Assembly (NCBI GenBank): GCA_015039365.1
Contig: WION01000179.1
Span: 1-64,000 of the forward strand
Source of the DNA: Amanita rubescens
Lineage: Eukaryota > Basidiomycota > Agaricomycetes > Agaricales > Amanitaceae
DNA length: 64,000 nucleotides
Reading direction: 5' to 3'
A program made the position numbers and the translations under genes. This document shows positions 1 through 64,000 of the stretch, in pieces (the stretch's first letter is position 1; every line of letters begins with the position of its first letter). The notes beneath the pieces are model-generated. The model worked only from the letters and a program-made list of their open reading frames with translations. It searched no databases and was not told where the DNA came from.

Positions 1-192
1 TAAACCCTAAACCCTAAACCCTAAACCCTAAACCCTAAACCCTAAACCCTAAACCCTAAACCCTAAACCCTAAACCCTAAACCCTAAACCCTAAACCCTA
101 AACCCTAAACCCTAAACCCTAAACCCTAAACCCTAAACCCTAAACCCTAAACCCTAAACCCTAAACCCTAAACCCTAAACCCTAAACCCTAA
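1..192. repeat. Terminal telomere repeat, (CCCTAAA)n
   Basis: About 27 uninterrupted copies of the 7-base unit CCCTAAA (TTTAGGG on the other strand) begin at base 1. The C-rich strand reads inward, as expected at the left end of a chromosome. TTTAGGG is the plant-type unit; most studied fungi use TTAGGG. The array runs directly into the reverse transcriptase ORF without a subtelomeric spacer. Confidence 0.97.
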
Positions 193-2839
193 ATGAACTC
201 ATGTGTGAAAAACATTTCGTATGGAACCGTCCATCCACGTACCCAGATTGGTTCTTAAGTATACCTTTAGAACAGGCCGCTGAACATGTGATATTACGAA
301 CGCCCATTGATATTCTCAGGGCCGCTAGATATCGTAAACACATCCACCTATCCACAGGTGTTATCATGCCTATGTACCTACAAAAAAGCCTTAGCGTTGG
401 TTTGAAATACTTACTAGCGCCCCATCCGTTCATGCATCATAACCTGACATGGGCATATAATTCTTTTTGCACAAGATTAAGATGGCGTATCAAATATCTT
501 TTTGAACAAGGCGATAACGTAGTTGACGACTACGACCCAGATTACGAAGTCGAACACGAAACACCAGAGTGTCCGACGATGTATGCCTATATTGAATATG
601 GACTTCTCAAGGGAAAAAGACTCGTGTCAGACGCGATCTCCCGGTATTCCCAAGATCTATCGCAGACAGGGAAAGACTATAAACTGGACCCTCGAGAAAA
701 TGTGGCACGCACCGCGTTTGCACCACAGTTTAGTTCATTAAAGCGGTACCTTACTGAAAATAATTATATTATCACTGGTACCGATAAAAATCTAGGAATG
801 GCAGTATCACAACGCGATTGGTACAACGTCCAATGTGAGAAACTTCTCTCCGACCGTGAAGCATACACGGTAATAGAGGTGCATGAATTAGTTCACATAC
901 TCACTAAACAGTGTACAAGAATGAATTACTTGGCAGATGTCGCTACGGGACTTAAGGAAATCTGGCCAGGAGGTACACAGCTACCCGGATTCTTCCGATC
1001 ACAGATTACGGAAACAGGGGCAAAGCATCACATTCCTGCGTTTCATGGTATCCCCAAAATACATAAAACGCCGACGGGAATGCGCCCAATTATACCCTGT
1101 CACTCCGCGATTCAAAATCCGGCTGCTAAATTTGTTTCAAAAATTCTTAAACCTATCGTGGCTAACGCCGAAACGATACTACAGTCCTCTCGTCAGTTCT
1201 GTAGAGATTTAAGTAGTCTTCATATCCATCGTGATAGAAAAACCTGGTTGATTACCGGCGACGTTGTTGCTTACTACCCAAACGTCCCACTGGAATCTGC
1301 GTTAGATATCGTACGCAATATTGCTAAAGTATGGTATAGACAAAACAGGAACATTGCTGAGGATCATCCTCTATGGACAGTGTTTGATCATGCCCTTTAC
1401 GTGGGTAATGAAGACTTGGTTCTACAGTTCAACGGTAAATACTACCGACAAATCAAAGGTCTTGCAATGGGTATCGCTGATTCCCCAGATATTGCTAACC
1501 TTTACGCCGCCTTTTTCGAAACGATTCAGGGGCAAGTATTGAACAAACCTCGAATAATTTATTACAAGAGGTACATCGACGATGTTTTCGCCATAATAAC
1601 AGCAGATTCCGAACAGGATGCGCTGTCATTCATGTCAAACACAATTCAGTTCGCCGGTTGTAGAATAACATGGGAAGCTAGTAGAACGGTATGTCCTTTC
1701 TTGGACGTACGCGTGTTTATGGACCCTCGGGACCCTGAACATGTGCACTTTACACCGTATCGGAAGCAGCATAACCATCTTGAAAGAATTCCATGGATTT
1801 CTCACCACCCCTTAGACGTTAAGAGGGGTACTTTCCTAGGTGAGATGTCCCGGCTAGCCGCGCTCTGTAGTAAATACGAATACTACCAGGATGCCATGAA
1901 CGATCTACAGGGATTGTACAGGGCGCGTGGCTACCCGACCGCATTAACTTCCACTTGGTTGAGAAATAATTTATCCAACAAATGGGAAAACCGATATGAA
2001 TCCACTGCCGTTACGGCGGAGGTTGAGGAAAAGGCCACCTTTGTTGTCCTTAAGTCGGAATTTAATCCGGTATTGAATTATTTCAACGCTAAAGAACTTG
2101 GAGATACTATCGTATCAGAGTGGCGGCAGGCCATGGAGATGTGGACTGCCGATAAAATTCCCAGCTGTTATACAGAGGACTGGGATAATTTTGGTCATCT
2201 TTGGATGAAGGAAGAATTAGAGCAGGGTAGTCAATACCCGGAGTCAGTCACCTCCCGTAAGGGCGGCGCTGGTTCCCTGGTTCTCCCTGACGTTACCAAA
2301 CTGAATTCTCTGATGCGAGCCCGTTGGCTCGTTTCGCGAAGAAGAACAAGAAATTTGTTCGACTTAACGAACTTGTGGAAAAGGATAGTACTTTCCAGCA
2401 TGGATAAAAACCTGTTTGACGATGTCAATAGGTATGGACCAATTTTCGACGAAGGAGCAGTATTCGTCGACGATGAGGAACCCGCACCAAGCTTAAAACG
2501 TTTGGCTCCAGAGGGCAGTGAAATGCCCCCTGCGAAGAAGTCTCGCCCTCGTGGTGAGTTAGCCCCTTCTTCTGCGCGTGTACCTAGTGGGTGGACTCGA
2601 ACTGGCGTCTCTGACGTCGTAGTAGGTCCTTCTGCCCCACGTGGTTTTATAACCCATTGGTTGTCCAAGAATGTAAATGACAAGGCCCCACGATAAGTAT
2701 TGCCTCACCGTCGTTTTTATCATTATAACATGCGTCTTTAGAACAACAAATAACGAAACAGTTAAATCTTTGTCTCACGTCGGAGACAAGGTCGATCTTT
2801 AAAGGTTGTGACAAGGGAAGGATACCGACAAAAGGCGCT
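193..2839 (+). mobile_element. Telomere-attached Penelope-like retroelement (Coprina/Athena type)
   Basis: The element lies between the terminal telomere array and a short interstitial stretch of the same telomeric unit at 2840-2855. Its 5' end faces the chromosome end. This is the orientation expected if element RNA was reverse transcribed from the 3' end of the G-rich telomeric strand, the model proposed for endonuclease-deficient Penelope-like elements of fungi and rotifers. There is a single long ORF and about 140 bp of 3' sequence before the telomeric junction. The true 3' limit is uncertain: the hammerhead ribozyme at 3339-3389 could belong to this element or to an older truncated copy. 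Confidence 0.8.
201..2696 (+). CDS. Penelope-like element reverse transcriptase, 831 aa
   Basis: RNA-dependent DNA polymerase of a Penelope-like element, the family closest to telomerase reverse transcriptase. Visible in order: an N-terminal region with a histidine/LS motif near residue 48; TDKNLGMAV near residue 195 (the ADKG-like N3 motif); GIPKIHKTPTGMRPIIP near residue 285 (RT fingers); motif A with TGDVVAYYPNV near residue 352; motif B with KGLAMGIADSPDIANL near residue 423; catalytic YIDDVFAI near residue 455; and a CPFLDVRVF motif. The last ~100 residues are basic and disordered. No GIY-YIG endonuclease follows, as in telomere-associated members. The ORF is intact. The reading frame is open from 186, so the first Met at 201 may be internal to a protein shortened where telomeric repeats were added. 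Confidence 0.9.
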   Translation: MCEKHFVWNRPSTYPDWFLSIPLEQAAEHVILRTPIDILRAARYRKHIHLSTGVIMPMYLQKSLSVGLKYLLAPHPFMHHNLTWAYNSFCTRLRWRIKYLFEQGDNVVDDYDPDYEVEHETPECPTMYAYIEYGLLKGKRLVSDAISRYSQDLSQTGKDYKLDPRENVARTAFAPQFSSLKRYLTENNYIITGTDKNLGMAVSQRDWYNVQCEKLLSDREAYTVIEVHELVHILTKQCTRMNYLADVATGLKEIWPGGTQLPGFFRSQITETGAKHHIPAFHGIPKIHKTPTGMRPIIPCHSAIQNPAAKFVSKILKPIVANAETILQSSRQFCRDLSSLHIHRDRKTWLITGDVVAYYPNVPLESALDIVRNIAKVWYRQNRNIAEDHPLWTVFDHALYVGNEDLVLQFNGKYYRQIKGLAMGIADSPDIANLYAAFFETIQGQVLNKPRIIYYKRYIDDVFAIITADSEQDALSFMSNTIQFAGCRITWEASRTVCPFLDVRVFMDPRDPEHVHFTPYRKQHNHLERIPWISHHPLDVKRGTFLGEMSRLAALCSKYEYYQDAMNDLQGLYRARGYPTALTSTWLRNNLSNKWENRYESTAVTAEVEEKATFVVLKSEFNPVLNYFNAKELGDTIVSEWRQAMEMWTADKIPSCYTEDWDNFGHLWMKEELEQGSQYPESVTSRKGGAGSLVLPDVTKLNSLMRARWLVSRRRTRNLFDLTNLWKRIVLSSMDKNLFDDVNRYGPIFDEGAVFVDDEEPAPSLKRLAPEGSEMPPAKKSRPRGELAPSSARVPSGWTRTGVSDVVVGPSAPRGFITHWLSKNVNDKAPR

Positions 2840-2855
2840 CCTAAACCCTAAACCC
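2840..2855. repeat. Interstitial telomeric repeat at the retroelement 3' junction
   Basis: Slightly more than two copies of CCCTAAA in the same orientation as the terminal array, about 145 bp after the reverse transcriptase stop codon. It is most simply read as the old chromosome end onto which the element was attached. Confidence 0.75.
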
Positions 2856-2934
2856 GTACGTTGATAATTCTAAGTTAAAAACTACAAGACACTGATTTAA
2901 CATGCTTAATCGCATTACGAACTGTAATAGTAAC

Positions 2935-2960
2935 ACCCTAAAACCCTAAAATCCCTAAAC
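2935..2960. repeat. Degenerate interstitial telomeric repeat
   Basis: Three imperfect units (CCCTAAA with extra A or T bases) in the same orientation as the telomere. It may be a second, older healed end. Confidence 0.6.
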
Positions 2961-3338
2961 GGGAACGGGTCCTATGTGAGTTATAAATATATCATCTAGA
3001 ACATTCCAGGCCAGTCTAGGCCGGCCTGGAGTGATGATGTCACTGATTGCTTTAAATAGATTTGGAGCATTCCAGACCGTCGGTTTCACGGACCGATCAC
3101 GGACCCAGGTAAGTTTTAAATTTACTTCTCTCCCACGTCGGTGGGAAATGTTTGTAAGTCATTCTTCCATATGGAGCTCTTTACCTCAGCATTCCGCGGA
3201 TTCACCGCGGTCTCACGCGGAGGTTTAGGGCAAGCTTACCACAGTTCAGTTTCGCTATTGTTACCTTACCCCTCATTGGCCCGCATACCGCGGGAATGCT
3301 TAGTCACTAGAGGGACAGGTTTTGTATATATTCGACTT

Positions 3339-3389
3339 GAGGGATCTGATGAGACTCAGTCGAAACCGTCATCCCAACGGTCATCCCTC
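3339..3389 (+). ncRNA. Type I hammerhead self-cleaving ribozyme
   Basis: All catalytic elements are present and the helices close exactly. Helix I: GAGGGAT (3339-3345) pairs with ATCCCTC (3383-3389), 7 of 7. The core box CTGATGA is at 3346-3352. Helix II: GAC (3353-3355) pairs with GTC (3359-3361) around a three-base loop. GAAA is at 3362-3365. Helix III: CCGT (3366-3369) pairs with ACGG (3377-3380) around a 7-base loop, extended by A3365-T3381. The predicted cleavage site follows C3382 (GGTC/ATCC). Penelope-like elements are known to carry hammerheads, so this fits the neighbouring retroelement and would process its transcripts. The very short helix II resembles retroelement-borne hammerheads. 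Confidence 0.85.
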
Positions 3390-3519
3390 TGGTCTCCTCT
3401 GCTGTCCAGCATCGCAACCAACGCTCGCTTCGCTCGCTCGGTTGCTCCGCCCAGCCAAACACCCCCTCTTTCGCCGTGCGCTTCCTAGGACAAACCATAC
3501 GCACCATTGGGACCTCCAC

Positions 3520-4063
3520 AAAGTAACCCGCGTCCCAGATGACGCGATAAACTACCTCGCTTTCGCCTTGCGAGCACATATCCAGGACCTCGTCACCTCC
3601 ATGATCACCGCAGCCCAACACCGCACCTCTACACAATTCGACCGCCCTGCCTCTTTATACACCGATAATCAACCAATGTGGTCTATCGTCGTCCGTTTAG
3701 ATGTCGCAAAACAGCTTGCGGTGAAAAGCTGAAAGGGAGGAAGAAACGAGGATAAGACGAGAACGGAAAGAACTAGCCGAGTTGGCTGCTGCTGCTGAAG
3801 CAGCGTTAGGAGCGGGGTTAGCTGAAGACGACGAAGGCGGGGCGAAGAAGAAACGGAGGAAAGAAGGACCGGGCGTAACTGCTCGAAATATGTCTGAAGA
3901 CGTGCAAAAGAAAACATCGAACGCGATAGCTACGCAAGCTGCCGGGTTAGGAGGACGATACGCGTGGAAGAACGCGGCGAATTTGAATGCTCCCATTCCT
4001 CCAAAGCCAAAACCTGCGCAGAGCGCGACTTCGTCTTCTACTATGGCTGCCGCTACTAGTACG

Positions 4064-4098
<35 letters not shown>

Positions 4099-4254
4099 TG
4101 CTAATTCTATTACCACGACAACGACGACTTCATCTGCGACACTCAACAGCTCATGGGCAACGCCGTACATTCCCACTAAACCAAAAGCTGCACCGCCACC
4201 GCAAGAGGAAGACACCCGTCTTGCTATCACAATTTGGGACGCCAGAGTCGAGAA
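3520..4254 (+). pseudogene. TAF4 (TFIID subunit) C-terminal fragment, broken
   Basis: Resembles the C-terminal domain of TAF4, which forms part of the TFIID scaffold with TAF12. Recognisable pieces: VPDDAINYLAFALRAHIQDL and a TTAQFDRP-like stretch (3530-3680), the GPGVTARNMSEDVQKK motif (about 3865-3915), and an SWATPYIPT segment with TRLAITIWDA near 4150-4240. The first piece ends at a stop at 3730 and the rest is in another frame, so at least one frameshift separates them. The normal C-terminal end and all N-terminal sequence are missing. A (ACGACA)n tract at about 4058-4098 encodes poly-Thr. The fragment runs directly into ATP-citrate lyase sequence, so it is a rearranged gene copy. Confidence 0.75.
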
Positions 4255-5935
4255 GCCTCCGGAGAATGCCAACGTCGGTGCGATCCACCCTGGTGGGGAG
4301 CGCACCCAGGCATCGGATCAGATTATCCGCTTCCGGACCTCCGCAGGCACTTCTCGGCCGTCATACAGACCATTCGATGGAAACACCCACTCTTTCGTCT
4401 ATGGTTTGCAACCCCGTGCTATCCAGGGAATGCTCGACTTCGATTCGCTCGACTCCCTCTGTAGCTGCTGTGTTCGGTGGCCGTCACATTTAAAAGTTCT
4501 ACTGGGGTACCAAAGAGACCATCCTTCCGGTCTACACTAGCGTGAAGGATGCCGCCGCCAAGCACCCTGATGTCGATGTCGTCGTCAACTTTGCCAGTAA
4601 CCGTAGCATCCACAGCAGTACGCTAGAGTGCATGACTCTGCTCCAGATCAAAGCGATTGCATTGATCTCCGGGGGCGTTCCTGAACGACACGCGCCAGAG
4701 CTTCTTTGGATGGCCCATGCGAAGGGTGTTCTTATCATCGGTCCGGCAACCGTCCATGGTATCAAGCCTGGCTGCTTCAGGATCGGAAACTCTGGGGTAC
4801 GCGAGTTTCACCACGCATGAGGCATTTCCTGACATATATGCTATAAAGTATGATGGATAACATCATTTCCTCGAAGCGTTACCGGCCTGGTTCCGTTGGT
4901 TACGTATCGAAGTCCGGAGGCATGTCAAACGAGCTCAACAATATCTTGTCACTCGTCACCGATGGTACATACGAGGGTATCGCCATTGGTGGTGACCGTT
5001 ACCCTGGAACCACCTTCATCGACCATCTCTTGTGCTACGAGCAAGACCCTGACTGCAAGATGCACGTTCTGCTTGGTGAAGTCGGTGGTATTGAAAAGTA
5101 CCGCGTTATCGAGGCCGTCAAGAAAAGGATTATCAAGAAACCCATCATCGCCTGGGCTATTGGCACCTGCGCCAAGATGTTCACAACCGAAGTGCAATTC
5201 GGTCACGCAGGCAGTATGGCGAACAGTGACATGGAGACCGCCGATGCCAAGAATCGCGCTATGAAGGAAGCTGGATTCATTGTCCCCGACACGTTTGAAG
5301 AGTTGCCCCAAGTACTGAAAGAGACCTACCAGCGTCTTGTCAGAAATGGAACGATTGGACCGAAGAAGGAGAAGGAGCCTCCTACCATTCCCATGGACTA
5401 CAAATGGGCACAGGTACGTGACGCGACCCAGACATTGATTCCTATGCTAATTAATTCTTAGGAACTTGGTCTCACGCATTCATCTTCACGATTTCTGACG
5501 AACGTGGCCAAGAGCTACTCTATGCTGGCATGATGTCTTCAAGGAGGATGTTGATGTCAGTGGCGTTGTCAACTTGCTCTGGTTCAAACGCCGTCGGTAT
5601 CTCAAGACACTCATGATTGACGATGACATCTAGGTCTGCCAACCTGGGCTACCAAGTTCATTGAGATGGTGCTGATGACTGCCGATCACGGTCCGGCCGT
5701 CTCTGGCGCCATGAACACTATCATGGCTACCCGTACTGGCAAAGACTTAATCTCATCACTCGCTTCCGGTCTATTGACAATCGGTAGCCGTTTTGACGGT
5801 GCCCTCGATGAAGCCGTTGCCATGTTCTCTAATGCTCGTGACACCGGCATGACGCCGCGCGAGTCTGTTGACAGGTTAGTGAAAATTACCTTTCTCCTTC
5901 TGATTGGCTCATTTTTCATTAGTCAGCGGAGCAAG
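4255..5935 (+). pseudogene. ATP-citrate lyase C-terminal half, broken copy
   Basis: Matches the CoA-binding and citrate-synthase-like half of ATP-citrate lyase, which makes cytosolic acetyl-CoA. Landmarks: FVYGLQPRAIQGMLDFD (4390-4440), PVYTSVKDAAAKHPDVDVVV (4518-4590), GPATVHGIKPGCFRIGNSG (4740-4797), [18 protein letters not shown] (4880-4950), and the phosphohistidine-type segment with [19 protein letters not shown] (5200-5255). Later come AFIFTISDERGQELLYAG (5477-5530), [14 protein letters not shown] and [10 protein letters not shown] (5680-5875). The N-terminal ATP-grasp half is absent. Breaks include loss of a short segment plus a frameshift near 4465-4490 and a frame change after 5460. 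Some introns still look intact, for example 4798-4850 and the one ending in CTAG near 5634. Similarity stops near 5935. Confidence 0.85.
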
Positions 5936-6144
5936 GGATCGCGCCAAGCCCGACCAAACATTTGCTGGTCTACACAGCCTCGCGATCGCTTCGTCCCTTC
6001 AGCGAAGGCCCCAGTTATAATTACACCTCCTTCGGTCTCAGAATGCGCAGCTTTGCCACAAACTTCAGATTCAGTGACAACCAATGCAGCACCGTCGCCG
6101 CAAGGCCGGCCATATGGATATTTGAGCATTGCACGTTCCCCTTC

Positions 6145-8199
6145 ATGGACCTTCCACCTGAGATACATTATCGCATCATTGCCGAGGTACGCCTGCTAGT
6201 GTTCTGTAGCCAGGGCGCTCGACTGACTGTTTATATTCTTGTAGTTTGTAAAGGATTTACGCACAAATTTTGATGATATCAAAGCTCTCCGCCTAGTTTG
6301 CAAACGGTTCAACGCAATTGTTAAACCTAAAGTGTATTCTTCCCATATCAAAGCATTCCAATTCCAAAACTTTTTTGACGAGAATGTGTTGTCCAATGTG
6401 CGCCAGCTCCTGACGCTCTTGTCTTCACAACCAAATGAGCAGTTGAACTTGGCTACGACCCTTTTCATTGGGAAATGGGATTGGCTCTGTGGAACAAGGA
6501 ATTTCATAGCTTTTCGTGAAGTACACCCAATCGATTACATATTTATAAATGCCGCTCTCGCCGGCTTATACGTTCTCCTATCCATCATGAGCCCGCGGTT
6601 GGTGATGTTCTGCGCCCCCTTGCGTACTTTTGCAAAACTCAGGCTTCGTGTGCCCTGCACGCTCAAGTTCAACTTACCTAATGTGTCTTGCGTTGTGTAT
6701 GTTGTGCGTTCCATTTTCGTACAAATAGTTAATGATAATTGTATTATAGATGGGATGTATGGCTCCGTGATCCGAAGTGGATTATGTCTCGCACAATCAA
6801 ACTGCTCCAGCAATTACCTCGGCTCAACGAACTTTTCCTTATCATGGATGAAGCCACGGAGGAGTTGAACCACCTTGTCAATTGCACTTCCAATTTGCAC
6901 AATTTGCGCAAGCTCGGATTCAGATTTTATCACGATTTTCCAGTTCGCAGCTGGTTTTACGCGCCTCGGGACCCCAACTTTAATTTTCGAATTAATGCAG
7001 TTGGGAAGATCATTGCGGCAAACCCCAACTTGACGCATCTAGAACTCACACATTCGAGCACGCACTTCATCAGGAAAAAGGGGAAAAAACTAATTGCAAC
7101 TAATTGGATCTGGGGAGCTGGAACACTAGTTATCTGATTGTCTGATCATCTGGCCAGTGCTGGAACACTAGCTGTCTAATTGTCTGATTGTCTAACCAGG
7201 TCTAACCAGCACTGGCATACTAGTGGTCTAATTGTCTAATTGATTGACATTGTCTAATGCTGTCTGATGCCGTCTGACTGCCTGTTGTTAGACAATGTCA
7301 GACAATTAGACAATTAGACAATCAGACAATTAATGGTCCAGCATTGGCCAGATGATCAGACAATCAGACAACTAGTGCTCCAGCATCACAGATCCAATTA
7401 GTTGCAATTAGTTTTTTCCCCTTTTTCCTGATGTTGTGGGTTTTCCAACACATTGATCTTGCACAAATGCTCGCATACCTACCTGCCGATTTCCCTTTAA
7501 AGCTGGAACACATTTGCTTTTCTCATACCTTTCATAACATGGCACCACTTGCACCTTATATCTGCACCTTGGCTTCCGTCGATCTCGGCGACTCTAGTAT
7601 GCTGTACCACCTGCGGAGACAAAGTATATTTCCTCCAACCGCAAAGTTAAGGAAAATAGACCAGCTTGCAATTGAGTACCTGGACTGTCACCCTCGAATC
7701 GTTAGCCTGACAATATACTCTCCCTGCCACAAGTCATTCCATTCTGCGATAATGAGAATCCTGTGTCGGCACGCCAAAACCCTAACACACCTTGGCATTT
7801 TCTCTTTGACTTTGAGTCAATGTATCGATCAAACGGAAAATGAGTTGGCGTTTCTCCAATGCACAAATCTCAAGCAGCTGGTTCTTTATTATCATAAACA
7901 TGACCAAAATTGGACGCAGGAGAAGACGGTACCTTTGTCTCGTAATCTAGATTCTTGTCACATACTAAACATGATTTCGACAGGAAACCTTATTGCCTTT
8001 AATTGCGCACCTTCCGAACTCACTTACGCTGGTAGTCAACCAAGCTTGGGCTTGCGAAATGTGTAGTAAGTTCTGCATCCAATCTCAGAATCCATTTTTG
8101 CGTGACTTGGCGAGCCGTATTGTGTATGAGCCCAGCCTCTATACAGAGCCTAAGTTTAGTAATGCCCCATGTTATGACTACCCAATCGCTTATGCCTAA
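6145..8199 (+). pseudogene. F-box/LRR-like protein gene interrupted by a MITE
   Basis: The start at 6145 gives an F-box opening ([14 protein letters not shown]), joined across an intron at 6187-6244 to FVKDLRTNFDDIKALRLVCKRF. F-box proteins bind Skp1 and present substrates to SCF ubiquitin ligases; the rest is leucine-rich and would be the substrate-binding part. Further introns are at 6697-6749 and 7929-7983, the latter with a CTAAAC branch site. The coding sequence is cut at 7067 by a 366 bp MITE (7068-7433). Removing the MITE with one copy of the flanking TT joins both sides in frame, so the gene was intact before the insertion. Final stop at 8197-8199. No other disabling change was seen. 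Confidence 0.75.
7068..7433. mobile_element. Palindromic MITE, copy 1 (366 bp)
   Basis: Terminal inverted repeats begin CATCAGGAAAAAGGGG and end with the exact complement; the inverted repetition continues through nearly the whole element as TGTCTGAT/ATCAGACA-type blocks, giving one long hairpin. It is flanked by TT on both sides (7066-7067 and 7434-7435). It has no coding capacity, so it must rely on a transposase elsewhere. It sits inside the coding sequence of the F-box gene. Confidence 0.9.
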
Positions 8200-9130
8200 T
8201 TTTGACGTATACTGTTACTGGGATCTCCGATACCGCATAAAGTAATCCAATATAACAGTTTTCTGAATTTGTAAATATACATCCGGATATAAATCGCGAA
8301 GAAAGATTGCTACGAGCCACATAACAAAACTCCCGATCTTGTCTAGACAGGTTATATCCCCAAATTACGTGTGGAACGACCCAAGTGTGAATAACGTCTG
8401 CTTCTGCTTCCGCTTCCCTTCCCTTGTCCAGCTCTAGCCCCTTGCATTGAAGTGGCTTCGCCACCCACTTCGGTCTCTGTTACATTCAATCCCACAAAAT
8501 CAGAGCTTATAACACACGGACTCCGAAGCGCCAGCCCGCCACGCCGCCACAGAAGGACCCGCTGAAGCGCCCGATTTTCTGCTCATTGACGGAAGCAGAC
8601 GACGAAGGGAGTGCCGGAAACCGGGCGGAAGTCAGCTTAGGCGGTCATCGTAATTTCTTTGATTGCCTAGCGGTCCGCTGAAGTGTACGGACGACTTGTA
8701 CTTTCGCTTCTGCAGGGCAGACCCTGGATGACAGGCAGGTTAAATGTTTCAGAGGCATTTCAAATCTCAACCTTGGGGGGAAACCGCTAGTCGAGTCCCA
8801 GATTCTCGAACGATAGCGACCTCTTTCAGATCGGGAAAGATGGCGATGACATTGATCGCTGGCTTCTTGTCGTCGTCGTCTCTAAACGGCTGCGGTAGGT
8901 GGCGAGGAAGCATACGGGCCCAAGTAGGTGTAGATCAATAGAGCAGAAGAAGGGATGTGAGATCTAACTGAGCGGGTGCAGGTAACTGTTGAAGTATACT
9001 GCGGACTCATAGTAGACCGAGAAGATCATATAAGGCGATGACTGGCGTGGCTTTGCTTTCTTTTGCGTATTTCAGAGAGAACACGATACACCGCTTTGAA
9101 GACGTGTGCATGGAGTAAGTTGTTGACGAT
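8200..9130. other. Intergenic stretch without a supported gene
   Basis: All frames are short and none shows recognisable domains or a convincing exon chain. It lies between the F-box gene end and the second MITE. Confidence 0.6.
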
Positions 9131-9496
9131 CATCAGGAAAAAGGGGAAAAAACTAATTGCAACTAATTGGATCTGTGATGCTGGAGCACTAGTTGTCTGA
9201 TTGTCTGATCATCTGGCCAATGCTGGACCACTAATTGTCTGATTGTCTAATTGTCTAATTGTCTGACATTGTCTAACAACAGGCAGTCAGACGGCATCAG
9301 ACAGCATTAGACAATGTCAATCAATTAGACAATTAGACCACTAGTATGCCAGTGCTGGTTAGACCTGGTTAGACAATCAGACAATTAGACAGCTAGTGTT
9401 CCAGCACTGGCCAGATGATCAGACAATCAGATAACTAGTGTTCCAGCTCCCCAGATCCAATTAGTTGCAATTAGTTTTTTCCCCTTTTTCCTGATG
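9131..9496. mobile_element. Palindromic MITE, copy 2 (366 bp, inverted relative to copy 1)
   Basis: Same length and ends as the copy at 7068-7433. Its right end matches the reverse complement of copy 1's left end, including the distinctive block with GGGGAGCTGGAACACTAG. Flanked by AT on both sides (9129-9130 and 9497-9498). Confidence 0.9.
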
Positions 9497-10046
9497 ATGT
9501 CGGGTGCGAAAGCTGGCGTCGAGAATACGGCACACGGAAATGGAATAATAGGAGCAATGTATGTAAGATGACATGGACAAGGGCGTGACTGAGTTCATCT
9601 CGACGCACCTGGTGTTCTAATTACTTGGATTCCTTTCTCGTAGCGCTCTTTCAACGTACCAACGCTGCTTCCTTCTTCCTCACGGTCTGCCCAAGACGGA
9701 AACGAAAGCTCAATATGAAAGAAAATGGTCAAAAGCGTCCAACGGCACGTAACGGACATCGTCGCCCGGGCGGGCCCCTGCATATCTGCAATCAACCATT
9801 GACTTCGGAATCCCGTATTCCATTCAAACCATCCCATCCATGCCAGCCGGCCTCCCAGTACCCGGCAGCTCCCTTGCCCAAGATCGGCCCAAGATCAATC
9901 AAGTGCAATTCACATCTCTACCTGATCCCGTCCGCCGAACGAGTCAATCCCCGCTTACTCATTGCACGCGTCTCAAGCTACCGGATCTTTCTCAAATCCA
10001 TCTCTGAAGCTCTTTCCTCGTTCCATGTTCCATAACTTCGACAATA
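9497..10046. other. Intergenic stretch without a supported gene
   Basis: Short ORFs on both strands (for example 9595-9837 minus and 9625-10035 plus) overlap each other and have no recognisable motif, so none is called. Confidence 0.55.
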
Positions 10047-10352
10047 CATCAGCAAATTGGGGAAAAATCTGACCTCATCTGATTGCATCTGACACTGCTG
10101 GAACACTGGCTGTCCGATTGTCTGATTGTCTAACCAGCACTGGAACACTAATTGTCTGACAGCCTGATTGTCTGACATTGTCTGACAACATCTGACACCT
10201 CATCTGGCACTTGTCAGATGTTGTCAGATGATGTCAGACAATCAGGCTGTCAGACAATTAGTGTTCCAGTGCTGGTTAGACAATCAGACAATCAGACAGC
10301 CAGTGTTCCAGCAGTGTCAGATGCAATCAGATTTTTCCCCAATTTCCTGATG
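10047..10352. mobile_element. Related palindromic MITE, copy 3 (306 bp)
   Basis: Terminal inverted repeats CATCAGCAAATTGGGGAAAAA and its near complement, with the same TGTCTGA/TCAGACA internal blocks but a different inner sequence from copies 1 and 2, so it is a subfamily. Flanked by TA on both sides (10045-10046 and 10353-10354). Almost the whole element folds back on itself. Confidence 0.85.
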
Positions 10353-11022
10353 TACACTCGGCCGATTCCTTATCAACATCCATTGTGTCATTCTCCGAAT
10401 CTTCTACGGACCCTTTGAGGGTATCAGAGTGGATCTCAATCGTCATACAGATGGCGTTGCGGATGTATAGACCTGCTCTACAGCTCGAGAATGCGAGGAC
10501 GAGCGATCTTCTACCTGGCCTGATGTGCACCTGTACCGAGGCTGTGTCGCGCCACTTTTCTCATAGCGAAGCACGCACTTGATCCTTCTTAGCATTGTTT
10601 GTTTGGCCCTGGCTTTTCGACGTGTAAGAGGAGCAGGACGAATGGTAGAACCGGAAAGATGAGGAAAATGACGGCGAGACGAGGAATTCAATATAGTGAG
10701 TTCATCATTTTGATTTATAGTGATACATGGTGTCCTAATTGTCCAGTGGTGCGACCAGTTTCACTTTTGTCACCATTGATACCCCGGATGCACTTCCTAA
10801 TTTTCATCGGAAGGAACGACCAACAACATTCAATTGTGCGAACTTTGTTCAACGTCCCACCCCATGGCTTTGCTTCTTCAACATCATCGAGCACCGAGTC
10901 CTACACCCACTCGCTATCCGCCCCATCCAGGCATCTCAAGCTGAAATCGGATTCCAATAAATTGTCAAATCGTTTAACGGCTAGTGCTTAAACGTAAACC
11001 ACGTAGTCTCTCACATGACATC
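10353..11022. other. Intergenic stretch without a supported gene
   Basis: Only short overlapping ORFs without recognisable features. Confidence 0.5.
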
Positions 11023-11301
11023 ATGACCATCGCAGTCACTGTCCCCACTCAATCCCCTTCCTTGGAAAAGGGTTCAACGTTCCGATCTATACCAGGTTGA
11101 GTATTCTCCTTGGCCATTCGGTTACCTGGGCGGAGAAATGACAGACTGTCTTCCTAAACGTCAAATCTTGCAGAGGGTGGGATTCTGGTCCAACGTTTAG
11201 CTGACTTAGAAGATGGAGACGAATCCATAGAGTTAAGCGATTGGCCGGTGGCGGTTAACCAGTCTAGTTTGATTGAACATGTTTTCGAAACGCGTGGATG
11301 A
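11023..11301 (+). CDS. Candidate small two-exon gene, 66 aa, unknown
   Basis: Exons 11023-11095 and 11174-11301, separated by a 78 bp GT-AG intron, give a continuous acidic peptide (MTIAVTVPTQSPS..., ending ...EHVFETRG). It has no signal peptide or membrane segment and I do not recognise a family. The exon pair is clean, but a protein this short could also be the remnant of a longer gene. Low confidence. Confidence 0.3.
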
Positions 11302-11743
11302 ATAGCATTAATCAATTCGACGGAACGTTAGGCTAATAATGGACGTGGCTCGCAAATACGTAGTAATGCATACAACGCGCAATGTCGCGCATATATAGCT
11401 CCGGAACACGTACTTAAAGTGAGGCTTGCGAACAACCATCGCCGTCCTGGTCTGAGAACGGATGAATCCCCTGCACGCCCTCCTACTTGACATCTGAGCG
11501 CCGTAAAAGAAAACCGAACACTAAACCGATTAACACCAATACAACCTGTGATGATGGCGTAGTTTCTCATTCGGGCATTTAGTTTAGATTGAATTTGTAT
11601 GATACTTTCGTTAGCGACATTACTCGTTACTAACAAAAACTATGGTCCATATACTGCATGTCCATACAACACGAGACAAAACCAAAAACTATAGTCCGAA
11701 AGAACTTGTCCACAAGCGTCCTACCGAATCCCGACTACGCATT
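11302..11743. other. Intergenic stretch without a supported gene
   Basis: No convincing coding signal; the right part is probably the 3' untranslated region of the minus-strand secreted protein gene. Confidence 0.5.
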
Positions 11744-12811
11744 CTAAAATGGGACGTTACCCCAAGGAGGGACTCCGTAAAGGCCCTCTGGTACGGCATT
11801 GGGCCAGTGAACATCGTTGTAACTGGGGCTCTGGAAGTTATGGGGGAAATGGAGATCATACTTCCAGCTCCTGTCCGTGACGTAGACCTCAGTGGAGCAC
11901 CCAGAATTGAGCTCGAGGGCGGCAATGACACCGGCAGGTCCTCCAAAGTTTGTAGCATTTACTGCAACAACGATGTTTCGAGTAGGAGGGGTGAGATGGA
12001 ATGAATAAATCTGAGCGTGCGTCCAGTCCGCATGAGTCCCGATCACTTTACCATTGATGTAAAGTGTATACTCGTTATCTGTGCTGATGATAATCGTGCC
12101 GCCGGTGGCCGGTACATTACCAGGTATCGTGATGTCCTTGCGGAACGCGCGACTCCCGATAGGTTTGTTTCCTCCAGCACCGCTAACTGCCTCGTTTGTC
12201 CAAATCCATTGTGATTGGGTGAGGGAGAGGGCAGGGAGAGGGGCCAGCAAGGTGGGTGTATGCCAGGACGGAGTGTTGGCAGTACCCAACTCATGAGCGT
12301 GGGTCCAAGTTTTAGCGCCACGCTTCATTGCGAGCCAGCTACTGTCGCTCGCGATCGTTTTGGTGCTCCCATCGGAATAAAAGACCTCGATAGCGGCGAG
12401 CAATGCGGCCGGGTTGGGCGGGCCACCAGGGGCGTTAACAACCTGGGCAGTAAAGACGTTACCCTCCGGACGGAGGGCGACGCAGTATTCTTGAGCTATT
12501 TCCCAGTTGTTACCCTGCCCAACAAACTGTCCATTAACTGAGAGAGTATAGTTATTATCCCCGACAATGATAATTCCTGCAGAGACGGGGCGTGCGCCAG
12601 GATGAAAGCCAAGGGCGTAGCGGAATTCGCCGGTGGCGTAGGCTAGTTCTGTGGTAGCAGTTTCATACCAAATCCAATGGGAATTGCTGAAGTCTAGCGC
12701 GACCGCGCGGCAGATGAATAGGGCAAGGAAAGTGCTGAAAAGCGCTAGGACAATAAGTTAGACGACGGACTATACGAGCAGATACGAGGTTCAAGTACCT
12801 TTGACAGCCAT
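11744..12811 (-). CDS. Secreted two-domain beta-sandwich (lectin-like) protein, 337 aa
   Basis: Two exons: 12811-12799 and 12744-11744, with a 54 bp intron (12745-12798) containing a CTAAC branch site. The start gives a classic signal peptide (MAVKALFSTFLALFICRAVA, predicted cleavage before LDFSNS). The mature protein has two similar halves. Each begins with a W-I-W motif (SHWIWYE; SQWIWTN) and carries a Y-T-L-x-V/I-N-G-x-x-V/I-G strand (DNNYTLSVNGQFVG; DNEYTLYINGKVIG), followed by W-x-x-A-Q and a VNAxxxGGPxxxxAALE-type segment. This is the pattern of galactose-binding-like jelly-roll domains seen in extracellular fungal proteins and accessory domains of rhamnosidases. A carbohydrate-binding role outside the cell is inferred; no catalytic domain is present. 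The ORF is intact. Confidence 0.75.
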
Positions 12812-12847
12812 TGTTCGAGCTGAAGTTCGAAGTCAAAGTCGGGTAGC

Positions 12848-12855
12848 CTTATATA
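12848..12855 (-). promoter_or_regulatory. TATA box of the secreted protein gene
   Basis: TATATAAG on the minus strand, 37 bp upstream of the start codon at 12811. Confidence 0.5.
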
Positions 12856-14120
12856 CGCCAGTAGGGGTCGCGTTCGAACCAATTGCGGTAATCGTTTGAA
12901 CAGATATATGTTTCAGTGATCAGACTGAAAAAGGTTAGGTCAAACCTAATGGGTGATCATTAGCGATGGCGTTCGAAAAGTAGGTCGATCATAATGGAAA
13001 AGGGTTCACCCAGCACCATATGTAAACGCCGTTTTCGCTTTCTTGTCCAAGTCACACGCCGGTCTTATATCTGCGATGGTGTTCTGAAGAAAGTTAGGCA
13101 GGTGACTTCGATTTCATTTGTGGCCAGTTGGAACTCGTGCCGTCAACTGCGTTACCTCTGGATACGATCAGTGTTTTTCGCTGACCTTCATTGGGCTCGT
13201 TAGGACAGCCATAGGTATTCGTTTATGCAACTAACCACGTTCCGATTCGAACGGGAACTCGGAATGAGAATTTTAAGGGTGGCAGTATCATTTCCTTATG
13301 TTCGATGCGACGAGTCGGATGTATGCGGTGGCGCTTCTGTTGGCACACTGCGGTAGCGGTCGGTTTCGTTGGAGGATGGTTTAGCCTCGGCAGGCACATC
13401 AGACCCTTGAGCTCCCTTGGCCTTGGCCGCCTCAAGGAACAGCCAATCAGTGAAACTCGATTCTGCATACAGAAACGGTTAGGTGTTCCGTGACGTTCAA
13501 CGTAAACGTACCAAACATCTCCAACTGATTTTCTTCTGTTGGTGTGGGAGTCACAACAGGACTCCTCCTCGAGTCCTCAAAGAACGAGGAAAAGGAAAAG
13601 AAGAGCCACCCTCTCCCGAAACCACCATTCCCAGTCCCCCATTTCATCAATTCCATTTAATGGGCTGACGGTCAGCCCAGCCCTGTTAGAGATCGAATAA
13701 GCGTCTACATTTAGAGTCAAATCGACGAAACAAAGTACCAGGAACTTACCTTCTCAGCTATCCAAGAACGACACCTCCTCTCCCCGAATATTAAAATGCG
13801 AGTACCTGCGTCCGATGATCAAGCGTCCAACGCGTATTCGATCTTCCGTCTCCACCATTCAAAACTAATGCGTTACGTAGTCAAAAATGTTACGTCAAGT
13901 TGCCCTGACCGCTCACCATTCGTGTTGGGGAATCAGGGGATGTTCAAACGCCGGTTCTTGAACCATGCGGAAGCTTAGTGCCGAGCCTTGTATTTTTCGT
14001 TGCCGAAGCCATTTCAACTCATGTTGATTCGTACGAGGCGATGCCTACAAACGTACCTGAGAATGATCATAACGGAAGAACACGGGGCAAGGGGAGATAC
14101 GATAGATCTCGAAAACTAGA
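12856..14120. other. Intergenic stretch without a supported gene
   Basis: Several ORFs of 60-80 codons on both strands, none with recognisable domains. A small perfect hairpin (GGGCTGACGGTCAGCCC) lies at about 13662-13678 after a possible coding remnant. Confidence 0.5.
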
Positions 14121-14600
14121 TGTCTGTTGGTGTAAGAAAACCACGGGAAAAGGGGTGGCAAATGGTCCTAAAAAACTATAGCTTTGCTGGTGTAAGGAAA
14201 CCGCAGGCGGGAGTATGGGAGGCAGTCTTCAAAAACTGTGTAGGTGTTGGTGTAAGAAAACCGTGGGCGGGGCCATGGAAACGGTTCTCGAAAACTACAA
14301 GTGTGGTGTAAGAAAACCGCAGGCGGGGGTGTGGGGAACGGTTCTAAAAAGTATGGATCTGCTGGTGTAAGAATATCGCAGGCGACGGCGTGAGGAACGG
14401 TTGTCAGAGACCATGGTGCTGGTGTGAGAAAATTGCGGGCAAGGGTGTGGGGAACGGTTCTCAAAGACCATGGAGGTACCAGTGTAAGAATACCGCAGGC
14501 GAGGGGGTGCCGGACGATTCTGAAAAACCACGGAGGCGGTGGTGTAAGAATACCGCGGGCGGCGGCGTGGCGAACGGTTCTAAAGAACCCTGAGGAATGC
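14121..14600. repeat. Minisatellite, about 8 copies of a 56-60 bp unit
   Basis: Units begin with GGTGTAAGAAAACCG-like sequence at 14129, 14189, 14249, 14305, 14364, 14421, 14481 and 14541 and continue through GGAACGGTTCT-like sequence. Copies differ by substitutions and small indels. Open frames of 60-180 codons cross the array on both strands but are low complexity and not called as genes. Confidence 0.85.
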
Positions 14601-15482
14601 GAACATGGGCGAGACAGCAAACGATGGGAGCAGATAATCACCCTCTGTTGGTGGTGAGTGGAAACCATCAGCGATGGTGCTAATAAGCGTACCGTGAAAG
14701 GGGAGTAATGTTGGTAAACCATGGGTAAAACAGGGAGTGATGGTAACCTGATACGGGTAAGGAGGATATATCAGCGTCCGTGCAACTAATGGTGATGGGG
14801 AACCTACCGTGCAAGGTAAGGGAAACTACCAGTGGGACCAAACCCTAACGTTAACTCTCACTGGACCAGTGACGCAACGATACGGACGGACGCTACGCTG
14901 CTGAACCGCCATATGATCTTCTATTCACGTCTCCACCCGTCCATCGCAACCTAACCAGTCTACTAGTAGTAGTCTAGTGATCTGCATGGATAACCTGCAG
15001 GTAGCAAATTGGACAAAATGCCTCTACCCCTCTTACAAGCTCAACTACGTCCTCATCCAACCCCTTGTCTCAATCCCACCTCAACCCTGTTGGTACGATA
15101 AACACAAGATCGTTGGCCTAGACCCATGGGCTACCTCGTCCCGCACTGAGTCTTTACGGACGAACTGGGGTTCAAGGACGCGGTGACGAAGGCTCATATG
15201 AAATTGACTCGAAGAGTTGGGCGAAGTAGCGTAGAAGGGCGATATCAAGACCGATGGGAAGCTCGTTATCGAGAGTCTGCCGTTAAGGAATGAGGATGGA
15301 GGGATGTGTGCCCTAGTGTCGAAGTGTCCATTAGCAAAATGGTGGTGGATCCGGTTTGGTATCGGGCGGAGAGGTTTAGCATGTGCGTTGTCGTCTCGTC
15401 TCATCTTTTAAAAAAGGAGTATATATGCGTGCGTTCTGACCGTGAATCGGATGGTTTTCAGCACATTCTGCTCCGGCCAGCA
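14601..15482. other. Intergenic stretch with a duplicated segment
   Basis: No supported gene. Sequence around 14863-14965 (CAGTGACGCAAC, TACGGACGG, ATCTTCTATTC.CGTCT, AACCTAA) is a diverged direct repeat of 21903-22045. Confidence 0.5.
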
Positions 15483-15689
15483 CTACGCCTTTTCTCGCTT
15501 CATTAGAGCCTCGTAGCGTTCCGCAAACGAGAGGTTGCAACACGGGTTGTCAATGACGCCTGCCGCATGACATGCCAAGCGGTACCGTAGAATAACCGAG
15601 GAAGGTATGAAATTGTTGATTTGCCTTGATACCAGGGTGCACCTTCTGACGTCTTGGGCGTCTAAATACAGGAAAATTCGTTCAAGCAA
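15483..15689 (-). pseudogene. F-box domain fragment
   Basis: The peptide starts within an F-box (LERIFLYLDAQDVRRCTLVSRQ), followed by a typical VILRYRLACHAAG segment and a SFAERYEALMKRE motif seen after the F-box in basidiomycete F-box proteins. It stops there, with no C-terminal domain and no good upstream start, so it is a truncated copy. Confidence 0.6.
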
Positions 15690-15766
15690 AATAATGGGGG
15701 TCGACCGTCGTGGGACTAAAGGATAGCAGGTGATGATGAATACGCGGTTATGGCCACTGTTGCACT

Positions 15767-15899
15767 CGGTAGTCAGATTGGACAGGTAAGGGCGAGGTAA
15801 CCGTCGAGATTTGCGCTTCGTATGACTGGTGCATCGGGCAGCTCTTTTGACTCATGAGGTGATGGCGGGAAGACACGGGTGCCGCCTCAGTAGACAATG
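15767..15899. repeat. Segment duplicated in inverted orientation at 23145-23273
   Basis: ACCGTCGAGATTTGCGCTTC, GTATGA..TGCATCGGGCAGCTC, GCGGGAAGAC and GCCTCAGTAG occur here and, on the opposite strand with minor changes, at 23145-23273. The two copies flank the NACHT-ankyrin-Tup1 gene. Confidence 0.7.
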
Positions 15900-16074
15900 A
15901 ACGATCCATCAGTCTTCTACCTGTCATTTTCATACGTTTGTTGGCTCGATTACTATAACATATGCAGCATAATGAGTAATAAAGAAAAAAGACAGTGTAC
16001 ACAAAATGGAAGCAACATATATAAAAAAACATCCAAGACTCCAATGATGAGGAATTTGGTAATAGTATACACCT

Positions 16075-19000
16075 TCAAAGTTGCAGTGGCCCGTAGCTCC
16101 CTGTGTAGCGAAACAATGAACATTGCACAGCGAGAAAATGACACACATACATATTCTTGCTTGCGAGTCCCCGAGGCTTCCCGTGGCGAGCAGTCCTCCC
16201 ATCGGACTCAGATCAATGGAAATGATCGAGTTTTTGTGGCCCAGAAGCTTACACTGCACCACTGCCGATCTAGCATCCCAGAACTGGACTCCGCCGTCTT
16301 TGGAACCTGAGACGACCCATTGTCCGTCGTGCGAAACGGCGGCGGAAAGGACACAATCCTGCAATCATCGGATCAGTTCACTTGGCCTAACGAAGAAAAC
16401 AAAAAGGTGAGACGTACCTTGTGGTTCAGCGTGCGCGGGCTACCCTTTTCACCGGGACCAGTTGCACTGCTGCCGCCTCCAGGGTCACCCTTTCTTTCGG
16501 CGTCGGATACGTTCAACCCACTTACATCCCAGAACTTCAACGTTTTGTCCAAGCTGCCACTAACGAGTCCTTTCCCGTCAGGGGTGAACGCGACACTGAA
16601 CACACTGTCTCTGTGCCCCTGCAACCGCTCAACGAGGACACACGTCGCCACGTCCCATATCCGGACGAAAGTGTCTCGACAGCCGGCAGCAACGAATTGA
16701 CCATTGGGGGAGATGGCGACAGAGGTAACTCCAGCGTCGCTGTTGAGCGAGTCGAGGTCATTAATGATTAGGACCTAATCGACGGTTACCCATACTGCAA
16801 AAGACTGTGGGAATAATCAACCTACTTTGGGTGGAGGCTCCAGATCGGCCATGTCCCATATTCTGACGGTCTTATCGACCGATCCGGATACGATCAGACG
16901 TCCATCGAGTGAAAAGTTCAATGAATAAATCTCCCGTTGGTGTCCGTCGAACACGTGGAGGACCTCTTCCTTTGCGATGTCCCAGATCTGCGTATTCCAA
17001 GTTGAGGATTTGTTCGTGGAACAGATTAACTATGCATACCCTGATTTGTCTGTCCTCTGCAGCAGTAGCAAGTAGCTTTCCATCTGGGCTGAAACATACA
17101 CTCCGGATATACAGGTCTCCGGACTTTCTTGCTGATTTGTGTGTCAGAACACTGCAAGATGATTCAGCTAAAATTGAATGTAAATCAGGGAGCATGTGGC
17201 TCACCAAGTCTTGGTGCCCGTTTTGGTATCATAGATCTGTGCAGTCTCGTTGCATCCAGTGGCAAGGTACTTGCCATCCAATGAGAACCTAACACAACAC
17301 ACAAGGCTGCAATACCATCAAACTTCTACTTGTTAGAAACCAATCAGAACACACACCTCTTGTGCATTAAGTTGTGCACCAATCTAACATCCAGTACTCT
17401 CTTGACCTTTGGATTGAAAATAACATACCAATCAGAACCCTGCCTCTTGAATTCAGGTGATATTGTATGGATATCAAAATGCTCAGGGAATGAATTGTCA
17501 TATTCTCCTTCTGGAACATTCACATCTGCTCCATTTTCTGGAAGAATCTTCACAACTTCACTAGGACCCATATGAGTTGCACCTTGTAATGCACTGCCAT
17601 ATTTTCCTTGTGGAATGTTCACATCTGCTCCATTTCTCAGAAGAATCTCCACAACTTCATCTGAATCCCTATAAGATGCAGCTTGTAATGCATTACCATA
17701 TTTTCCTCCCTGGGCATTCACATCTGCTCCATTTTCCAGAAGAATCTTCACAATTTCAGTATGACCCTGATAGGATGCAGCTTGTAATGCATTCCCAAAT
17801 TCTCCTCCCTGAGCATTCACATCTGCTCCTTCTTCCAGAAGAGTCTTCACAATTTCAGTAAAACCCATATGAGATGCAGCTTGTAATGCATTGCCTCCTG
17901 GAACATTCACATCTGCTCCATTTTCCAGAAGAATCTTCACAACTTCACTAGAACCTTTATAAGATGCAGCATGTAATGCACTGCCATATTCTCCTCCCTG
18001 AGCATTCACATCTGCTCCTTTTTCCAGAAGAATCTTCACAACTTCACTAGAACCCTCATATGATGCAGCTTGTAATGCATTGCCATATTCTCCTACCTTA
18101 GCATTCACATCTGCTCCTTTTTCCAGAAGAATCTTCACAACTTCACTAGAGCCCCTATAAGATGCAGCTTGTAATGCACTCCCATAGTCTCCTCCCTGAG
18201 CATTCACATCTGCTCCATTTTCCAGAAGAATCTTCACAACTTCACTAGAACCCCTATAAGATGCAGCTTGTAATGCACTCCCATATTCGCCTCCCTGAGC
18301 ATTCACATCTGCTCCATTTTCCAGAAGAATCTTCACAATGTCACTAAAACCCTCATAGGATGCAGCTTGTAATGGACTGTCATATTTTCCCTGAACATTT
18401 GCATCTGCCCCACTTTGCAGGAGAATCTTCAAGACCTCACTGGAACCCATGTATGAGGCAGCTTGTAATGGATTCCTATGTACTCCCTGAGCATTCACAT
18501 CTGCTCCATTTTCCAGAAGAATCTTCACAACTTCACCAGAATCATTATGGGATGCAGCTTGTAATGCATTGCCATATATGGCTCCTCCCTGAGCATTCAC
18601 ATCTGCTCCATTTGCCAGAAGAATCTTCACAACTTCACTAGAACCCCTGCAGGATGCAGCTTGCAATGCATTGCCATATATGACTCCCTGAGCATTCACA
18701 TCTGCTCCATTTTCCAGAAGAATTTTCACAACTTCACTAAAACCCTCATAGGATGCAGCTTGTAATGGATTGCCATATTCCCTTCCTTGACCATTCACAT
18801 CTGCTTCATTTTCCAGAAGAATCTTCACAATTTCACTAGAACCCTTCTTGGATGCAGCATGTAATGCATTCCCATAATTTCCTCCCCAGGCATTCACATC
18901 TGCTCCATGTTCCAGAAGAAGCTTCACAACTTCACCAGAAACATTATAGGATGCAGCTTGTAATGCATTGCCATATTCTCCTCCCTGAATGTTCACATCT

Positions 19001-21087
19001 GCTCCATATTCCAGAAGGATCTTGACAATGCCCCCATGACCTCCAAGTGATGCAGCTATTAATGGATTTCCATATATGCTTGTATATTGATTCATAGTAG
19101 CCACCCTGTCCAGGAGAAGCTTCATAATCCCAGTGGGACTCTTATCTGAGATTACTTGTAACCAATCATGACAATCCACAACATTTATGTCATTCAATGC
19201 TGTGTCTAACAGAAGCTTCAAAGTGCCAGTATTTCCTTCTTTTGCTGCAATTTGCACAGCCATGCTATATTCTTCCAGTGACTTGGTATTCTTTATCAAG
19301 GTTTCAATAACACTCTCCAGCCCAAACAATGCAGCAAAGTGGAGTCGTAACTTTATTTGATGCCACACATGAAGTTGTCTACCCCTCAAATTCATCATTA
19401 CCCATCTGTTGAATTCACTGTCTTCAATCTCAAAAAAAGTCATTACAGTGGCATGCAAAGTTGGATCCTCTTTGCTCAGTTTGTAATGATTTGGCCAATA
19501 TTCACATGCATAATGAAGAAGTGGAAAATCTGAATCTTTGCCACCATTATACCACTCATCTAGAAGGTATTTTACACAGCAATAACCAATCATGCAATGG
19601 GCTGTCATAGTTTCCAACAAGGCAATATCACCTTCTTGAAACATGCTTTGTCTGGCCAGGAAATATTCCTTCACAGATGAATGAGCTAGTCTCACTCTAT
19701 TATCTTCTGTTTTGGTCACTAGACTTGAGCACATGAATATCACATAATCATGATGGAGCAAAGCTAAGTCTGAATCAAATTTGCCACTTGATAGATCAAA
19801 TGTCACCACTTCAGCCAATTCTTCTGCTTTCAATGGTCTCATCCCAAAAACTAACCACTGTAGAAAGGTTTTCACATATGGCATATCTTCTGGACTAATC
19901 CTTTGAAGTATTTGATCATAAGTAGCTTCCAAGCTTTTTGGAAGATTTTCCAAAGCTTTCTTCAGCTTATTTAGGGTTGGACACAGCTTTAACTCTTGGA
20001 TTTGACAGACAACCCAGCGGAACCTACTCAGTCTGATTAGCCACTTTCCATTAAAAGGATAATCTATGCATACATTCCATTTGCACCACTTATGAGCACC
20101 TCCTTGACTTGCTCTTTAATTGTGTGACTCCACATCTTGAACTTGCTGTCTGCTTCAACAGCTGCATGAATATAGGATATAATATCACTTTCAATTAACT
20201 CTGCAGAAAGGCATATTTCCATTGCAGCACATCCCTGCATATTCACCAGTATATGCTGGTCACTCCTGCTGGTCATCAAGAGATGAACATTGGACAACTG
20301 CCATCCATGAATGATCATGATCACTTTTGTAAACAATTGTTCATATTCATCACATTCATCCAAAGCATCAATGACCACATAATTTTGCTTGAAGTGATGA
20401 AGAAGCTCCTTCAAAAGACCAAGTAGCTCATCCTGAGTGGGATTATACAGCCTGCCATGCTTTTCATAAAGCCTTTCCATGATGGAATATTTCTTGGATC
20501 TGGCTGTCAGAGCCAAAACCAGATATGAAAGAATATCCCTAGTAGTTTGTTTTGTCCTGTCACCAATGTCAAAATAGAAATAGACCAAAGCAGTTTCAGG
20601 CTGAGCCTGAACAATGTCCTTGATATCTTCAATTACAGTGGAACTGATCCTCCCTTAAGTGCTTAAAATAAGGTACTGCAATAATACACACCAAATAATT
20701 GTCTTTCCACAACCAGCTACATATCAATCATACACGTTCAGCTATTGTGACAATTATAGATTAGATAGGACACTCACAAATGCCATTGATCCATATCAGA
20801 GAATTAGGTTGTTGCTTCCAAGTCAAATACCTCTCATCCTTGAGTAGCCATTGGCCAGTGTTCTCATGGTGCTTATTCCTTGCATTATTGTGATTAATGG
20901 ATGGATCAGGTGGATCCAACCATTTTTGGAACTTTCCTGCAGGGGAGTCTTGGTCATGGTACACTGGAGAGATCCAAAGAAGGCTGCATACCAAGAATTT
21001 CATCAGTATCAACTGATGAATCACGGTTAACATGTTCACATGCACTATACAAACAACCACATACTGTATACATATTGATTCTAACAT
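16075..21087 (-). CDS. NACHT-ankyrin-Tup1(WD40) fusion protein, about 1512 aa
   Basis: Ten exons: 21087-20778, 20716-20692, 20643-20074, 20023-17357, 17306-17205, 17151-17040, 16987-16826, 16774-16418, 16358-16151, 16100-16075. All introns are 48-61 bp GT-AG and every junction keeps frame. Exons 1-4 encode a NACHT STAND ATPase: a [15 protein letters not shown] entry motif, a P-loop ISGCGKT built across intron 1, Walker [19 protein letters not shown] (sensor), then FRWVVCQ and [14 protein letters not shown] helical parts. About 16 ankyrin repeats of 34 aa follow ([20 protein letters not shown] type). Exon 4 then continues, without a stop, into the Tup1 linker ([18 protein letters not shown]) and exons 5-10 supply the complete Tup1 WD40 propeller ([24 protein letters not shown] to ARIWSYGPLQL). 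Tup1 is a general transcriptional corepressor; its N-terminal tetramerisation and Ssn6-binding region is absent. NACHT proteins are NLR-like sensors, so a decoy or chromatin-output role is inferred. The 5' end is uncertain. Confidence 0.85.
17357..19080 (-). repeat. Array of about 16 ankyrin repeats (102 bp units)
   Basis: Consecutive 102 bp units inside exon 4 of the fusion gene encode ankyrin repeats with strongly similar sequence; several neighbours differ by only a few bases. This suggests recent duplication or unequal exchange. Ankyrin repeats bind protein partners and would set recognition specificity. Confidence 0.85.
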
Positions 21088-21360
21088 GGGAAATTAAGTT
21101 TAGTATCGGGTGCAATGAGTGCAAGAGAAGACACACATAATCACGACCAATATTGATCATTAGGTTATCTTTTACCATGACATTCTGAGAGTTGGCAAGT
21201 GCATTGACAGAGTGATTGTATACATGTTGATTCTAACATGGGAAATTAAGTTGTATCAGGCGTGATGAGTACAAGAGTACAAGAGAAGACACACGTAATC
21301 ACGACCGACATTGATCATTACGCTATCTTTTACAATGACATTCTGAGAATTGGCAAGCAT
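21060..21360. repeat. Imperfect tandem duplication of about 150 bp
   Basis: TTGATTCTAACATGGGAAAT, AGAAGACACAC, TAATCACGACC, ATTGATCATTA and ATGACATTCTGAGA recur in the same order at 21075-21200 and 21229-21355. It covers the presumed 5' region of the fusion gene. Confidence 0.75.
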
Positions 21361-21423
21361 ACTTATTGTGTTGACGGAGTGATAGTCGTAGTAGAGGATT
21401 AAGATGTGCTGACACATTTGTGA

Positions 21424-21520
21424 AACCTGGCGGCCGCTTCAGGCTGCTTCACTCGGTGTCCAGAGCGCTCAGGAACACTCCAGAGTGATCCGGAGCGCCT
21501 GAAGTCCGCCACCCTGGGTT
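21424..21520. repeat. GC-rich inverted repeat, about 97 bp
   Basis: AACCTGGCGG..CCGCTTCAGG at the left pairs with CCTGAAGTCCGCC..CTGGGTT at the right, and the interior (CACTC/GAGTG, AGCGCT) also folds. It could be a short MITE or solitary terminal repeat. Confidence 0.6.
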
Positions 21521-23637
21521 TGCTGATGTGCCTGCGTCACACTCAATCAGACACTTTTCATACACTTACGGCGCCACCCGACGACAGACTACTTACCCGC
21601 TTCGCAAAGCGAAGCCATTGATGAGCGCTGAGTACCAAAGCCGTTGCGTATTATGATCTCTAAAGAAGATTTGAGATTCCCGTATGCCAGAGCGACGGGC
21701 ACAAGCGAAATCAAATGGTCGTCTGGTCAAAGCCTGTTTGAAAGCGTGCACGCCGCAGGACTACTATACGTTCACAAGGCAGCATTGACCCCAGGAACCA
21801 GATGCTCTCAGGCCCAGTCATACGTATTTGGATAACTTCTCCATTTGGCAACATGGGTCTTACCAGCCATTCCACTCTTTCTCGAGACTATGGACTCTCA
21901 GGCCAGTGACGCAACAACTTGTACGGACGGGCGCTCGCTTACGAATGTGCTCTTCATTGACCTGTACTTCCACAGACTACAAATTGTCCACCCCAACCAC
22001 CATCTTCTATTCGCGTCTTGGCCAGTTCATTGTAACCTAATCAATCATATAATCGAGCTACTGGCGATATGCGGAGGATAAGGCCGGAGAAATCATGGCG
22101 TCTCACCGAGCAAAGGATGGGGTATGCGAGCTGTTCCGAACAGGCTAGTATTACGACGCTGCACGCAAGGGTGGAAAACGACGGAGACGGACATGTACAG
22201 TAGGGACCAGCACTTACTACGAAGGTGCGTTCAACCCTTTCCGTATCAATACCTTGACTGACCCCCTTCCTCAGGCCTCCAAGAGTCAGGTCCTTCATGC
22301 GCCCATCCACCACCCAAATGCGACGTCAACTCCATATGGGTGCCATCCCCCACCCGATATCCGTACGTCACAATCCAACCTGAAAAAGAACAACGCGCTC
22401 AGGCCCCACGTCGTCGAACGCAATCCAGCTCAATCCCCACCAGCCTGCCGCCTACGCCGCTCCATCTGGTTTGGTCCCTGCTGCTGCAGACATGTCTCTC
22501 TGCTGTCCTACTTCCTCTCCTCCTCCTCGTTCCCCCACATAATTGCAGACCCTAGTTTTCCCTCACCCGACACGGCTCAGATCCGCTGTCGAGGTACAGG
22601 TCTGCGAAACAACGCTCTATTGCTTTCGGTTCGGAACGTCGCGTTTCATTTGCAGATATTGTTACCCGTGTTCTCCTTTGCTTCCGGCCTCGCCCTTCCG
22701 CAGATTCCGTCATACAGCTGGCACTTCCTCGGGCTGCGCCTCTCCATTCTGCTTATGCACTGCCTGTCCCTTCTCTTCCTGCCGTGTTCACAAGGAAATA
22801 GAAAAAGCAAACCCGGTCGAAGTCAACGTCAGCCGTAGTCAACGACAAATTGCTGGTCCTCTCACTCTTAGTCCAGAAGATATTCGCGTCAAGATACAGA
22901 GTAGTTAAGACGACGATGACGTTCTCCCTGCTCTAGCTAGTAAGTCGTTCACTCCGACTTCTCTTACAACTGATGATGTCTAATCCACTACCTCAGTGAT
23001 GCGCACCGGATCATGTACCTCTACCAACAACCCCTTCGACCCGGCTTATCGATCTTCTTCCATGGTCCAAATCGAGGAATAACAGGCCGACGACTACCTC
23101 CGTTTCCCGTCCCATCACTATGCCAGAACCCAATGACTACTGAGGCAGCACGCGTCTTCCCGCCGTCTTGTCGGAAGAGCTGCCCGATGCATCATACGAA
23201 GTGCAAATCTCGACGGTTAGTTCGTATCCTCCTCGCCCTTGTCTGTCCAATCTGACCACCGAGCGTGACAGTGACCATAAGCGCGTACTCATCATTACCC
23301 GCTATCCTTTATAATCCCACCGCGGTCAACGCCAAGGCCTCTGTACAAGAACCCAAAGGTGCACCCACGAATCCTTACTGTGTAACACCTTCTCGCTCAA
23401 CCTAATGATCTTCGTCAGTTTGGAGCACTGGAATACGGAAACACGGCACGATGCGAAGGGTATTGAAGGTTAAGTTGAGAGGTTCTTTTTGCTTGAATGC
23501 TATGCTTGGTGAATGTGTTGACGAGTAAAGACTTGTTCCTGCCTATGTCTTAGCACTGTATAGACTGCATAACAAGTACAATAACTTTTCGTGGAGTTGA
23601 AGCATGTCCCTATTTTGAAAAATCAACATAAATTACA
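21521..23637. other. Intergenic stretch with duplicated segments and coding-like remnants
   Basis: It holds the second copies of two segments also present at 14.87 kb and 15.77 kb. Proline- and serine-rich open frames around 22250-23250 change frame repeatedly and look like a decayed gene, but I cannot identify it. No gene is called. Confidence 0.45.
23145..23273. repeat. Inverted copy of the segment at 15767-15899
   Basis: Reverse complement of this stretch aligns with 15767-15899 over its length with small differences. Confidence 0.7.
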
Positions 23638-26475
23638 TTAATAATGATACTCGTCCAACAAGTTCCGCTGAAACTCGTATTCACTCCAATCAATCCCCTC
23701 TCCATTGCCCAAAGGCACATTCTCGCCCCCTTTCCCCTTCCTCCCCTTCTTGCCATTCACTCCTGGCCTACCCCCAATTCCACCTTCAAACTTGACACCG
23801 TGAACTTTCTGTGCAAGCCCCTTAACCTCTCCAAAATCCTGAGCCGCTTGCGCTTTCAGGAACGCCGCTGTGTTGGCTCGATGAACCATACAATCTGGTT
23901 CTTCGTACCCTTCCAACGAGCCCGCGTGCTCAATTCCGTGTTCTTCGCCCAAACTTCCTGCTGTCTTTTCCAACACACTCTCGATATTTAGAAATTCGCC
24001 AGGCGGAATAGGTGCCGGCTGACTGGGTGTCACACACTCCATATCCACTTCCTTCCCCAAATACTTGTCCACGTCCACTGCCGAAAAAAACGCGACGCCC
24101 TGCGGTAAGTCGTCCATACCGAGCATATACGCAAACATCCCCCTCGTCCACAGATTGGAGATTTGCAACGCGAGCGTGGCGCGGTACTCGTCTTCTTCTT
24201 TGACGAGGTACCGCAATTCGTCGTGCACCGGGATGAGGTATCGTGCTTGGATATGGTACCGTTTGATGAGATATTTCATCGATACGATCTACATGTGAAG
24301 GTAATCCACACCCGAGGATTGGACGACCCAGTTGATTCTCGAAGGCATATAATCTCATCCGAATTCGTTCGGGAGGTATTCCTTCCTCAATGCGTACGTC
24401 ACGCCGCATCCCAACGCAGGCGTCCTAGGCTTCTCTGAATTCGCAATATCTTCGAGCTTGAACACGAAGCTCTCGGATCCTCCGAACCAAAACTTTCGAT
24501 CAAACAACATGTCGGATCGGTGAGTGTTGCGGCCCTTTGTGGAAGCGTTTCTGGTATCGACATCCCGGCGTTGGCCTGAAGGAGGAGCAGAACAGCGTGT
24601 TTCATCCCAGCCCCATAAATCCTCGAATGGTTGAATACTTTGGCTTGGTCGCGGGACAAGCCAAGTATTTTTGCCGTTTTCGAATGCAAGTCCGTCCCAG
24701 TGCTTTTCGTCCCTTCGAGCGTCATCCACCCCAATCCCGTCGCACCGTGCATACCAAACTGCGCATCTCCCATACAACTCAAGATCCATAGCTCTTCCGA
24801 ATCCACATCGGCACCGATGATCGCGTAGCCAGGTGGTGCACGGACCATTGCTTTCAGTTCTGACCCGACGCGGTTCTTTTTCGCATTGGAAGCTGTCAAC
24901 CTTTTCAATCGCGCCGCAGGTGACGGTACCCATGGTAATGACTTGAGGGAGGATGATGCCCCACTTGTCGTCCTTATCCTTGAAACCCAACTTCCGGCCA
25001 CCGCCCTCCCAAACGACCATCTGGTTCATGATTCGATCTCTCGAGCTCATCCAATAACTGCGCACTGCGTTCAACTCGAGGGCCTCTTTCGCCTCTCCGC
25101 CCGGACTTGTCACGCCGCATACTCGACGAACGTTTTGCCAAGGGGAGACCCCACTTTGCCTTTTTCACCGTTTTTATGAGGCAACTTGTGGAACGCAGAA
25201 CCGTGGTGAAGTACTAGATCGACGAAAGTTGAATTGGCAGGGTTGGAGAACGTCAGAGACGATCCGTGCTTGGAAGTTTCCGAAACGGAAAGAGGGAACG
25301 CGGTATATCCAACCGTGTCCCGTGCTCTCTCGAATGAAACAAAGGGTAAGCCTCTCCACGCCAACTTGAACAAGAGCGGTGCGTTCGGTTTCGTGGGGTG
25401 AGATCGATCGTAAACCTTTTTTGGGTTTCGTCAAGTCCCAGTATCATTTCGGCCAACAAACGGCGGGCGCTTTCGGCTTCTCCTGGTCTTTCCGTTTTGT
25501 CTTTTTCTTTGGGCTCCAATCTAGTTGAGAGAACCACGGATCTTGAACGACGGCAGATTCGGGATCCTTCCTGGCCTCGTCCATCACGCGAGCTGCAAGT
25601 TCCTGTATTCGATCGTCCAGGTCTTTTGAACCAGACGATAACGCTATCGCTAGGTCGTTATCGTCAGACGTCATCTCGCCCGAGGCCAACAGTAGTTTTG
25701 CGTGACGCGGACCAAGGGTCTTCTGACCGCGAGCGGTACGCAGTTTCCTTTGTCGTCGACGTAATTTCAACCTTCTTCGCTCGATAATTTGAGTGGAAAG
25801 ACGTTATACGCAAGCTTGAGCAATAACGAGATGATACGGGAGGGTGAAGTAACGAGAGTGCTGAGCCACGCTGGATCTTCCGGTACTTGCAACACGTCAT
25901 GTTCAGGTTCAGGTTCAGGTTTAGGTTCATCAGGTTCCTGCACTTTAACGTGACTTGAGCGAAAAAGACACGACGAAAAAAGAACAATACTCACGACACC
26001 CCTCGATTTTCCCGCCTTTTTCAAGGTCCAATCCAACTGTGCCAACCACGGATTCTTCTCCCATTCCCTCGTCGTCGTCATCTCCTTCACGCTCGTCGCC
26101 AACTCCTCTTCACATCTTCCACCCCTCTAAAAACGCGCTCGACGTGTTCAATACACCTCTCCCAAGCGCTTTTGACTGTGAGAAAACTGGACCTGATGGT
26201 GAGCACGCCTGAGAAGGAGACGGGGCGAGGACACCGGGAGAGGAAGGAGGGGAGGATGCTTTGTGAGCTGTGTGGACGTCGGTGGCGCAGTAGGATAGAA
26301 GGTCGGCGAGTGATAGATGGTCCGAGTCGGTAGTAGGGGGAGTTGGGTCCGAGTCCTCGAGGTCAAGATTGGGATTCAGGTTGGGGTCCGGGTTGGAGTC
26401 GGCGCGATCGAAAGAAATGTTGTGGCCCACAACAAGTCGGTCTGTATCTGGACCAAAGGGGAAAACCCTGTACAA
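23638..26475 (-). pseudogene. Mitochondrial DNA polymerase gamma (MIP1) copy, decayed
   Basis: Pieces of the single-subunit mitochondrial replicase appear in order on the minus strand: an exonuclease-domain piece with LVVGHNISFDRA (near 26440) and LLSYCATDVHTAHK; a spacer with NPWLAQLDWTLKK and DPWFSQLDWSPKK; FKLPHKNGEKGKVGSPLGKT (25115-25180); [30 protein letters not shown] and [10 protein letters not shown] (24820-24960, polymerase motif A); [44 protein letters not shown]; and [17 protein letters not shown] (24180-24240, motif C). It switches frame several times, has an in-frame TAG near 24293, and lacks the N-terminus. Mitochondria cannot work without this enzyme, so an intact copy must exist elsewhere. 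Confidence 0.85.
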
Positions 26476-26929
26476 AGGTCACTACGACCTGCTTCACCGC
26501 TGGGTTATATGCGATAATGCATAAAATTCATCTATGGCGTGACCGAACGCGCTCCTGAGCTGAATCCAAGGCCGGAGTGCACTCTACTGCTCCGCGCGTC
26601 GGTTTGGATGAGGACCGTGACGATATCAGTGCTCTAGCATGTCATCTGAGAATAGATACATGAGCAAGGAAAAAGGGACAAGTTGCATATTTATTTATAC
26701 GCACGTAATCCACGTCGAGCACGAAGCTCTGAGAGTGACCACGCACACTCCATGAACTAGAGCCAGATGACGGGGTCATAAGCCATTTGCCTAACTTTGA
26801 TCCCGGATCTAGGCCAATTACAAAGTAATGGTGCAAGTTGTTTAACTGGTTTTGACCATCGCGAGAAAGAACACAAGCGCACGGACCCTCAATGACATCA
26901 GACTCCGAACAGCGTTCAATTCTATCTCA
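26476..26929. other. Intergenic stretch without a supported gene
   Basis: No coding signal beyond the end of the polymerase remnant; probably includes the promoter of the downstream plus-strand gene. Confidence 0.5.
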
Positions 26930-28205
26930 ATGCCACCATCACAAGTGCCAGCGTCGAACGCTACGAATACGAACAAGCGCAAGAAAACATCTGGACTTAC
27001 GGGATTGGAACCGAGGATGGCCTACCAATCGCTCATCAGCGTCAACTCATTGCTGAAGACAGTTTCCGCGACGAACGAGGTTGATGCCTCTGACAATTTG
27101 CAGTCGCAAGAGAACCTGATTACATTTGAGCCGGATTTCGAGGAAACGCTAGCAAAAATGCTCGAGATGATGCAGTCGAAGCTCGATGGGCCCCAGGTAC
27201 GCCATATCCCGCTAGCTCGTCTCTTTCAGGCCCTTTCTTTCTCTGGCATGACAGAAGAAGCTTTGTCCAAGTTGAATATTACACTTGGCGGTTCGCTCAA
27301 GCTGAAAACAGATTACAAAGTTCGGGTGGCCGCAACGGTGGAACTCGGAATGAATGAACACTGGTCTTCCGAGGGGCTGTACCGTCACCTCTGTGTGCTG
27401 CAAAAGCTCATTCCGAGAGCGGTGAGTGTGTGCGATATATAATGGGCACATATCTCATGTTGGATTCATCAGAATGAAGCAGCCTCGCGTGCCTGGATCG
27501 ATTCCTTCTTCTTCCGCGCATCTGCAATGGTGTCACAGGGCAGGCAGTTGGTGCTCAGCATAGAGCAGCGCGTCCCAGCTTCAACTGTCAAACCTTTTAG
27601 TTTTAGCACCATTGCCATTGGGGTAAGCGCATCGGGCGCAGGTAAATTTCATTGACAACCGTTATTCGCCTTGCTTATTTTTCTGCAGAAAAGTATTTGG
27701 CCTGGCCACGTCTGGGGGTACTGCAGGACTTTGATCACACACTTTTCGTTTCAGAAGCCAAGGCAAGCAATATTTCGCTCGAGAACCATGTCCCTCAAGC
27801 CGTGTGTGAAATGTACGCTTGTGCAAAACAACTTGAGTCAGTGGCTTGTTCGTTTCATTTTCCATTAATTAATGACAACTTCACGGTAGAAAAAACATTA
27901 TTCGTGGAGCTGTGACCGATGGCCACAACTGGATTTTCCTCGTCCTTAAAATGGAATCTAATGGTGATGGTGCCATATATGCTCAGTCTTTGCAACGGAC
28001 TCGGCTCATGACCGTAGTCCCTCCTGGTGACGAAGAAATTTCACGCACAATGTGTGATGTGATCGCTGGAATCATCGGATATTGGGTAAGTGCCTACTAT
28101 TCTCCTCTGTGTCGTTGCTCTCATTCAAGACTTTTATGGTCACAGATAGAGCATAGCAACGAAGATATTGGAGATGATGACTGGTTCCGTGCAGAGTGGA
28201 AGTAG
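26930..28205 (+). CDS. Uncharacterised protein with a PD-(D/E)XK-like motif, 354 aa
   Basis: Five exons: 26930-27421, 27473-27641, 27689-27836, 27890-28085, 28146-28205; introns are 47-60 bp GT-AG and the joined frame is open to TAG at 28203. The N-terminal third is polar with a basic NTNKRKKT patch; the middle is helical. The C-terminal half contains DFDHTLFVSEAKA (D, then E-x-K ten residues later), then HVPQAVCEMYACAK and IIRGAVTDGHNWIFLVL. That order (D...ExK, helix with Q, then a GxxTDGxxWxF strand) resembles restriction-endonuclease-fold proteins common in fungi and in some Crinkler-type effectors. A nuclease or degenerate nuclease fold is an inference. No signal peptide. The gene looks intact and lies next to STAND genes. 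Confidence 0.65.
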
Positions 28206-28471
28206 GTGCTGGTCAATATTTTGGAATGACCGATCTATGACTTGACTGCTCATGGTCCTACCTGGACATTAGTTCGTGAACAGATCAGAGGTCGAAGGAC
28301 TGGACTTGAAAGGAGAGAATATGATTCGGGTGAGGGTTGACTCTCGGGGAGAGAGTAGACATCATGTCGTTATACAGTTACTTTCCTATTCATGCACCTT
28401 TAGCTATAAACAGCCATAGTAGGCCTCAAACAGTTCCTGCTTGGTGTCGCATTTAGGAATCATTTGAATAC
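28206..28471. other. Intergenic, no gene seen
   Basis: Nothing recognisable. Confidence 0.5.
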
Positions 28472-28580
28472 GTTGCTGGTCGGTTTGAAGGTCATACATC
28501 TTACGTCACGCGTCACGTCAGTCGCATTCTCTCCGGATGGTACACGCATTGTCTCTGGCTCAGACGATCGCACAATCCGA
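28472..28580 (+). pseudogene. Single WD40 repeat fragment
   Basis: About 109 bp nearly identical to the repeat unit of the NACHT-WD40 gene downstream (GTTTGAAGGTCATACATCTT through CTCTCCGGATGGTAC and GACGATCGCACAATCCGACT), with a small internal duplication of CACG. It is an isolated leftover, probably from unequal exchange or an older copy. Confidence 0.75.
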
Positions 28581-28784
28581 CTGAGGAGCAGGTAGTTGGA
28601 GATAACGCGTCAGTCTCAAAAGTTTCATAAACGACTATATTGCATCTCAACGTGGCTGTGTTTCAGGCCTCGGACTTCGGCACGAAGACCGAATCCTTGT
28701 CGGAGAAGCCACGCTGTCGCCACAAAGCAACATGCGGCGGTGCTGGACAAGCGCTGAAAGTGGGGAAATCCCCACTTTGCCAAT

Positions 28785-31700
28785 ATGTTCAAGAAAATCA
28801 CGAACAAAGTGAAGAACTTCTCGTTCCATCCGAGTCGTCGCGTTGAAGATCAATCTCGGTCCCACTCATCCCTCGATGTTTCCTCTCCATCCAAGGTGTC
28901 TCTCAACGATACTGCAAATCAGGCAGCCGATCGACCACGAAGCGAAGAATGCTCAACGTCCCACAGACCCTCCCAGCAATCGGCTCTTGTGAAGACTGGA
29001 AGCGTGGCATGGAAGGGACTAGAAACGGCGCTTAGGCTTTTGGAAAGGAGCGCCGGCGCATTTCCTCCTCTCAAGGCAGCCGTCAGCGGTTTAGTCGCCT
29101 GTCTAGATCTAACTCAGGTAAATTACTGTTTTGGCTTTGATTTACCCGTTGAAGCAGATCTCAGGCAGTCGTCGAGAATCGTGAAGAGTATGAAAACCTA
29201 GCAAATGAACTCAAAACCATGGCGGAAACGCTGGCTCCGTACGTATCCAAGCTTGTCGAAAGCGATGCCAAAGACCAGATGGCGCACATTGCCAAGTATG
29301 CAACAAATCCTAACCGCCCTTATTATTATTAATCGACCTTGCAGAATGATTAAGGATGAAGTGAAATCCATTGGATATAAACAAGATCGCGGCGTGGGCA
29401 TCCGGATAGTGGAGGCGAATGCGGATTCCGGGGATATTCTCCAACGTTATCGTCGTATCGAGTCGCTGTTTCGTCAACTACAAGTGGGTACCCAGTTGCC
29501 TATATTCTGCTCAGCAATCTGACATACAGTTAGATGTATATTAGTCTCAAGACTGCGGAAGATGCCCGAAATTCACATGAGGTAGGATGGTTTGACTAGG
29601 TCTTGATACACGCTCAAAGGTCCACCTGATAGAAAGCATTGCTCAATGAAATGACCCCCGTGCAATCAGCCAGATATAACTCAAACTATTCCACCGATAT
29701 TGGCAGACGCGGGTGTACAGCAGAGACACGCGAGAAGATCATCCAAGGTTTGAAGGACTGGGTCGGGAAGAAGGGAGGGGCAAAGGTGTATTGGATGAAC
29801 GGTATAGCGGGGACTGGCAAGACGACGATCGGGTACAGCCTGTGTGAATGGTTGACGAAAGTCGGGAAACTTGGTGGCAACTTCTTTTGCTCCCGCACTG
29901 AACCCTCCTGCCGTGATGTTAATAACATTGTCCCAACTCTCGCATTCCAACTCTCACAATACTACCCTGCGTATCGATCGGCCTTGTGCAAAGTCCTCAA
30001 AGAGGAGCCGCAGGCAAGCAAACTCGACGTGCGATGGCAGTTTCAGAAGCTCATTGAGGGCCCCATCCGAGCGGTCAAGGACTCGGCGGTGCTAGAAGAT
30101 ACCGTTATTGTGATTGATGCCTTGGACGAGTGTGACGACGGCCAGGCATTCCGGCTGTTTCTGGAGACGCTCCTGAAGCTCGCTCCATGACCTACCCCTC
30201 AAGATCTTCCTTACCAGTCGACCGGAACCTGGAATCCGACAAAAAATGTTGGAACCAGGATGTTCGAGATCTGTGCTTCATCTACACGATATCGAAGAGT
30301 CGGTCGTGGAAGCGGACATCAAGAAATTTCTCACCGACACGTTTCACACTATGTCCCCCCGCCCATCATCCTACCAAATTGAACAACTTGCAAATCGCGC
30401 TGGGAGGTTGTTCATTTACGCCGCGACCGCTGTGCGTTATATTCACCCGGACTCTCGCACCGTCGTCGATTCCGCCGCCCGTCTGAAAAGAGTGTTAAGT
30501 TTGACCACTGGGTCGGGAAAACAACATGAAGAACTGGATAAATTATACACGAGTGTCCTCTCCACAGCCTTCAACGATAATCTTGAAGAGGACGAAATGA
30601 ATAATATTTGCCTCACCCTCTGGACGGTGGTATGCGCGAGGGAACCCGTGCCGCTCAAGACAATTGCGTCGCTTCTGTCTCTAACGAAAGATACACTTCA
30701 AACTTCGCTGGAACCACTGCGGTCGGTTCTGTTCGTTCAAGAAGGTGTAGATGGACTAGTCGCCCCTTTCCATGCATCGTTTCCCGACTATATCCTTCAA
30801 CGCGATCGATCTAAACAGTTCCATTGCAATGCAGCTCAGCACCACGAACTACTTGTGAATGGTTGCTTCGATGTGATGAAAGCACAGCTGCGGTTCAATA
30901 TCTGCGACCTTGAGTCATCATATGTATTCGACGAGGATGTACCAAACCTAGAAGACCGAGTCAGGAAACACATCTCCCCCACCCTCTCATACGCGTGTCG
31001 GTACTGGGGTGAGCATCTCCAAAAGGGCAATTCCAGCGAGGCGGTCCACAAGAATCTCAACAATTTTTTGAGGAAACAGCTGTTATTTTGGATGGAGGTA
31101 CTGAACCTTGAGAAACGGATCTTGATGGGAGCAGATATACTGCGACAGGTGCAGAACGGGTTGAAGGTGAGGACCTGCCCCATCATCTCAACTCGGAAAC
31201 TGAGATATACCGGAAAGGATTCTCCGGGTAGTACAATGAAACAAATTGCTGATGCAGCGTCATTCGTGGCGCGATTTGCTGGTGGAGCATGCATGCGCAG
31301 TACACCCCACATCTACATCTCAGCAGTACCATTCTGTGCAAAATCGAGTTCGGTATATGACAACTACTGGGGATATATGCGAGGGCTTATGGAGGTGCAG
31401 GGTAGGGCAATGAAAGAATGGCAAAGTGCGGCAATTGTTGTGTGGGAGACAGATGTGACAGTCTTCTCAGTAGCATTCTCTCCGGATTGTACCCGCATTG
31501 TCTCTGGCTCACACTGTCACACAATCCAAGTATGGGACACACGCAGTGGAGACGTTGTTGCTGGTCCGTTTGAGGGACATACATATTCCGTCACGTCTGT
31601 CGCGTTCTCTCCGGATGGTACCCGCATTGTCTCTGGCTCACACGATCGCACAATCCGAGTATGGGACGCACGCAGTGGGGACATTGTTACTCGTCCGTTT

Positions 31701-33472
31701 GAAGGTCACACAGATTCTGTCACGTCGGTTGCGTTCTCTCCAGATGGCACCCGCATTGTCTCTGGCTCAGATGATCACACAATCCGAGTATGGGACGCAC
31801 AGAGTGGGAACATTGTTGCTGGTTCGTTTGAAGGTCACACAGATTCCATCACATCGGTCGCGTTCTCTCCGAATGGCACCCACATCATCTCTGGCTCACG
31901 CGATCAAACAATCCGAGTATGGGACGCACACAGTGGGGACATTTTTGCTGGTCCGTTTGAAGGTCACACAAATTCCGTCACATCGGTCGCATTCTCTCCG
32001 GATGGCACCTGCATCGTCTCTGGCTCAGATGATCACACAATCCGAGTATGGGACGCACAGAGTGGGAACATTGTTGCTGGTCCGTTTGAAGGTCACACAA
32101 AGTCCGTCATGTCGGTCGCGTTCTCTCCGGATGGTACCCGCATCGTCTCTGGCTCACTTGATCGCACAATCCGAGTATGGGACGCACGCAGTGGGGATAT
32201 TGTTGCTGGTCCATTTGAAGGTCACACAGATTACATCATGTCAGTCGCCTTCTCTCCGGATGGTACCCGCATTGTCTCTGGCTCAAGGGATTACACAATC
32301 CGAGTATGGGAAGCACGCAGTGGGGACGTTGTTGCTCCGTTTGAAGGTCACACAAAGTTCGTCATGTCAGTTGCGTTCTCTCCGGATGGTACCCGCATCG
32401 TCTCTGGCTCACTCGATCACACAATCCGAGTATGGGACGCACACAGTGGGGACATTGTTACTGGTCCGTTTGAAGGTCACACAGATTCTGTCACGTCGGT
32501 TGCGTTCTCTCCGGATGGCACCCGCATCGTCTCTGGCTCAGACGATCACACAATCCGACTATGGGACGCACACAGTGGGGACACTGTTACTGGTCCGTTT
32601 GAAGGGTCACACAGATTCTGTCACGGTCTGTTGCGTTCTCTCCGGATGGCACCCACATCGTCTCTGGCTCATACGATCTCACAATCCGAGTATGGGACGC
32701 ACGCAGTGGGGACGTTGTTGCTGGTCCGTTTGGAGGTCACACAGATTACATCAGGTCCGTCGCATTCTCTCCGGATGGCACCCGCATTGTCTCCGGCTCA
32801 GACGATCGCACAACCCGAGTATGGGACGCACGCAGTGGGGACGTTGTTGCTGGTCCGTTTGAAGGTCACACAAATTCCGTCAGGTCGGTCGCGTTCTCTC
32901 CGGATGGCACCCGCATTGTCTCTGGCTCATACGATCGCACAATTCGAGTATGGGACGCACGCAGTGGGAACATTGTTGCTGGTCCGTTTGAAGGTCACAC
33001 ATCTTACATCACGTCGGTCGCATTCTCTCCGGATGGCACTCGCATCGTGTCTGGCTCACACGATCACACAATCCAAGTATGGGACGCACGCAGTGGGGAC
33101 GTTGTAGCTGGTCCGTTTGAGGGTCATACATCTTACGTTACGTCGGTCGCGTTCTCTCCGGATGGCACCCGCATCGTCTCTGGCTCAAACGATCACACAA
33201 TCCGTGGATTGACCTATGCAAAATACAACGATCACATCTTCCCCCACACACCCCACCCTCTTTCACACTTGAAACATTTCGTATTTAAGCAGGATGGATG
33301 GATAACTGTAGACAATTACCCATTCTTTTGGATATCACCTCTTTTTCGTCCCTATCTACCATTTCCAAGTAATACATTTGTTATTAGTCCCCAAGGAAGC
33401 ATTTCAATTTCCTACCCTCCTCACCTTAATGTCGGCACAAAGTGGCCTTCCTCTTTTGCTCCACATGCCTGA
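28785..33472 (+). CDS. NACHT-WD40 STAND protein (NLR-like), frameshifted
   Basis: Exons 28785-29117, 29165-29295, 29345-29483, 29534-29581 and 29633-33472, with introns of 47-51 bp. The N-terminal ~200 residues form a helical bundle (LKAAVSGLVACLDLTQ, VVENREEYENLANELKTMAE) of the type fused to fungal STAND proteins, similar in layout to HeLo/MLKL-like domains. The NACHT domain has P-loop GIAGTGKTT and Walker [14 protein letters not shown], then FLTSRPEP and a winged-helix region with FHASFPDYIL. Fourteen WD40 repeats follow (VAFSPDGTRIVSGSDDHTIR type), then a conserved DGWIT....FFWI....GTKW tail that matches the usual end of this family. An extra base near 30187 (GCTCCATGACC) and two extra bases at about 32604-32630 break the frame. 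The family detects non-self and triggers cell death. Confidence 0.8.
31453..33210 (+). repeat. Fourteen near-identical 129 bp WD40 repeat units
   Basis: TTCTCTCCGGATGG recurs every 129 bp (one interval is 126) from about 31477 to 33154. Most units differ at only a handful of bases, and the changes concentrate at the same codons in each unit, the pattern of concerted evolution with diversified recognition positions known from fungal HET/NWD genes. Confidence 0.9.
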
Positions 33473-35102
33473 TCCTTTAAACTTATTTAGTTGATCATGT
33501 ATCATTAATATCCAAATGTGCCCAATGCAACAACAATTCTGACACTGTATGCAAGGACCTGGATATCAATCATGTTCAAGTTCGGCACTTCTGTGATCGC
33601 GGCTCCAGTTCATACGTCTTCCTTGGACTATACCATCTCTAACTCATCATCAGCACCTTCAATGCTGACGTGCCTGTGGTTCATGTGAACTGCCCATATT
33701 ATTCTTGTTCACTGAAATTCTCTTATCTCTCGCTCCTCTTTGTGCTCGGTTATTCTGCAGTGGCCGCCCGTGGACGACACTCAGCCCGGCGCACTTAACC
33801 AGCCCCCTCAGCACCACACGCCAAGCCATATGATTGAGCCCAGTCCTCACCAGCCGTACGCATCATCCGTACGCAACTCCACACGAACCTTACGGCCTCT
33901 ACTGCACCACCAGCTTCCGTGCGCCCCCCTACAGCATCTATACGACGCTTTGCTGCGTAATGTACTTTTTTAGCTTATCGATCCGAGTCTCGCCACGACG
34001 ATCGTTGAAGAGACGACGGGCACGGAAATTCGCCTAAAACCTTCTATGCCACCAGTACACGCTGCACCCGCTTCATCCAAGGACGACGAGCTTCATGATT
34101 GTTTAGTCTTCAGAAAGGATGAAGTTGCAAGCGCCATACTTTAAATTAGACCGCGAACACATACTAAATGGATCGGCAATACCTTGGTGTATTCCAAGAC
34201 TAGGATCGTGCCGCAGTACCCCCTTCTCCCTGGTCCGCGAAAACTTGGGACTCGTAGTATATGGCACGCTTCCTCTAGCTGGATACTGGGGATGATTACT
34301 GGGTGATTTGGGCGATATTCTCGCCATCGATTATGTTAATAATCATAGCTGGTCTGCACGTCTTCTCGGAGAAACCATATTACGGGTTCCACGCAGCAGC
34401 AGTTCGGTATGGGCTGCGTCTTAGTACGCAGCACACAAATCATCGGCGATAGCTTCATGTCTCTACTTCTTTGCAAATGTGTATGATCTCTCGATGTTGC
34501 AACAAGGCAAAGTGCTGAACTCTATTGCACTGCTATTCTTCATCGCCTGTCAATGTAAAGGCCGGTATCGATCAAGAGCGCCAGCGCTGATATGTGATAG
34601 TAGTGATCATGATGGTCTCGTGATTATGAATGGCTATCATTGGCCATTGGGCGCAGGCATCCCTCGCATCGCTGATACACCGTCGTTGCGCGCATGTGGC
34701 GCCGTAGGGGCCGCCGCCCTGCAGTGATAACGTTGACGGCGTCTTGGCATCGCTAAGAATATTCGACTCAAAACGCACACTTTGACCCTCGCAACTGAGA
34801 TGAGATGATGAGTATAGTACACTGGTCGCGCGCGACGAAACACGTCGCATGGCTGTATATTTTCAAGTTATGGATACGGCGCTGTGCATGATGTGCTAAA
34901 AACAGGGGGGAAAATGCAGTACGGTACAGATTGCAATAGATTATGCATATGGTGATGCCAGTTGTATTGTATGAAGATGAGCGGTAAGATTAGGATACAT
35001 GCAGTGAGTTGTTGGATCATAACAAATCTAGACAGAAAGAAAGAAAGAAAAAAAATAGTGCGTGATGTCAATGCGAAGGAAGAAAAAAAAACGAAAAAAC
35101 GA
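33473..35102. other. Intergenic stretch without a supported gene
   Basis: A proline-rich coding-like remnant at 33740-33975 changes frame and cannot be identified. The rest has no coding signal; 35035-35100 is A-rich. Confidence 0.5.
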
Positions 35103-36145
35103 CTAATATCCCCGATTCTTTTTAAGATTCCTCAATGCCATGGCACGTTTTTCGGCATCCTTGATATTCCATTCGCCATCCCAGCTTCTCTGCGGTTTCT
35201 CATCTGGATCAGGAATAGGAGCCCGGATAGGACGAGAAGGGGGCTTCCTCTGGTATGCGAGGTGAAGATCGTTTCTTCCCTACACGCCTACTACCAGGAG
35301 GGGTAGCCAGTCCGACTCGTTTGTGCGCCGACCGTAAGGCTCCTACTCCTCTGCACAGTCGCGTTCCGTGGAGACTGTGGGATAGGTGGCAATGGGCGCG
35401 ATTTCGTCTCCTCGCCTGAGGATGTATTTTGGGAAAGAAACTGTGATGGATGTGGCGGTATGGGCCTTACGGCGAGAGGCACGGTGTTCCTCTCCGTCCC
35501 GAACGTAAATATACCGCGAGGAGTGGGCTCTGACGGTGATTTGTGGTGGTGGCGCGGGAAGACGAGTTCGGTGGGGATGTTTTCCCCTAGCGTACGTGTC
35601 AGCTTGGCCATGCGTCTGCGACGAATGTTATCCGGGCCGTCTAGGTTGAAAGAGTCCATCGTTGGAGCGGGAGATGGAGGGATCATGCTCATCGATAAGG
35701 GCCGAGGTGGAAGAGAAAGAGGAGCAGGGACGGAGAGATTGAGTGAGGTAGACGAAGATGGTGTTAGAGTTTTTATTACGGGTTCAGAGGCAGGCGGTGG
35801 GACAGATTGCAAGCGGAGTACCAGTAAGCGGGGAAGCTCCTTTGAGTTTCGCCTCTTATGGCCTCCAGTCGCTGCGGGCTCAATAGGCGCGGCGAAGAGG
35901 TTGTCCGAGATGTGGGTGGTGGTAACCGCTGCCAAAGAAGTTACAGAGGAGGAAGCAGAATGCGAGAATAGGGTGTTATCCCTACGTTTTGAGGGACCTG
36001 CCAGCAGGGAGTCGTGATGGTCGATAACATGAGGTGTGGCGCCGAGGACATTTCCTAGTTTTCTAGTTGACCTGAGCAGACGAGTACGCTGGTCTGGGGG
36101 AAGGTCGTTTACTGTGGGAGGGAGAGCTGCTATGGTTACGGACAT
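35103..36145 (-). CDS. Conserved fungal hypothetical protein, 331 aa, Ser/Pro-rich
   Basis: Two exons, 36145-35295 and 35247-35103, joined across a 47 bp intron (35248-35294) so that the C-terminus becomes SWDGEWNIKDAEKRAMALRN-like and ends at TAG 35105-35103; without splicing it would stop early. Two segments look conserved and structured: LPPDQRTRLLRSTRKLGNVLG near the N-terminus and RRRMAKLTRTLGENIPTELV in the middle. The remainder is disordered and rich in Ser and Pro. I chose the Met at 36145 because the TATA box lies 36 bp upstream of it; an in-frame Met at 36166 is the alternative. It resembles a widespread but uncharacterised basidiomycete family. Intact. Confidence 0.75.
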
Positions 36146-36180
36146 GAGGAGGGCAACGGGGCACATACCTGGAGGCTATA

Positions 36181-36187
36181 TTATATA
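36181..36187 (-). promoter_or_regulatory. TATA box
   Basis: TATATAA on the minus strand, about 36 bp upstream of the chosen start of the hypothetical gene at 36145. Confidence 0.45.
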
Positions 36188-37110
36188 GTCATGTGGCTAT
36201 TCATCTTGTTCTCCATTTGTTAACGTTACGGTCACGTTAAAAGGGTTTGCCGGCATCGCCTCGCAACAATATGTAGTCAAAGTGGCTGCTTAGTTACCTT
36301 CTATCTTTGTTCGGCACCGTTGATTGTAAGCTTAATGTCCCGGCCTGTCCCGACCTCGGTCTCGGTTGATTCAACCGTACCCGGCTACTAAGTCGCTTCA
36401 CTTGAACAAGCCAGCAGTCAACCTACATTCTGACATACATATGTACATCCAGACGAAATCGCCCGGTGGCGACGGATTAGGATCTTACGTTATTCACCGT
36501 TTCACAATCTCACCATCGGACCGTGTTATGAACGTGGAATCGTATTTGGACGGTCCCACTTTTATCCATTTGCAGGAAAAGGACTTATCGCGGCCGCTAT
36601 CGTAATCTCCCAACCAGCGGTTAAATCAAGTGTATCAGTTTTATGTTCCGTCCCTCGGTGTCAATTACAACCTAATCCCGTTCAAAAGACATACGTATCA
36701 TAACGATAACTGTACCAGCAACCAACAGCGCCGCGGTGAAAGAGCGGTTAGTTATTTTGAGCTTTCTGACGTGCGCGAGATAATCCAGATCGCACTGCTT
36801 TGAGTGGTACATGTCTCAATCTGGGCTTTCCTCAAGAGTGAGCTCTTGTTCCTTGCACAGATCGCCCAACGGAGGTCTGGAGCCGCCCAAGAGTCCACAG
36901 CAATCCAGGTGACGATAAAGGTTCCATAAAGCTAGGCCCACATCAGCTTCGGAACATGGGAAATGAACGATGACGACTAGGGTCTTGGAGACGCACTATT
37001 ACGCTACGCTTGCTATGGCAGCAGGAGCGTAGCGAGGTCGGCAATAATTTTCCGTCTTTAATGATAAAAATGCTCGCATTAAAGAAAATCCAGACACGTA
37101 CAGGGATAGC
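36188..37110. other. Intergenic stretch without a supported gene
   Basis: Only short ORFs without recognisable features. Confidence 0.5.
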
Positions 37111-38334
37111 TCAGGTCCGTCGTACAAGTATCATGGCCACGGGCCACTCGACATCTACTTCATCCAACAGACCCGATTTCCTACCAGCATTCGAAACACC
37201 TTGCCTTAGATCCTTCCAGAATCTGATGGCAATATCACCACTCTTGACCGCGCCCAACTCCACAGCCATGTCAAACCACTTCTCCCCACCTTCCAACGCT
37301 TTCGTGTCCTCTTCTAAAAACCTTTGATCAACGGGTGCCTCCTTGTCTTGGGGATACTGCTCAAGATAGTTGTGGAGAGCACTCCACGATCGAAGGTAAG
37401 CAAGCAACTCTAGCCACGTCAAAGACTTGGTCAAGATAATCGGGTTATGCTCCACTTTCGTGACAGGTGTGGCATCCAAGTCGGCACGACGGGGTAACCG
37501 CGTCGTAGATGGTAGATTCAACGCCTCTGGCGGCGCAAGTCCCGCGAAAAAAACGCGTTCGACGTCGCCCAACCCGCAACCTGTCGGATCCGCGATCGAT
37601 GACGACGAAGAAGACGAAGGAAGGATAGTGGAAGGATGAGGAACGTCCAATAGATGCCTCTCCAAGATCGTACGACCTGGCCGCTCAAAATGCGGTCCAA
37701 GCGAAGAACTAGGGTCCAGTACCCTGAGCATACTGCGTGATGGACTCAGATAAAGACGGATAAGCGGACAATCTTATTTCAGAATAGATCTAAGAATTAG
37801 GGTGAGGGGACGGCGCGGTTATGAAGGAGGAGGAGGGGCGTACCCAAAACGCAGCACATCCACCTTTTTTCAACACGCGACGCGTCTCAGGCCATATTTT
37901 TGACCAATCGAACCAATGGCAAGCTTGAGCTGAGATCATCAGATCGACCGTTCCGTCTTGAACGCCGATACTGGAGAGGTCTTCCGCGCTGCCGTTTGCA
38001 AATGAGGTTTTTTCTGACCAGGGAGGGGAGGAGAAGAGCGTGCGAGCGGTGGATAGCATTGTTTCGGAAGTGTCTATACCGATGATACGGCGGAATGGCA
38101 TGAGGTGGCGGGTTGCTTGTCCTGCGCGTACTAAGTAAGCTATACGGGTCATAATGACTAACGGCATTCCTACGTACCGGTTCCGCAACCCAAGTCAAGA
38201 GCGAGGTCAAATCCTGCACCTCCTGGAGATCGTTTGTGATAGCCTAGAATACGTTTGAAAAGTTTTCCAGGATAAGTTGGACGAGCAGAAGAGTAGATGG
38301 AGGCATTGAATGAAGCTTGAGCAAACGTCGACAT
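37111..38334 (-). CDS. Trans-aconitate 3-methyltransferase-like SAM methyltransferase, one frameshift
   Basis: Class I S-adenosylmethionine-dependent methyltransferase of the Tmt1-like family. Exon 1 (38334-38178) has FNASIYSSARPTYP and SAM motif I LALDLGCGTG; the intron 38122-38177 separates it from GQATRHLMP, motif II IIGIDTSETML and ISAQACHWFDWSK (38121 to about 37855). A further intron (GTACGC...TTCTTAG) leads to YSEIRLSAYPSLSESITQYA, then DPSSSLGPHFERPGRTILE and a C-terminal WLELLAYLRSWSALHNYLEQ helix region ending at 37111. Between the last two blocks one extra base near 37718 changes frame and creates a TAG at 37711-37709. The rest is intact, so this is a very recent pseudogene or a sequence error. 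Confidence 0.8.
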
Positions 38335-38682
38335 GATGTGACAATGTGACACGAGTCCGATTTCTTCCACATGGCAGGGTAAAACCAAGGCTCGGTATGT
38401 ACCTTGTAAAAACTCCTAGTTTGATATTTACTGAAAATTGCAGAACACTCATCGTTCGCCTAATATCGACTGCTCAAACTGGGTTTTTTTATTCCACGCA
38501 GAGATTACGGATAGGTCCCAAGTTGTCAGCGGTGAAATATGATCCAGTTGGTGAGTGGATCGTCGTTGTCGTCGTCCATATGGGTTTCTAACGTCAATGT
38601 ACTAGTGAAGCGGAGGGTTTTGTTTGTTGAGAGCAAAAAGACCAAAAAAGGGTAGAATGTATTGTACAGTTGTGTAACTCTA

Positions 38683-39028
38683 CTACGATGGAGGAGTTTG
38701 GGGTGGAGGTGGAGGTGGAGTGGTCAAGGGATATTCTTCGCGAGCTTGGGCTAATAGGTTATCCAAGCGTTTTTCTTTAACTGCATCCTGTGTCTAGTTT
38801 GAGATTACGATTGGTGGATAGGAACAATACACAAACCTGGACACATTGACGATATTGTTCCCAGACCTTTCCACATTTTGCCTGGAATTCGTCAGCTTTT
38901 TGCTTTGAAAAAGCAACTCGTTGGTCTGGTGGTACTGTTGGTTCAAGATAACCCTCGAACCAAGAATTAAAGCAAGCGTCATATTCTCGCTTTAGTGGTG
39001 TACATTTTGGTTTGAGACTGTCAGCCAT
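38683..39028 (-). CDS. MDM35: Mdm35/TRIAP1-family twin Cx9C protein, 98 aa
   Basis: Exons 39028-38837 and 38787-38683 with a 49 bp intron. The protein has the twin Cx9C motif of small intermembrane-space proteins: C-TPLKREYDA-C and C-GKVWEQYRQ-C, separated by a helix with FEGYLEP. Mdm35 is imported by the Mia40 relay and escorts Ups1/Ups2 phospholipid transfer proteins in mitochondria. Length fits the family; the C-terminal tail is proline-rich. Its start codon lies only 23 bp from the start of the divergent plus-strand gene, so the two must share a promoter with overlapping 5' regions. Confidence 0.9.
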
Positions 39029-39051
39029 GAGTTACAAACAATAGAAAACAA

Positions 39052-39495
39052 ATGCTTTTACGCATTACGACGTTTGGACACCGAAATGGACCTCTAGTAA
39101 CACCAGAACCAGATCTCCTCTTCGATATTCGTCCTCTTCCAAACCCACCAAAAGATCTTCGAACAGAAGCTCGTCGTACAGGTCAACTCATTCATATGCA
39201 AGAATGGCTTTTCGCTCTTCCTTCAGTCAGACAACTCTTTAACGACATCAGAATCCAGATTTACCAGCGTCTTCGTAAAGCGGAAGATGAAGGTCTCAAT
39301 TTTGTCCATGTCGGACTGGGGTGTAACTTGGGACGCAACCGTAGCGTTACCATTGCCGAGGCACTCGCTACCCTAGACTGGAATGACTGGCAGGTCGAGG
39401 TACAACATCGAGATCGTTGTCTACCTCACGTCGGAAAGGACAGCCCGCTCACTGCCATATCTCCTTCTCGTGCGGATTCCTTTAATATTCAATAA
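39052..39495 (+). CDS. RapZ C-terminal-domain-like protein, 147 aa
   Basis: Single-exon ORF. LLFDIRPLPNPPKDLR near residue 22 and VHVGLGCNLGRNRSVTIAEA near residue 86 match the domain found at the C-terminus of bacterial RapZ (YvcJ), where D-x-R-x-x-x-N-P and G-C-x-x-G-x-x-R-S are the hallmarks. The N-terminal P-loop ATPase domain of bacterial RapZ is absent, as in other stand-alone fungal members. The function in fungi is not established; RapZ-C binds RNA and an amino sugar in bacteria. It is divergent from MDM35 with 23 bp between start codons. Confidence 0.8.
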   Translation: MLLRITTFGHRNGPLVTPEPDLLFDIRPLPNPPKDLRTEARRTGQLIHMQEWLFALPSVRQLFNDIRIQIYQRLRKAEDEGLNFVHVGLGCNLGRNRSVTIAEALATLDWNDWQVEVQHRDRCLPHVGKDSPLTAISPSRADSFNIQ

Positions 39496-39745
39496 ACGCA
39501 GTTAACCCAACTTTTGTAGCCTCACCTTTCATAAATGAAGCTGATACCGTTACAATAGATTAGAGTTAGTTAGTTTTACATTACATTGTTAAGTTTTTTG
39601 TACCCTATAAAGGAACAATCACACGTGCACCGCTTCTCATCGCTGCGAGTCTCCGTCTACCGTTCGCCCACTGGTTGGACGTAAGTTACTTTTAATTCCT
39701 GATCAGAACTTTTCGTTTCAACCTTCCCCCCTTCAGCCATATACC

Positions 39746-40984
39746 ATGACTCGCTTTGGCGATTTTCAACCTCTTTGTTCATCTACTCCCAGTTACCCTT
39801 GGTGTAATCTTTTCTATCGTCAAGTGCGCTTTTTCTCTTGCTCGACTACTATTACCAACTCCTTTCCCCCAAAGCTTCTCCGTTTATCACCTCAAACCCT
39901 CACCGGCCTCTCCAGCTCGGCAATATCTGCTCCAGTAGGCGTCAATCCACAGTGTGGAATCCCTCGCGTAGGATACGATGGTTCAATAGGCAACGTCGCC
40001 AACATCGTCGTATGCGGGATAAGCATCCTCTTTGTCAGCTACCTCATTTACCTATGTAATCGCCGCAAAGCTGCCGTCGGTGCGTGCCCAACAAACTTTT
40101 CCTCCCCCTACACTTCATTTACATAAATCCTTCACCCTAGGCCGCATCGAGCATCGCTTTTTCCTCATTCTCTACCTCCTCACTCTACCCTTTCAACTGC
40201 TCACGACTGGCTCGTTCCTCGAACAAGGTTCAACATCCCTCGTCGTCCTCACAGCGATCCACGCTGGTTTCGTAGCTGCCTTCTTCTGGTCGTTGCTGGC
40301 CAACGCAATCGTCTCCACTCAAATTGTAGAAGACGGAACGCCAAGTAGCCTTATCGTACGTTACACCCATCGTTTCACTTCTCAAACACGTATCTCATTC
40401 TTCCGCAGCCGTTTTACTTGTTGACCATCGCTATTCTATGCGGGACTACCTACATTTCTCTCGACGTTGCTCTGGGAGTAACTCAAACCCTTGGTGGACC
40501 TTCCAACCCAGTCCAATCAATACGGAGTATACCCTTGTTCTTCTTGACGAGTATCTGGCCCGCAGCGTGAGTATCATAACATAGTTCAGGGTCCGTGCAC
40601 CGCGGTCCCAATATGGAATAATGAACTTTCAACGCTCACGCACACGCTCTATTTTCAGTGCGACCTTTCTATATCTGGTTATCATGACGTACATCGTCCT
40701 TACTGTCCTGCAAGAAACTCGACCCATGTTTTTTTACCTCCTCGCTGCGGCTCTATTCGTGCTTTCCCAATTGGACTATTTTTTACTCAATCGAGTGATA
40801 TGTAAAGGTGCTAATGGCAAGACTGATGGGTCGTTTGTAGCCACTATTTTGGAGACAGCTGCTGTGGGTATGTTGTATCTCGCTTGGAGAAGTATAACAG
40901 AAAGTGCGTCTTGGCCTCTTCCCTTTTCCGGTTTTGATTAAATCCGACGCAGGTGCATGGGAGGACGAAACGTATTATAATTAA
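39746..40984 (+). CDS. CHS7: Chitin synthase export chaperone Chs7
   Basis: Exons 39746-40079, 40141-40355, 40409-40566, 40659-40903 and 40953-40984; ends at TAA 40982. It starts with the family signature MTRFGDFQPLCSSTPSYPWC, followed by GVNPQCGIPRVG and seven hydrophobic segments, with FLEQGSTSLVVLTAIHAG, TYISLDVALGVT and FVATILETAAVGMLYLAWRS typical of Chs7. It resides in the ER membrane and is needed for export of chitin synthase. A possible extra in-frame 51 bp intron (GTGCGC...CCAAAG, about 39824-39874) inside the first exon would give 310 aa, closer to the family norm; unspliced it gives 327 aa. Confidence 0.92.
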
Positions 40985-41398
40985 CCTCTCCTCTCTCTCT
41001 CACGACGAATTGTCTATCATCTCGGTTGTGATGCATCGACCATGTGTTCTTGTACCTCGCGCGATATTTCGTGTGTGTAGTTATGATAGTAGTGACGGTA
41101 GAATAGTAGTACAAATCCAACTCGTGCTTGTGATAACATCGACGGTCTTTGGGCCGAAATAAAATCCAAAATAAATACAAACATAAATCTCCGAGTCTCA
41201 CCTTTGCAGCCTCAGCAAAAACTTAAACCAGCTCCAATTCAGAGTCCCACTTCCGTGACATCCATCGATCGTTGATGTTGATGGCGATATAGATGGTGAT
41301 GGGAACATGAGACGACAACGACCATCCCACCCCAAGGGGCCAACGCAGGCCAACGCTCTTGATACTTAAGGTCGTGCGGTTCTGACCACTCGACCAGA
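40985..41398. other. CHS7 3' region and promoter of the secreted-protein cluster
   Basis: No gene seen. A block starting near 41228 is repeated upstream of each of the next two cluster members. Confidence 0.5.
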
Positions 41399-42089
41399 AT
41401 GACCATTACATTCATCCTCGTCACCCTCTTTCTTTTCACATTTGTACGGGGCAATCTGATCTCCGGCCCAACCGACGTTAAACGCAGCGTCCTGACGCCT
41501 CCTTTAACTAGCTCTGAGGTGAGCTAAAGCGGTCCTCCAAGGAGCGAGCATCTGACGATAACCCCCAAGTTAGAGGCTTTTATCAAAGCGCTCTGTCATG
41601 ATCGTTGCACAAATCCGGATTGTGGAGGTATAAAGTATGAGGGAGAACGTCCCTTTGCGGTGGTGGTGGGGGATGTGGATTCGTGTGTAGACAATTGTCA
41701 ATTCAACCGACTTCAAGGCCTTAGTCAGAAAGTGGGCCTTGAAGAGAGGTTGGCTAGGCGGCCCCATGGCGTAAGTATCCTTTAACGTATTCAGCCCAGT
41801 AACTCATGTAAATTGAAAGGAATGGGACCCCTATGTATTTTTACGTCAGATTTGCGCCGCTCGGTGCAACTATTACCGGTGGGGGTTGGTGGGAGATCGG
41901 ATGTTGATTTTTGAGGCCCAATTTTGCCAGTATGAAGAAGTCACGAGTCGTCCTAACCATGCTAAATGCAGGGAAAATTGTGTGCCTCATTTTGCAAAGA
42001 TTCTTGAGAGCGTACGCATAAAGAAGTCATGCAATGTTCAAAGGAGAGATCATATAGGACCGCACGTTAATCATAAATGTCGGACGTAA
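41399..42089 (+). CDS. Secreted cysteine-rich protein, tandem copy 1, 186 aa
   Basis: Exons 41399-41518, 41570-41770 and 41850-42089. The first exon encodes a signal peptide (MTITFILVTLFLFTFVRG). The mature protein has 12 cysteines, including CHDRCTNPDCGGIKYEG in exon 2 and CRENCVPHFAKIL in exon 3, and ends in HVNHKCRT. No known domain is recognised. Small size, signal peptide and many cysteines are the usual profile of secreted effector-like or antimicrobial proteins; function is not known. All junctions keep frame and the 5' splice sites are conserved between copies. Confidence 0.7.
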
Positions 42090-42718
42090 TCTTGAACGAC
42101 TTTTAGTAATGTATGTATCCAATCGTACAAGCAACCACTGGCGCATTTTCAAAACTAACCGACGACTTTGTTACTGCCACTGCCATCACGGTGCAAGCAG
42201 GCCTTGAAATTCTCTTCAACGCTCCTGATATCACGCGATTCTCCTTCTCTACGTGCGCAATCGGCCCGCGTCACTTTTCCCTTCTCTAATTTGCAAAGGG
42301 TACCTTGATCCCTCGTAGGACCCGCCTGAAGCCCTATCGGATTTTTTTTGATTACTACGCTTTTTGAAAAAACTTAGGCGTGGAGGAGGGAGCCAAAAAG
42401 CCGAAGCGTTTGGAATGGCTAAACAACTTCCACAAAGGTCCCAAGCGCCTGTACGTCTGGACCCCTTGTCTCACATATAAGCGCTGCTGGACTCGTAGTC
42501 ACCGTGCCGCTGCATCGCCATGAAGTTATCTCGTGAAGCAGATATAACTCTCGGATGCAAATCTAGAATATATAGTTAATTCCCAGACGCAAACGTCCGT
42601 TGCCGTTGATGATTCGGATATGATGGTGATGGGCACATCAGACGACAAGGACCATCCCATCCCAGGGTCAACGCTCTTGATACTTAAGGCCGTGCGGTTC
42701 CCATACCACTCGACCAGA
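42090..42718. other. Spacer between tandem copies
   Basis: Part of the duplicated unit. It resembles 43422-44100 (shared CACGCGATTCTCCTTCTCTA-like and GGTCCCAAGCGCCTG blocks). It may contain a degenerate additional exon set but no open gene. Confidence 0.5.
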
Positions 42719-43421
42719 ATGACCATTACCTTCATCCTCGTCACCCTCTTTCTTTTCACATTTGTACGGGGCAATCTGATCCCTGGCCCAACCGACGTTA
42801 AACACAGCGCCCTGACGCCTCCTTTAACTAGCTCCGAGGTGAGCTAAAGCGGTCCTCCAAGGAGCGAGCATCTGACGATAATCCCCAAGTTAGAGGCATT
42901 TATCAAAGCGCTCTGTCATGATCGTTGCACAAATCCAGACTGTGGAGGTATAAAGTATGAGGGAAAACGTCCCTTTGCGGTGGTGGTGGGGGATGTGGAT
43001 TCGTGTGTAAACCTATGTCAATTTGACCACCGAGGCCTTAGTTTCCAGGTGGACCTTGAACAGAGGCTTGCTAGGCGGCCCAATGACGTAAGTCTCCTTT
43101 AACGTATTTAGCCTAGAAAACTCACATATAAATTGAAAGAAATGGGATCCCATTGAATTCTTACGTGAGGTCTGCGTCCATCGGTGCAACGATTACCGGT
43201 GGGGGTTGGTGGGAGATTGGGCATCGAGTTTGGCTGGCCAATTTCATCAGTATAGTGAATTCGCGAGTCGTCCTAACCATGCTAGATGCAGGGACAATTG
43301 TGTGCCTCATTTTGCAAAGATTCTTGAGAACGTACGCATGCAGAAGTCGGACTCACTGACATGCATTGTTCGAAGGGGAGACCATATAGGACCTCACGTT
43401 AATCATAAATGTCGGACGTAA
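42719..43421 (+). CDS. Secreted cysteine-rich protein, tandem copy 2, 189 aa
   Basis: Exons 42719-42838, 42890-43087 and 43170-43421, at the same positions as in copy 1. Same signal peptide; 11 cysteines (the FCQ cysteine of copy 1 is FHQ here). The exon 3 middle differs more (DWASSLAGQF; KSDSLTCIVRR) than the signal peptide and the C-terminal DHIGPHVNHKCRT, suggesting divergence of the exposed part. Intact. Confidence 0.7.
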
Positions 43422-44102
43422 TCGTAGTAATGTAGGCATCCAATCGTACTGCGGTTACAAGCAACCACACTTGTTACTACCACTTCCATCCACCGTGCAA
43501 GCAAACCTTTCAACGTTCCTGATATTACGCGATTCTCCTTCTCTACGTGCATAACCGGCCCGCATCAATTTCTTCCTCGTCACTTTTAAGTTTTCCCTTC
43601 TCCACATTTGCAAAGGGCACTCTGATCCCTCGTAGAATCTCATCGAAGCCCTTTCGGATCACCATGCAAGGAGGATTGCAAGCCATATTCTGCCGAGATT
43701 TTTGAAAACTTACGCACGGAGGACGAAGCCAAATGGTTAAAAAACTTCCACAGAGGTCCCAAGCGCCTGCACGTCACCTGGATCCCTTGTCCCACATATA
43801 CGCGCTGCTGGACTTGTAGAGATCCGTCACCGTGCCGCTGCATCGATTAGCCAAATTTTCATTAACCCATTCGGAAGTTGTCTTGACCCTGAAGCAGATA
43901 TAATGCTCGGATGCAAATCTAGAATACTGTACTATGGTTCTAAGTTAATCATTCCCCGTAACAAGATGCAACCGTCCGTTGACATTGATGTGATACGATG
44001 GTGATGGAAACACGAGACGACAACGACCATCCCATCCCAGGGGCCAACGCAGGCCAACGCTCTTGATACTTAAGGTCGTGCGGTTCTGACCACTGGACCA
44101 GA
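43422..44102. other. Spacer between tandem copies 2 and 3
   Basis: Second copy of the spacer block; no gene seen. Confidence 0.5.
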
Positions 44103-44350
44103 ATGACCATTACATTCATCCTCGTCACCCTCTTTCTTTTCACATTTGTACAAGGCACTCTGATCCCTGGCCCAGATGACGTTGGCATCAGAGACCGGAT
44201 GCCTCGTTTAACTCGCTCCGATGTGAGCTGTAGCTGTCCTCCAAGGATTTGAAAAACAAGCATCTGACGATAATCCCCAAGTTAAAGGCTTATATCAAAG
44301 CACTTTGCCATGATCGTTGCACAAATCCGAATTGTGGAGGTATAAAGTAT
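44103..44350 (+). pseudogene. Secreted cysteine-rich protein, copy 3, truncated
   Basis: The signal-peptide exon (44103-44222) and the start of exon 2 (from about 44283, CHDRCTNPNCGGIKYG) are present, but similarity to copies 1 and 2 ends abruptly near 44350 in unrelated AT-rich sequence. Two thirds of the protein are missing. Confidence 0.75.
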
Positions 44351-44497
44351 GGAGGTCATTACACTCCCCCCCCCTTACCCATAGGAATCCTATAGGAATT
44401 GTCGGATTCCTATAGGATTCCTATAGGATTCTGATACATATGGTTGTCAGCCATTTTGGCTGAGAAATCCTACTTCATTCCAATGAGAGTCCTATTG
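44351..44497. other. Short AT-rich repeat block before the LTR element
   Basis: Contains a C10 run and several copies of GGAATCCTATAGGA-type palindromes. Its continuation, after removal of the LTR element, is 52645-52728. Confidence 0.5.
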
Positions 44498-44950
44498 TGT
44501 TACAACACGGTACGGACTCCCGCATTATGCTTACATGATACGTCGGACATGTTTATTTCCTTTATGCATACCTTACTCGTCACTCCCCTTATGCTCGATT
44601 CATACGGACTAACTCGTTTACTTACTTATACCATTCCTTATTCCACATATGACGCCGTCCTTATACCTACGTTCGTACTTACCTTTATTCATTAATTAGT
44701 ACGTCTCTCTGTACTTACCAGTATAAGTACCTCATGTATTCTAGAGTCGAACCCTAAGTTCGACTTAGCTGTTTATTGTCGTCTGGCAATATAACCGTAC
44801 TCTCAAACTCATCTACCACAATCGTCCTCAGATCCTAAGTCAACGCCTTGACTTAGTATTGAACTTATAATCTTAACGTTTGACTTAAGACTTGTAATCG
44901 TGACTAGAGTTGCTGTTGCAACTTAGGTTGAGATTAACGAGTTCGTAACA
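44498..44950 (+). repeat. 5' LTR of the chromovirus
   Basis: A TATA-like TATAAG at 44722-44727 predicts transcription start about 30 bp downstream, at roughly 44755. R would then begin at AAGTTCGACTTA (44756-44767). Confidence 0.95.
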
Positions 44951-44952
44951 AT

Positions 44953-44964
44953 TAAGTCGAACTT
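44953..44964 (+). promoter_or_regulatory. Candidate self-priming primer-binding site
   Basis: TAAGTCGAACTT, two bases after the 5' LTR, is the exact reverse complement of AAGTTCGACTTA at 44756-44767, which is where the TATA box places the 5' end of the transcript. Tf1 and related chromoviruses prime reverse transcription by annealing the 5' end of their own RNA next to the LTR in this way. No tRNA 3'-end complement is evident here. Confidence 0.6.
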
Positions 44965-45046
44965 ATCAATAAGCCTGAACATCGATTCATTGGCATTTGA
45001 TAACACACACTTCGACGAACTTCCGGAAAGCCAGCCTGTAGGTTAC

Positions 45047-46784
45047 TGGCCACGTTGTCAAAACGGATTGGAGAGCTCCACCAAATAGAGCTACACGAGA
45101 TCGTAAAGGGAACTACGTTCTTGACGGATACTACGTTAGACTAAACGGTGCAAAACGAATCTGGGAAGATACAGGAGGGAATCCAGTTAAAGAACAAGAA
45201 TTCTGGATACCACAAAAAGAAACTAGACCTCCGAACGAGTCATACTATTACTTCGCAGATCTATATCTTCAGGAACAACACATCAGATTCGATCACCTCA
45301 CAAAACGTTGGATAGCATCCGAGACACAAGACTTTGTCCCTAACGAATACTTCAACACCCCTACTTGGATAAAAGGGACTGTTGATGCTCTACCGGAAAA
45401 CTTAAGACCGAAAACTCTCCTTTCCATACAGACAACTACAAAAGGCAAAAAGAAAGCAAATTTTGGCCTAAACGATAGTGAATCCGAGAAAGAAGAAGAA
45501 ACAGATCAAAAACCCGATCTATCTCTTGATTTTCTCAGTGACCTTTCAGTTGGAACGACACCAACACCTACCCAACAACCGACCAATCCCGAATCAGGTC
45601 CTTCGAACCCTAAAGAAGAAAAGGACGAAGAAGACCCGTTTGACTCTGACAGAATCGAAGTAGACGAACCTAAACCCGATCCAACTCCACCACGCAGAGA
45701 TCCATCACCCCCACCATCACCAAGAATGTCTGGAGGAAGTACAGACCCTATACCCAACCCACGAACCCCTAGTCTCATCGGAGATCTCCCTGAATTTAAA
45801 GGGAAGCGAAAGGATGCCAATACGTTCATAGAAGATATCGAAATCTTCTTTGACATGAATCCTGAACGGATGAATACAGACCGTTTAAAGATCCTTGCTG
45901 CCCTGAACAAGATCTCAGATGGAGCTAGACAGTGGAAAAAGAATAAATTAGCGGAATTACGAAAATCACGCGCTACCGTTGAAGGAGGCGTCACAAGACC
46001 CGCTTTATTCGATGACTGGGAAGCATTCAAACTATCATTCTTGACAGATTGGGGAGAAGTTGATCCAAGCGGAAATGCATACACGAAAATTCTCAATCTA
46101 CAGAACAGATCGTCCATAAAAGGAAAGAAACAGATGACCTTGCCTAATTACGTCAATCAGTTCAAGGAACAAATCACGAAAGCAGGAATCGAAGGAGAAG
46201 CAGCATTCCATATGTTCGGAAAAGGACTTACAGCACCCGAGTTCGAAAAAGCAATGCTCATGAACCCAAAAACATTGCAAGATTGGTACGACATTGCTAT
46301 CAAACTCGACAACATCCGAACCCGTTCATATGCTTATTCCCCCCGATCTGGAAATGGTCATTCATCATCCTCTCATAACGACGAATCATGGGCTATGCAG
46401 ATCGATCATAAATTTCTAGAACAAGAAGAAGACCCAGAACTAGAACTTATGATCAGATCTATGTCCAAAGAAGAAAGAGAACGCTACATCAAAGACGGTT
46501 TATGTTTTATCTGCGGAATCAAAGGACACATGTCAGGGCAATGCCCGAAGAAGAAAAGAAACAAAGGGAAAGGCCGATTTAAAGGAGGAAGGAAAAGAGG
46601 ATTCACGCCCAAACGTCACATTCGAGCCACATCAAATGATGGTGACGGAAATTGGGAAGAAGAAGAAGTCCAAGAGTCTAAACCAAATTACACCAAGAAC
46701 ATCCGAGCGCTGATGAAAGGGATGTCAACCGACGAAAAGAATGATCTATTACTATCTCTTGCCGATGATAACGAGGATTTTTGA
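45047..46784 (+). CDS. Gag polyprotein of the chromovirus
   Basis: From the first ATG at 45726 the ORF gives 352 aa: a capsid-like region (LPEFKGKRKDANTFIEDIEI, WKKNKLAELRKS) and a CCHC zinc knuckle CFICGIKGHMSGQC near residue 258 that binds RNA, followed by a basic tail. The same frame is open upstream to 45047 with protein-like composition (YYFADLYLQEQHIRFDHLTKRWIASET region, then an acidic Pro-rich stretch) but has no ATG, so translation may begin at a non-AUG codon or the N-terminal part may be lost. Stop TGA at 46782, preceded by a T5 run where a -1 shift would enter pol. Confidence 0.85.
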
Positions 46785-49045
46785 CAGTGGGACTCATGAC
46801 AGTGGATGAAGTCTCAGACACACCAGATTCAACTCTCGATATATCTCATGTAACAGTACAATCTATTTCGAAACGAAGATTATCTGTCCCTATCAAAGTT
46901 GAAACTGAAAACAACACTGAAAACCTCGTTGCCCTTGTCGACTGCGGAGCCGAAGGGATATTTATCGACAAAAGGATAGCACACAAATGGAGAAAACGAA
47001 AAACTCTACGACCAATTAGAGTTTATAACGTCGATGGCACCATAAACAAAGAAGGAGAAATTGATGAACAATGTCTAATCACCTTCGAAATGAACGGAAA
47101 ACGCATGACTGAATGGTTTTACGTATCAGCAATAGGAAAACAAACGGTTATACTGGGGCTTCCTTGGTTAGAGAAGCATAACCCTGACGTAAATTGGAGA
47201 GAAAAGACTCTAGAGTTCCGAGACTCTGAACAGGACAAAATCAAGGCATCACTTCGGAGCATCTGTCAACAGATTGACAGAATAGCTATGCCTGAATGGG
47301 AAGAAGATCTCGTCATCGGATATTTGATGTCACACAAAGGATCACAGACGACAGATCACAGATGGAACACGCATACATTTGAGGATATAGGAAGCTGGTC
47401 AGAAGACGAATATGACCAAGTAACTATCGCACGATATACGCCAGCTCAACAAATGGAACACAAATACCATCAAACAGAGGAGGTTTACACGCTCCCTCCT
47501 GAATACTCGGCATGGAAAGATGTATTCGAGAAAAAAGCAAGTGAACGATTCCCGGAAAGCCGATCTTGGGATCACCAGATAGAACTTCGCGATGATTTCA
47601 TACCAAAAAGAGGAAAAATCTATCCCTTATCTCCGAAACAGCAGAACACACTGGATGAATGGATCAAAGAACATGTTGAAAAAGGCTACATCAGACCATC
47701 GAAATCGCCGCAGGCATCACCTTTCTTCTTTGTAGAGAAGAAAGAAGCACAAAAACTACGACCCTGCCAAGACTATCGATATTTGAACGAATACACTAAA
47801 CCAAACGCATATCCATTACCCCTTATCTCCGATCTTATGATTAAACTCAAAGATTCGGAATACTTTACGAAATTGGACATCCGTTGGGGATATAATAACG
47901 TTCAAATCAAAGAATCTGACAGATGGAAAGCCGCCTTTATCACCAATCGAGGTTTATTTGAACCTAACGTCATGTTCTTTGGATTACGAAATTCACCAGC
48001 AACGTTCCAAGCTATGATGGACGATTATTTCAGGGATTTTACAGAAAAAGGATGGCTCGTCATCTACATGGATGACATGCTAATACACGCGCGCACTAAA
48101 GAAGAACTCGAGATTCGAACAAAACAAGTACTTGAACGATTACAGAAACACGATCTTTACCTCAAGCTTGAAAAGTGTAAATTCGCTGCCAAAGAAGTTG
48201 ATTTTCTAGGCACCGTCATATCCAAAAATACAATAAAAATGGACCCGATCAAACTTGCCGGAATCAGGGACTGGCCAACCCCTTCTACCGTTAAACAAGT
48301 TAGATCCTTTTTAGGATTCGGAAATTACTATCGAAGGTTTATTTTCGGATTCGCCCATCTTGCACGACCCCTGCACGACCTAACAAAGAAAAACAAATTA
48401 TGGACATGGACCGCAGAATGCCAAGTCGCATTTGATCTATTAAAAGAACGCTTCACATCCGCACCTGTCTTAATGATGCCCGACGTTAACAAACCTTTCA
48501 TTCTACAAACGGACGCATCAGACCGCGCTATCGGAGCAGTTCTTATGCAGAAAGATGACAATGGCGACTTACACCCATGCGGATACCTATCCCACGCTTT
48601 AACACCGACTGAAACACGATGGCAAATCTACGACCGAGAGTTATTCGCCATTTACTACGCTCTTTACAACGAATGGAGATACCTGCTTGAAGGAGCAGAA
48701 CACCCTGTCATTATTCATTGCGACCACAAGAACCTACTCTACTATCGAGAACCACAACGTCTTACAAACCGCCAAGCACGATGGTGGAACGACTTGTCTC
48801 GATTTAATATTAAATTAACGCATGTTCCTGGAGCAAAACTAATAATAGCGGATGCTTTATCCCGCCGACCCGATCATATGACAAAAGACGAACCAGAAGA
48901 GTTAATAACAATGCTCCCAAAAGAACTCTTCGTTCGCACGATCGCCGAAGATCTCCGTGACAGAGCAATAGAAATAACTGTCAAAGATGAATTCGCTCAA
49001 TCAATCAAGAAATGCCTAAAAGAAAAAGGAACACCGCCCTTATGA
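46781..49045 (+). CDS. Pol, part 1: protease, reverse transcriptase, RNase H
   Basis: In the -1 frame relative to gag, overlapping its end; first ATG at 46796. Protease-like VDCGAEGIFIDK near residue 52 (Cys in the usual D-S/T-G position). RT: PCQDYRYLNEYT, LDIRWGYNNVQI, FGLRNSPATFQAMMD and YMDDMLIHA; RNase H: LQTDASDRAIGAVL and DRELFAIYYAL, then HCDHKNLLYY and DALSRRPD. It ends at an in-frame TGA (49043-49045); the same frame continues as integrase, so this stop is a lesion or a read-through point. Confidence 0.92.
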   Translation: MTVGLMTVDEVSDTPDSTLDISHVTVQSISKRRLSVPIKVETENNTENLVALVDCGAEGIFIDKRIAHKWRKRKTLRPIRVYNVDGTINKEGEIDEQCLITFEMNGKRMTEWFYVSAIGKQTVILGLPWLEKHNPDVNWREKTLEFRDSEQDKIKASLRSICQQIDRIAMPEWEEDLVIGYLMSHKGSQTTDHRWNTHTFEDIGSWSEDEYDQVTIARYTPAQQMEHKYHQTEEVYTLPPEYSAWKDVFEKKASERFPESRSWDHQIELRDDFIPKRGKIYPLSPKQQNTLDEWIKEHVEKGYIRPSKSPQASPFFFVEKKEAQKLRPCQDYRYLNEYTKPNAYPLPLISDLMIKLKDSEYFTKLDIRWGYNNVQIKESDRWKAAFITNRGLFEPNVMFFGLRNSPATFQAMMDDYFRDFTEKGWLVIYMDDMLIHARTKEELEIRTKQVLERLQKHDLYLKLEKCKFAAKEVDFLGTVISKNTIKMDPIKLAGIRDWPTPSTVKQVRSFLGFGNYYRRFIFGFAHLARPLHDLTKKNKLWTWTAECQVAFDLLKERFTSAPVLMMPDVNKPFILQTDASDRAIGAVLMQKDDNGDLHPCGYLSHALTPTETRWQIYDRELFAIYYALYNEWRYLLEGAEHPVIIHCDHKNLLYYREPQRLTNRQARWWNDLSRFNIKLTHVPGAKLIIADALSRRPDHMTKDEPEELITMLPKELFVRTIAEDLRDRAIEITVKDEFAQSIKKCLKEKGTPPL

Positions 49046-50392
49046 ACAGCCCTTTCTGATTGGACCCTCGACAACGAATTAATCCTATACAAAGGGAAAT
49101 CTTTTATCCCTCCTGACACCGATCTTCGCCGAGATATTATCAGAGATTTTCATGAATCACCAACAAGCGGACACCCCGGTTTCTTCAAAACACTAGCCTT
49201 ATTAAAGGAATATTACTGGTGGCCATTAATGTCTAAAATGGTTAAACAGTTTATTGACGGATGCACGGCATGTCAACAAATGAAATCAAATACTCACCCT
49301 ACCGCCGCACCCCTGATGCCAATCAAGTCTCACGCACACCGACCCTTTCAACAAATAACCATGGATTTCATAACCGACTTACCCATAAGTGACGGTTTCG
49401 ATTCTATCTTTATCGTGGTCGATCAAGGACTTACAAAGGGAGTAATTCTCATGCCTTGTAATAAAACTATCACCGCCGACGAAACCGCCGACCTCTACAT
49501 TCGGAATGTATTTAAAAATTTCGGTTTACCCGACATCATGATCTCCGATCGAGGACCACAGTTCGCATCACATGTCTTCAACGGCATAATGGACTCATTA
49601 AAGATCAAACATAAAATGAGTACCGCCTTCCATCCACAAACTGATGGACAAACGGAGCGATATAACGCCGAATTAGAAGCTTATCTCCGAATATTCTGTG
49701 CCTATGAACCAGATACTTGGAACAAAATGATACCAATAGCACAATTCGCACATAATTCACGCACTCATGAAGCGTTGAAACAATCACCCTTTCAATTGAT
49801 GTATGGAACATCCCCGGTTGCACTCCCCCTTGTCTCAAATAAGACAAATACACCAACCGCCGATAACCGCATCAACTCTCTGTTCCGCGCACGAGAAGAA
49901 GCACTCGCCGCACATGATCTAGCACGAGCTAAGATGATGGAAAGAACAACGAGAAAGACTAAACCATTCAAAGTCAATGACAAAGTATGGTTAGAATCTA
50001 GGAACCTGAAGATTCCTTATCAGAGCAGAAAGCTCGCACCTAAACGAGAAGGTCCCTTTTCCATCAAAGAAGTCTTAGGACCAGTGACATATCGTCTCAC
50101 GCTACCAAGACAATGGAAAATTCATAACGTATTCCACGCCGCCTTACTAACGCCGTTCAAAGAAACTTCCTTTCACGGAATAACAGAAACAAGGCCCCCT
50201 CCCGATCTGATCGAAGGAGAAAAAGAATACGAAGTAGAAGCACTGCTTGCACATCGCAAGTTCAGAGGGAAATTACAATTCCTAGTAAAGTGGAAAGGCT
50301 ATGACACCAGCGAAAACACATGGGAACCAGAAAATAACTTGACGCATATGGAAGACCTCCTTCTAGAATATAAAAGACGAAGGAAACTCTGA
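49046..50392 (+). CDS. Pol, part 2: integrase with chromodomain
   Basis: Continues in the frame of pol part 1. Zinc-binding HHCC domain (HESPTSGHPG...CTACQQ, 49152-49282); catalytic D-D-E core with MDFITDLP, MISDRGPQF and TERYNAELEAYL; then the GPFSIKEVLGPVTYRL module and a C-terminal chromodomain (YEVEALLAHRKFRGK, FLVKWKGYDTSENTWEPENN) that targets integration to chromatin marks in chromoviruses. The first ATG after the stop is at 49229, inside the zinc-binding domain, so an independent start is unlikely. Confidence 0.92.
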   Translation, partial: TALSDWTLDNELILYKGKSFIPPDTDLRRDIIRDFHESPTSGHPGFFKTLALLKEYYWWPLMSKMVKQFIDGCTACQQMKSNTHPTAAPLMPIKSHAHRPFQQITMDFITDLPISDGFDSIFIVVDQGLTKGVILMPCNKTITADETADLYIRNVFKNFGLPDIMISDRGPQFASHVFNGIMDSLKIKHKMSTAFHPQTDGQTERYNAELEAYLRIFCAYEPDTWNKMIPIAQFAHNSRTHEALKQSPFQLMYGTSPVALPLVSNKTNTPTADNRINSLFRAREEALAAHDLARAKMMERTTRKTKPFKVNDKVWLESRNLKIPYQSRKLAPKREGPFSIKEVLGPVTYRLTLPRQWKIHNVFHAALLTPFKETSFHGITETRPPPDLIEGEKEYEVEALLAHRKFRGKLQFLVKWKGYDTSENTWEPENNLTHMEDLLLEYKRRRKL

Positions 50393-50417
50393 AACGTCAT
50401 TCACATACCAAGTTATT

Positions 50418-52151
50418 ATGCAAAATGGAAACGACACCACCGACGCCGTTCAGCACTTCCCCTGGTCTGAATTCTACGCTGGAGAGAACACCGACACCCG
50501 ACTCACCACTCTCACTGAACCCCACCGACCTCGACTCGTTCTTCATACCACCGACACCGACGAAGAAGACACTGACCCGAACGACTTCGTTGATGTTCCC
50601 TACAGATCTTCCGATCAGACCTCGTCTCAAACGATCCCGGTCACTCCCACCGAAACCCAGGAAACCCATCACGGAACATCAGAAACTCTGGCTGTACCTG
50701 GACGAATTACGGAAGATCGCAATAGCCGACCGATCCCACCTAGAAACGCTGAAGACATTAGCGTTACCTTACATAGAGAGACGGTATCTGCCGGTCACGC
50801 TTCGACTCAACCTCATAACGAATCTATTCGAGGCAACGACCAGAGTCACGGTACAGATGGGATTAACCGCGATATGGCTAGCTCCATCATACGAACCACC
50901 CCCGATCTCTATCTCAGTTATCACGGAATTACTACTTACACCAAGGTTAGAGACCGCGTCACTCTGATCTGTAACGCCGCTAGATTACAAGTCGACGTCT
51001 TTGACCAAGAAAGGATAGCTCGAGTCTGGCGACTTCTCATGGACTTCCGAACCGCCACTACCCTTGCTGGTCAAGCCCGAGATCAGTACAATTATCATTG
51101 TGCCGATTTAATCGAAACGTTTGTAAACGTTACGTCACTATACTGGGAAGACGTTCATCCGAAAGGAGGAAACCTGGATCAACTGGCGATAGATCTATTA
51201 CGACGACTTCTCACGGCTGACGTCGAGCGCTATATCATCCTTGCTATAGAAAGCATTGACGATCAAAGGTTTGGACTAAAAATACAGCCCCACGATCAGA
51301 ATAACCGCATCGCTGTCAACCATTGGTTTCGCGCTACCGAAGCTACACCCGACCGACACCGAGCAACTAGATGCATTATGGAGACAGATCGTAAATCGAG
51401 AGAAATCTGGTGCCTCACCGGAAAGATCCGAGACCTCTTGTCCAGTATCCAAGGAGACACAGAATGGACTACAGCCGAATTCGCAGATGGAGTTCCCCTG
51501 CATCAACTCACTAGCGACCACATTGCGCAGATCAATAATGCGATCAGCGATCTCGATCTTCATCGCCGAATCCGTACAACAGGCGATCTCATTGAGGAAG
51601 AACCGAAACGAGATAAGAAGGCTCCTCCTCCTCCTCGATCCGCATCACCCCCAACCACCACCGTTATTCGCCACGGAGTCTGGAATATTCCTGTCCCCAC
51701 TACTCGACGACACGACACTCCGCCTGCTCGACGACCTACGACCCGCAGTATGACCAATGCCGCCAACCAACGCCCTCACCGTTACAACCGATGCATCCAC
51801 TGCCAAGGTAAACATGCCTCTGAGGATCACCATCTTGCTACTGCAATTCCTCCTATGTCTACTCTACCTCCACGCGCTCCCACGCGCCGACGCGATCCGA
51901 CGCCCGGTCCTTCCACTAAGAAGAAAGGACGTTCTCGAACTACCACAGATGCCGCCAATACCTCCGCTTCCACTAGCCGCCGCCCTCATCAGCCGAAGAA
52001 GAAGGGAAAGAAGAAGGCACACCACGCGTCACAGTGTCAGGCATGCGTCAATGGACGACAGTGCGACGGAGCCGACGACGACGCCTGCGACCTTTACAGC
52101 GACTACGGCTATCAGCACGACGACGACGCCATGCACAACATGAACACCTGA
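50418..52151 (+). CDS. Third ORF of the chromovirus, 577 aa, unknown function
   Basis: It lies after pol, 25 bp past the integrase stop, where env sits in retroviruses, but it shows no signal peptide or membrane segment. The N-terminal ~170 residues are polar and low complexity; the middle (VTLICNAARLQVDVFDQERI, LIETFVNVTSLYWEDV) looks globular and helical. The end is basic and proline-rich, with a zinc-knuckle-like C-x2-C...H...HH cluster (CIHCQGKHASEDHH) and a Cys cluster CQACVNGRQCDGADDDAC. An RNA-binding or gag-like accessory role is inferred. A 180-codon ORF in the +1 frame (50425-50967) overlaps the N-terminal part. Confidence 0.65.
   Translation: MQNGNDTTDAVQHFPWSEFYAGENTDTRLTTLTEPHRPRLVLHTTDTDEEDTDPNDFVDVPYRSSDQTSSQTIPVTPTETQETHHGTSETLAVPGRITEDRNSRPIPPRNAEDISVTLHRETVSAGHASTQPHNESIRGNDQSHGTDGINRDMASSIIRTTPDLYLSYHGITTYTKVRDRVTLICNAARLQVDVFDQERIARVWRLLMDFRTATTLAGQARDQYNYHCADLIETFVNVTSLYWEDVHPKGGNLDQLAIDLLRRLLTADVERYIILAIESIDDQRFGLKIQPHDQNNRIAVNHWFRATEATPDRHRATRCIMETDRKSREIWCLTGKIRDLLSSIQGDTEWTTAEFADGVPLHQLTSDHIAQINNAISDLDLHRRIRTTGDLIEEEPKRDKKAPPPPRSASPPTTTVIRHGVWNIPVPTTRRHDTPPARRPTTRSMTNAANQRPHRYNRCIHCQGKHASEDHHLATAIPPMSTLPPRAPTRRRDPTPGPSTKKKGRSRTTTDAANTSASTSRRPHQPKKKGKKKAHHASQCQACVNGRQCDGADDDACDLYSDYGYQHDDDAMHNMNT
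50425..50967 (+). CDS. Overlapping ORF inside ORF3 (180 aa)
   Basis: Open in the +1 frame against the start of the 577 aa ORF. Its second half looks more protein-like than the main frame there (HQKLWLYLDELRKIA, RYLPVTLRLNLITNLFEATT). Either two overlapping products exist, or a frameshift joins this frame to the globular middle of ORF3. Confidence 0.4.
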   Translation: METTPPTPFSTSPGLNSTLERTPTPDSPLSLNPTDLDSFFIPPTPTKKTLTRTTSLMFPTDLPIRPRLKRSRSLPPKPRKPITEHQKLWLYLDELRKIAIADRSHLETLKTLALPYIERRYLPVTLRLNLITNLFEATTRVTVQMGLTAIWLAPSYEPPPISISVITELLLTPRLETASL

Positions 52152-52191
52152 ACGGATTGTTGTTGTGGTCAACAACGTAGGGGAGAGCTAG

Positions 52192-52644
52192 TGTTACAAC
52201 ACGGTACGGACTCCCGCATTATGCTTACATGATACGTCGGACATGTTTATTTCCTTTATGCATACCTTACTCGTCACTCCCCTTATGCTCGATTCATACG
52301 GACTAACTCGTTTACTTACTTATACCATTCCTTATTCCACATATGACGCCGTCCTTATACCTACGTTCGTACTTACCTTTATTCATTAATTAGTACGTCT
52401 CTCTGTACTTACCAGTATAAGTACCTCATGTATTCTAGAGTCGAACCCTAAGTTCGACTTAGCTGTTTATTGTCGTCTGGCAATATAACCGTACTCTCAA
52501 ACTCATCTACCACAATCGTCCTCAGATCCTAAGTCAACGCCTTGACTTAGTATTGAACTTATAATCTTAACGTTTGACTTAAGACTTGTAATCGTGACTA
52601 GAGTTGCTGTTGCAACTTAGGTTGAGATTAACGAGTTCGTAACA
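52192..52644 (+). repeat. 3' LTR of the chromovirus
   Basis: Same length and, by eye, same sequence as the 5' LTR. It is preceded by a purine-rich GGGGAGAG (52180-52187) as polypurine tract. Confidence 0.95.
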
Positions 52645-52728
52645 TATTGGAGTTATTGGACTTTAATAGGAGTGAATAGGACTCATCCTATGGGAGTTTA
52701 ATAAGAGTTTAATCAGACTATGCATAAA

Positions 52729-53211
52729 TGACGAAGATACGCCCAGCAGCGCAGCGTCTAAGTGTTAAAGTGAATACTTACTTAGAGTGGAGTGTAGAGT
52801 GGTGGTGACGACCTCGAACGATAACTCACTATCCTATGGATATAGAATGTGGTGGTAAGAGGAGAAGGAAGGTTCTTATTTGTACCTACATACAGGTAGT
52901 CTTATATACTACTAGTATCCTAATAAGTACAATGTATAGTAAATAGAGGAAGAGCTGTGCATGACGTATGATATGACGTCTAGCGCAGCTATGACGCGTC
53001 TACCGCAGTAATGGGATGACGCAAGCGACTATAGGATATTCCAGTATCCTATGTATATGTACGTGTATATATGTATGTGAATACATATACGCATGTATGT
53101 ACATCTAATCTGTATATCCTAATCTATAGGATAAGATATGATGTATTTATCTTATATGAGATAAGATAAGATATACGTTATCTTATATGATTAGATAAGA
53201 TAACTTTAACA
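52729..53211 (-). repeat. 3' LTR of the Copia-type element
   Basis: 483 bp; pairs with the copy at 60087-60569. Confidence 0.95.
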
Positions 53212-56200
53212 CACCCCCTCGCTAAGTTATCCAGGAATATATGAAATATTTTATACGAGTCACCGGAATTGCAAGACTTATAAAGTCTTCACGGAAGATC
53301 TCTCGTTTTGTGTACAAGTACGGGGATCCAGACTATATGCTGCTTTCACCTTAATCCCTTGTATTATATATTTCTTTTTTAATATTCCTATAATGCTTGT
53401 TGTATACATTATACAATATTTATCATTGTTTGATCCTAAAGGTATAGGATATGACTTTGTCGAAAAGCCAATACAATGACGTATATTGTTTGAATCGATT
53501 TATCAAAAATCGAGTTCCCTGTCATATTGATAATATCCATTATAAAAGCACCCCCAGGCTTCAAGCCTTACAAAGTGTGTGAAATCATATTTTATCGAGA
53601 AGGGGCTTGTTCTACTGCCTTCGCTGTCTCTGATATGATTTATTACTTTGTTTGATAAAGGATAAGTATATATCCTTAAGTGCTAAATGAATATTTTTGG
53701 CAGGTAAACGATAACGTTTGACAACTTGCATAAATATCAAGCTATATAAATAGCGAGATGTATGACAATGATTCTTTGTGTGAAAAGAATCCTCTGATGG
53801 ATATGCGAGTGTGTATATGTCGCATTGTCAAGTAAAAAACTTGACGTGTCTTCCTAAATGAACTATTTAGACGAGTATAGTATCTCTACAAGGGGAGCTT
53901 CCTCCCTTGCAAATACTCTCTGCTCATATGTGTAACGAGTGCAATAATTATTCCTTGTTTCTTTACAAGTTCAAATTATGTGCGCTGACTCGTGTGTTCT
54001 CCTATTATATTTAAAGGCGTCCAACGCCTTATGTGGTGTAAAGGTGACTAGCACCTTAAATCGTAAAGGAGTATATATTCTCTTTGCACAGCAATACGAG
54101 AATATGATGTGGCGTGTTCGCTTGATCGACAAGTTGCACGTGTGACAATTTTACTTGTAATAACAAGTGTAATTGTATGTGGTCTAATATAATTGCTCGT
54201 CCTTGTAAAGACAAGTATGACGACAAGCAAGTTATGTTATAGACGGTTGCCCAGATAATTCTTATACATCATGGTTTACGTCTCTGTTATATCGATATAA
54301 ACTCCTTTTTAAATTTCGATAAAGAGTTCAACCATGTGTCTTAAAGAATATCTTCGTTATTCAGCAGATCGAAGTCCTTGGGTCTTTTAAAGGACTTATA
54401 CTTTCAAAGTATTTGACCCGTCTGCTATTGAACAACAACTGTTCCCTTCTATAGATATGTGTGTATATCTTGTCTTTTGTAAATGATGATAATCCGTCTG
54501 GTATGATGATTTGCATATTATTAAATCCTTTATAATCACTTTCGTAAAGGATTGTATTTGGTTGTGATTCCATATATCCCTATTTTGGTAGGAACGCACA
54601 ACACCAGCGGGGAGACAAATCTCCTGATCTCGTAATAACGAGATGAACTTCATCATTATCCAATTCCTGAGCATGTATGACGATTATTAAATTCGAGCTT
54701 GTATGCGAGCAGTTGTCTCGCGTTGTACAAGTGTACTCGGTATTTCAATCGTGTAAGTGAATCCAGATACATTTTACTGGATGCTCATACAGATGTGATT
54801 CCCTACTTGACTTATACGTGGTGGTCATCCACATTTGTAATATATCTTGGTAATCATTATAAAAGAGTTTTACCATATATGATCAGCAGTGAGAACTGCT
54901 ATAAGTGTCCGGCGCATTTTATCTTAATATAAAGATAATTTGCTGGCAGTATTGTGTCTGCTGTGCCCGACGATCATTAATGATGTAATCCTTTATTAGA
55001 CACTGTGTACAAGATGTTTGATCTTGTTTTATATATATGCTATATTTATTGTACCTTGTGTATGGATACAAGATACGAATATGACTTTAAAGGTCTACAC
55101 CCACAGGGATACGACCGTTGTCATGACAAGTTTTAATTGAGGATCCAAGAACGATCAACGTTCCGCATTCACTCATACTTGTATATTTGGGGATTTGCAC
55201 AAGGCAGGCGCCACCCCATAATAGCATATTGAATCTATTTTTGATATAGATTCTTTTACGACGAAGAGGATATACTTGTATTAACGACAAGTATAATTAT
55301 AAGTGTTTGTATATATGGACAAACACTTATATGATATCTCGTATGTACGAGATTTTGACCTCTAAGTCATTTAAGTGTCAATGACTATCTTTTTGGACGA
55401 TATATATTCAACATGAACACGTCTACTGGGAAGGTATAACTGCGACGTTATCCGATATAGGTTTCCTTTTCAGTACAGCCTATATTAATCCTTAAACAAG
55501 GATTATTCCTCTGTTACGTGTAGTCCGTTGGCAAGCAATGTCCTCTTAACTCTGTTAATTCTTGTTCTACCCTGGTTCTATTTGATCTTTATGCATTATC
55601 CAGATGCAATAAGATATAGAACTCAAACGGGGGAAGTCTCGTCGAATGATCTTGAATATCCTTTTTGATGTTCAACGTATAATGACAACGTTAAACCGAA
55701 ACTCATTATTTATAAAGATCCTCCTTATGAGTTGGCCGAAGCTCATTCATATACGGTATATTTTGGCAATGACAAAATGTCCTTGCTAATACCGCCAGGA
55801 AGATCATAATGATATTTCGAAGTCATAGCAGTATTGGGTCTGCTGTGCCCCTGAATATCCCACAATATGTAAATATTGCTACCCATTCAAAGGTTGACCT
55901 GTACAAGTTTATATTCGTAGCAGTATTGGGTCTGCTGTATCCCCAAGTGATCCACAATATATCAATATTGCTAACCAACCTGAAAACCGTCAAAACTTGT
56001 GTAAGGAAATTCTCCATTGTTCGGATGAGACCAAGAACTAGAGTTAATTAAAGAGGGTGTTGGATTATACTCAAGGTGTTCCTATCTTTAGCTTTTGAGG
56101 GCCAAGATCTGTGCAAGGAACTAAATGTATTCCAATAATCCAATCGTAATATCGTAAAAACGATACTGAGAATCTGTATTTTGAAAGGAACTGGCGCAAG

Positions 56201-57911
56201 ATTGACATAATCTATTTCTTTTGTTTTTAAGCTACCATTAATTCTTATAAAGAAATACTGTTATATGTATGGAGAGGATATGTGAGGTTATTTGCGATAA
56301 GCCATAAGACAAGCTTATTTGAGATATGCATTAACCTGGCATTCCATATAATACACGTTCCTGACTAGGATATTTGTCAGGAGTGTAATGTCATATTGTA
56401 AAGACGAGACGCTTTCAAGACCGTATAAGTTTCAACGGCAAGGAGCCTTCTCTATACAATAGACGGGGATAAAACTCCAATACATATGTTTGTTCGTGTT
56501 CAGGCATCTGTATATTATCGAGGGAGCTTCCTCCTCTAATACAGTTGATGACCATTATTATGGGCCTATGTTAAATACGCAACCATAATATATATACAAT
56601 ATGGGCCTATATCTAATACGCATCCATGATTGTTTGTGTATACAAGTTATATCGAATACTTGTTTTGATTGGTCATATACAAGTCATATTGTGTACTTGT
56701 TTAATTGCAATGATTCCCCCTCAATCAAGACAGGGATTCTTTATTGTGTTTCATAGCCTGATAGTATCATGACATGATCTATTTATCACATATAGATTGA
56801 TGTGATATGAACAGTATTCTTATTTTTAACATGTGATGATTTATAAAAATCATTTTCATGTATTTAAAGAAATCAATGATTTCGTCAATTTATCATCTTT
56901 ATAAAAAGATGTAACCGTTCTTGTGTTTCACACAATACATTATCCAACATAACGACGTTGGTCAACGTATATGGTCATGGTACATGTATTTCGCTCAAGG
57001 ATGATCTGGTTCCTATAGATAATCATTTAGAATTATAATACACAATTCTTAAAGCTATAAGAATTATTTCGAGGTATTTTAATTACGTCTGTCCTGTTAT
57101 TGGAAAACCTATTTTTAATATGAAAAGGGGATGAGCGCATAGCGCCGCCGTACAATTCAATTTATAGGTTGAGTACAGAAATACTCTGGACGTTTATAGA
57201 TGCTTGTAAAGACAAGCATAGAAGTCTATTCTTATACAAGTGATCGAAATTCCCTTGTATGCGACAGTATTTTGGCAATGATGATAAATCCTTGCTAACG
57301 TCGTTAAAGAATGATGGTATTTATACCAAGAAATTTGTTATCTCCAACAGATAATGTTCAGCAGTTTGAAACTGCTATTGCGACTACAGTGTTATGAGAC
57401 ACTTTCAAAACCGTATAAGTTTCAACGGCAGGGAGCCTTCTCAAGTGTAGGAAACCATATTATGAGATGTTTTCAAAACTGTGTAAGTTTCAACGGCAAG
57501 GAACCTTTCTCAAAGGTAACACATTACTGTTATCTGCAAATAGATTATAGCCGTCTATAGGCTATAGACATTGGTTTGCATATGTGGAGAGCTTTTAAGG
57601 ATATTGTTTTTATAGTGTAGACTTTATAGATATTTCTGAATGACGAAGATAATATGTGTTGATGCTTGTATATGATGACAAGCGTGATGATCTTTCTTCA
57701 AGTGATCGAAATTCCCTTGAACGCAGTATATTCTGGCAATGATAATGATCCTTGCTTAATACCACCAGAAAGATTTGTATATAAGTAATCGGGATTGCAA
57801 GGCATATGCCTACACGATTTCCTTATTTGAATATAAATTGTGTGACAAGTAATCGGATTTATAAGGAGTGATCCTTCACGATACTCTTGTGTTGATGACA
57901 ATTTATATATA
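53212..57911 (-). other. AT-rich non-coding interior of the Copia-type element
   Basis: No ORF above about 90 codons on either strand and no RT, integrase or RNase H motif. The stretch is a mosaic of short dispersed repeats, for example CCGTATAAGTTTCAACGGCA (about 56420, 57412 and, changed, 57483), GCAGTATTGGGTCTGCTGT (about 55828 and 55920; a variant near 54945), and TGATCGAAATTCCCTTG (about 57242 and 57704), plus many short inverted repeats such as CTTGTAAAGACAAG. Confidence 0.8.
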
Positions 57912-59060
57912 TTACATATATATCTTCCAGAAATTATCTAAGTCTATGCTATATTGTTCTTCTACCCATTGATCATAGCTATTCATAGCCATGGAATTTC
58001 CATAATGACGCTCGAAATCTTCATGAGCATCATAAAATTCCTCCTGGGAATTTGTTATTCTCGTATCGGACGAGTCTGTCAAAGACTCATATGACAAAGG
58101 TGAAGGCGTGGAAACATTTGATTTACATGATTTAAATGAATCATGTGTGGAATCTGATTCCGGATCAGATTCGGGCTGTTGGACTAATAGTGGAGATCCT
58201 CCCCTGATGTAATCAGGCTTGCTACTATTTTTAAAGTCTTCCCAGCGCAAATGTGTAGGCTGTGGATGCGGTGAGCATCTGCAGCGGCTTTTTCCTTTGT
58301 TTGTTAAAGGGGCATTAGCTAAACAATGTTCCGTATGCAAGTTAGGGTCTTGCGTTGATGGAGATGATTGGTTTATAGCATGATGCCGTAACAACCATGC
58401 TGAACGAATTTCACTAGCAAGTTGCTGGACTCTGATTGGTCCAACTTGTGTGGCAGTGTTTCCTGAACGAACTGCCGTAGGACTAGAGTAATTCGTATTG
58501 ATAGCGGTAACAGATGATGTAGCCGCTTCTTGGTTGATCCATTTTAATGGAACAGCCTTGATGGTCGTAAGTGCTTTATTTAGATGAGCAGCCGGGAATT
58601 GATGTCCCTGTGCTGCTATGTGTCTGTAACGAGTGATGATTTTATTTATAGATCAATCATGATCTATTTTGTCCAGTGATCCGTCAAGGATTGCTGGTGA
58701 ATCATCTTTGTAACGTTCTTGCAAGAACATCCATAGGAGTCTTGCATTGTAAACGTGTTGATAAAGCTCAAAGATTGTAAAGGACAATCTGAGCTTAATG
58801 GCGTGTAACGCCTTCTTGTTTTGTACAAGCTCATCAGCTTGTATGATGATTGCTGCCTTATTGGTGGCAGTGATCGGTGCAATTACTGCTTTGAGGTGAG
58901 CAGGGATTGCATTTGGAATAACGGGACACATGAATACCATCAGATTTGAGATCTGAAAGTATGCCGTTATTTGTCGTGCCCAGGCACGATAATTGTTTCC
59001 TTGTAATTCGGTGACAAGGGAACATAAAGCGCTGTCTTCTTCTTTGGTAAAAGAAGACAT
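57912..59060 (-). pseudogene. Copia-type gag with one in-frame stop
   Basis: Start at 59060 (MSSFTKEEDSALCSLVTELQ). The first part matches Copia-type capsid proteins: GNNYRAWARQITAYFQI, and ELYQHVYNARLLWMFLQERY (helical capsid core that coats the RNA). An in-frame TGA at 58655-58653 interrupts it; the same frame then continues (KIITRYRHIAAQGHQFPAAH ...) to 57912, giving 382 residues in all. The C-terminal part has CxC and H residues (CRCSPHPQPTH) but no regular CCHC knuckle. The stop may be a late mutation or a read-through site. Confidence 0.75.
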
Positions 59061-60086
59061 GACAAGAATGTTGATAAAGGTTTATATTTATATAAAACCT
59101 TGTGGAAATGTCGGTGAACAAGATGCGTAGATCTTGTATTGGAATGGGTGAGTGAGAAATGTTATTTCTTGCTTCTTGATGATAGAACGATTGATTGAGA
59201 TGAAATCAATTGATCATTTGATGGATTATTTATAGATTCAATGATTTATATCTATTTAAGGATTTTATTAATGAAGGTGTCATTACATAAACGACAACAA
59301 CTTCATAGGCGAGGGTGTCATAACGAATACGACAACAACCTTGCGTGCAGCGTTATGAGCTACTGCCAAGCATGATAATGCCTAGCACCAGGATCAATCC
59401 GAGGAACATGTACCAGACTTGTGTGCCTGACCTGTAAACGAGTATGACATGCATAAGGTCCGCGGACTGCAGTGCGCCTGCGGCAACTGCCTGGTCCCAA
59501 GAGGTACCAGTTGTCTTTGGAAAGTGAAAGGTGTCCGGTCCATAAACCATCCGTGACCACCTTTATAAGCACTCCCAGTAACAATATGAAAGTATACGTG
59601 GATGCCTTTTGAGCAGAGCCAACGGCTAATCTAAGGCGCTCTCTAGGAGTGGACGCCTAATAGTCTGCGTGTATGGTCCACAATGGGACCCCAGCACGAC
59701 CTTTATACTTTGTGAAAGTTACTATGGGCCATATGATCTACATACGGTAACTAAAGGCACTAAGGGCCTTATAATGGAATATCGTGCATGAATACCCCAG
59801 TCACATCACGGAGGGCAAGTATAACTCCGTGGGGGTCAAGGTTGCCATGCCAGCCTTGAGAAACATAGGTGGTACCCTTATCCCTGGGTGCAAGGAGATC
59901 CCCCTAAAGCCCTAGGGTCCGGGCGCATGTCATAAGCTCGTATGTCAGGTACAAGGACTCAGTTAAATTGACGGTTGCCACTCAGGTCTCCGACCCGCAC
60001 AATACTATACCTGTTCACACATCTTGCATGGTAACATGCCTGGAGGCGATGGTGATGCAAGCAATACCATGTCGGGGCCCATAACC
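59061..60086 (-). other. Leader of the Copia-type element
   Basis: No ORF with recognisable content. Contains a near repeat of GTGTCAT.ACGA..ACGACAACAACTT at about 59276-59340. Confidence 0.6.
60071..60086 (-). promoter_or_regulatory. Half-tRNA primer-binding site (initiator tRNA-Met)
   Basis: In element sense the bases after the 5' LTR are GGTTATGGGCCCCGAC. The first 12 are the complement of GGGCCCATAACC, the anticodon arm of eukaryotic initiator tRNA-Met (anticodon CAT). Drosophila copia and related elements prime from a cleaved initiator tRNA at this internal site instead of the tRNA 3' end. Confidence 0.75.
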
Positions 60087-60569
60087 TGACGAAGATACGC
60101 CCAGCAGCGCAGCGTCTAAGTGTTAAAGTGAATACTTACTTAGAGTGGAGTGTAGAGTGGCGGTGACGACCTCGAACGATAACTCACTATCCTATGGATA
60201 TAGAATGTGGTGGTAAGAGGAGAAGGAAGGTTCTTATTTGTACCTACATACAGGTAGTCTTATATACTACTAGTATCCTAATAAGTACAATGTATAGTAA
60301 ATAGAGGAAGAGCTGTGCATGACGTATGATATGACGTCTAGCGCAGCTATGACGCGTCTACCGCAGTAATGGGATGACGCAAGCGACTATAGGATATTCC
60401 AGTATCCTATGTATATGTACGTGTATATATGTATGTGAATACATATACGCATGTATGTACATCTAATCTGTATATCCTAATCTATAGGATAAGATATGAT
60501 GTATTTATCTTATATGAGATAAGATAAGATATACGTTATCTTATATGATTAGATAAGATAACTTTAACA
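60087..60569 (-). repeat. 5' LTR of the Copia-type element
   Basis: 483 bp; one visible difference from the copy at 52729-53211. Confidence 0.95.
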
Positions 60570-60574
60570 ATAAA

Positions 60575-62610
60575 TACAGTAGAAAGACATGTAGTATTGC
60601 TATTTTGAGCTTGTTTGTATATATTTACATATATTTGAAAGTGGTAGGTGCTGTGGGCTCCACTTCTGATGTTTAAATACCTCTAGAAACAGTGCTGAAA
60701 GCACCAAAACCCTCTTAAAAAATCTAAAAAAATGTTGAAAAATACCCAAAAATTATGTAGTGCTAATATTTGTATTTGTTTATATTTGTTTATATGTTTG
60801 GTGGAAAATGGACAATATTCAGCTTCTTTCACCACATTCCCGCTACGTAAGTAGTGGGTTCTAGACCAGCCAACCAGCCAGTGATCGAGGTCACGTGAGG
60901 TTCGTTACCGTCACGTCACCCTGCGGGATGCGATCGATCATTCCGCCGTTTAACCGCCAATCGAAAGGATGTAGCGGATAACGGGATACCTCGCGGAACC
61001 GCCTGGAATAAAAAAAGGAGGACAGAACGTCAGGATTGAAATAGGTCAACTGTCGAACTGATCCGACACGTTGCACGGGAAACTAAAGGCAACATGATGG
61101 CGTTGTTGACCTGGACAGTCGTGTATACACGAGAGTGTTTGGAGCTGTTAGATCCCACAACAGCGATCCACGGAGAGCAGGAGGAGGGAAGGATAGCCGC
61201 GAGAGGGCGGCTGCGCGTGAGGTGAGCCATTCGTCCTTTTCTCTTTTTCTTTTCCTCGCTGCATCTGACTCACTAGATGATGTCTAAGTGCCACAGTAGT
61301 GCTGGTATCAGCCATCAGCCTAGTCATGCACAGGTGCAGAAGAAAGAAGTCAGATTGAGGCAGAGAGTGCGGGTCCCTGCACGATTCTTTCGACGCATCT
61401 CAGTTATCACTTTCCCCATGTCCAAAGCTTGGATCCCCAGTTCTGACCGACTGAGAAGGCAAGCTGTCGTCGAGAACACCGACAGCGGTGGCGAAAGAGA
61501 ACGCTTGGACGGATCTATTTCTTACATCCTCGCCAAATTGGGTGTCCAACATCAGTACCCGGAACTTCAGTGCTGTCTCCCGTGAACTGGAACCAGATTT
61601 TGTCACCCTTCCCTATTGAATAGCCCATAGTAAGTTTCATTTTACTGCACGCTAGATCAACTTGAATGAGAGTCCAAGGTGAAGGTTACGACTCGGAGTC
61701 GAACTCAACAGTTTACGATTCTGAGAAGATCAGGTGTGGTTGCGTACCTATCTGCGAAGAGGATGGAAGAGTAGGTGAGCAGTGTTTTTGACGCGTCGGC
61801 GATGCTTATCATCTTTATCCAGACATTGGACAGTTTTTGCGAGAAAGGAGTAAAGAGAACCTGGCCAAGGATGTCGGTTTGAAGAACCGGATGAACGATC
61901 AACAGCATTTTCGGAGACTCGTGAGTTGTATATCACTCTTGAACGTGACGGTGGTGAACATTTGCACTAATCCGAATGCCAGGTTATGTGCTATGCGCGT
62001 CAGTTCTGTCCCCGTCATACTATCATAAATTGACCCAAGAAACCCGACAATACCGAATGGGTGGGCACAATGTAGGACCGGTATGTCCTTTTTTCTTACT
62101 ACGTTGCGTACTGATCGAGAGCATCGCATAGGTACGCTCTCAATGACGAGTAGCCGACGTCAGGAGCGCGGGATTAGCAGCAATAGAAGACTCGGAAAGT
62201 CTTCTACGTGGTGGAGACAATGGAGAGTTTGTAGAACTCTCAGTGAGATCAATACTGGCGTTGAACAGTTCGACATATGGCCGGTCTCTTCCTCTCTTCT
62301 TTGAAGAGAGGACAAGATTTTACTGGCAAGCTCGATCGAATCCCGTCTGAGTTAGACTATAGCCTGCGACAGTTGATCAGGAAAGTGCAAATCTTCTGTA
62401 TTGAATAGCTGACATCAAAGCTTTCGTCACGCGCGCGCCGGTAGTGGATCAACCAGCACGCGAGGAGGGTCACAACAGAATCAGTAGAGAACTTGGGTAA
62501 GTCATGGCTCGCCAGTCAAATTCCATACTCGACTGGCCAACAGGATTGGCCTGGAAGTCAGGTGGGAGAACGAGCGGCGTCAGGGCCGCTACAGTCTAAA
62601 TTGAATGCAT
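60575..62610. other. Distal region without a confident gene
   Basis: 60575-60850 is AT-rich with TTTGTTTATAT repeats and continues the sequence interrupted by the LTR elements. ORFs at 61277-61585 (plus) and 61030-61230 (minus), among others, have no recognisable domain and no supporting exon chain. Confidence 0.5.
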
Positions 62611-62619
62611 AAATCACAA

Positions 62620-62895
62620 ATGGACCACTGTGGGTGATCACTAATGAGCACGAGTGATCATGATGCATGATGGCTCAATGATGCTCTGATTAATGATGTT
62701 AACGTCTGTTCATCGTGGTCCACCAATGGTCACGACAGTTCACGATGAGATGATAAATAGATAAAATTTAGATCACGAGTGATCACCTCGGTTCACGATG
62801 TTTTACTAGTGATTTACAATGATCATGCATTATCACTCGTGTTCACTTGTTCACATTTAGGGTGGTGGCGAGTGATCACCATATTTGTCCAATTC
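62620..62895. repeat. Imperfect inverted repeat rich in GTGATCAC motifs
   Basis: GGGTGATCACTAATGAGCAC and CGAGTGATCATGATGCATGA at the left correspond to the reverse complement of TGATCATGCATTATCACTCG and GAGTGATCACCA at the right. Several further GTTCACGATG/CATCGTG blocks lie between. Probably a decayed MITE. Confidence 0.55.
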
Positions 62896-63056
62896 CGAGT
62901 AGCAAACGCAAGACATGTTGGACGACGTGTACCGTATGACCGAAGAAAAGTATTGACGAAATCGCGTTTGTTTCTAGTTTTCTCTATGTAAAATAAAGTT
63001 TAAGCAAATTAAAAACGTAGCGGGACTTGCGGCACTAGTGCCGCTCTCGGCGATTA

Positions 63057-63990
63057 TTTGTTAGGATGTTTGAGAATGGACATGTGTGACAGGGGTGTGT
63101 GACATGTTTGTGACATGCCTCAAACAATCTGCAAAAAAATGCCTAAAAAATTGTGGCATCTCAAATGTGCAGGAATGAACATGCCAAACAAGACTAAATT
63201 TCAAAAGTCTTAAAATATATGGAAAAATCAATGTGATTAGGCTGAGTCATACATATATCACAATGCTATGTGGAAGCCAGCATTAGCAGTGGCCACATTG
63301 CCATTGTCACATTTCCACTTGACACCTAAATTGTGAGAAAACTAGTACCTCTGGTAACACTGCTGGTATGTATATAGCCTATACTTGTGAACATGAGCCT
63401 CAGGTGCACTTTGAGATACATAGTTATTCCAAGGTTAAATGTAATGAGGCTGAGTCTTATGTGACCCAAGCCCTGCAAGATGTTTTAACACAACTTTAAC
63501 ACCACTGCAGTGGCAAGCACCACATGTCAAGGTGGACCATGCTGTGAGAAGCAAAGGAAACATGTGATGGCTCTGATCCTAGTCACATAATCCTGGTTGT
63601 CCTTGAGTTGGATTTGCCACTTGGTGGCCCATAGTCTCCAAATTAGTTGTTTCTCTCATTTAACTGGGCATGTTTACTAAATTGTAGACAATTGTTGAGA
63701 GGTGGAAGTTGACAATTACCATGTCAGCCACCATTAAAGAGTCACTGATCTGTTTATGGTATGGACTCCCAAATTATGCACACCTGATTGGTTGGACAGG
63801 CCCACTTATCTTTCTACTTACTCATTTTACTATATGTATGGTTGACTAATTCAGTGTGTCATTGTTCTCTTGATTATGGAGTTCAATACATATGTTTTTA
63901 GTGTGGATGTTTAGTAGGCTGGTTGTCATTATGCTGCTAACAACTACTCACCACCATGTGATCACCAGATAACCAACATAACCAACAACT
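63057..63990. other. CpG-free non-coding stretch
   Basis: I find no CG dinucleotide over about 930 bp, although surrounding DNA has many. TG and CA are abundant. No ORF of interest. The composition suggests a long-methylated, mutated repeat. Confidence 0.65.
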
Positions 63991-64000
63991 CGTCTCTGCT

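Follow-up and report, generated by a model that had tools for sequence, protein, structure and literature searches.

A NACHT-ankyrin NLR gene of Amanita rubescens with a Tup1-type propeller at its 3' end

The stretch analyzed here (the window) comprises 64,000 nucleotides of Amanita rubescens contig WION01000179.1 and carries on its minus strand a gene that encodes, with no stop between them, a NACHT ATPase, 16 ankyrin repeats, and a whole Tup1 WD40 propeller. A sequence-only reading had proposed one gene of this composition, with nine canonical introns and a coding length that is a multiple of three. Rebuilt from the DNA, its model indeed has 10 exons, nine GT-AG introns, and an open frame of 4539 nt (1512 residues plus stop). 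Its first exon (21087-20778) was wrong, as it contains an intron (20991-20937) and conserved 5' exons were found at 21293-21360 and 20992-21044. The corrected model has 12 exons and 4509 nt and encodes 1502 residues, for an estimated protein size of about 165 kDa.

Three exons replace the discarded one. Exon 1 (21293-21360, 68 nt) starts MLANSQNVIVKDSVMINVGRDYV, and its frame and GTGTCT donor are kept in both versions, B and C, of a second locus described below. A tandem second copy of this exon lies within intron 1 (21135-21178) and offers a possible alternative start ATG at 21178. Exon 2 (20992-21044) has splice sites in the window gene (A), B, and C, and exon 3 (20778-20936, with a corrected start at 20936) runs to the first half of the P-loop. 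The remainder of the P-loop, GISGCGKT, is in exon 4 (20692-20716), and the NACHT core, with a Walker motif near 20378-20346, is in exon 5 (20074-20643). Exon 6 (17357-20023) encodes the winged helix, a linker, the 16 ankyrin repeats, and the first Tup1 segment, with Tup1 homology from about 17490; the ankyrin exon thus continues in frame into Tup1. An in-frame stop at 17344 sits within the next intron (17307-17356), which is canonical and in phase 2 as in TUP1, so that splicing is required for the fusion. The propeller continues through exons 7 (17205-17306), 8 (17040-17151), 9 (16826-16987), 10 (16418-16774), and 11 (16151-16358), and exon 12 (16075-16100) ends W SYGPLQL before the stop.

A Pfam scan finds NPHP3_N (126.5 bits) and NACHT (33.4 bits), both over the cut-off, together with the winged helix, the ankyrins, and seven WD40 stretches. 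The protein thus has the two features by which fungal NLR (STAND) proteins are recognized: a NOD ATPase with P-loop and Walker B, and C-terminal superstructure-forming repeats, here the 16 ankyrin units. These end in ADVN or ADAN, and 11 of the 16 are exactly 33 residues long. Between those 11 units mean identity is 74% for residues and 85% for nucleotides; the published measure of high internal repeat conservation in fungal NLRs, 85% identity, applies to stretches of at least 100 residues (PMC4986451, in part). In the corrected N-terminus, where an effector domain might lie, the first 65 residues match no Pfam family.

Evidence that the fusion is real comes from other contigs of the same genome. 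The ankyrin-Tup1 junction is present on three of them: C89, which holds the window gene, C417, and C740. The locus is 99.8% identical between C89 and C417, with 12 mismatches in one ungapped block of 5613 bases. The C740 copy has frameshifts in the linker and ends within the tail, and on C28 a one-base gap splits the ankyrin frame; these breaks may be null alleles or assembly errors. A second NACHT-ankyrin locus also ends in a Tup1 propeller and exists in two diverged versions, B (C784) and C (C302), whose tails contain no stop or frameshift. Tail frames are intact in A (C89 and C417), B, and C. In both B and C the splice from the ankyrin exon into Tup1 coincides in position and phase (1) with an intron of TUP1 itself, and the junction intron measures 48 and 44 bases, respectively, versus 49 in TUP1.

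Within the one genome sampled, 300-base segments of the gene are 81-96% identical between B and C, a divergence of 4-19%, and the two agree at 98.7-100% over 900 bases of flank downstream. The neighboring tup12 region is 98.5% identical between C784 and C302, and the kinase region 95.4% and 99.0%, in the same order and with similar spacing. Treating B and C as two genes was rejected on the near identity of these flanking regions and the agreement in order and spacing; they are probably haplotypes, two versions of one locus. Since most of their changes are shared as well (168 of 193 and 181 positions, respectively), they do not count as independent.

A skeptical account would have the NLR end at 17344 with a separate Tup1 fragment behind it, or would attribute the junction to a misjoined contig. 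The stop at 17344 is in frame if the intron is retained, and a search of annotated proteins found no NLR-Tup1 fusion among the best 120 of 7879, of 1857, and of 553 matches. This account is nevertheless highly improbable. Three contigs share the junction, and the architecture is repeated at the second locus. There, in both versions, nothing but a canonical intron lies between the ankyrin exon and the first Tup1 exon, and the latter contains no in-frame ATG. Recurrence of the junction on C417 and C740, and of the architecture at a separate locus, excludes chance and misassembly for practical purposes. The assembly error at 17.3 kb that the sequence-only reading had named as grounds for refutation was rejected on this evidence, and a single accident was rejected because the second locus also ends in a Tup1 propeller.

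The same reading had assigned the tail to Tup1 rather than to a typical WD40 array, and this assignment holds. Yeast Tup1 (1ERJ), third by E-value, matches at residues 2-347 of 351 in one stretch and, among the best 60 of 223 chains, is alone in spanning the whole tail. A tree of 47 rows was built from 32 selected proteins among the listed matches (37 domains) plus 10 tails from the A. rubescens genome; the choice of rows was the author's and leaves out X_C69, X_C278, P_C302_1, A_NLR_C417, and duplicate contigs. The window tail groups there with Amanita sequences, and the other species form a supported clade (100/91) that excludes it; A, TUP1, and the kinase tails discussed below branch in no clear order. 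A generic WD40 tail was rejected on the 1ERJ match and this placement.

The tail shares with the TUP1/Tup11/Tup12 corepressors their C-terminal seven-bladed propeller fold and intron positions, and is 83% identical in residues to the genome's TUP1. It is thus an extra domain homologous to a host protein, as expected of an integrated decoy. The inner introns have the same places and phases (2,2,0,0,0,1) in the NLR tails, in TUP1, and in three spliced kinase fusions. Unlike the corepressors, the window tail lacks the Tup_N tetramerization domain (17 matches in the genome up to E 10, zero on C89, C417, and C740) and the Tup1 middle region, past which its homology starts. A separate TUP1 with Tup_N exons, which the earlier reading had proposed to look for, is encoded elsewhere in the genome. 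Tup1 copies and fragments amount to 33 DNA matches, the window's own included. In the copies on C69 and C278 the alignment contains one frameshift; the C69 upstream frames were inspected by eye. Judged from sequence, A is a real fungal NLR gene of the NACHT-ankyrin kind whose 3' end was captured from TUP1 of the same genome or from a copy of that gene.

The NLR tails were acquired, or swapped, separately, because tail dS between the window gene and the second locus is saturated while their NACHT dS is 0.21, and the window tail differs from TUP1 by a dS of only 0.31. Common inheritance of all three tails was rejected on the first two of these values. Per-exon dS between A and TUP1 ranges from 0.15 to 0.87, which suggests that the A tail is a mosaic produced by gene conversion.

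The tail codons evolve under net constraint. Omega, estimated pairwise by the Nei-Gojobori method rather than with branch models, is 0.28 between the A tail and TUP1 (Fisher p 3e-12) and 0.50 between the B and C tails (p 5e-4); NACHT values are 0.27 for A-B and 0.29 for the B-C core. In simulations the TUP1 frame remained stop-free in 0.5% of runs after 135 random substitutions and the frame of C in 5.6% of runs after 68, so that the open frame of B and C says little on its own.

Partner-binding residues fare differently at the two loci. Contact residues of Tup11 and predicted hotspots were taken from PMC3419727 (in part), and hotspots were placed in the tails by its R1, R1-2, D-1 rule in a table of 30 rows that covers four of the six Marasmius kinase domains. 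Changed hotspots number 5/21 in A, 20/21 in B, and 17/21 in C, versus 0/21 in 12 chosen Tup1 references and 1/21 in the genome's own tup12-type copy; the window tail thus keeps 16/21, and the second locus 1/21 and 4/21. The Tup11-Fep1 contacts confirmed by ITC are kept at six of seven positions in the window tail and at 0/7 and 1/7 in the second-locus versions, which makes a faithful Tup1 mimic unlikely at the second locus. The top binding face, conserved in Tup1 corepressors, is altered in the NLR tails. With top, bottom, and strand classes assigned by hand from the repeat pattern, top loops hold 18/43 of the changes in A, 56/139 in B, and 56/126 in C, versus 31/259 in 10 TUP1 orthologs pooled out of 26 compared rows.

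In B and C, hotspots are more changed than the rest (p 8e-6 and 0.002), and differences between the two versions are likewise concentrated there (11/20 versus 53/264 elsewhere, p 0.001). For A alone, neither the top-face excess over a uniform spread (one-sided p 0.07) nor enrichment of change at hotspots (p 0.34) is significant, and top-loop omega is 0.23, so purifying selection dominates on these loops. Hotspot omega is never clearly above 1 (0.81 for B-C). A verdict of positive selection was therefore rejected, and release of constraint fits the data as well as diversification does.

The same genome also has kinase-Tup1 fusions (P0055 and P0073 among deposited proteins) in which the same propeller lies behind a signaling domain, a protein kinase in place of the NACHT-ankyrin part. 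P0055 has the phase-1 Tup1 junction of B and C, and comparable fusions in Marasmius (P0003, P0005, P0009) and Pisolithus (P0163) seem to be of separate origin. One of the three spliced fusions, C784:125, keeps 20/21 hotspots with an omega of 0.06 there, and the other two have changed 8-9/21. That C784:125 keeps the TUP1 top face counts against a general rule of re-tooling.

Known systems resemble parts of this arrangement. Fungal NACHT-ankyrin NLRs, annotated in A. rubescens as 'ectomycorrhiza-induced ankyrin-domain/NACHT-domain-containing protein', share the NACHT core and ankyrin array (up to 54% identity over residues 50-600), and P0242 and P0247 also have a short N-terminus; whereas the window gene ends in a TUP1 propeller, the A. 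rubescens entries among the best 120 of 553 matches name no WD40 Pfam family. Podospora HET-D, HET-E, and HET-R combine NACHT with a WD40 propeller whose repeats are near-identical and shuffle. The window tail is instead a single housekeeping propeller with TUP1 intron positions behind an ankyrin array. HET-E-type NLRs act in allorecognition and have strongly diverged alleles; in the one genome sampled, gene identity is 81-96% between B and C and 99.8% between C89 and C417 at the window locus. The d-a and b-c loops, where the positively selected codons of HET-E lie (PMC1805685, in part), are also where changes in the older tails are concentrated. Plant NLR-IDs and Sordariales NLRs with a C-terminal CHK2/PRD-4-like kinase (PMC12258605, in part) likewise have, at the C-terminus, an additional domain copied from a host gene that can be identified. 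In A. rubescens, a basidiomycete, the domain is instead the propeller of a transcriptional corepressor, and two loci acquired it separately.

The best overall explanation, to which we give a probability of about 0.5, is that A encodes an intracellular NLR in which a captured Tup1 propeller is reused for recognition. The protein would be an intracellular receptor with the ankyrin array and propeller as its recognition part, and ligand binding would switch the NACHT ATPase from a closed to an oligomeric state. The propeller would offer a rigid platform for binding, available ready-made; its fold would remain constrained after capture, while the top face, which contacts repressor proteins in TUP1, would be freed to change. 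The second locus would then represent an old tail with a changed top face, and the window gene a younger tail, still largely TUP1-like. Capture occurred at least twice in the NLR lineage, perhaps by recombination near a TUP1 cluster, and the N-terminus is a short stretch that carries no recognized effector domain.

The sequence-only reading had inferred a co-opted housekeeping domain in a fungal NLR, which is now supported more strongly than that reading could show, and had offered two roles for it: a sensor with a Tup1 decoy, or direct action on transcription. A working corepressor is unlikely, since Tup_N is absent from C89, C417, and C740, the homology starts past the middle region, and conservation of the binding face is lost; reuse for recognition fits best. 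The decoy role stands as a possibility, best for the window gene. In its strict form, in which the propeller is bait imitating TUP1 as the target of a mycoparasite, bacterium, or virus and its binding or modification fires the NLR, it is possible but unlikely. The donor-type gene is identified and still in the genome, the window tail retains most Tup11 contacts and hotspots, and its separate, younger acquisition is compatible with renewed bait. The analogy with a known target comes from plant TOPLESS, a Tup1-like protein. TOPLESS-type plant corepressors are effector targets (PMC7446885, in part), and the C-terminal kinase domains of Sordariales NLRs have been proposed as integrated decoys (PMC12258605, in part). 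The change of 20/21 and 17/21 hotspots at the second locus speaks against it, and in a search covering a small part of the literature no mushroom Tup1 emerged as the target of an effector, a parasite factor, or a virus protein.

Two further accounts are improbable. If recombination in a cluster of TUP1 and NLR genes had joined them, the tail might be tolerated but functionless. The many Tup1 copies, the excess of B-C tail omega over that of their NACHT core, the frame breaks in C740 and C28, and the 5.6% of simulations in which the C frame stays open are consistent with such a by-product; however, tail frames are intact in A, B, and C, omega is significantly below 1, splice sites are retained, and at least two separate acquisitions fall within one NLR lineage. 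Alternatively, and about as improbably, the propeller might guide the NLR, or a fusion kinase, to TUP1's DNA-binding repressors, with the oligomerizing NACHT replacing the Tup1 tetramerization domain and altering transcription. The contacts kept in the window tail, the constrained hotspots of C784:125, and the importance of top-surface loops in Tup1-dependent regulation (PMC2882346, in part) agree with this role, but the hotspot changes at the second locus and in two of the three kinase fusions, and the lack of Tup_N on the NLR's contigs, do not.

That the second locus and several kinase genes also bear the Tup1 propeller suggests recurrent capture of this domain and its conversion into a binding surface. 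A broader scenario can be offered only tentatively and is rather unlikely as a whole: TUP1 would be a recurring source of domains in the innate immunity of mushrooms. NLRs and kinases would capture its propeller repeatedly; it would act first as bait for factors attacking the corepressor and later be re-tooled or exchanged for a new copy. The second-locus alleles would be anciently diverged and maintained through balancing selection, and in the window gene the bait would have been renewed recently.

Description of integrated domains in fungal NLRs is just beginning, in ascomycetes (PMC12258605, 2025, in part). As the donor-type gene, the junctions, older and younger acquisitions, and sister kinase fusions all lie in one genome, capture and re-tooling of a housekeeping domain become traceable and testable in A. 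rubescens. If the propeller is bait, it would point to the Tup1 corepressor as a target for attackers of fungi.

On sequence evidence, the minus-strand NACHT-ankyrin-Tup1 gene (16075..21360, here A) is genuine and belongs to a small family of such captures. The model of the sequence-only reading was reproduced exactly (10 exons, nine GT-AG introns, 4539 nt, 1512 amino acids), and its estimate of about 16 ankyrin repeats agrees with the 16 units found, each with an ADVN or ADAN end; 11 are exactly 33 amino acids long, with mean identities of 74% (amino acid) and 85% (nucleotide). Pfam recognizes NPHP3_N, NACHT, winged helix, ankyrin repeats, and WD40. Tup1 homology starts near 17490, within the ankyrin exon, where the counterpart in the genome's own corepressor gene, TUP1, is AFPEDLDIHTIPPEYKREGSDWY, and the stop at 17344 falls within a canonical intron (17356-17307). 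The assembly error considered earlier, a misjoined contig, is ruled out for practical purposes, because across the 75.7 Mb and 786 contigs the gene was found again on C417, with 12 mismatches across a 5613-base block, and on C740, where it runs to the contig end inside the Tup1 propeller part (the tail) and carries frameshifts within the NACHT-ankyrin linker.

The 5′ end of that model did not hold. The frame of its residues 1-45 is not kept in the relatives B and C described below, as B aligns only with three frameshifts and one stop, and C only with a single frameshift plus an additional intron. This first exon was rejected; DNA alignment with B and C places the conserved minus-strand exons differently, with a 5′ exon at 21360-21293, duplicated in tandem at 21178-21135, exon 2 at 21044-20992, and exon 3 with a corrected start at 20936. 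The corrected model encodes 1502 amino acids with a single, terminal stop. With these exons in place of the former first exon, the N-terminus is short, like those of P0242 and P0247 and unlike the longer one of P0241, all three deposited for A. rubescens; Pfam recognized no effector domain in it. Upstream, the gene adjoins a repeat, since 21000-23400 has 66 further genome matches (67-95%) besides the copies on the window's contig, C740, and C417. Elsewhere in the window, 30177-33107 (+) holds a further NLR-like gene, in which a NACHT-type stretch (by eye), with a Walker-B-like motif near 30100, precedes an array of near-identical WD40 repeats; its long frame ends at 33107, and an overlapping second frame begins at 32603. 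Gypsy-type LTR retrotransposon frames (reverse transcriptase, RNase H, integrase, chromodomain) lie at 46772-50392 (+), and minus-strand frames at 23638-24409 and 15483-15689 presumably resemble mitochondrial DNA polymerase and an F-box protein.

The closest NACHT relatives of A, a second locus on C784 and C28 (B) and its probable other version on C302 (C), are likewise followed immediately by Tup1 exons. Their ankyrin exons end in ...TSSLPSH or ...TSSLPSD and are joined by a phase 1 GT-AG intron (48 or 44 bases) to AFPWVFPHDIDIY or AVPWVFPQDIDIC; the 49-base intron of TUP1 itself leads into this exon at AVVGAFPEDLDIH, also in phase 1, and the deposited kinase-Tup1 fusion P0055 is spliced at the same place. 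Six inner introns, of phases 2, 2, 0, 0, 0, and 1, recur in every spliced NLR, TUP1, and kinase tail, and the tails of A, B, and C contain zero stops and zero frameshifts. Tup1 copies on C69 and C278 (L059, L060) deviate from this pattern, with one alignment frameshift, and no fusion partner was recognized by eye upstream of the C69 copy. Over 7529 bases, a single gap distinguishes the C28 version from C784, and this gap splits the C28 ankyrin frame. C784 and C302 resemble two haplotypes, with identities of 98.5% in the tup12 region and of 95.4% and 99.0% in the kinase region. Scored in 300-base steps, their identity is 81-96% across the gene (155.4 to 162.2 kb) and 98.7-100% across a 900-base downstream flank. 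This locus (C784:154500-162395, L069 and L073, versus C302:27500-35185, L070 and L072) thus diverges by 4-19% per 300 bases, with other compared places of both contigs 95-100% identical, as would be expected if the alleles had diverged long ago.

The tails differ in age. NACHT core dS is 0.21 for A-B, 0.23 for A-C, and 0.13 for B-C, whereas tail dS is saturated for A-B and A-C (2.5 and 2.6), 0.22 for B-C, and 0.31 for A-TUP1, which argues for two tail acquisitions. By these distances, B and C share one old, jointly inherited tail, and that of A is younger, derived from TUP1 or a TUP1 copy via replacement or separate fusion. Third-position GC is 0.57 in A and 0.39 and 0.41 in B and C, a difference that in our judgment inflates dS somewhat, but not from 0.2 up to saturation. 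Exon by exon within 16075-17490, tail exons 1-3 stand at dS 0.48-0.87 from TUP1 and exons 4-6 at 0.15-0.33, an unevenness that suggests gene conversion.

The genome also keeps a separate TUP1 gene, a point that the earlier reading had wanted checked, with exons for the N-terminal tetramerization domain (Tup_N) on C784, C16, C587, and C232; a second Tup_N gene lies on C784 and C302. The tail as a DNA query gives 33 genome matches, its own included; C343 and C637 also hold Tup1 copies. Copies on C340, C16 (119 kb), and C784 (126 kb) sit downstream of kinase reading frames, and the deposited proteins P0055 (on C1; Pfam run) and P0073 (on C784) are kinase-Tup1 fusions. Such fusions (L061, L062, L063) also include P0003, P0005, and P0009 of Marasmius, with two propellers in tandem, and P0163 of Pisolithus orientalis. 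Beside TUP1 on C16 (111-114 kb; L064:1185-3825) stand two diverged Tup1-like propellers in tandem; their alignment requires frameshifts, and each propeller pairs with its own counterpart in the Amanita brunnescens tandem protein P0122 (100/100 both). In the tree, a Tup1-type protein of Marasmius crinis-equi joins the Marasmius kinase tails (100/94), and Pisolithus TUP1 joins the tail from Pisolithus orientalis (100/88). The kinase tails of A. rubescens and the tail of A fall within a poorly ordered Amanita part, outside a 28-row clade (100/91) that unites the other species with this genome's tup12-type copy. On this grouping, kinase-Tup1 fusions appear to have at least three separate origins. 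The branch that carries B and C has a length of 1.07, and their placement is unsure.

The propeller's top face, formed by the d-a and b-c loops (PMC3419727, in part), is described in part of PMC2882346 as conserved in Tup1 and important in regulation, with no difference in this respect between Tup11 and Tup12. Top loops take 31 of 259 changes in ten TUP1 orthologs, 18/43 in A, 56/139 in B, 56/126 in C, and 20/51, 22/47, and 9/46 in the kinase fusions. In a one-sided test against an even distribution, a significant excess is seen in B (p 0.007), in C (p 0.0005), and in the C16 kinase fusion (p 0.012), and none in A (0.07) or the C1 and C784 fusions (0.11 and 0.96). At 21 predicted partner-binding positions (hotspots), none is changed in 12 references (the ten orthologs, Marasmius crinis-equi, and the Hypsizygus tup12 type) or in Pisolithus orientalis; one is changed in this genome's tup12-type copy and 0-3 in the other Amanita copies run. 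The count is 5 in A, 20 in B, and 17 in C, 8, 9, and 1 in three Amanita kinase fusions, and 10, 1, 12, and 12 in four of six Marasmius kinase domains. Seven calorimetry-confirmed Tup11-Fep1 residues are kept 6/7 in A, 1/7 in C, and 0/7 in B. The old Tup1 binding role has likely been lost from B and C. Since 168 of their changed tail positions (193 in B, 181 in C) are common, the two count as one history. Hotspot omega (a dN/dS type ratio from Nei-Gojobori pairs) is 0.32 for A, 0.81 for B-C, and 0.82, 1.04, and 0.06 for the kinase fusions; positive selection is not demonstrated.

That the tail is a by-product ranks third and appears improbable. Tail omega is 0.28 for A-TUP1 (p 3e-12) and 0.50 for B-C (p 5e-4); NACHT pairs give 0.27-0.29, and the part comprising the winged helix, linker, and first ankyrins gives 0.34-0.52. 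In 5000 simulation runs, 135 random substitutions left the TUP1 frame stop-free in 0.5%, and 68 left the C frame stop-free in 5.6%. A propeller acting as bait, ranked second, is somewhat less doubtful, though still unlikely. In Sordariales, 8% of NLRs carry non-canonical domains, of 185 kinds in all, and a CHK2-like kinase is proposed as a decoy (PMC12258605).

No NLR with a Tup1 domain was found among the listed papers and passages on NLR integrated domains and decoys, Tup1 with NACHT or kinase, or Tup1 duplication and fusion. Dyrka et al. 2014 (PMC4986451) uses no word that begins with Tup in its main text, and in PMC1805685 and PMC2873952 Tup1 appears only as a propeller example or in a reference. 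Positively selected HET-E codons sit in the same d-a and b-c loops (PMC1805685, in part). The best reading, to which we give a probability of about one half, is that the captured propeller has a recognition role, which it would serve as part of the NLR.
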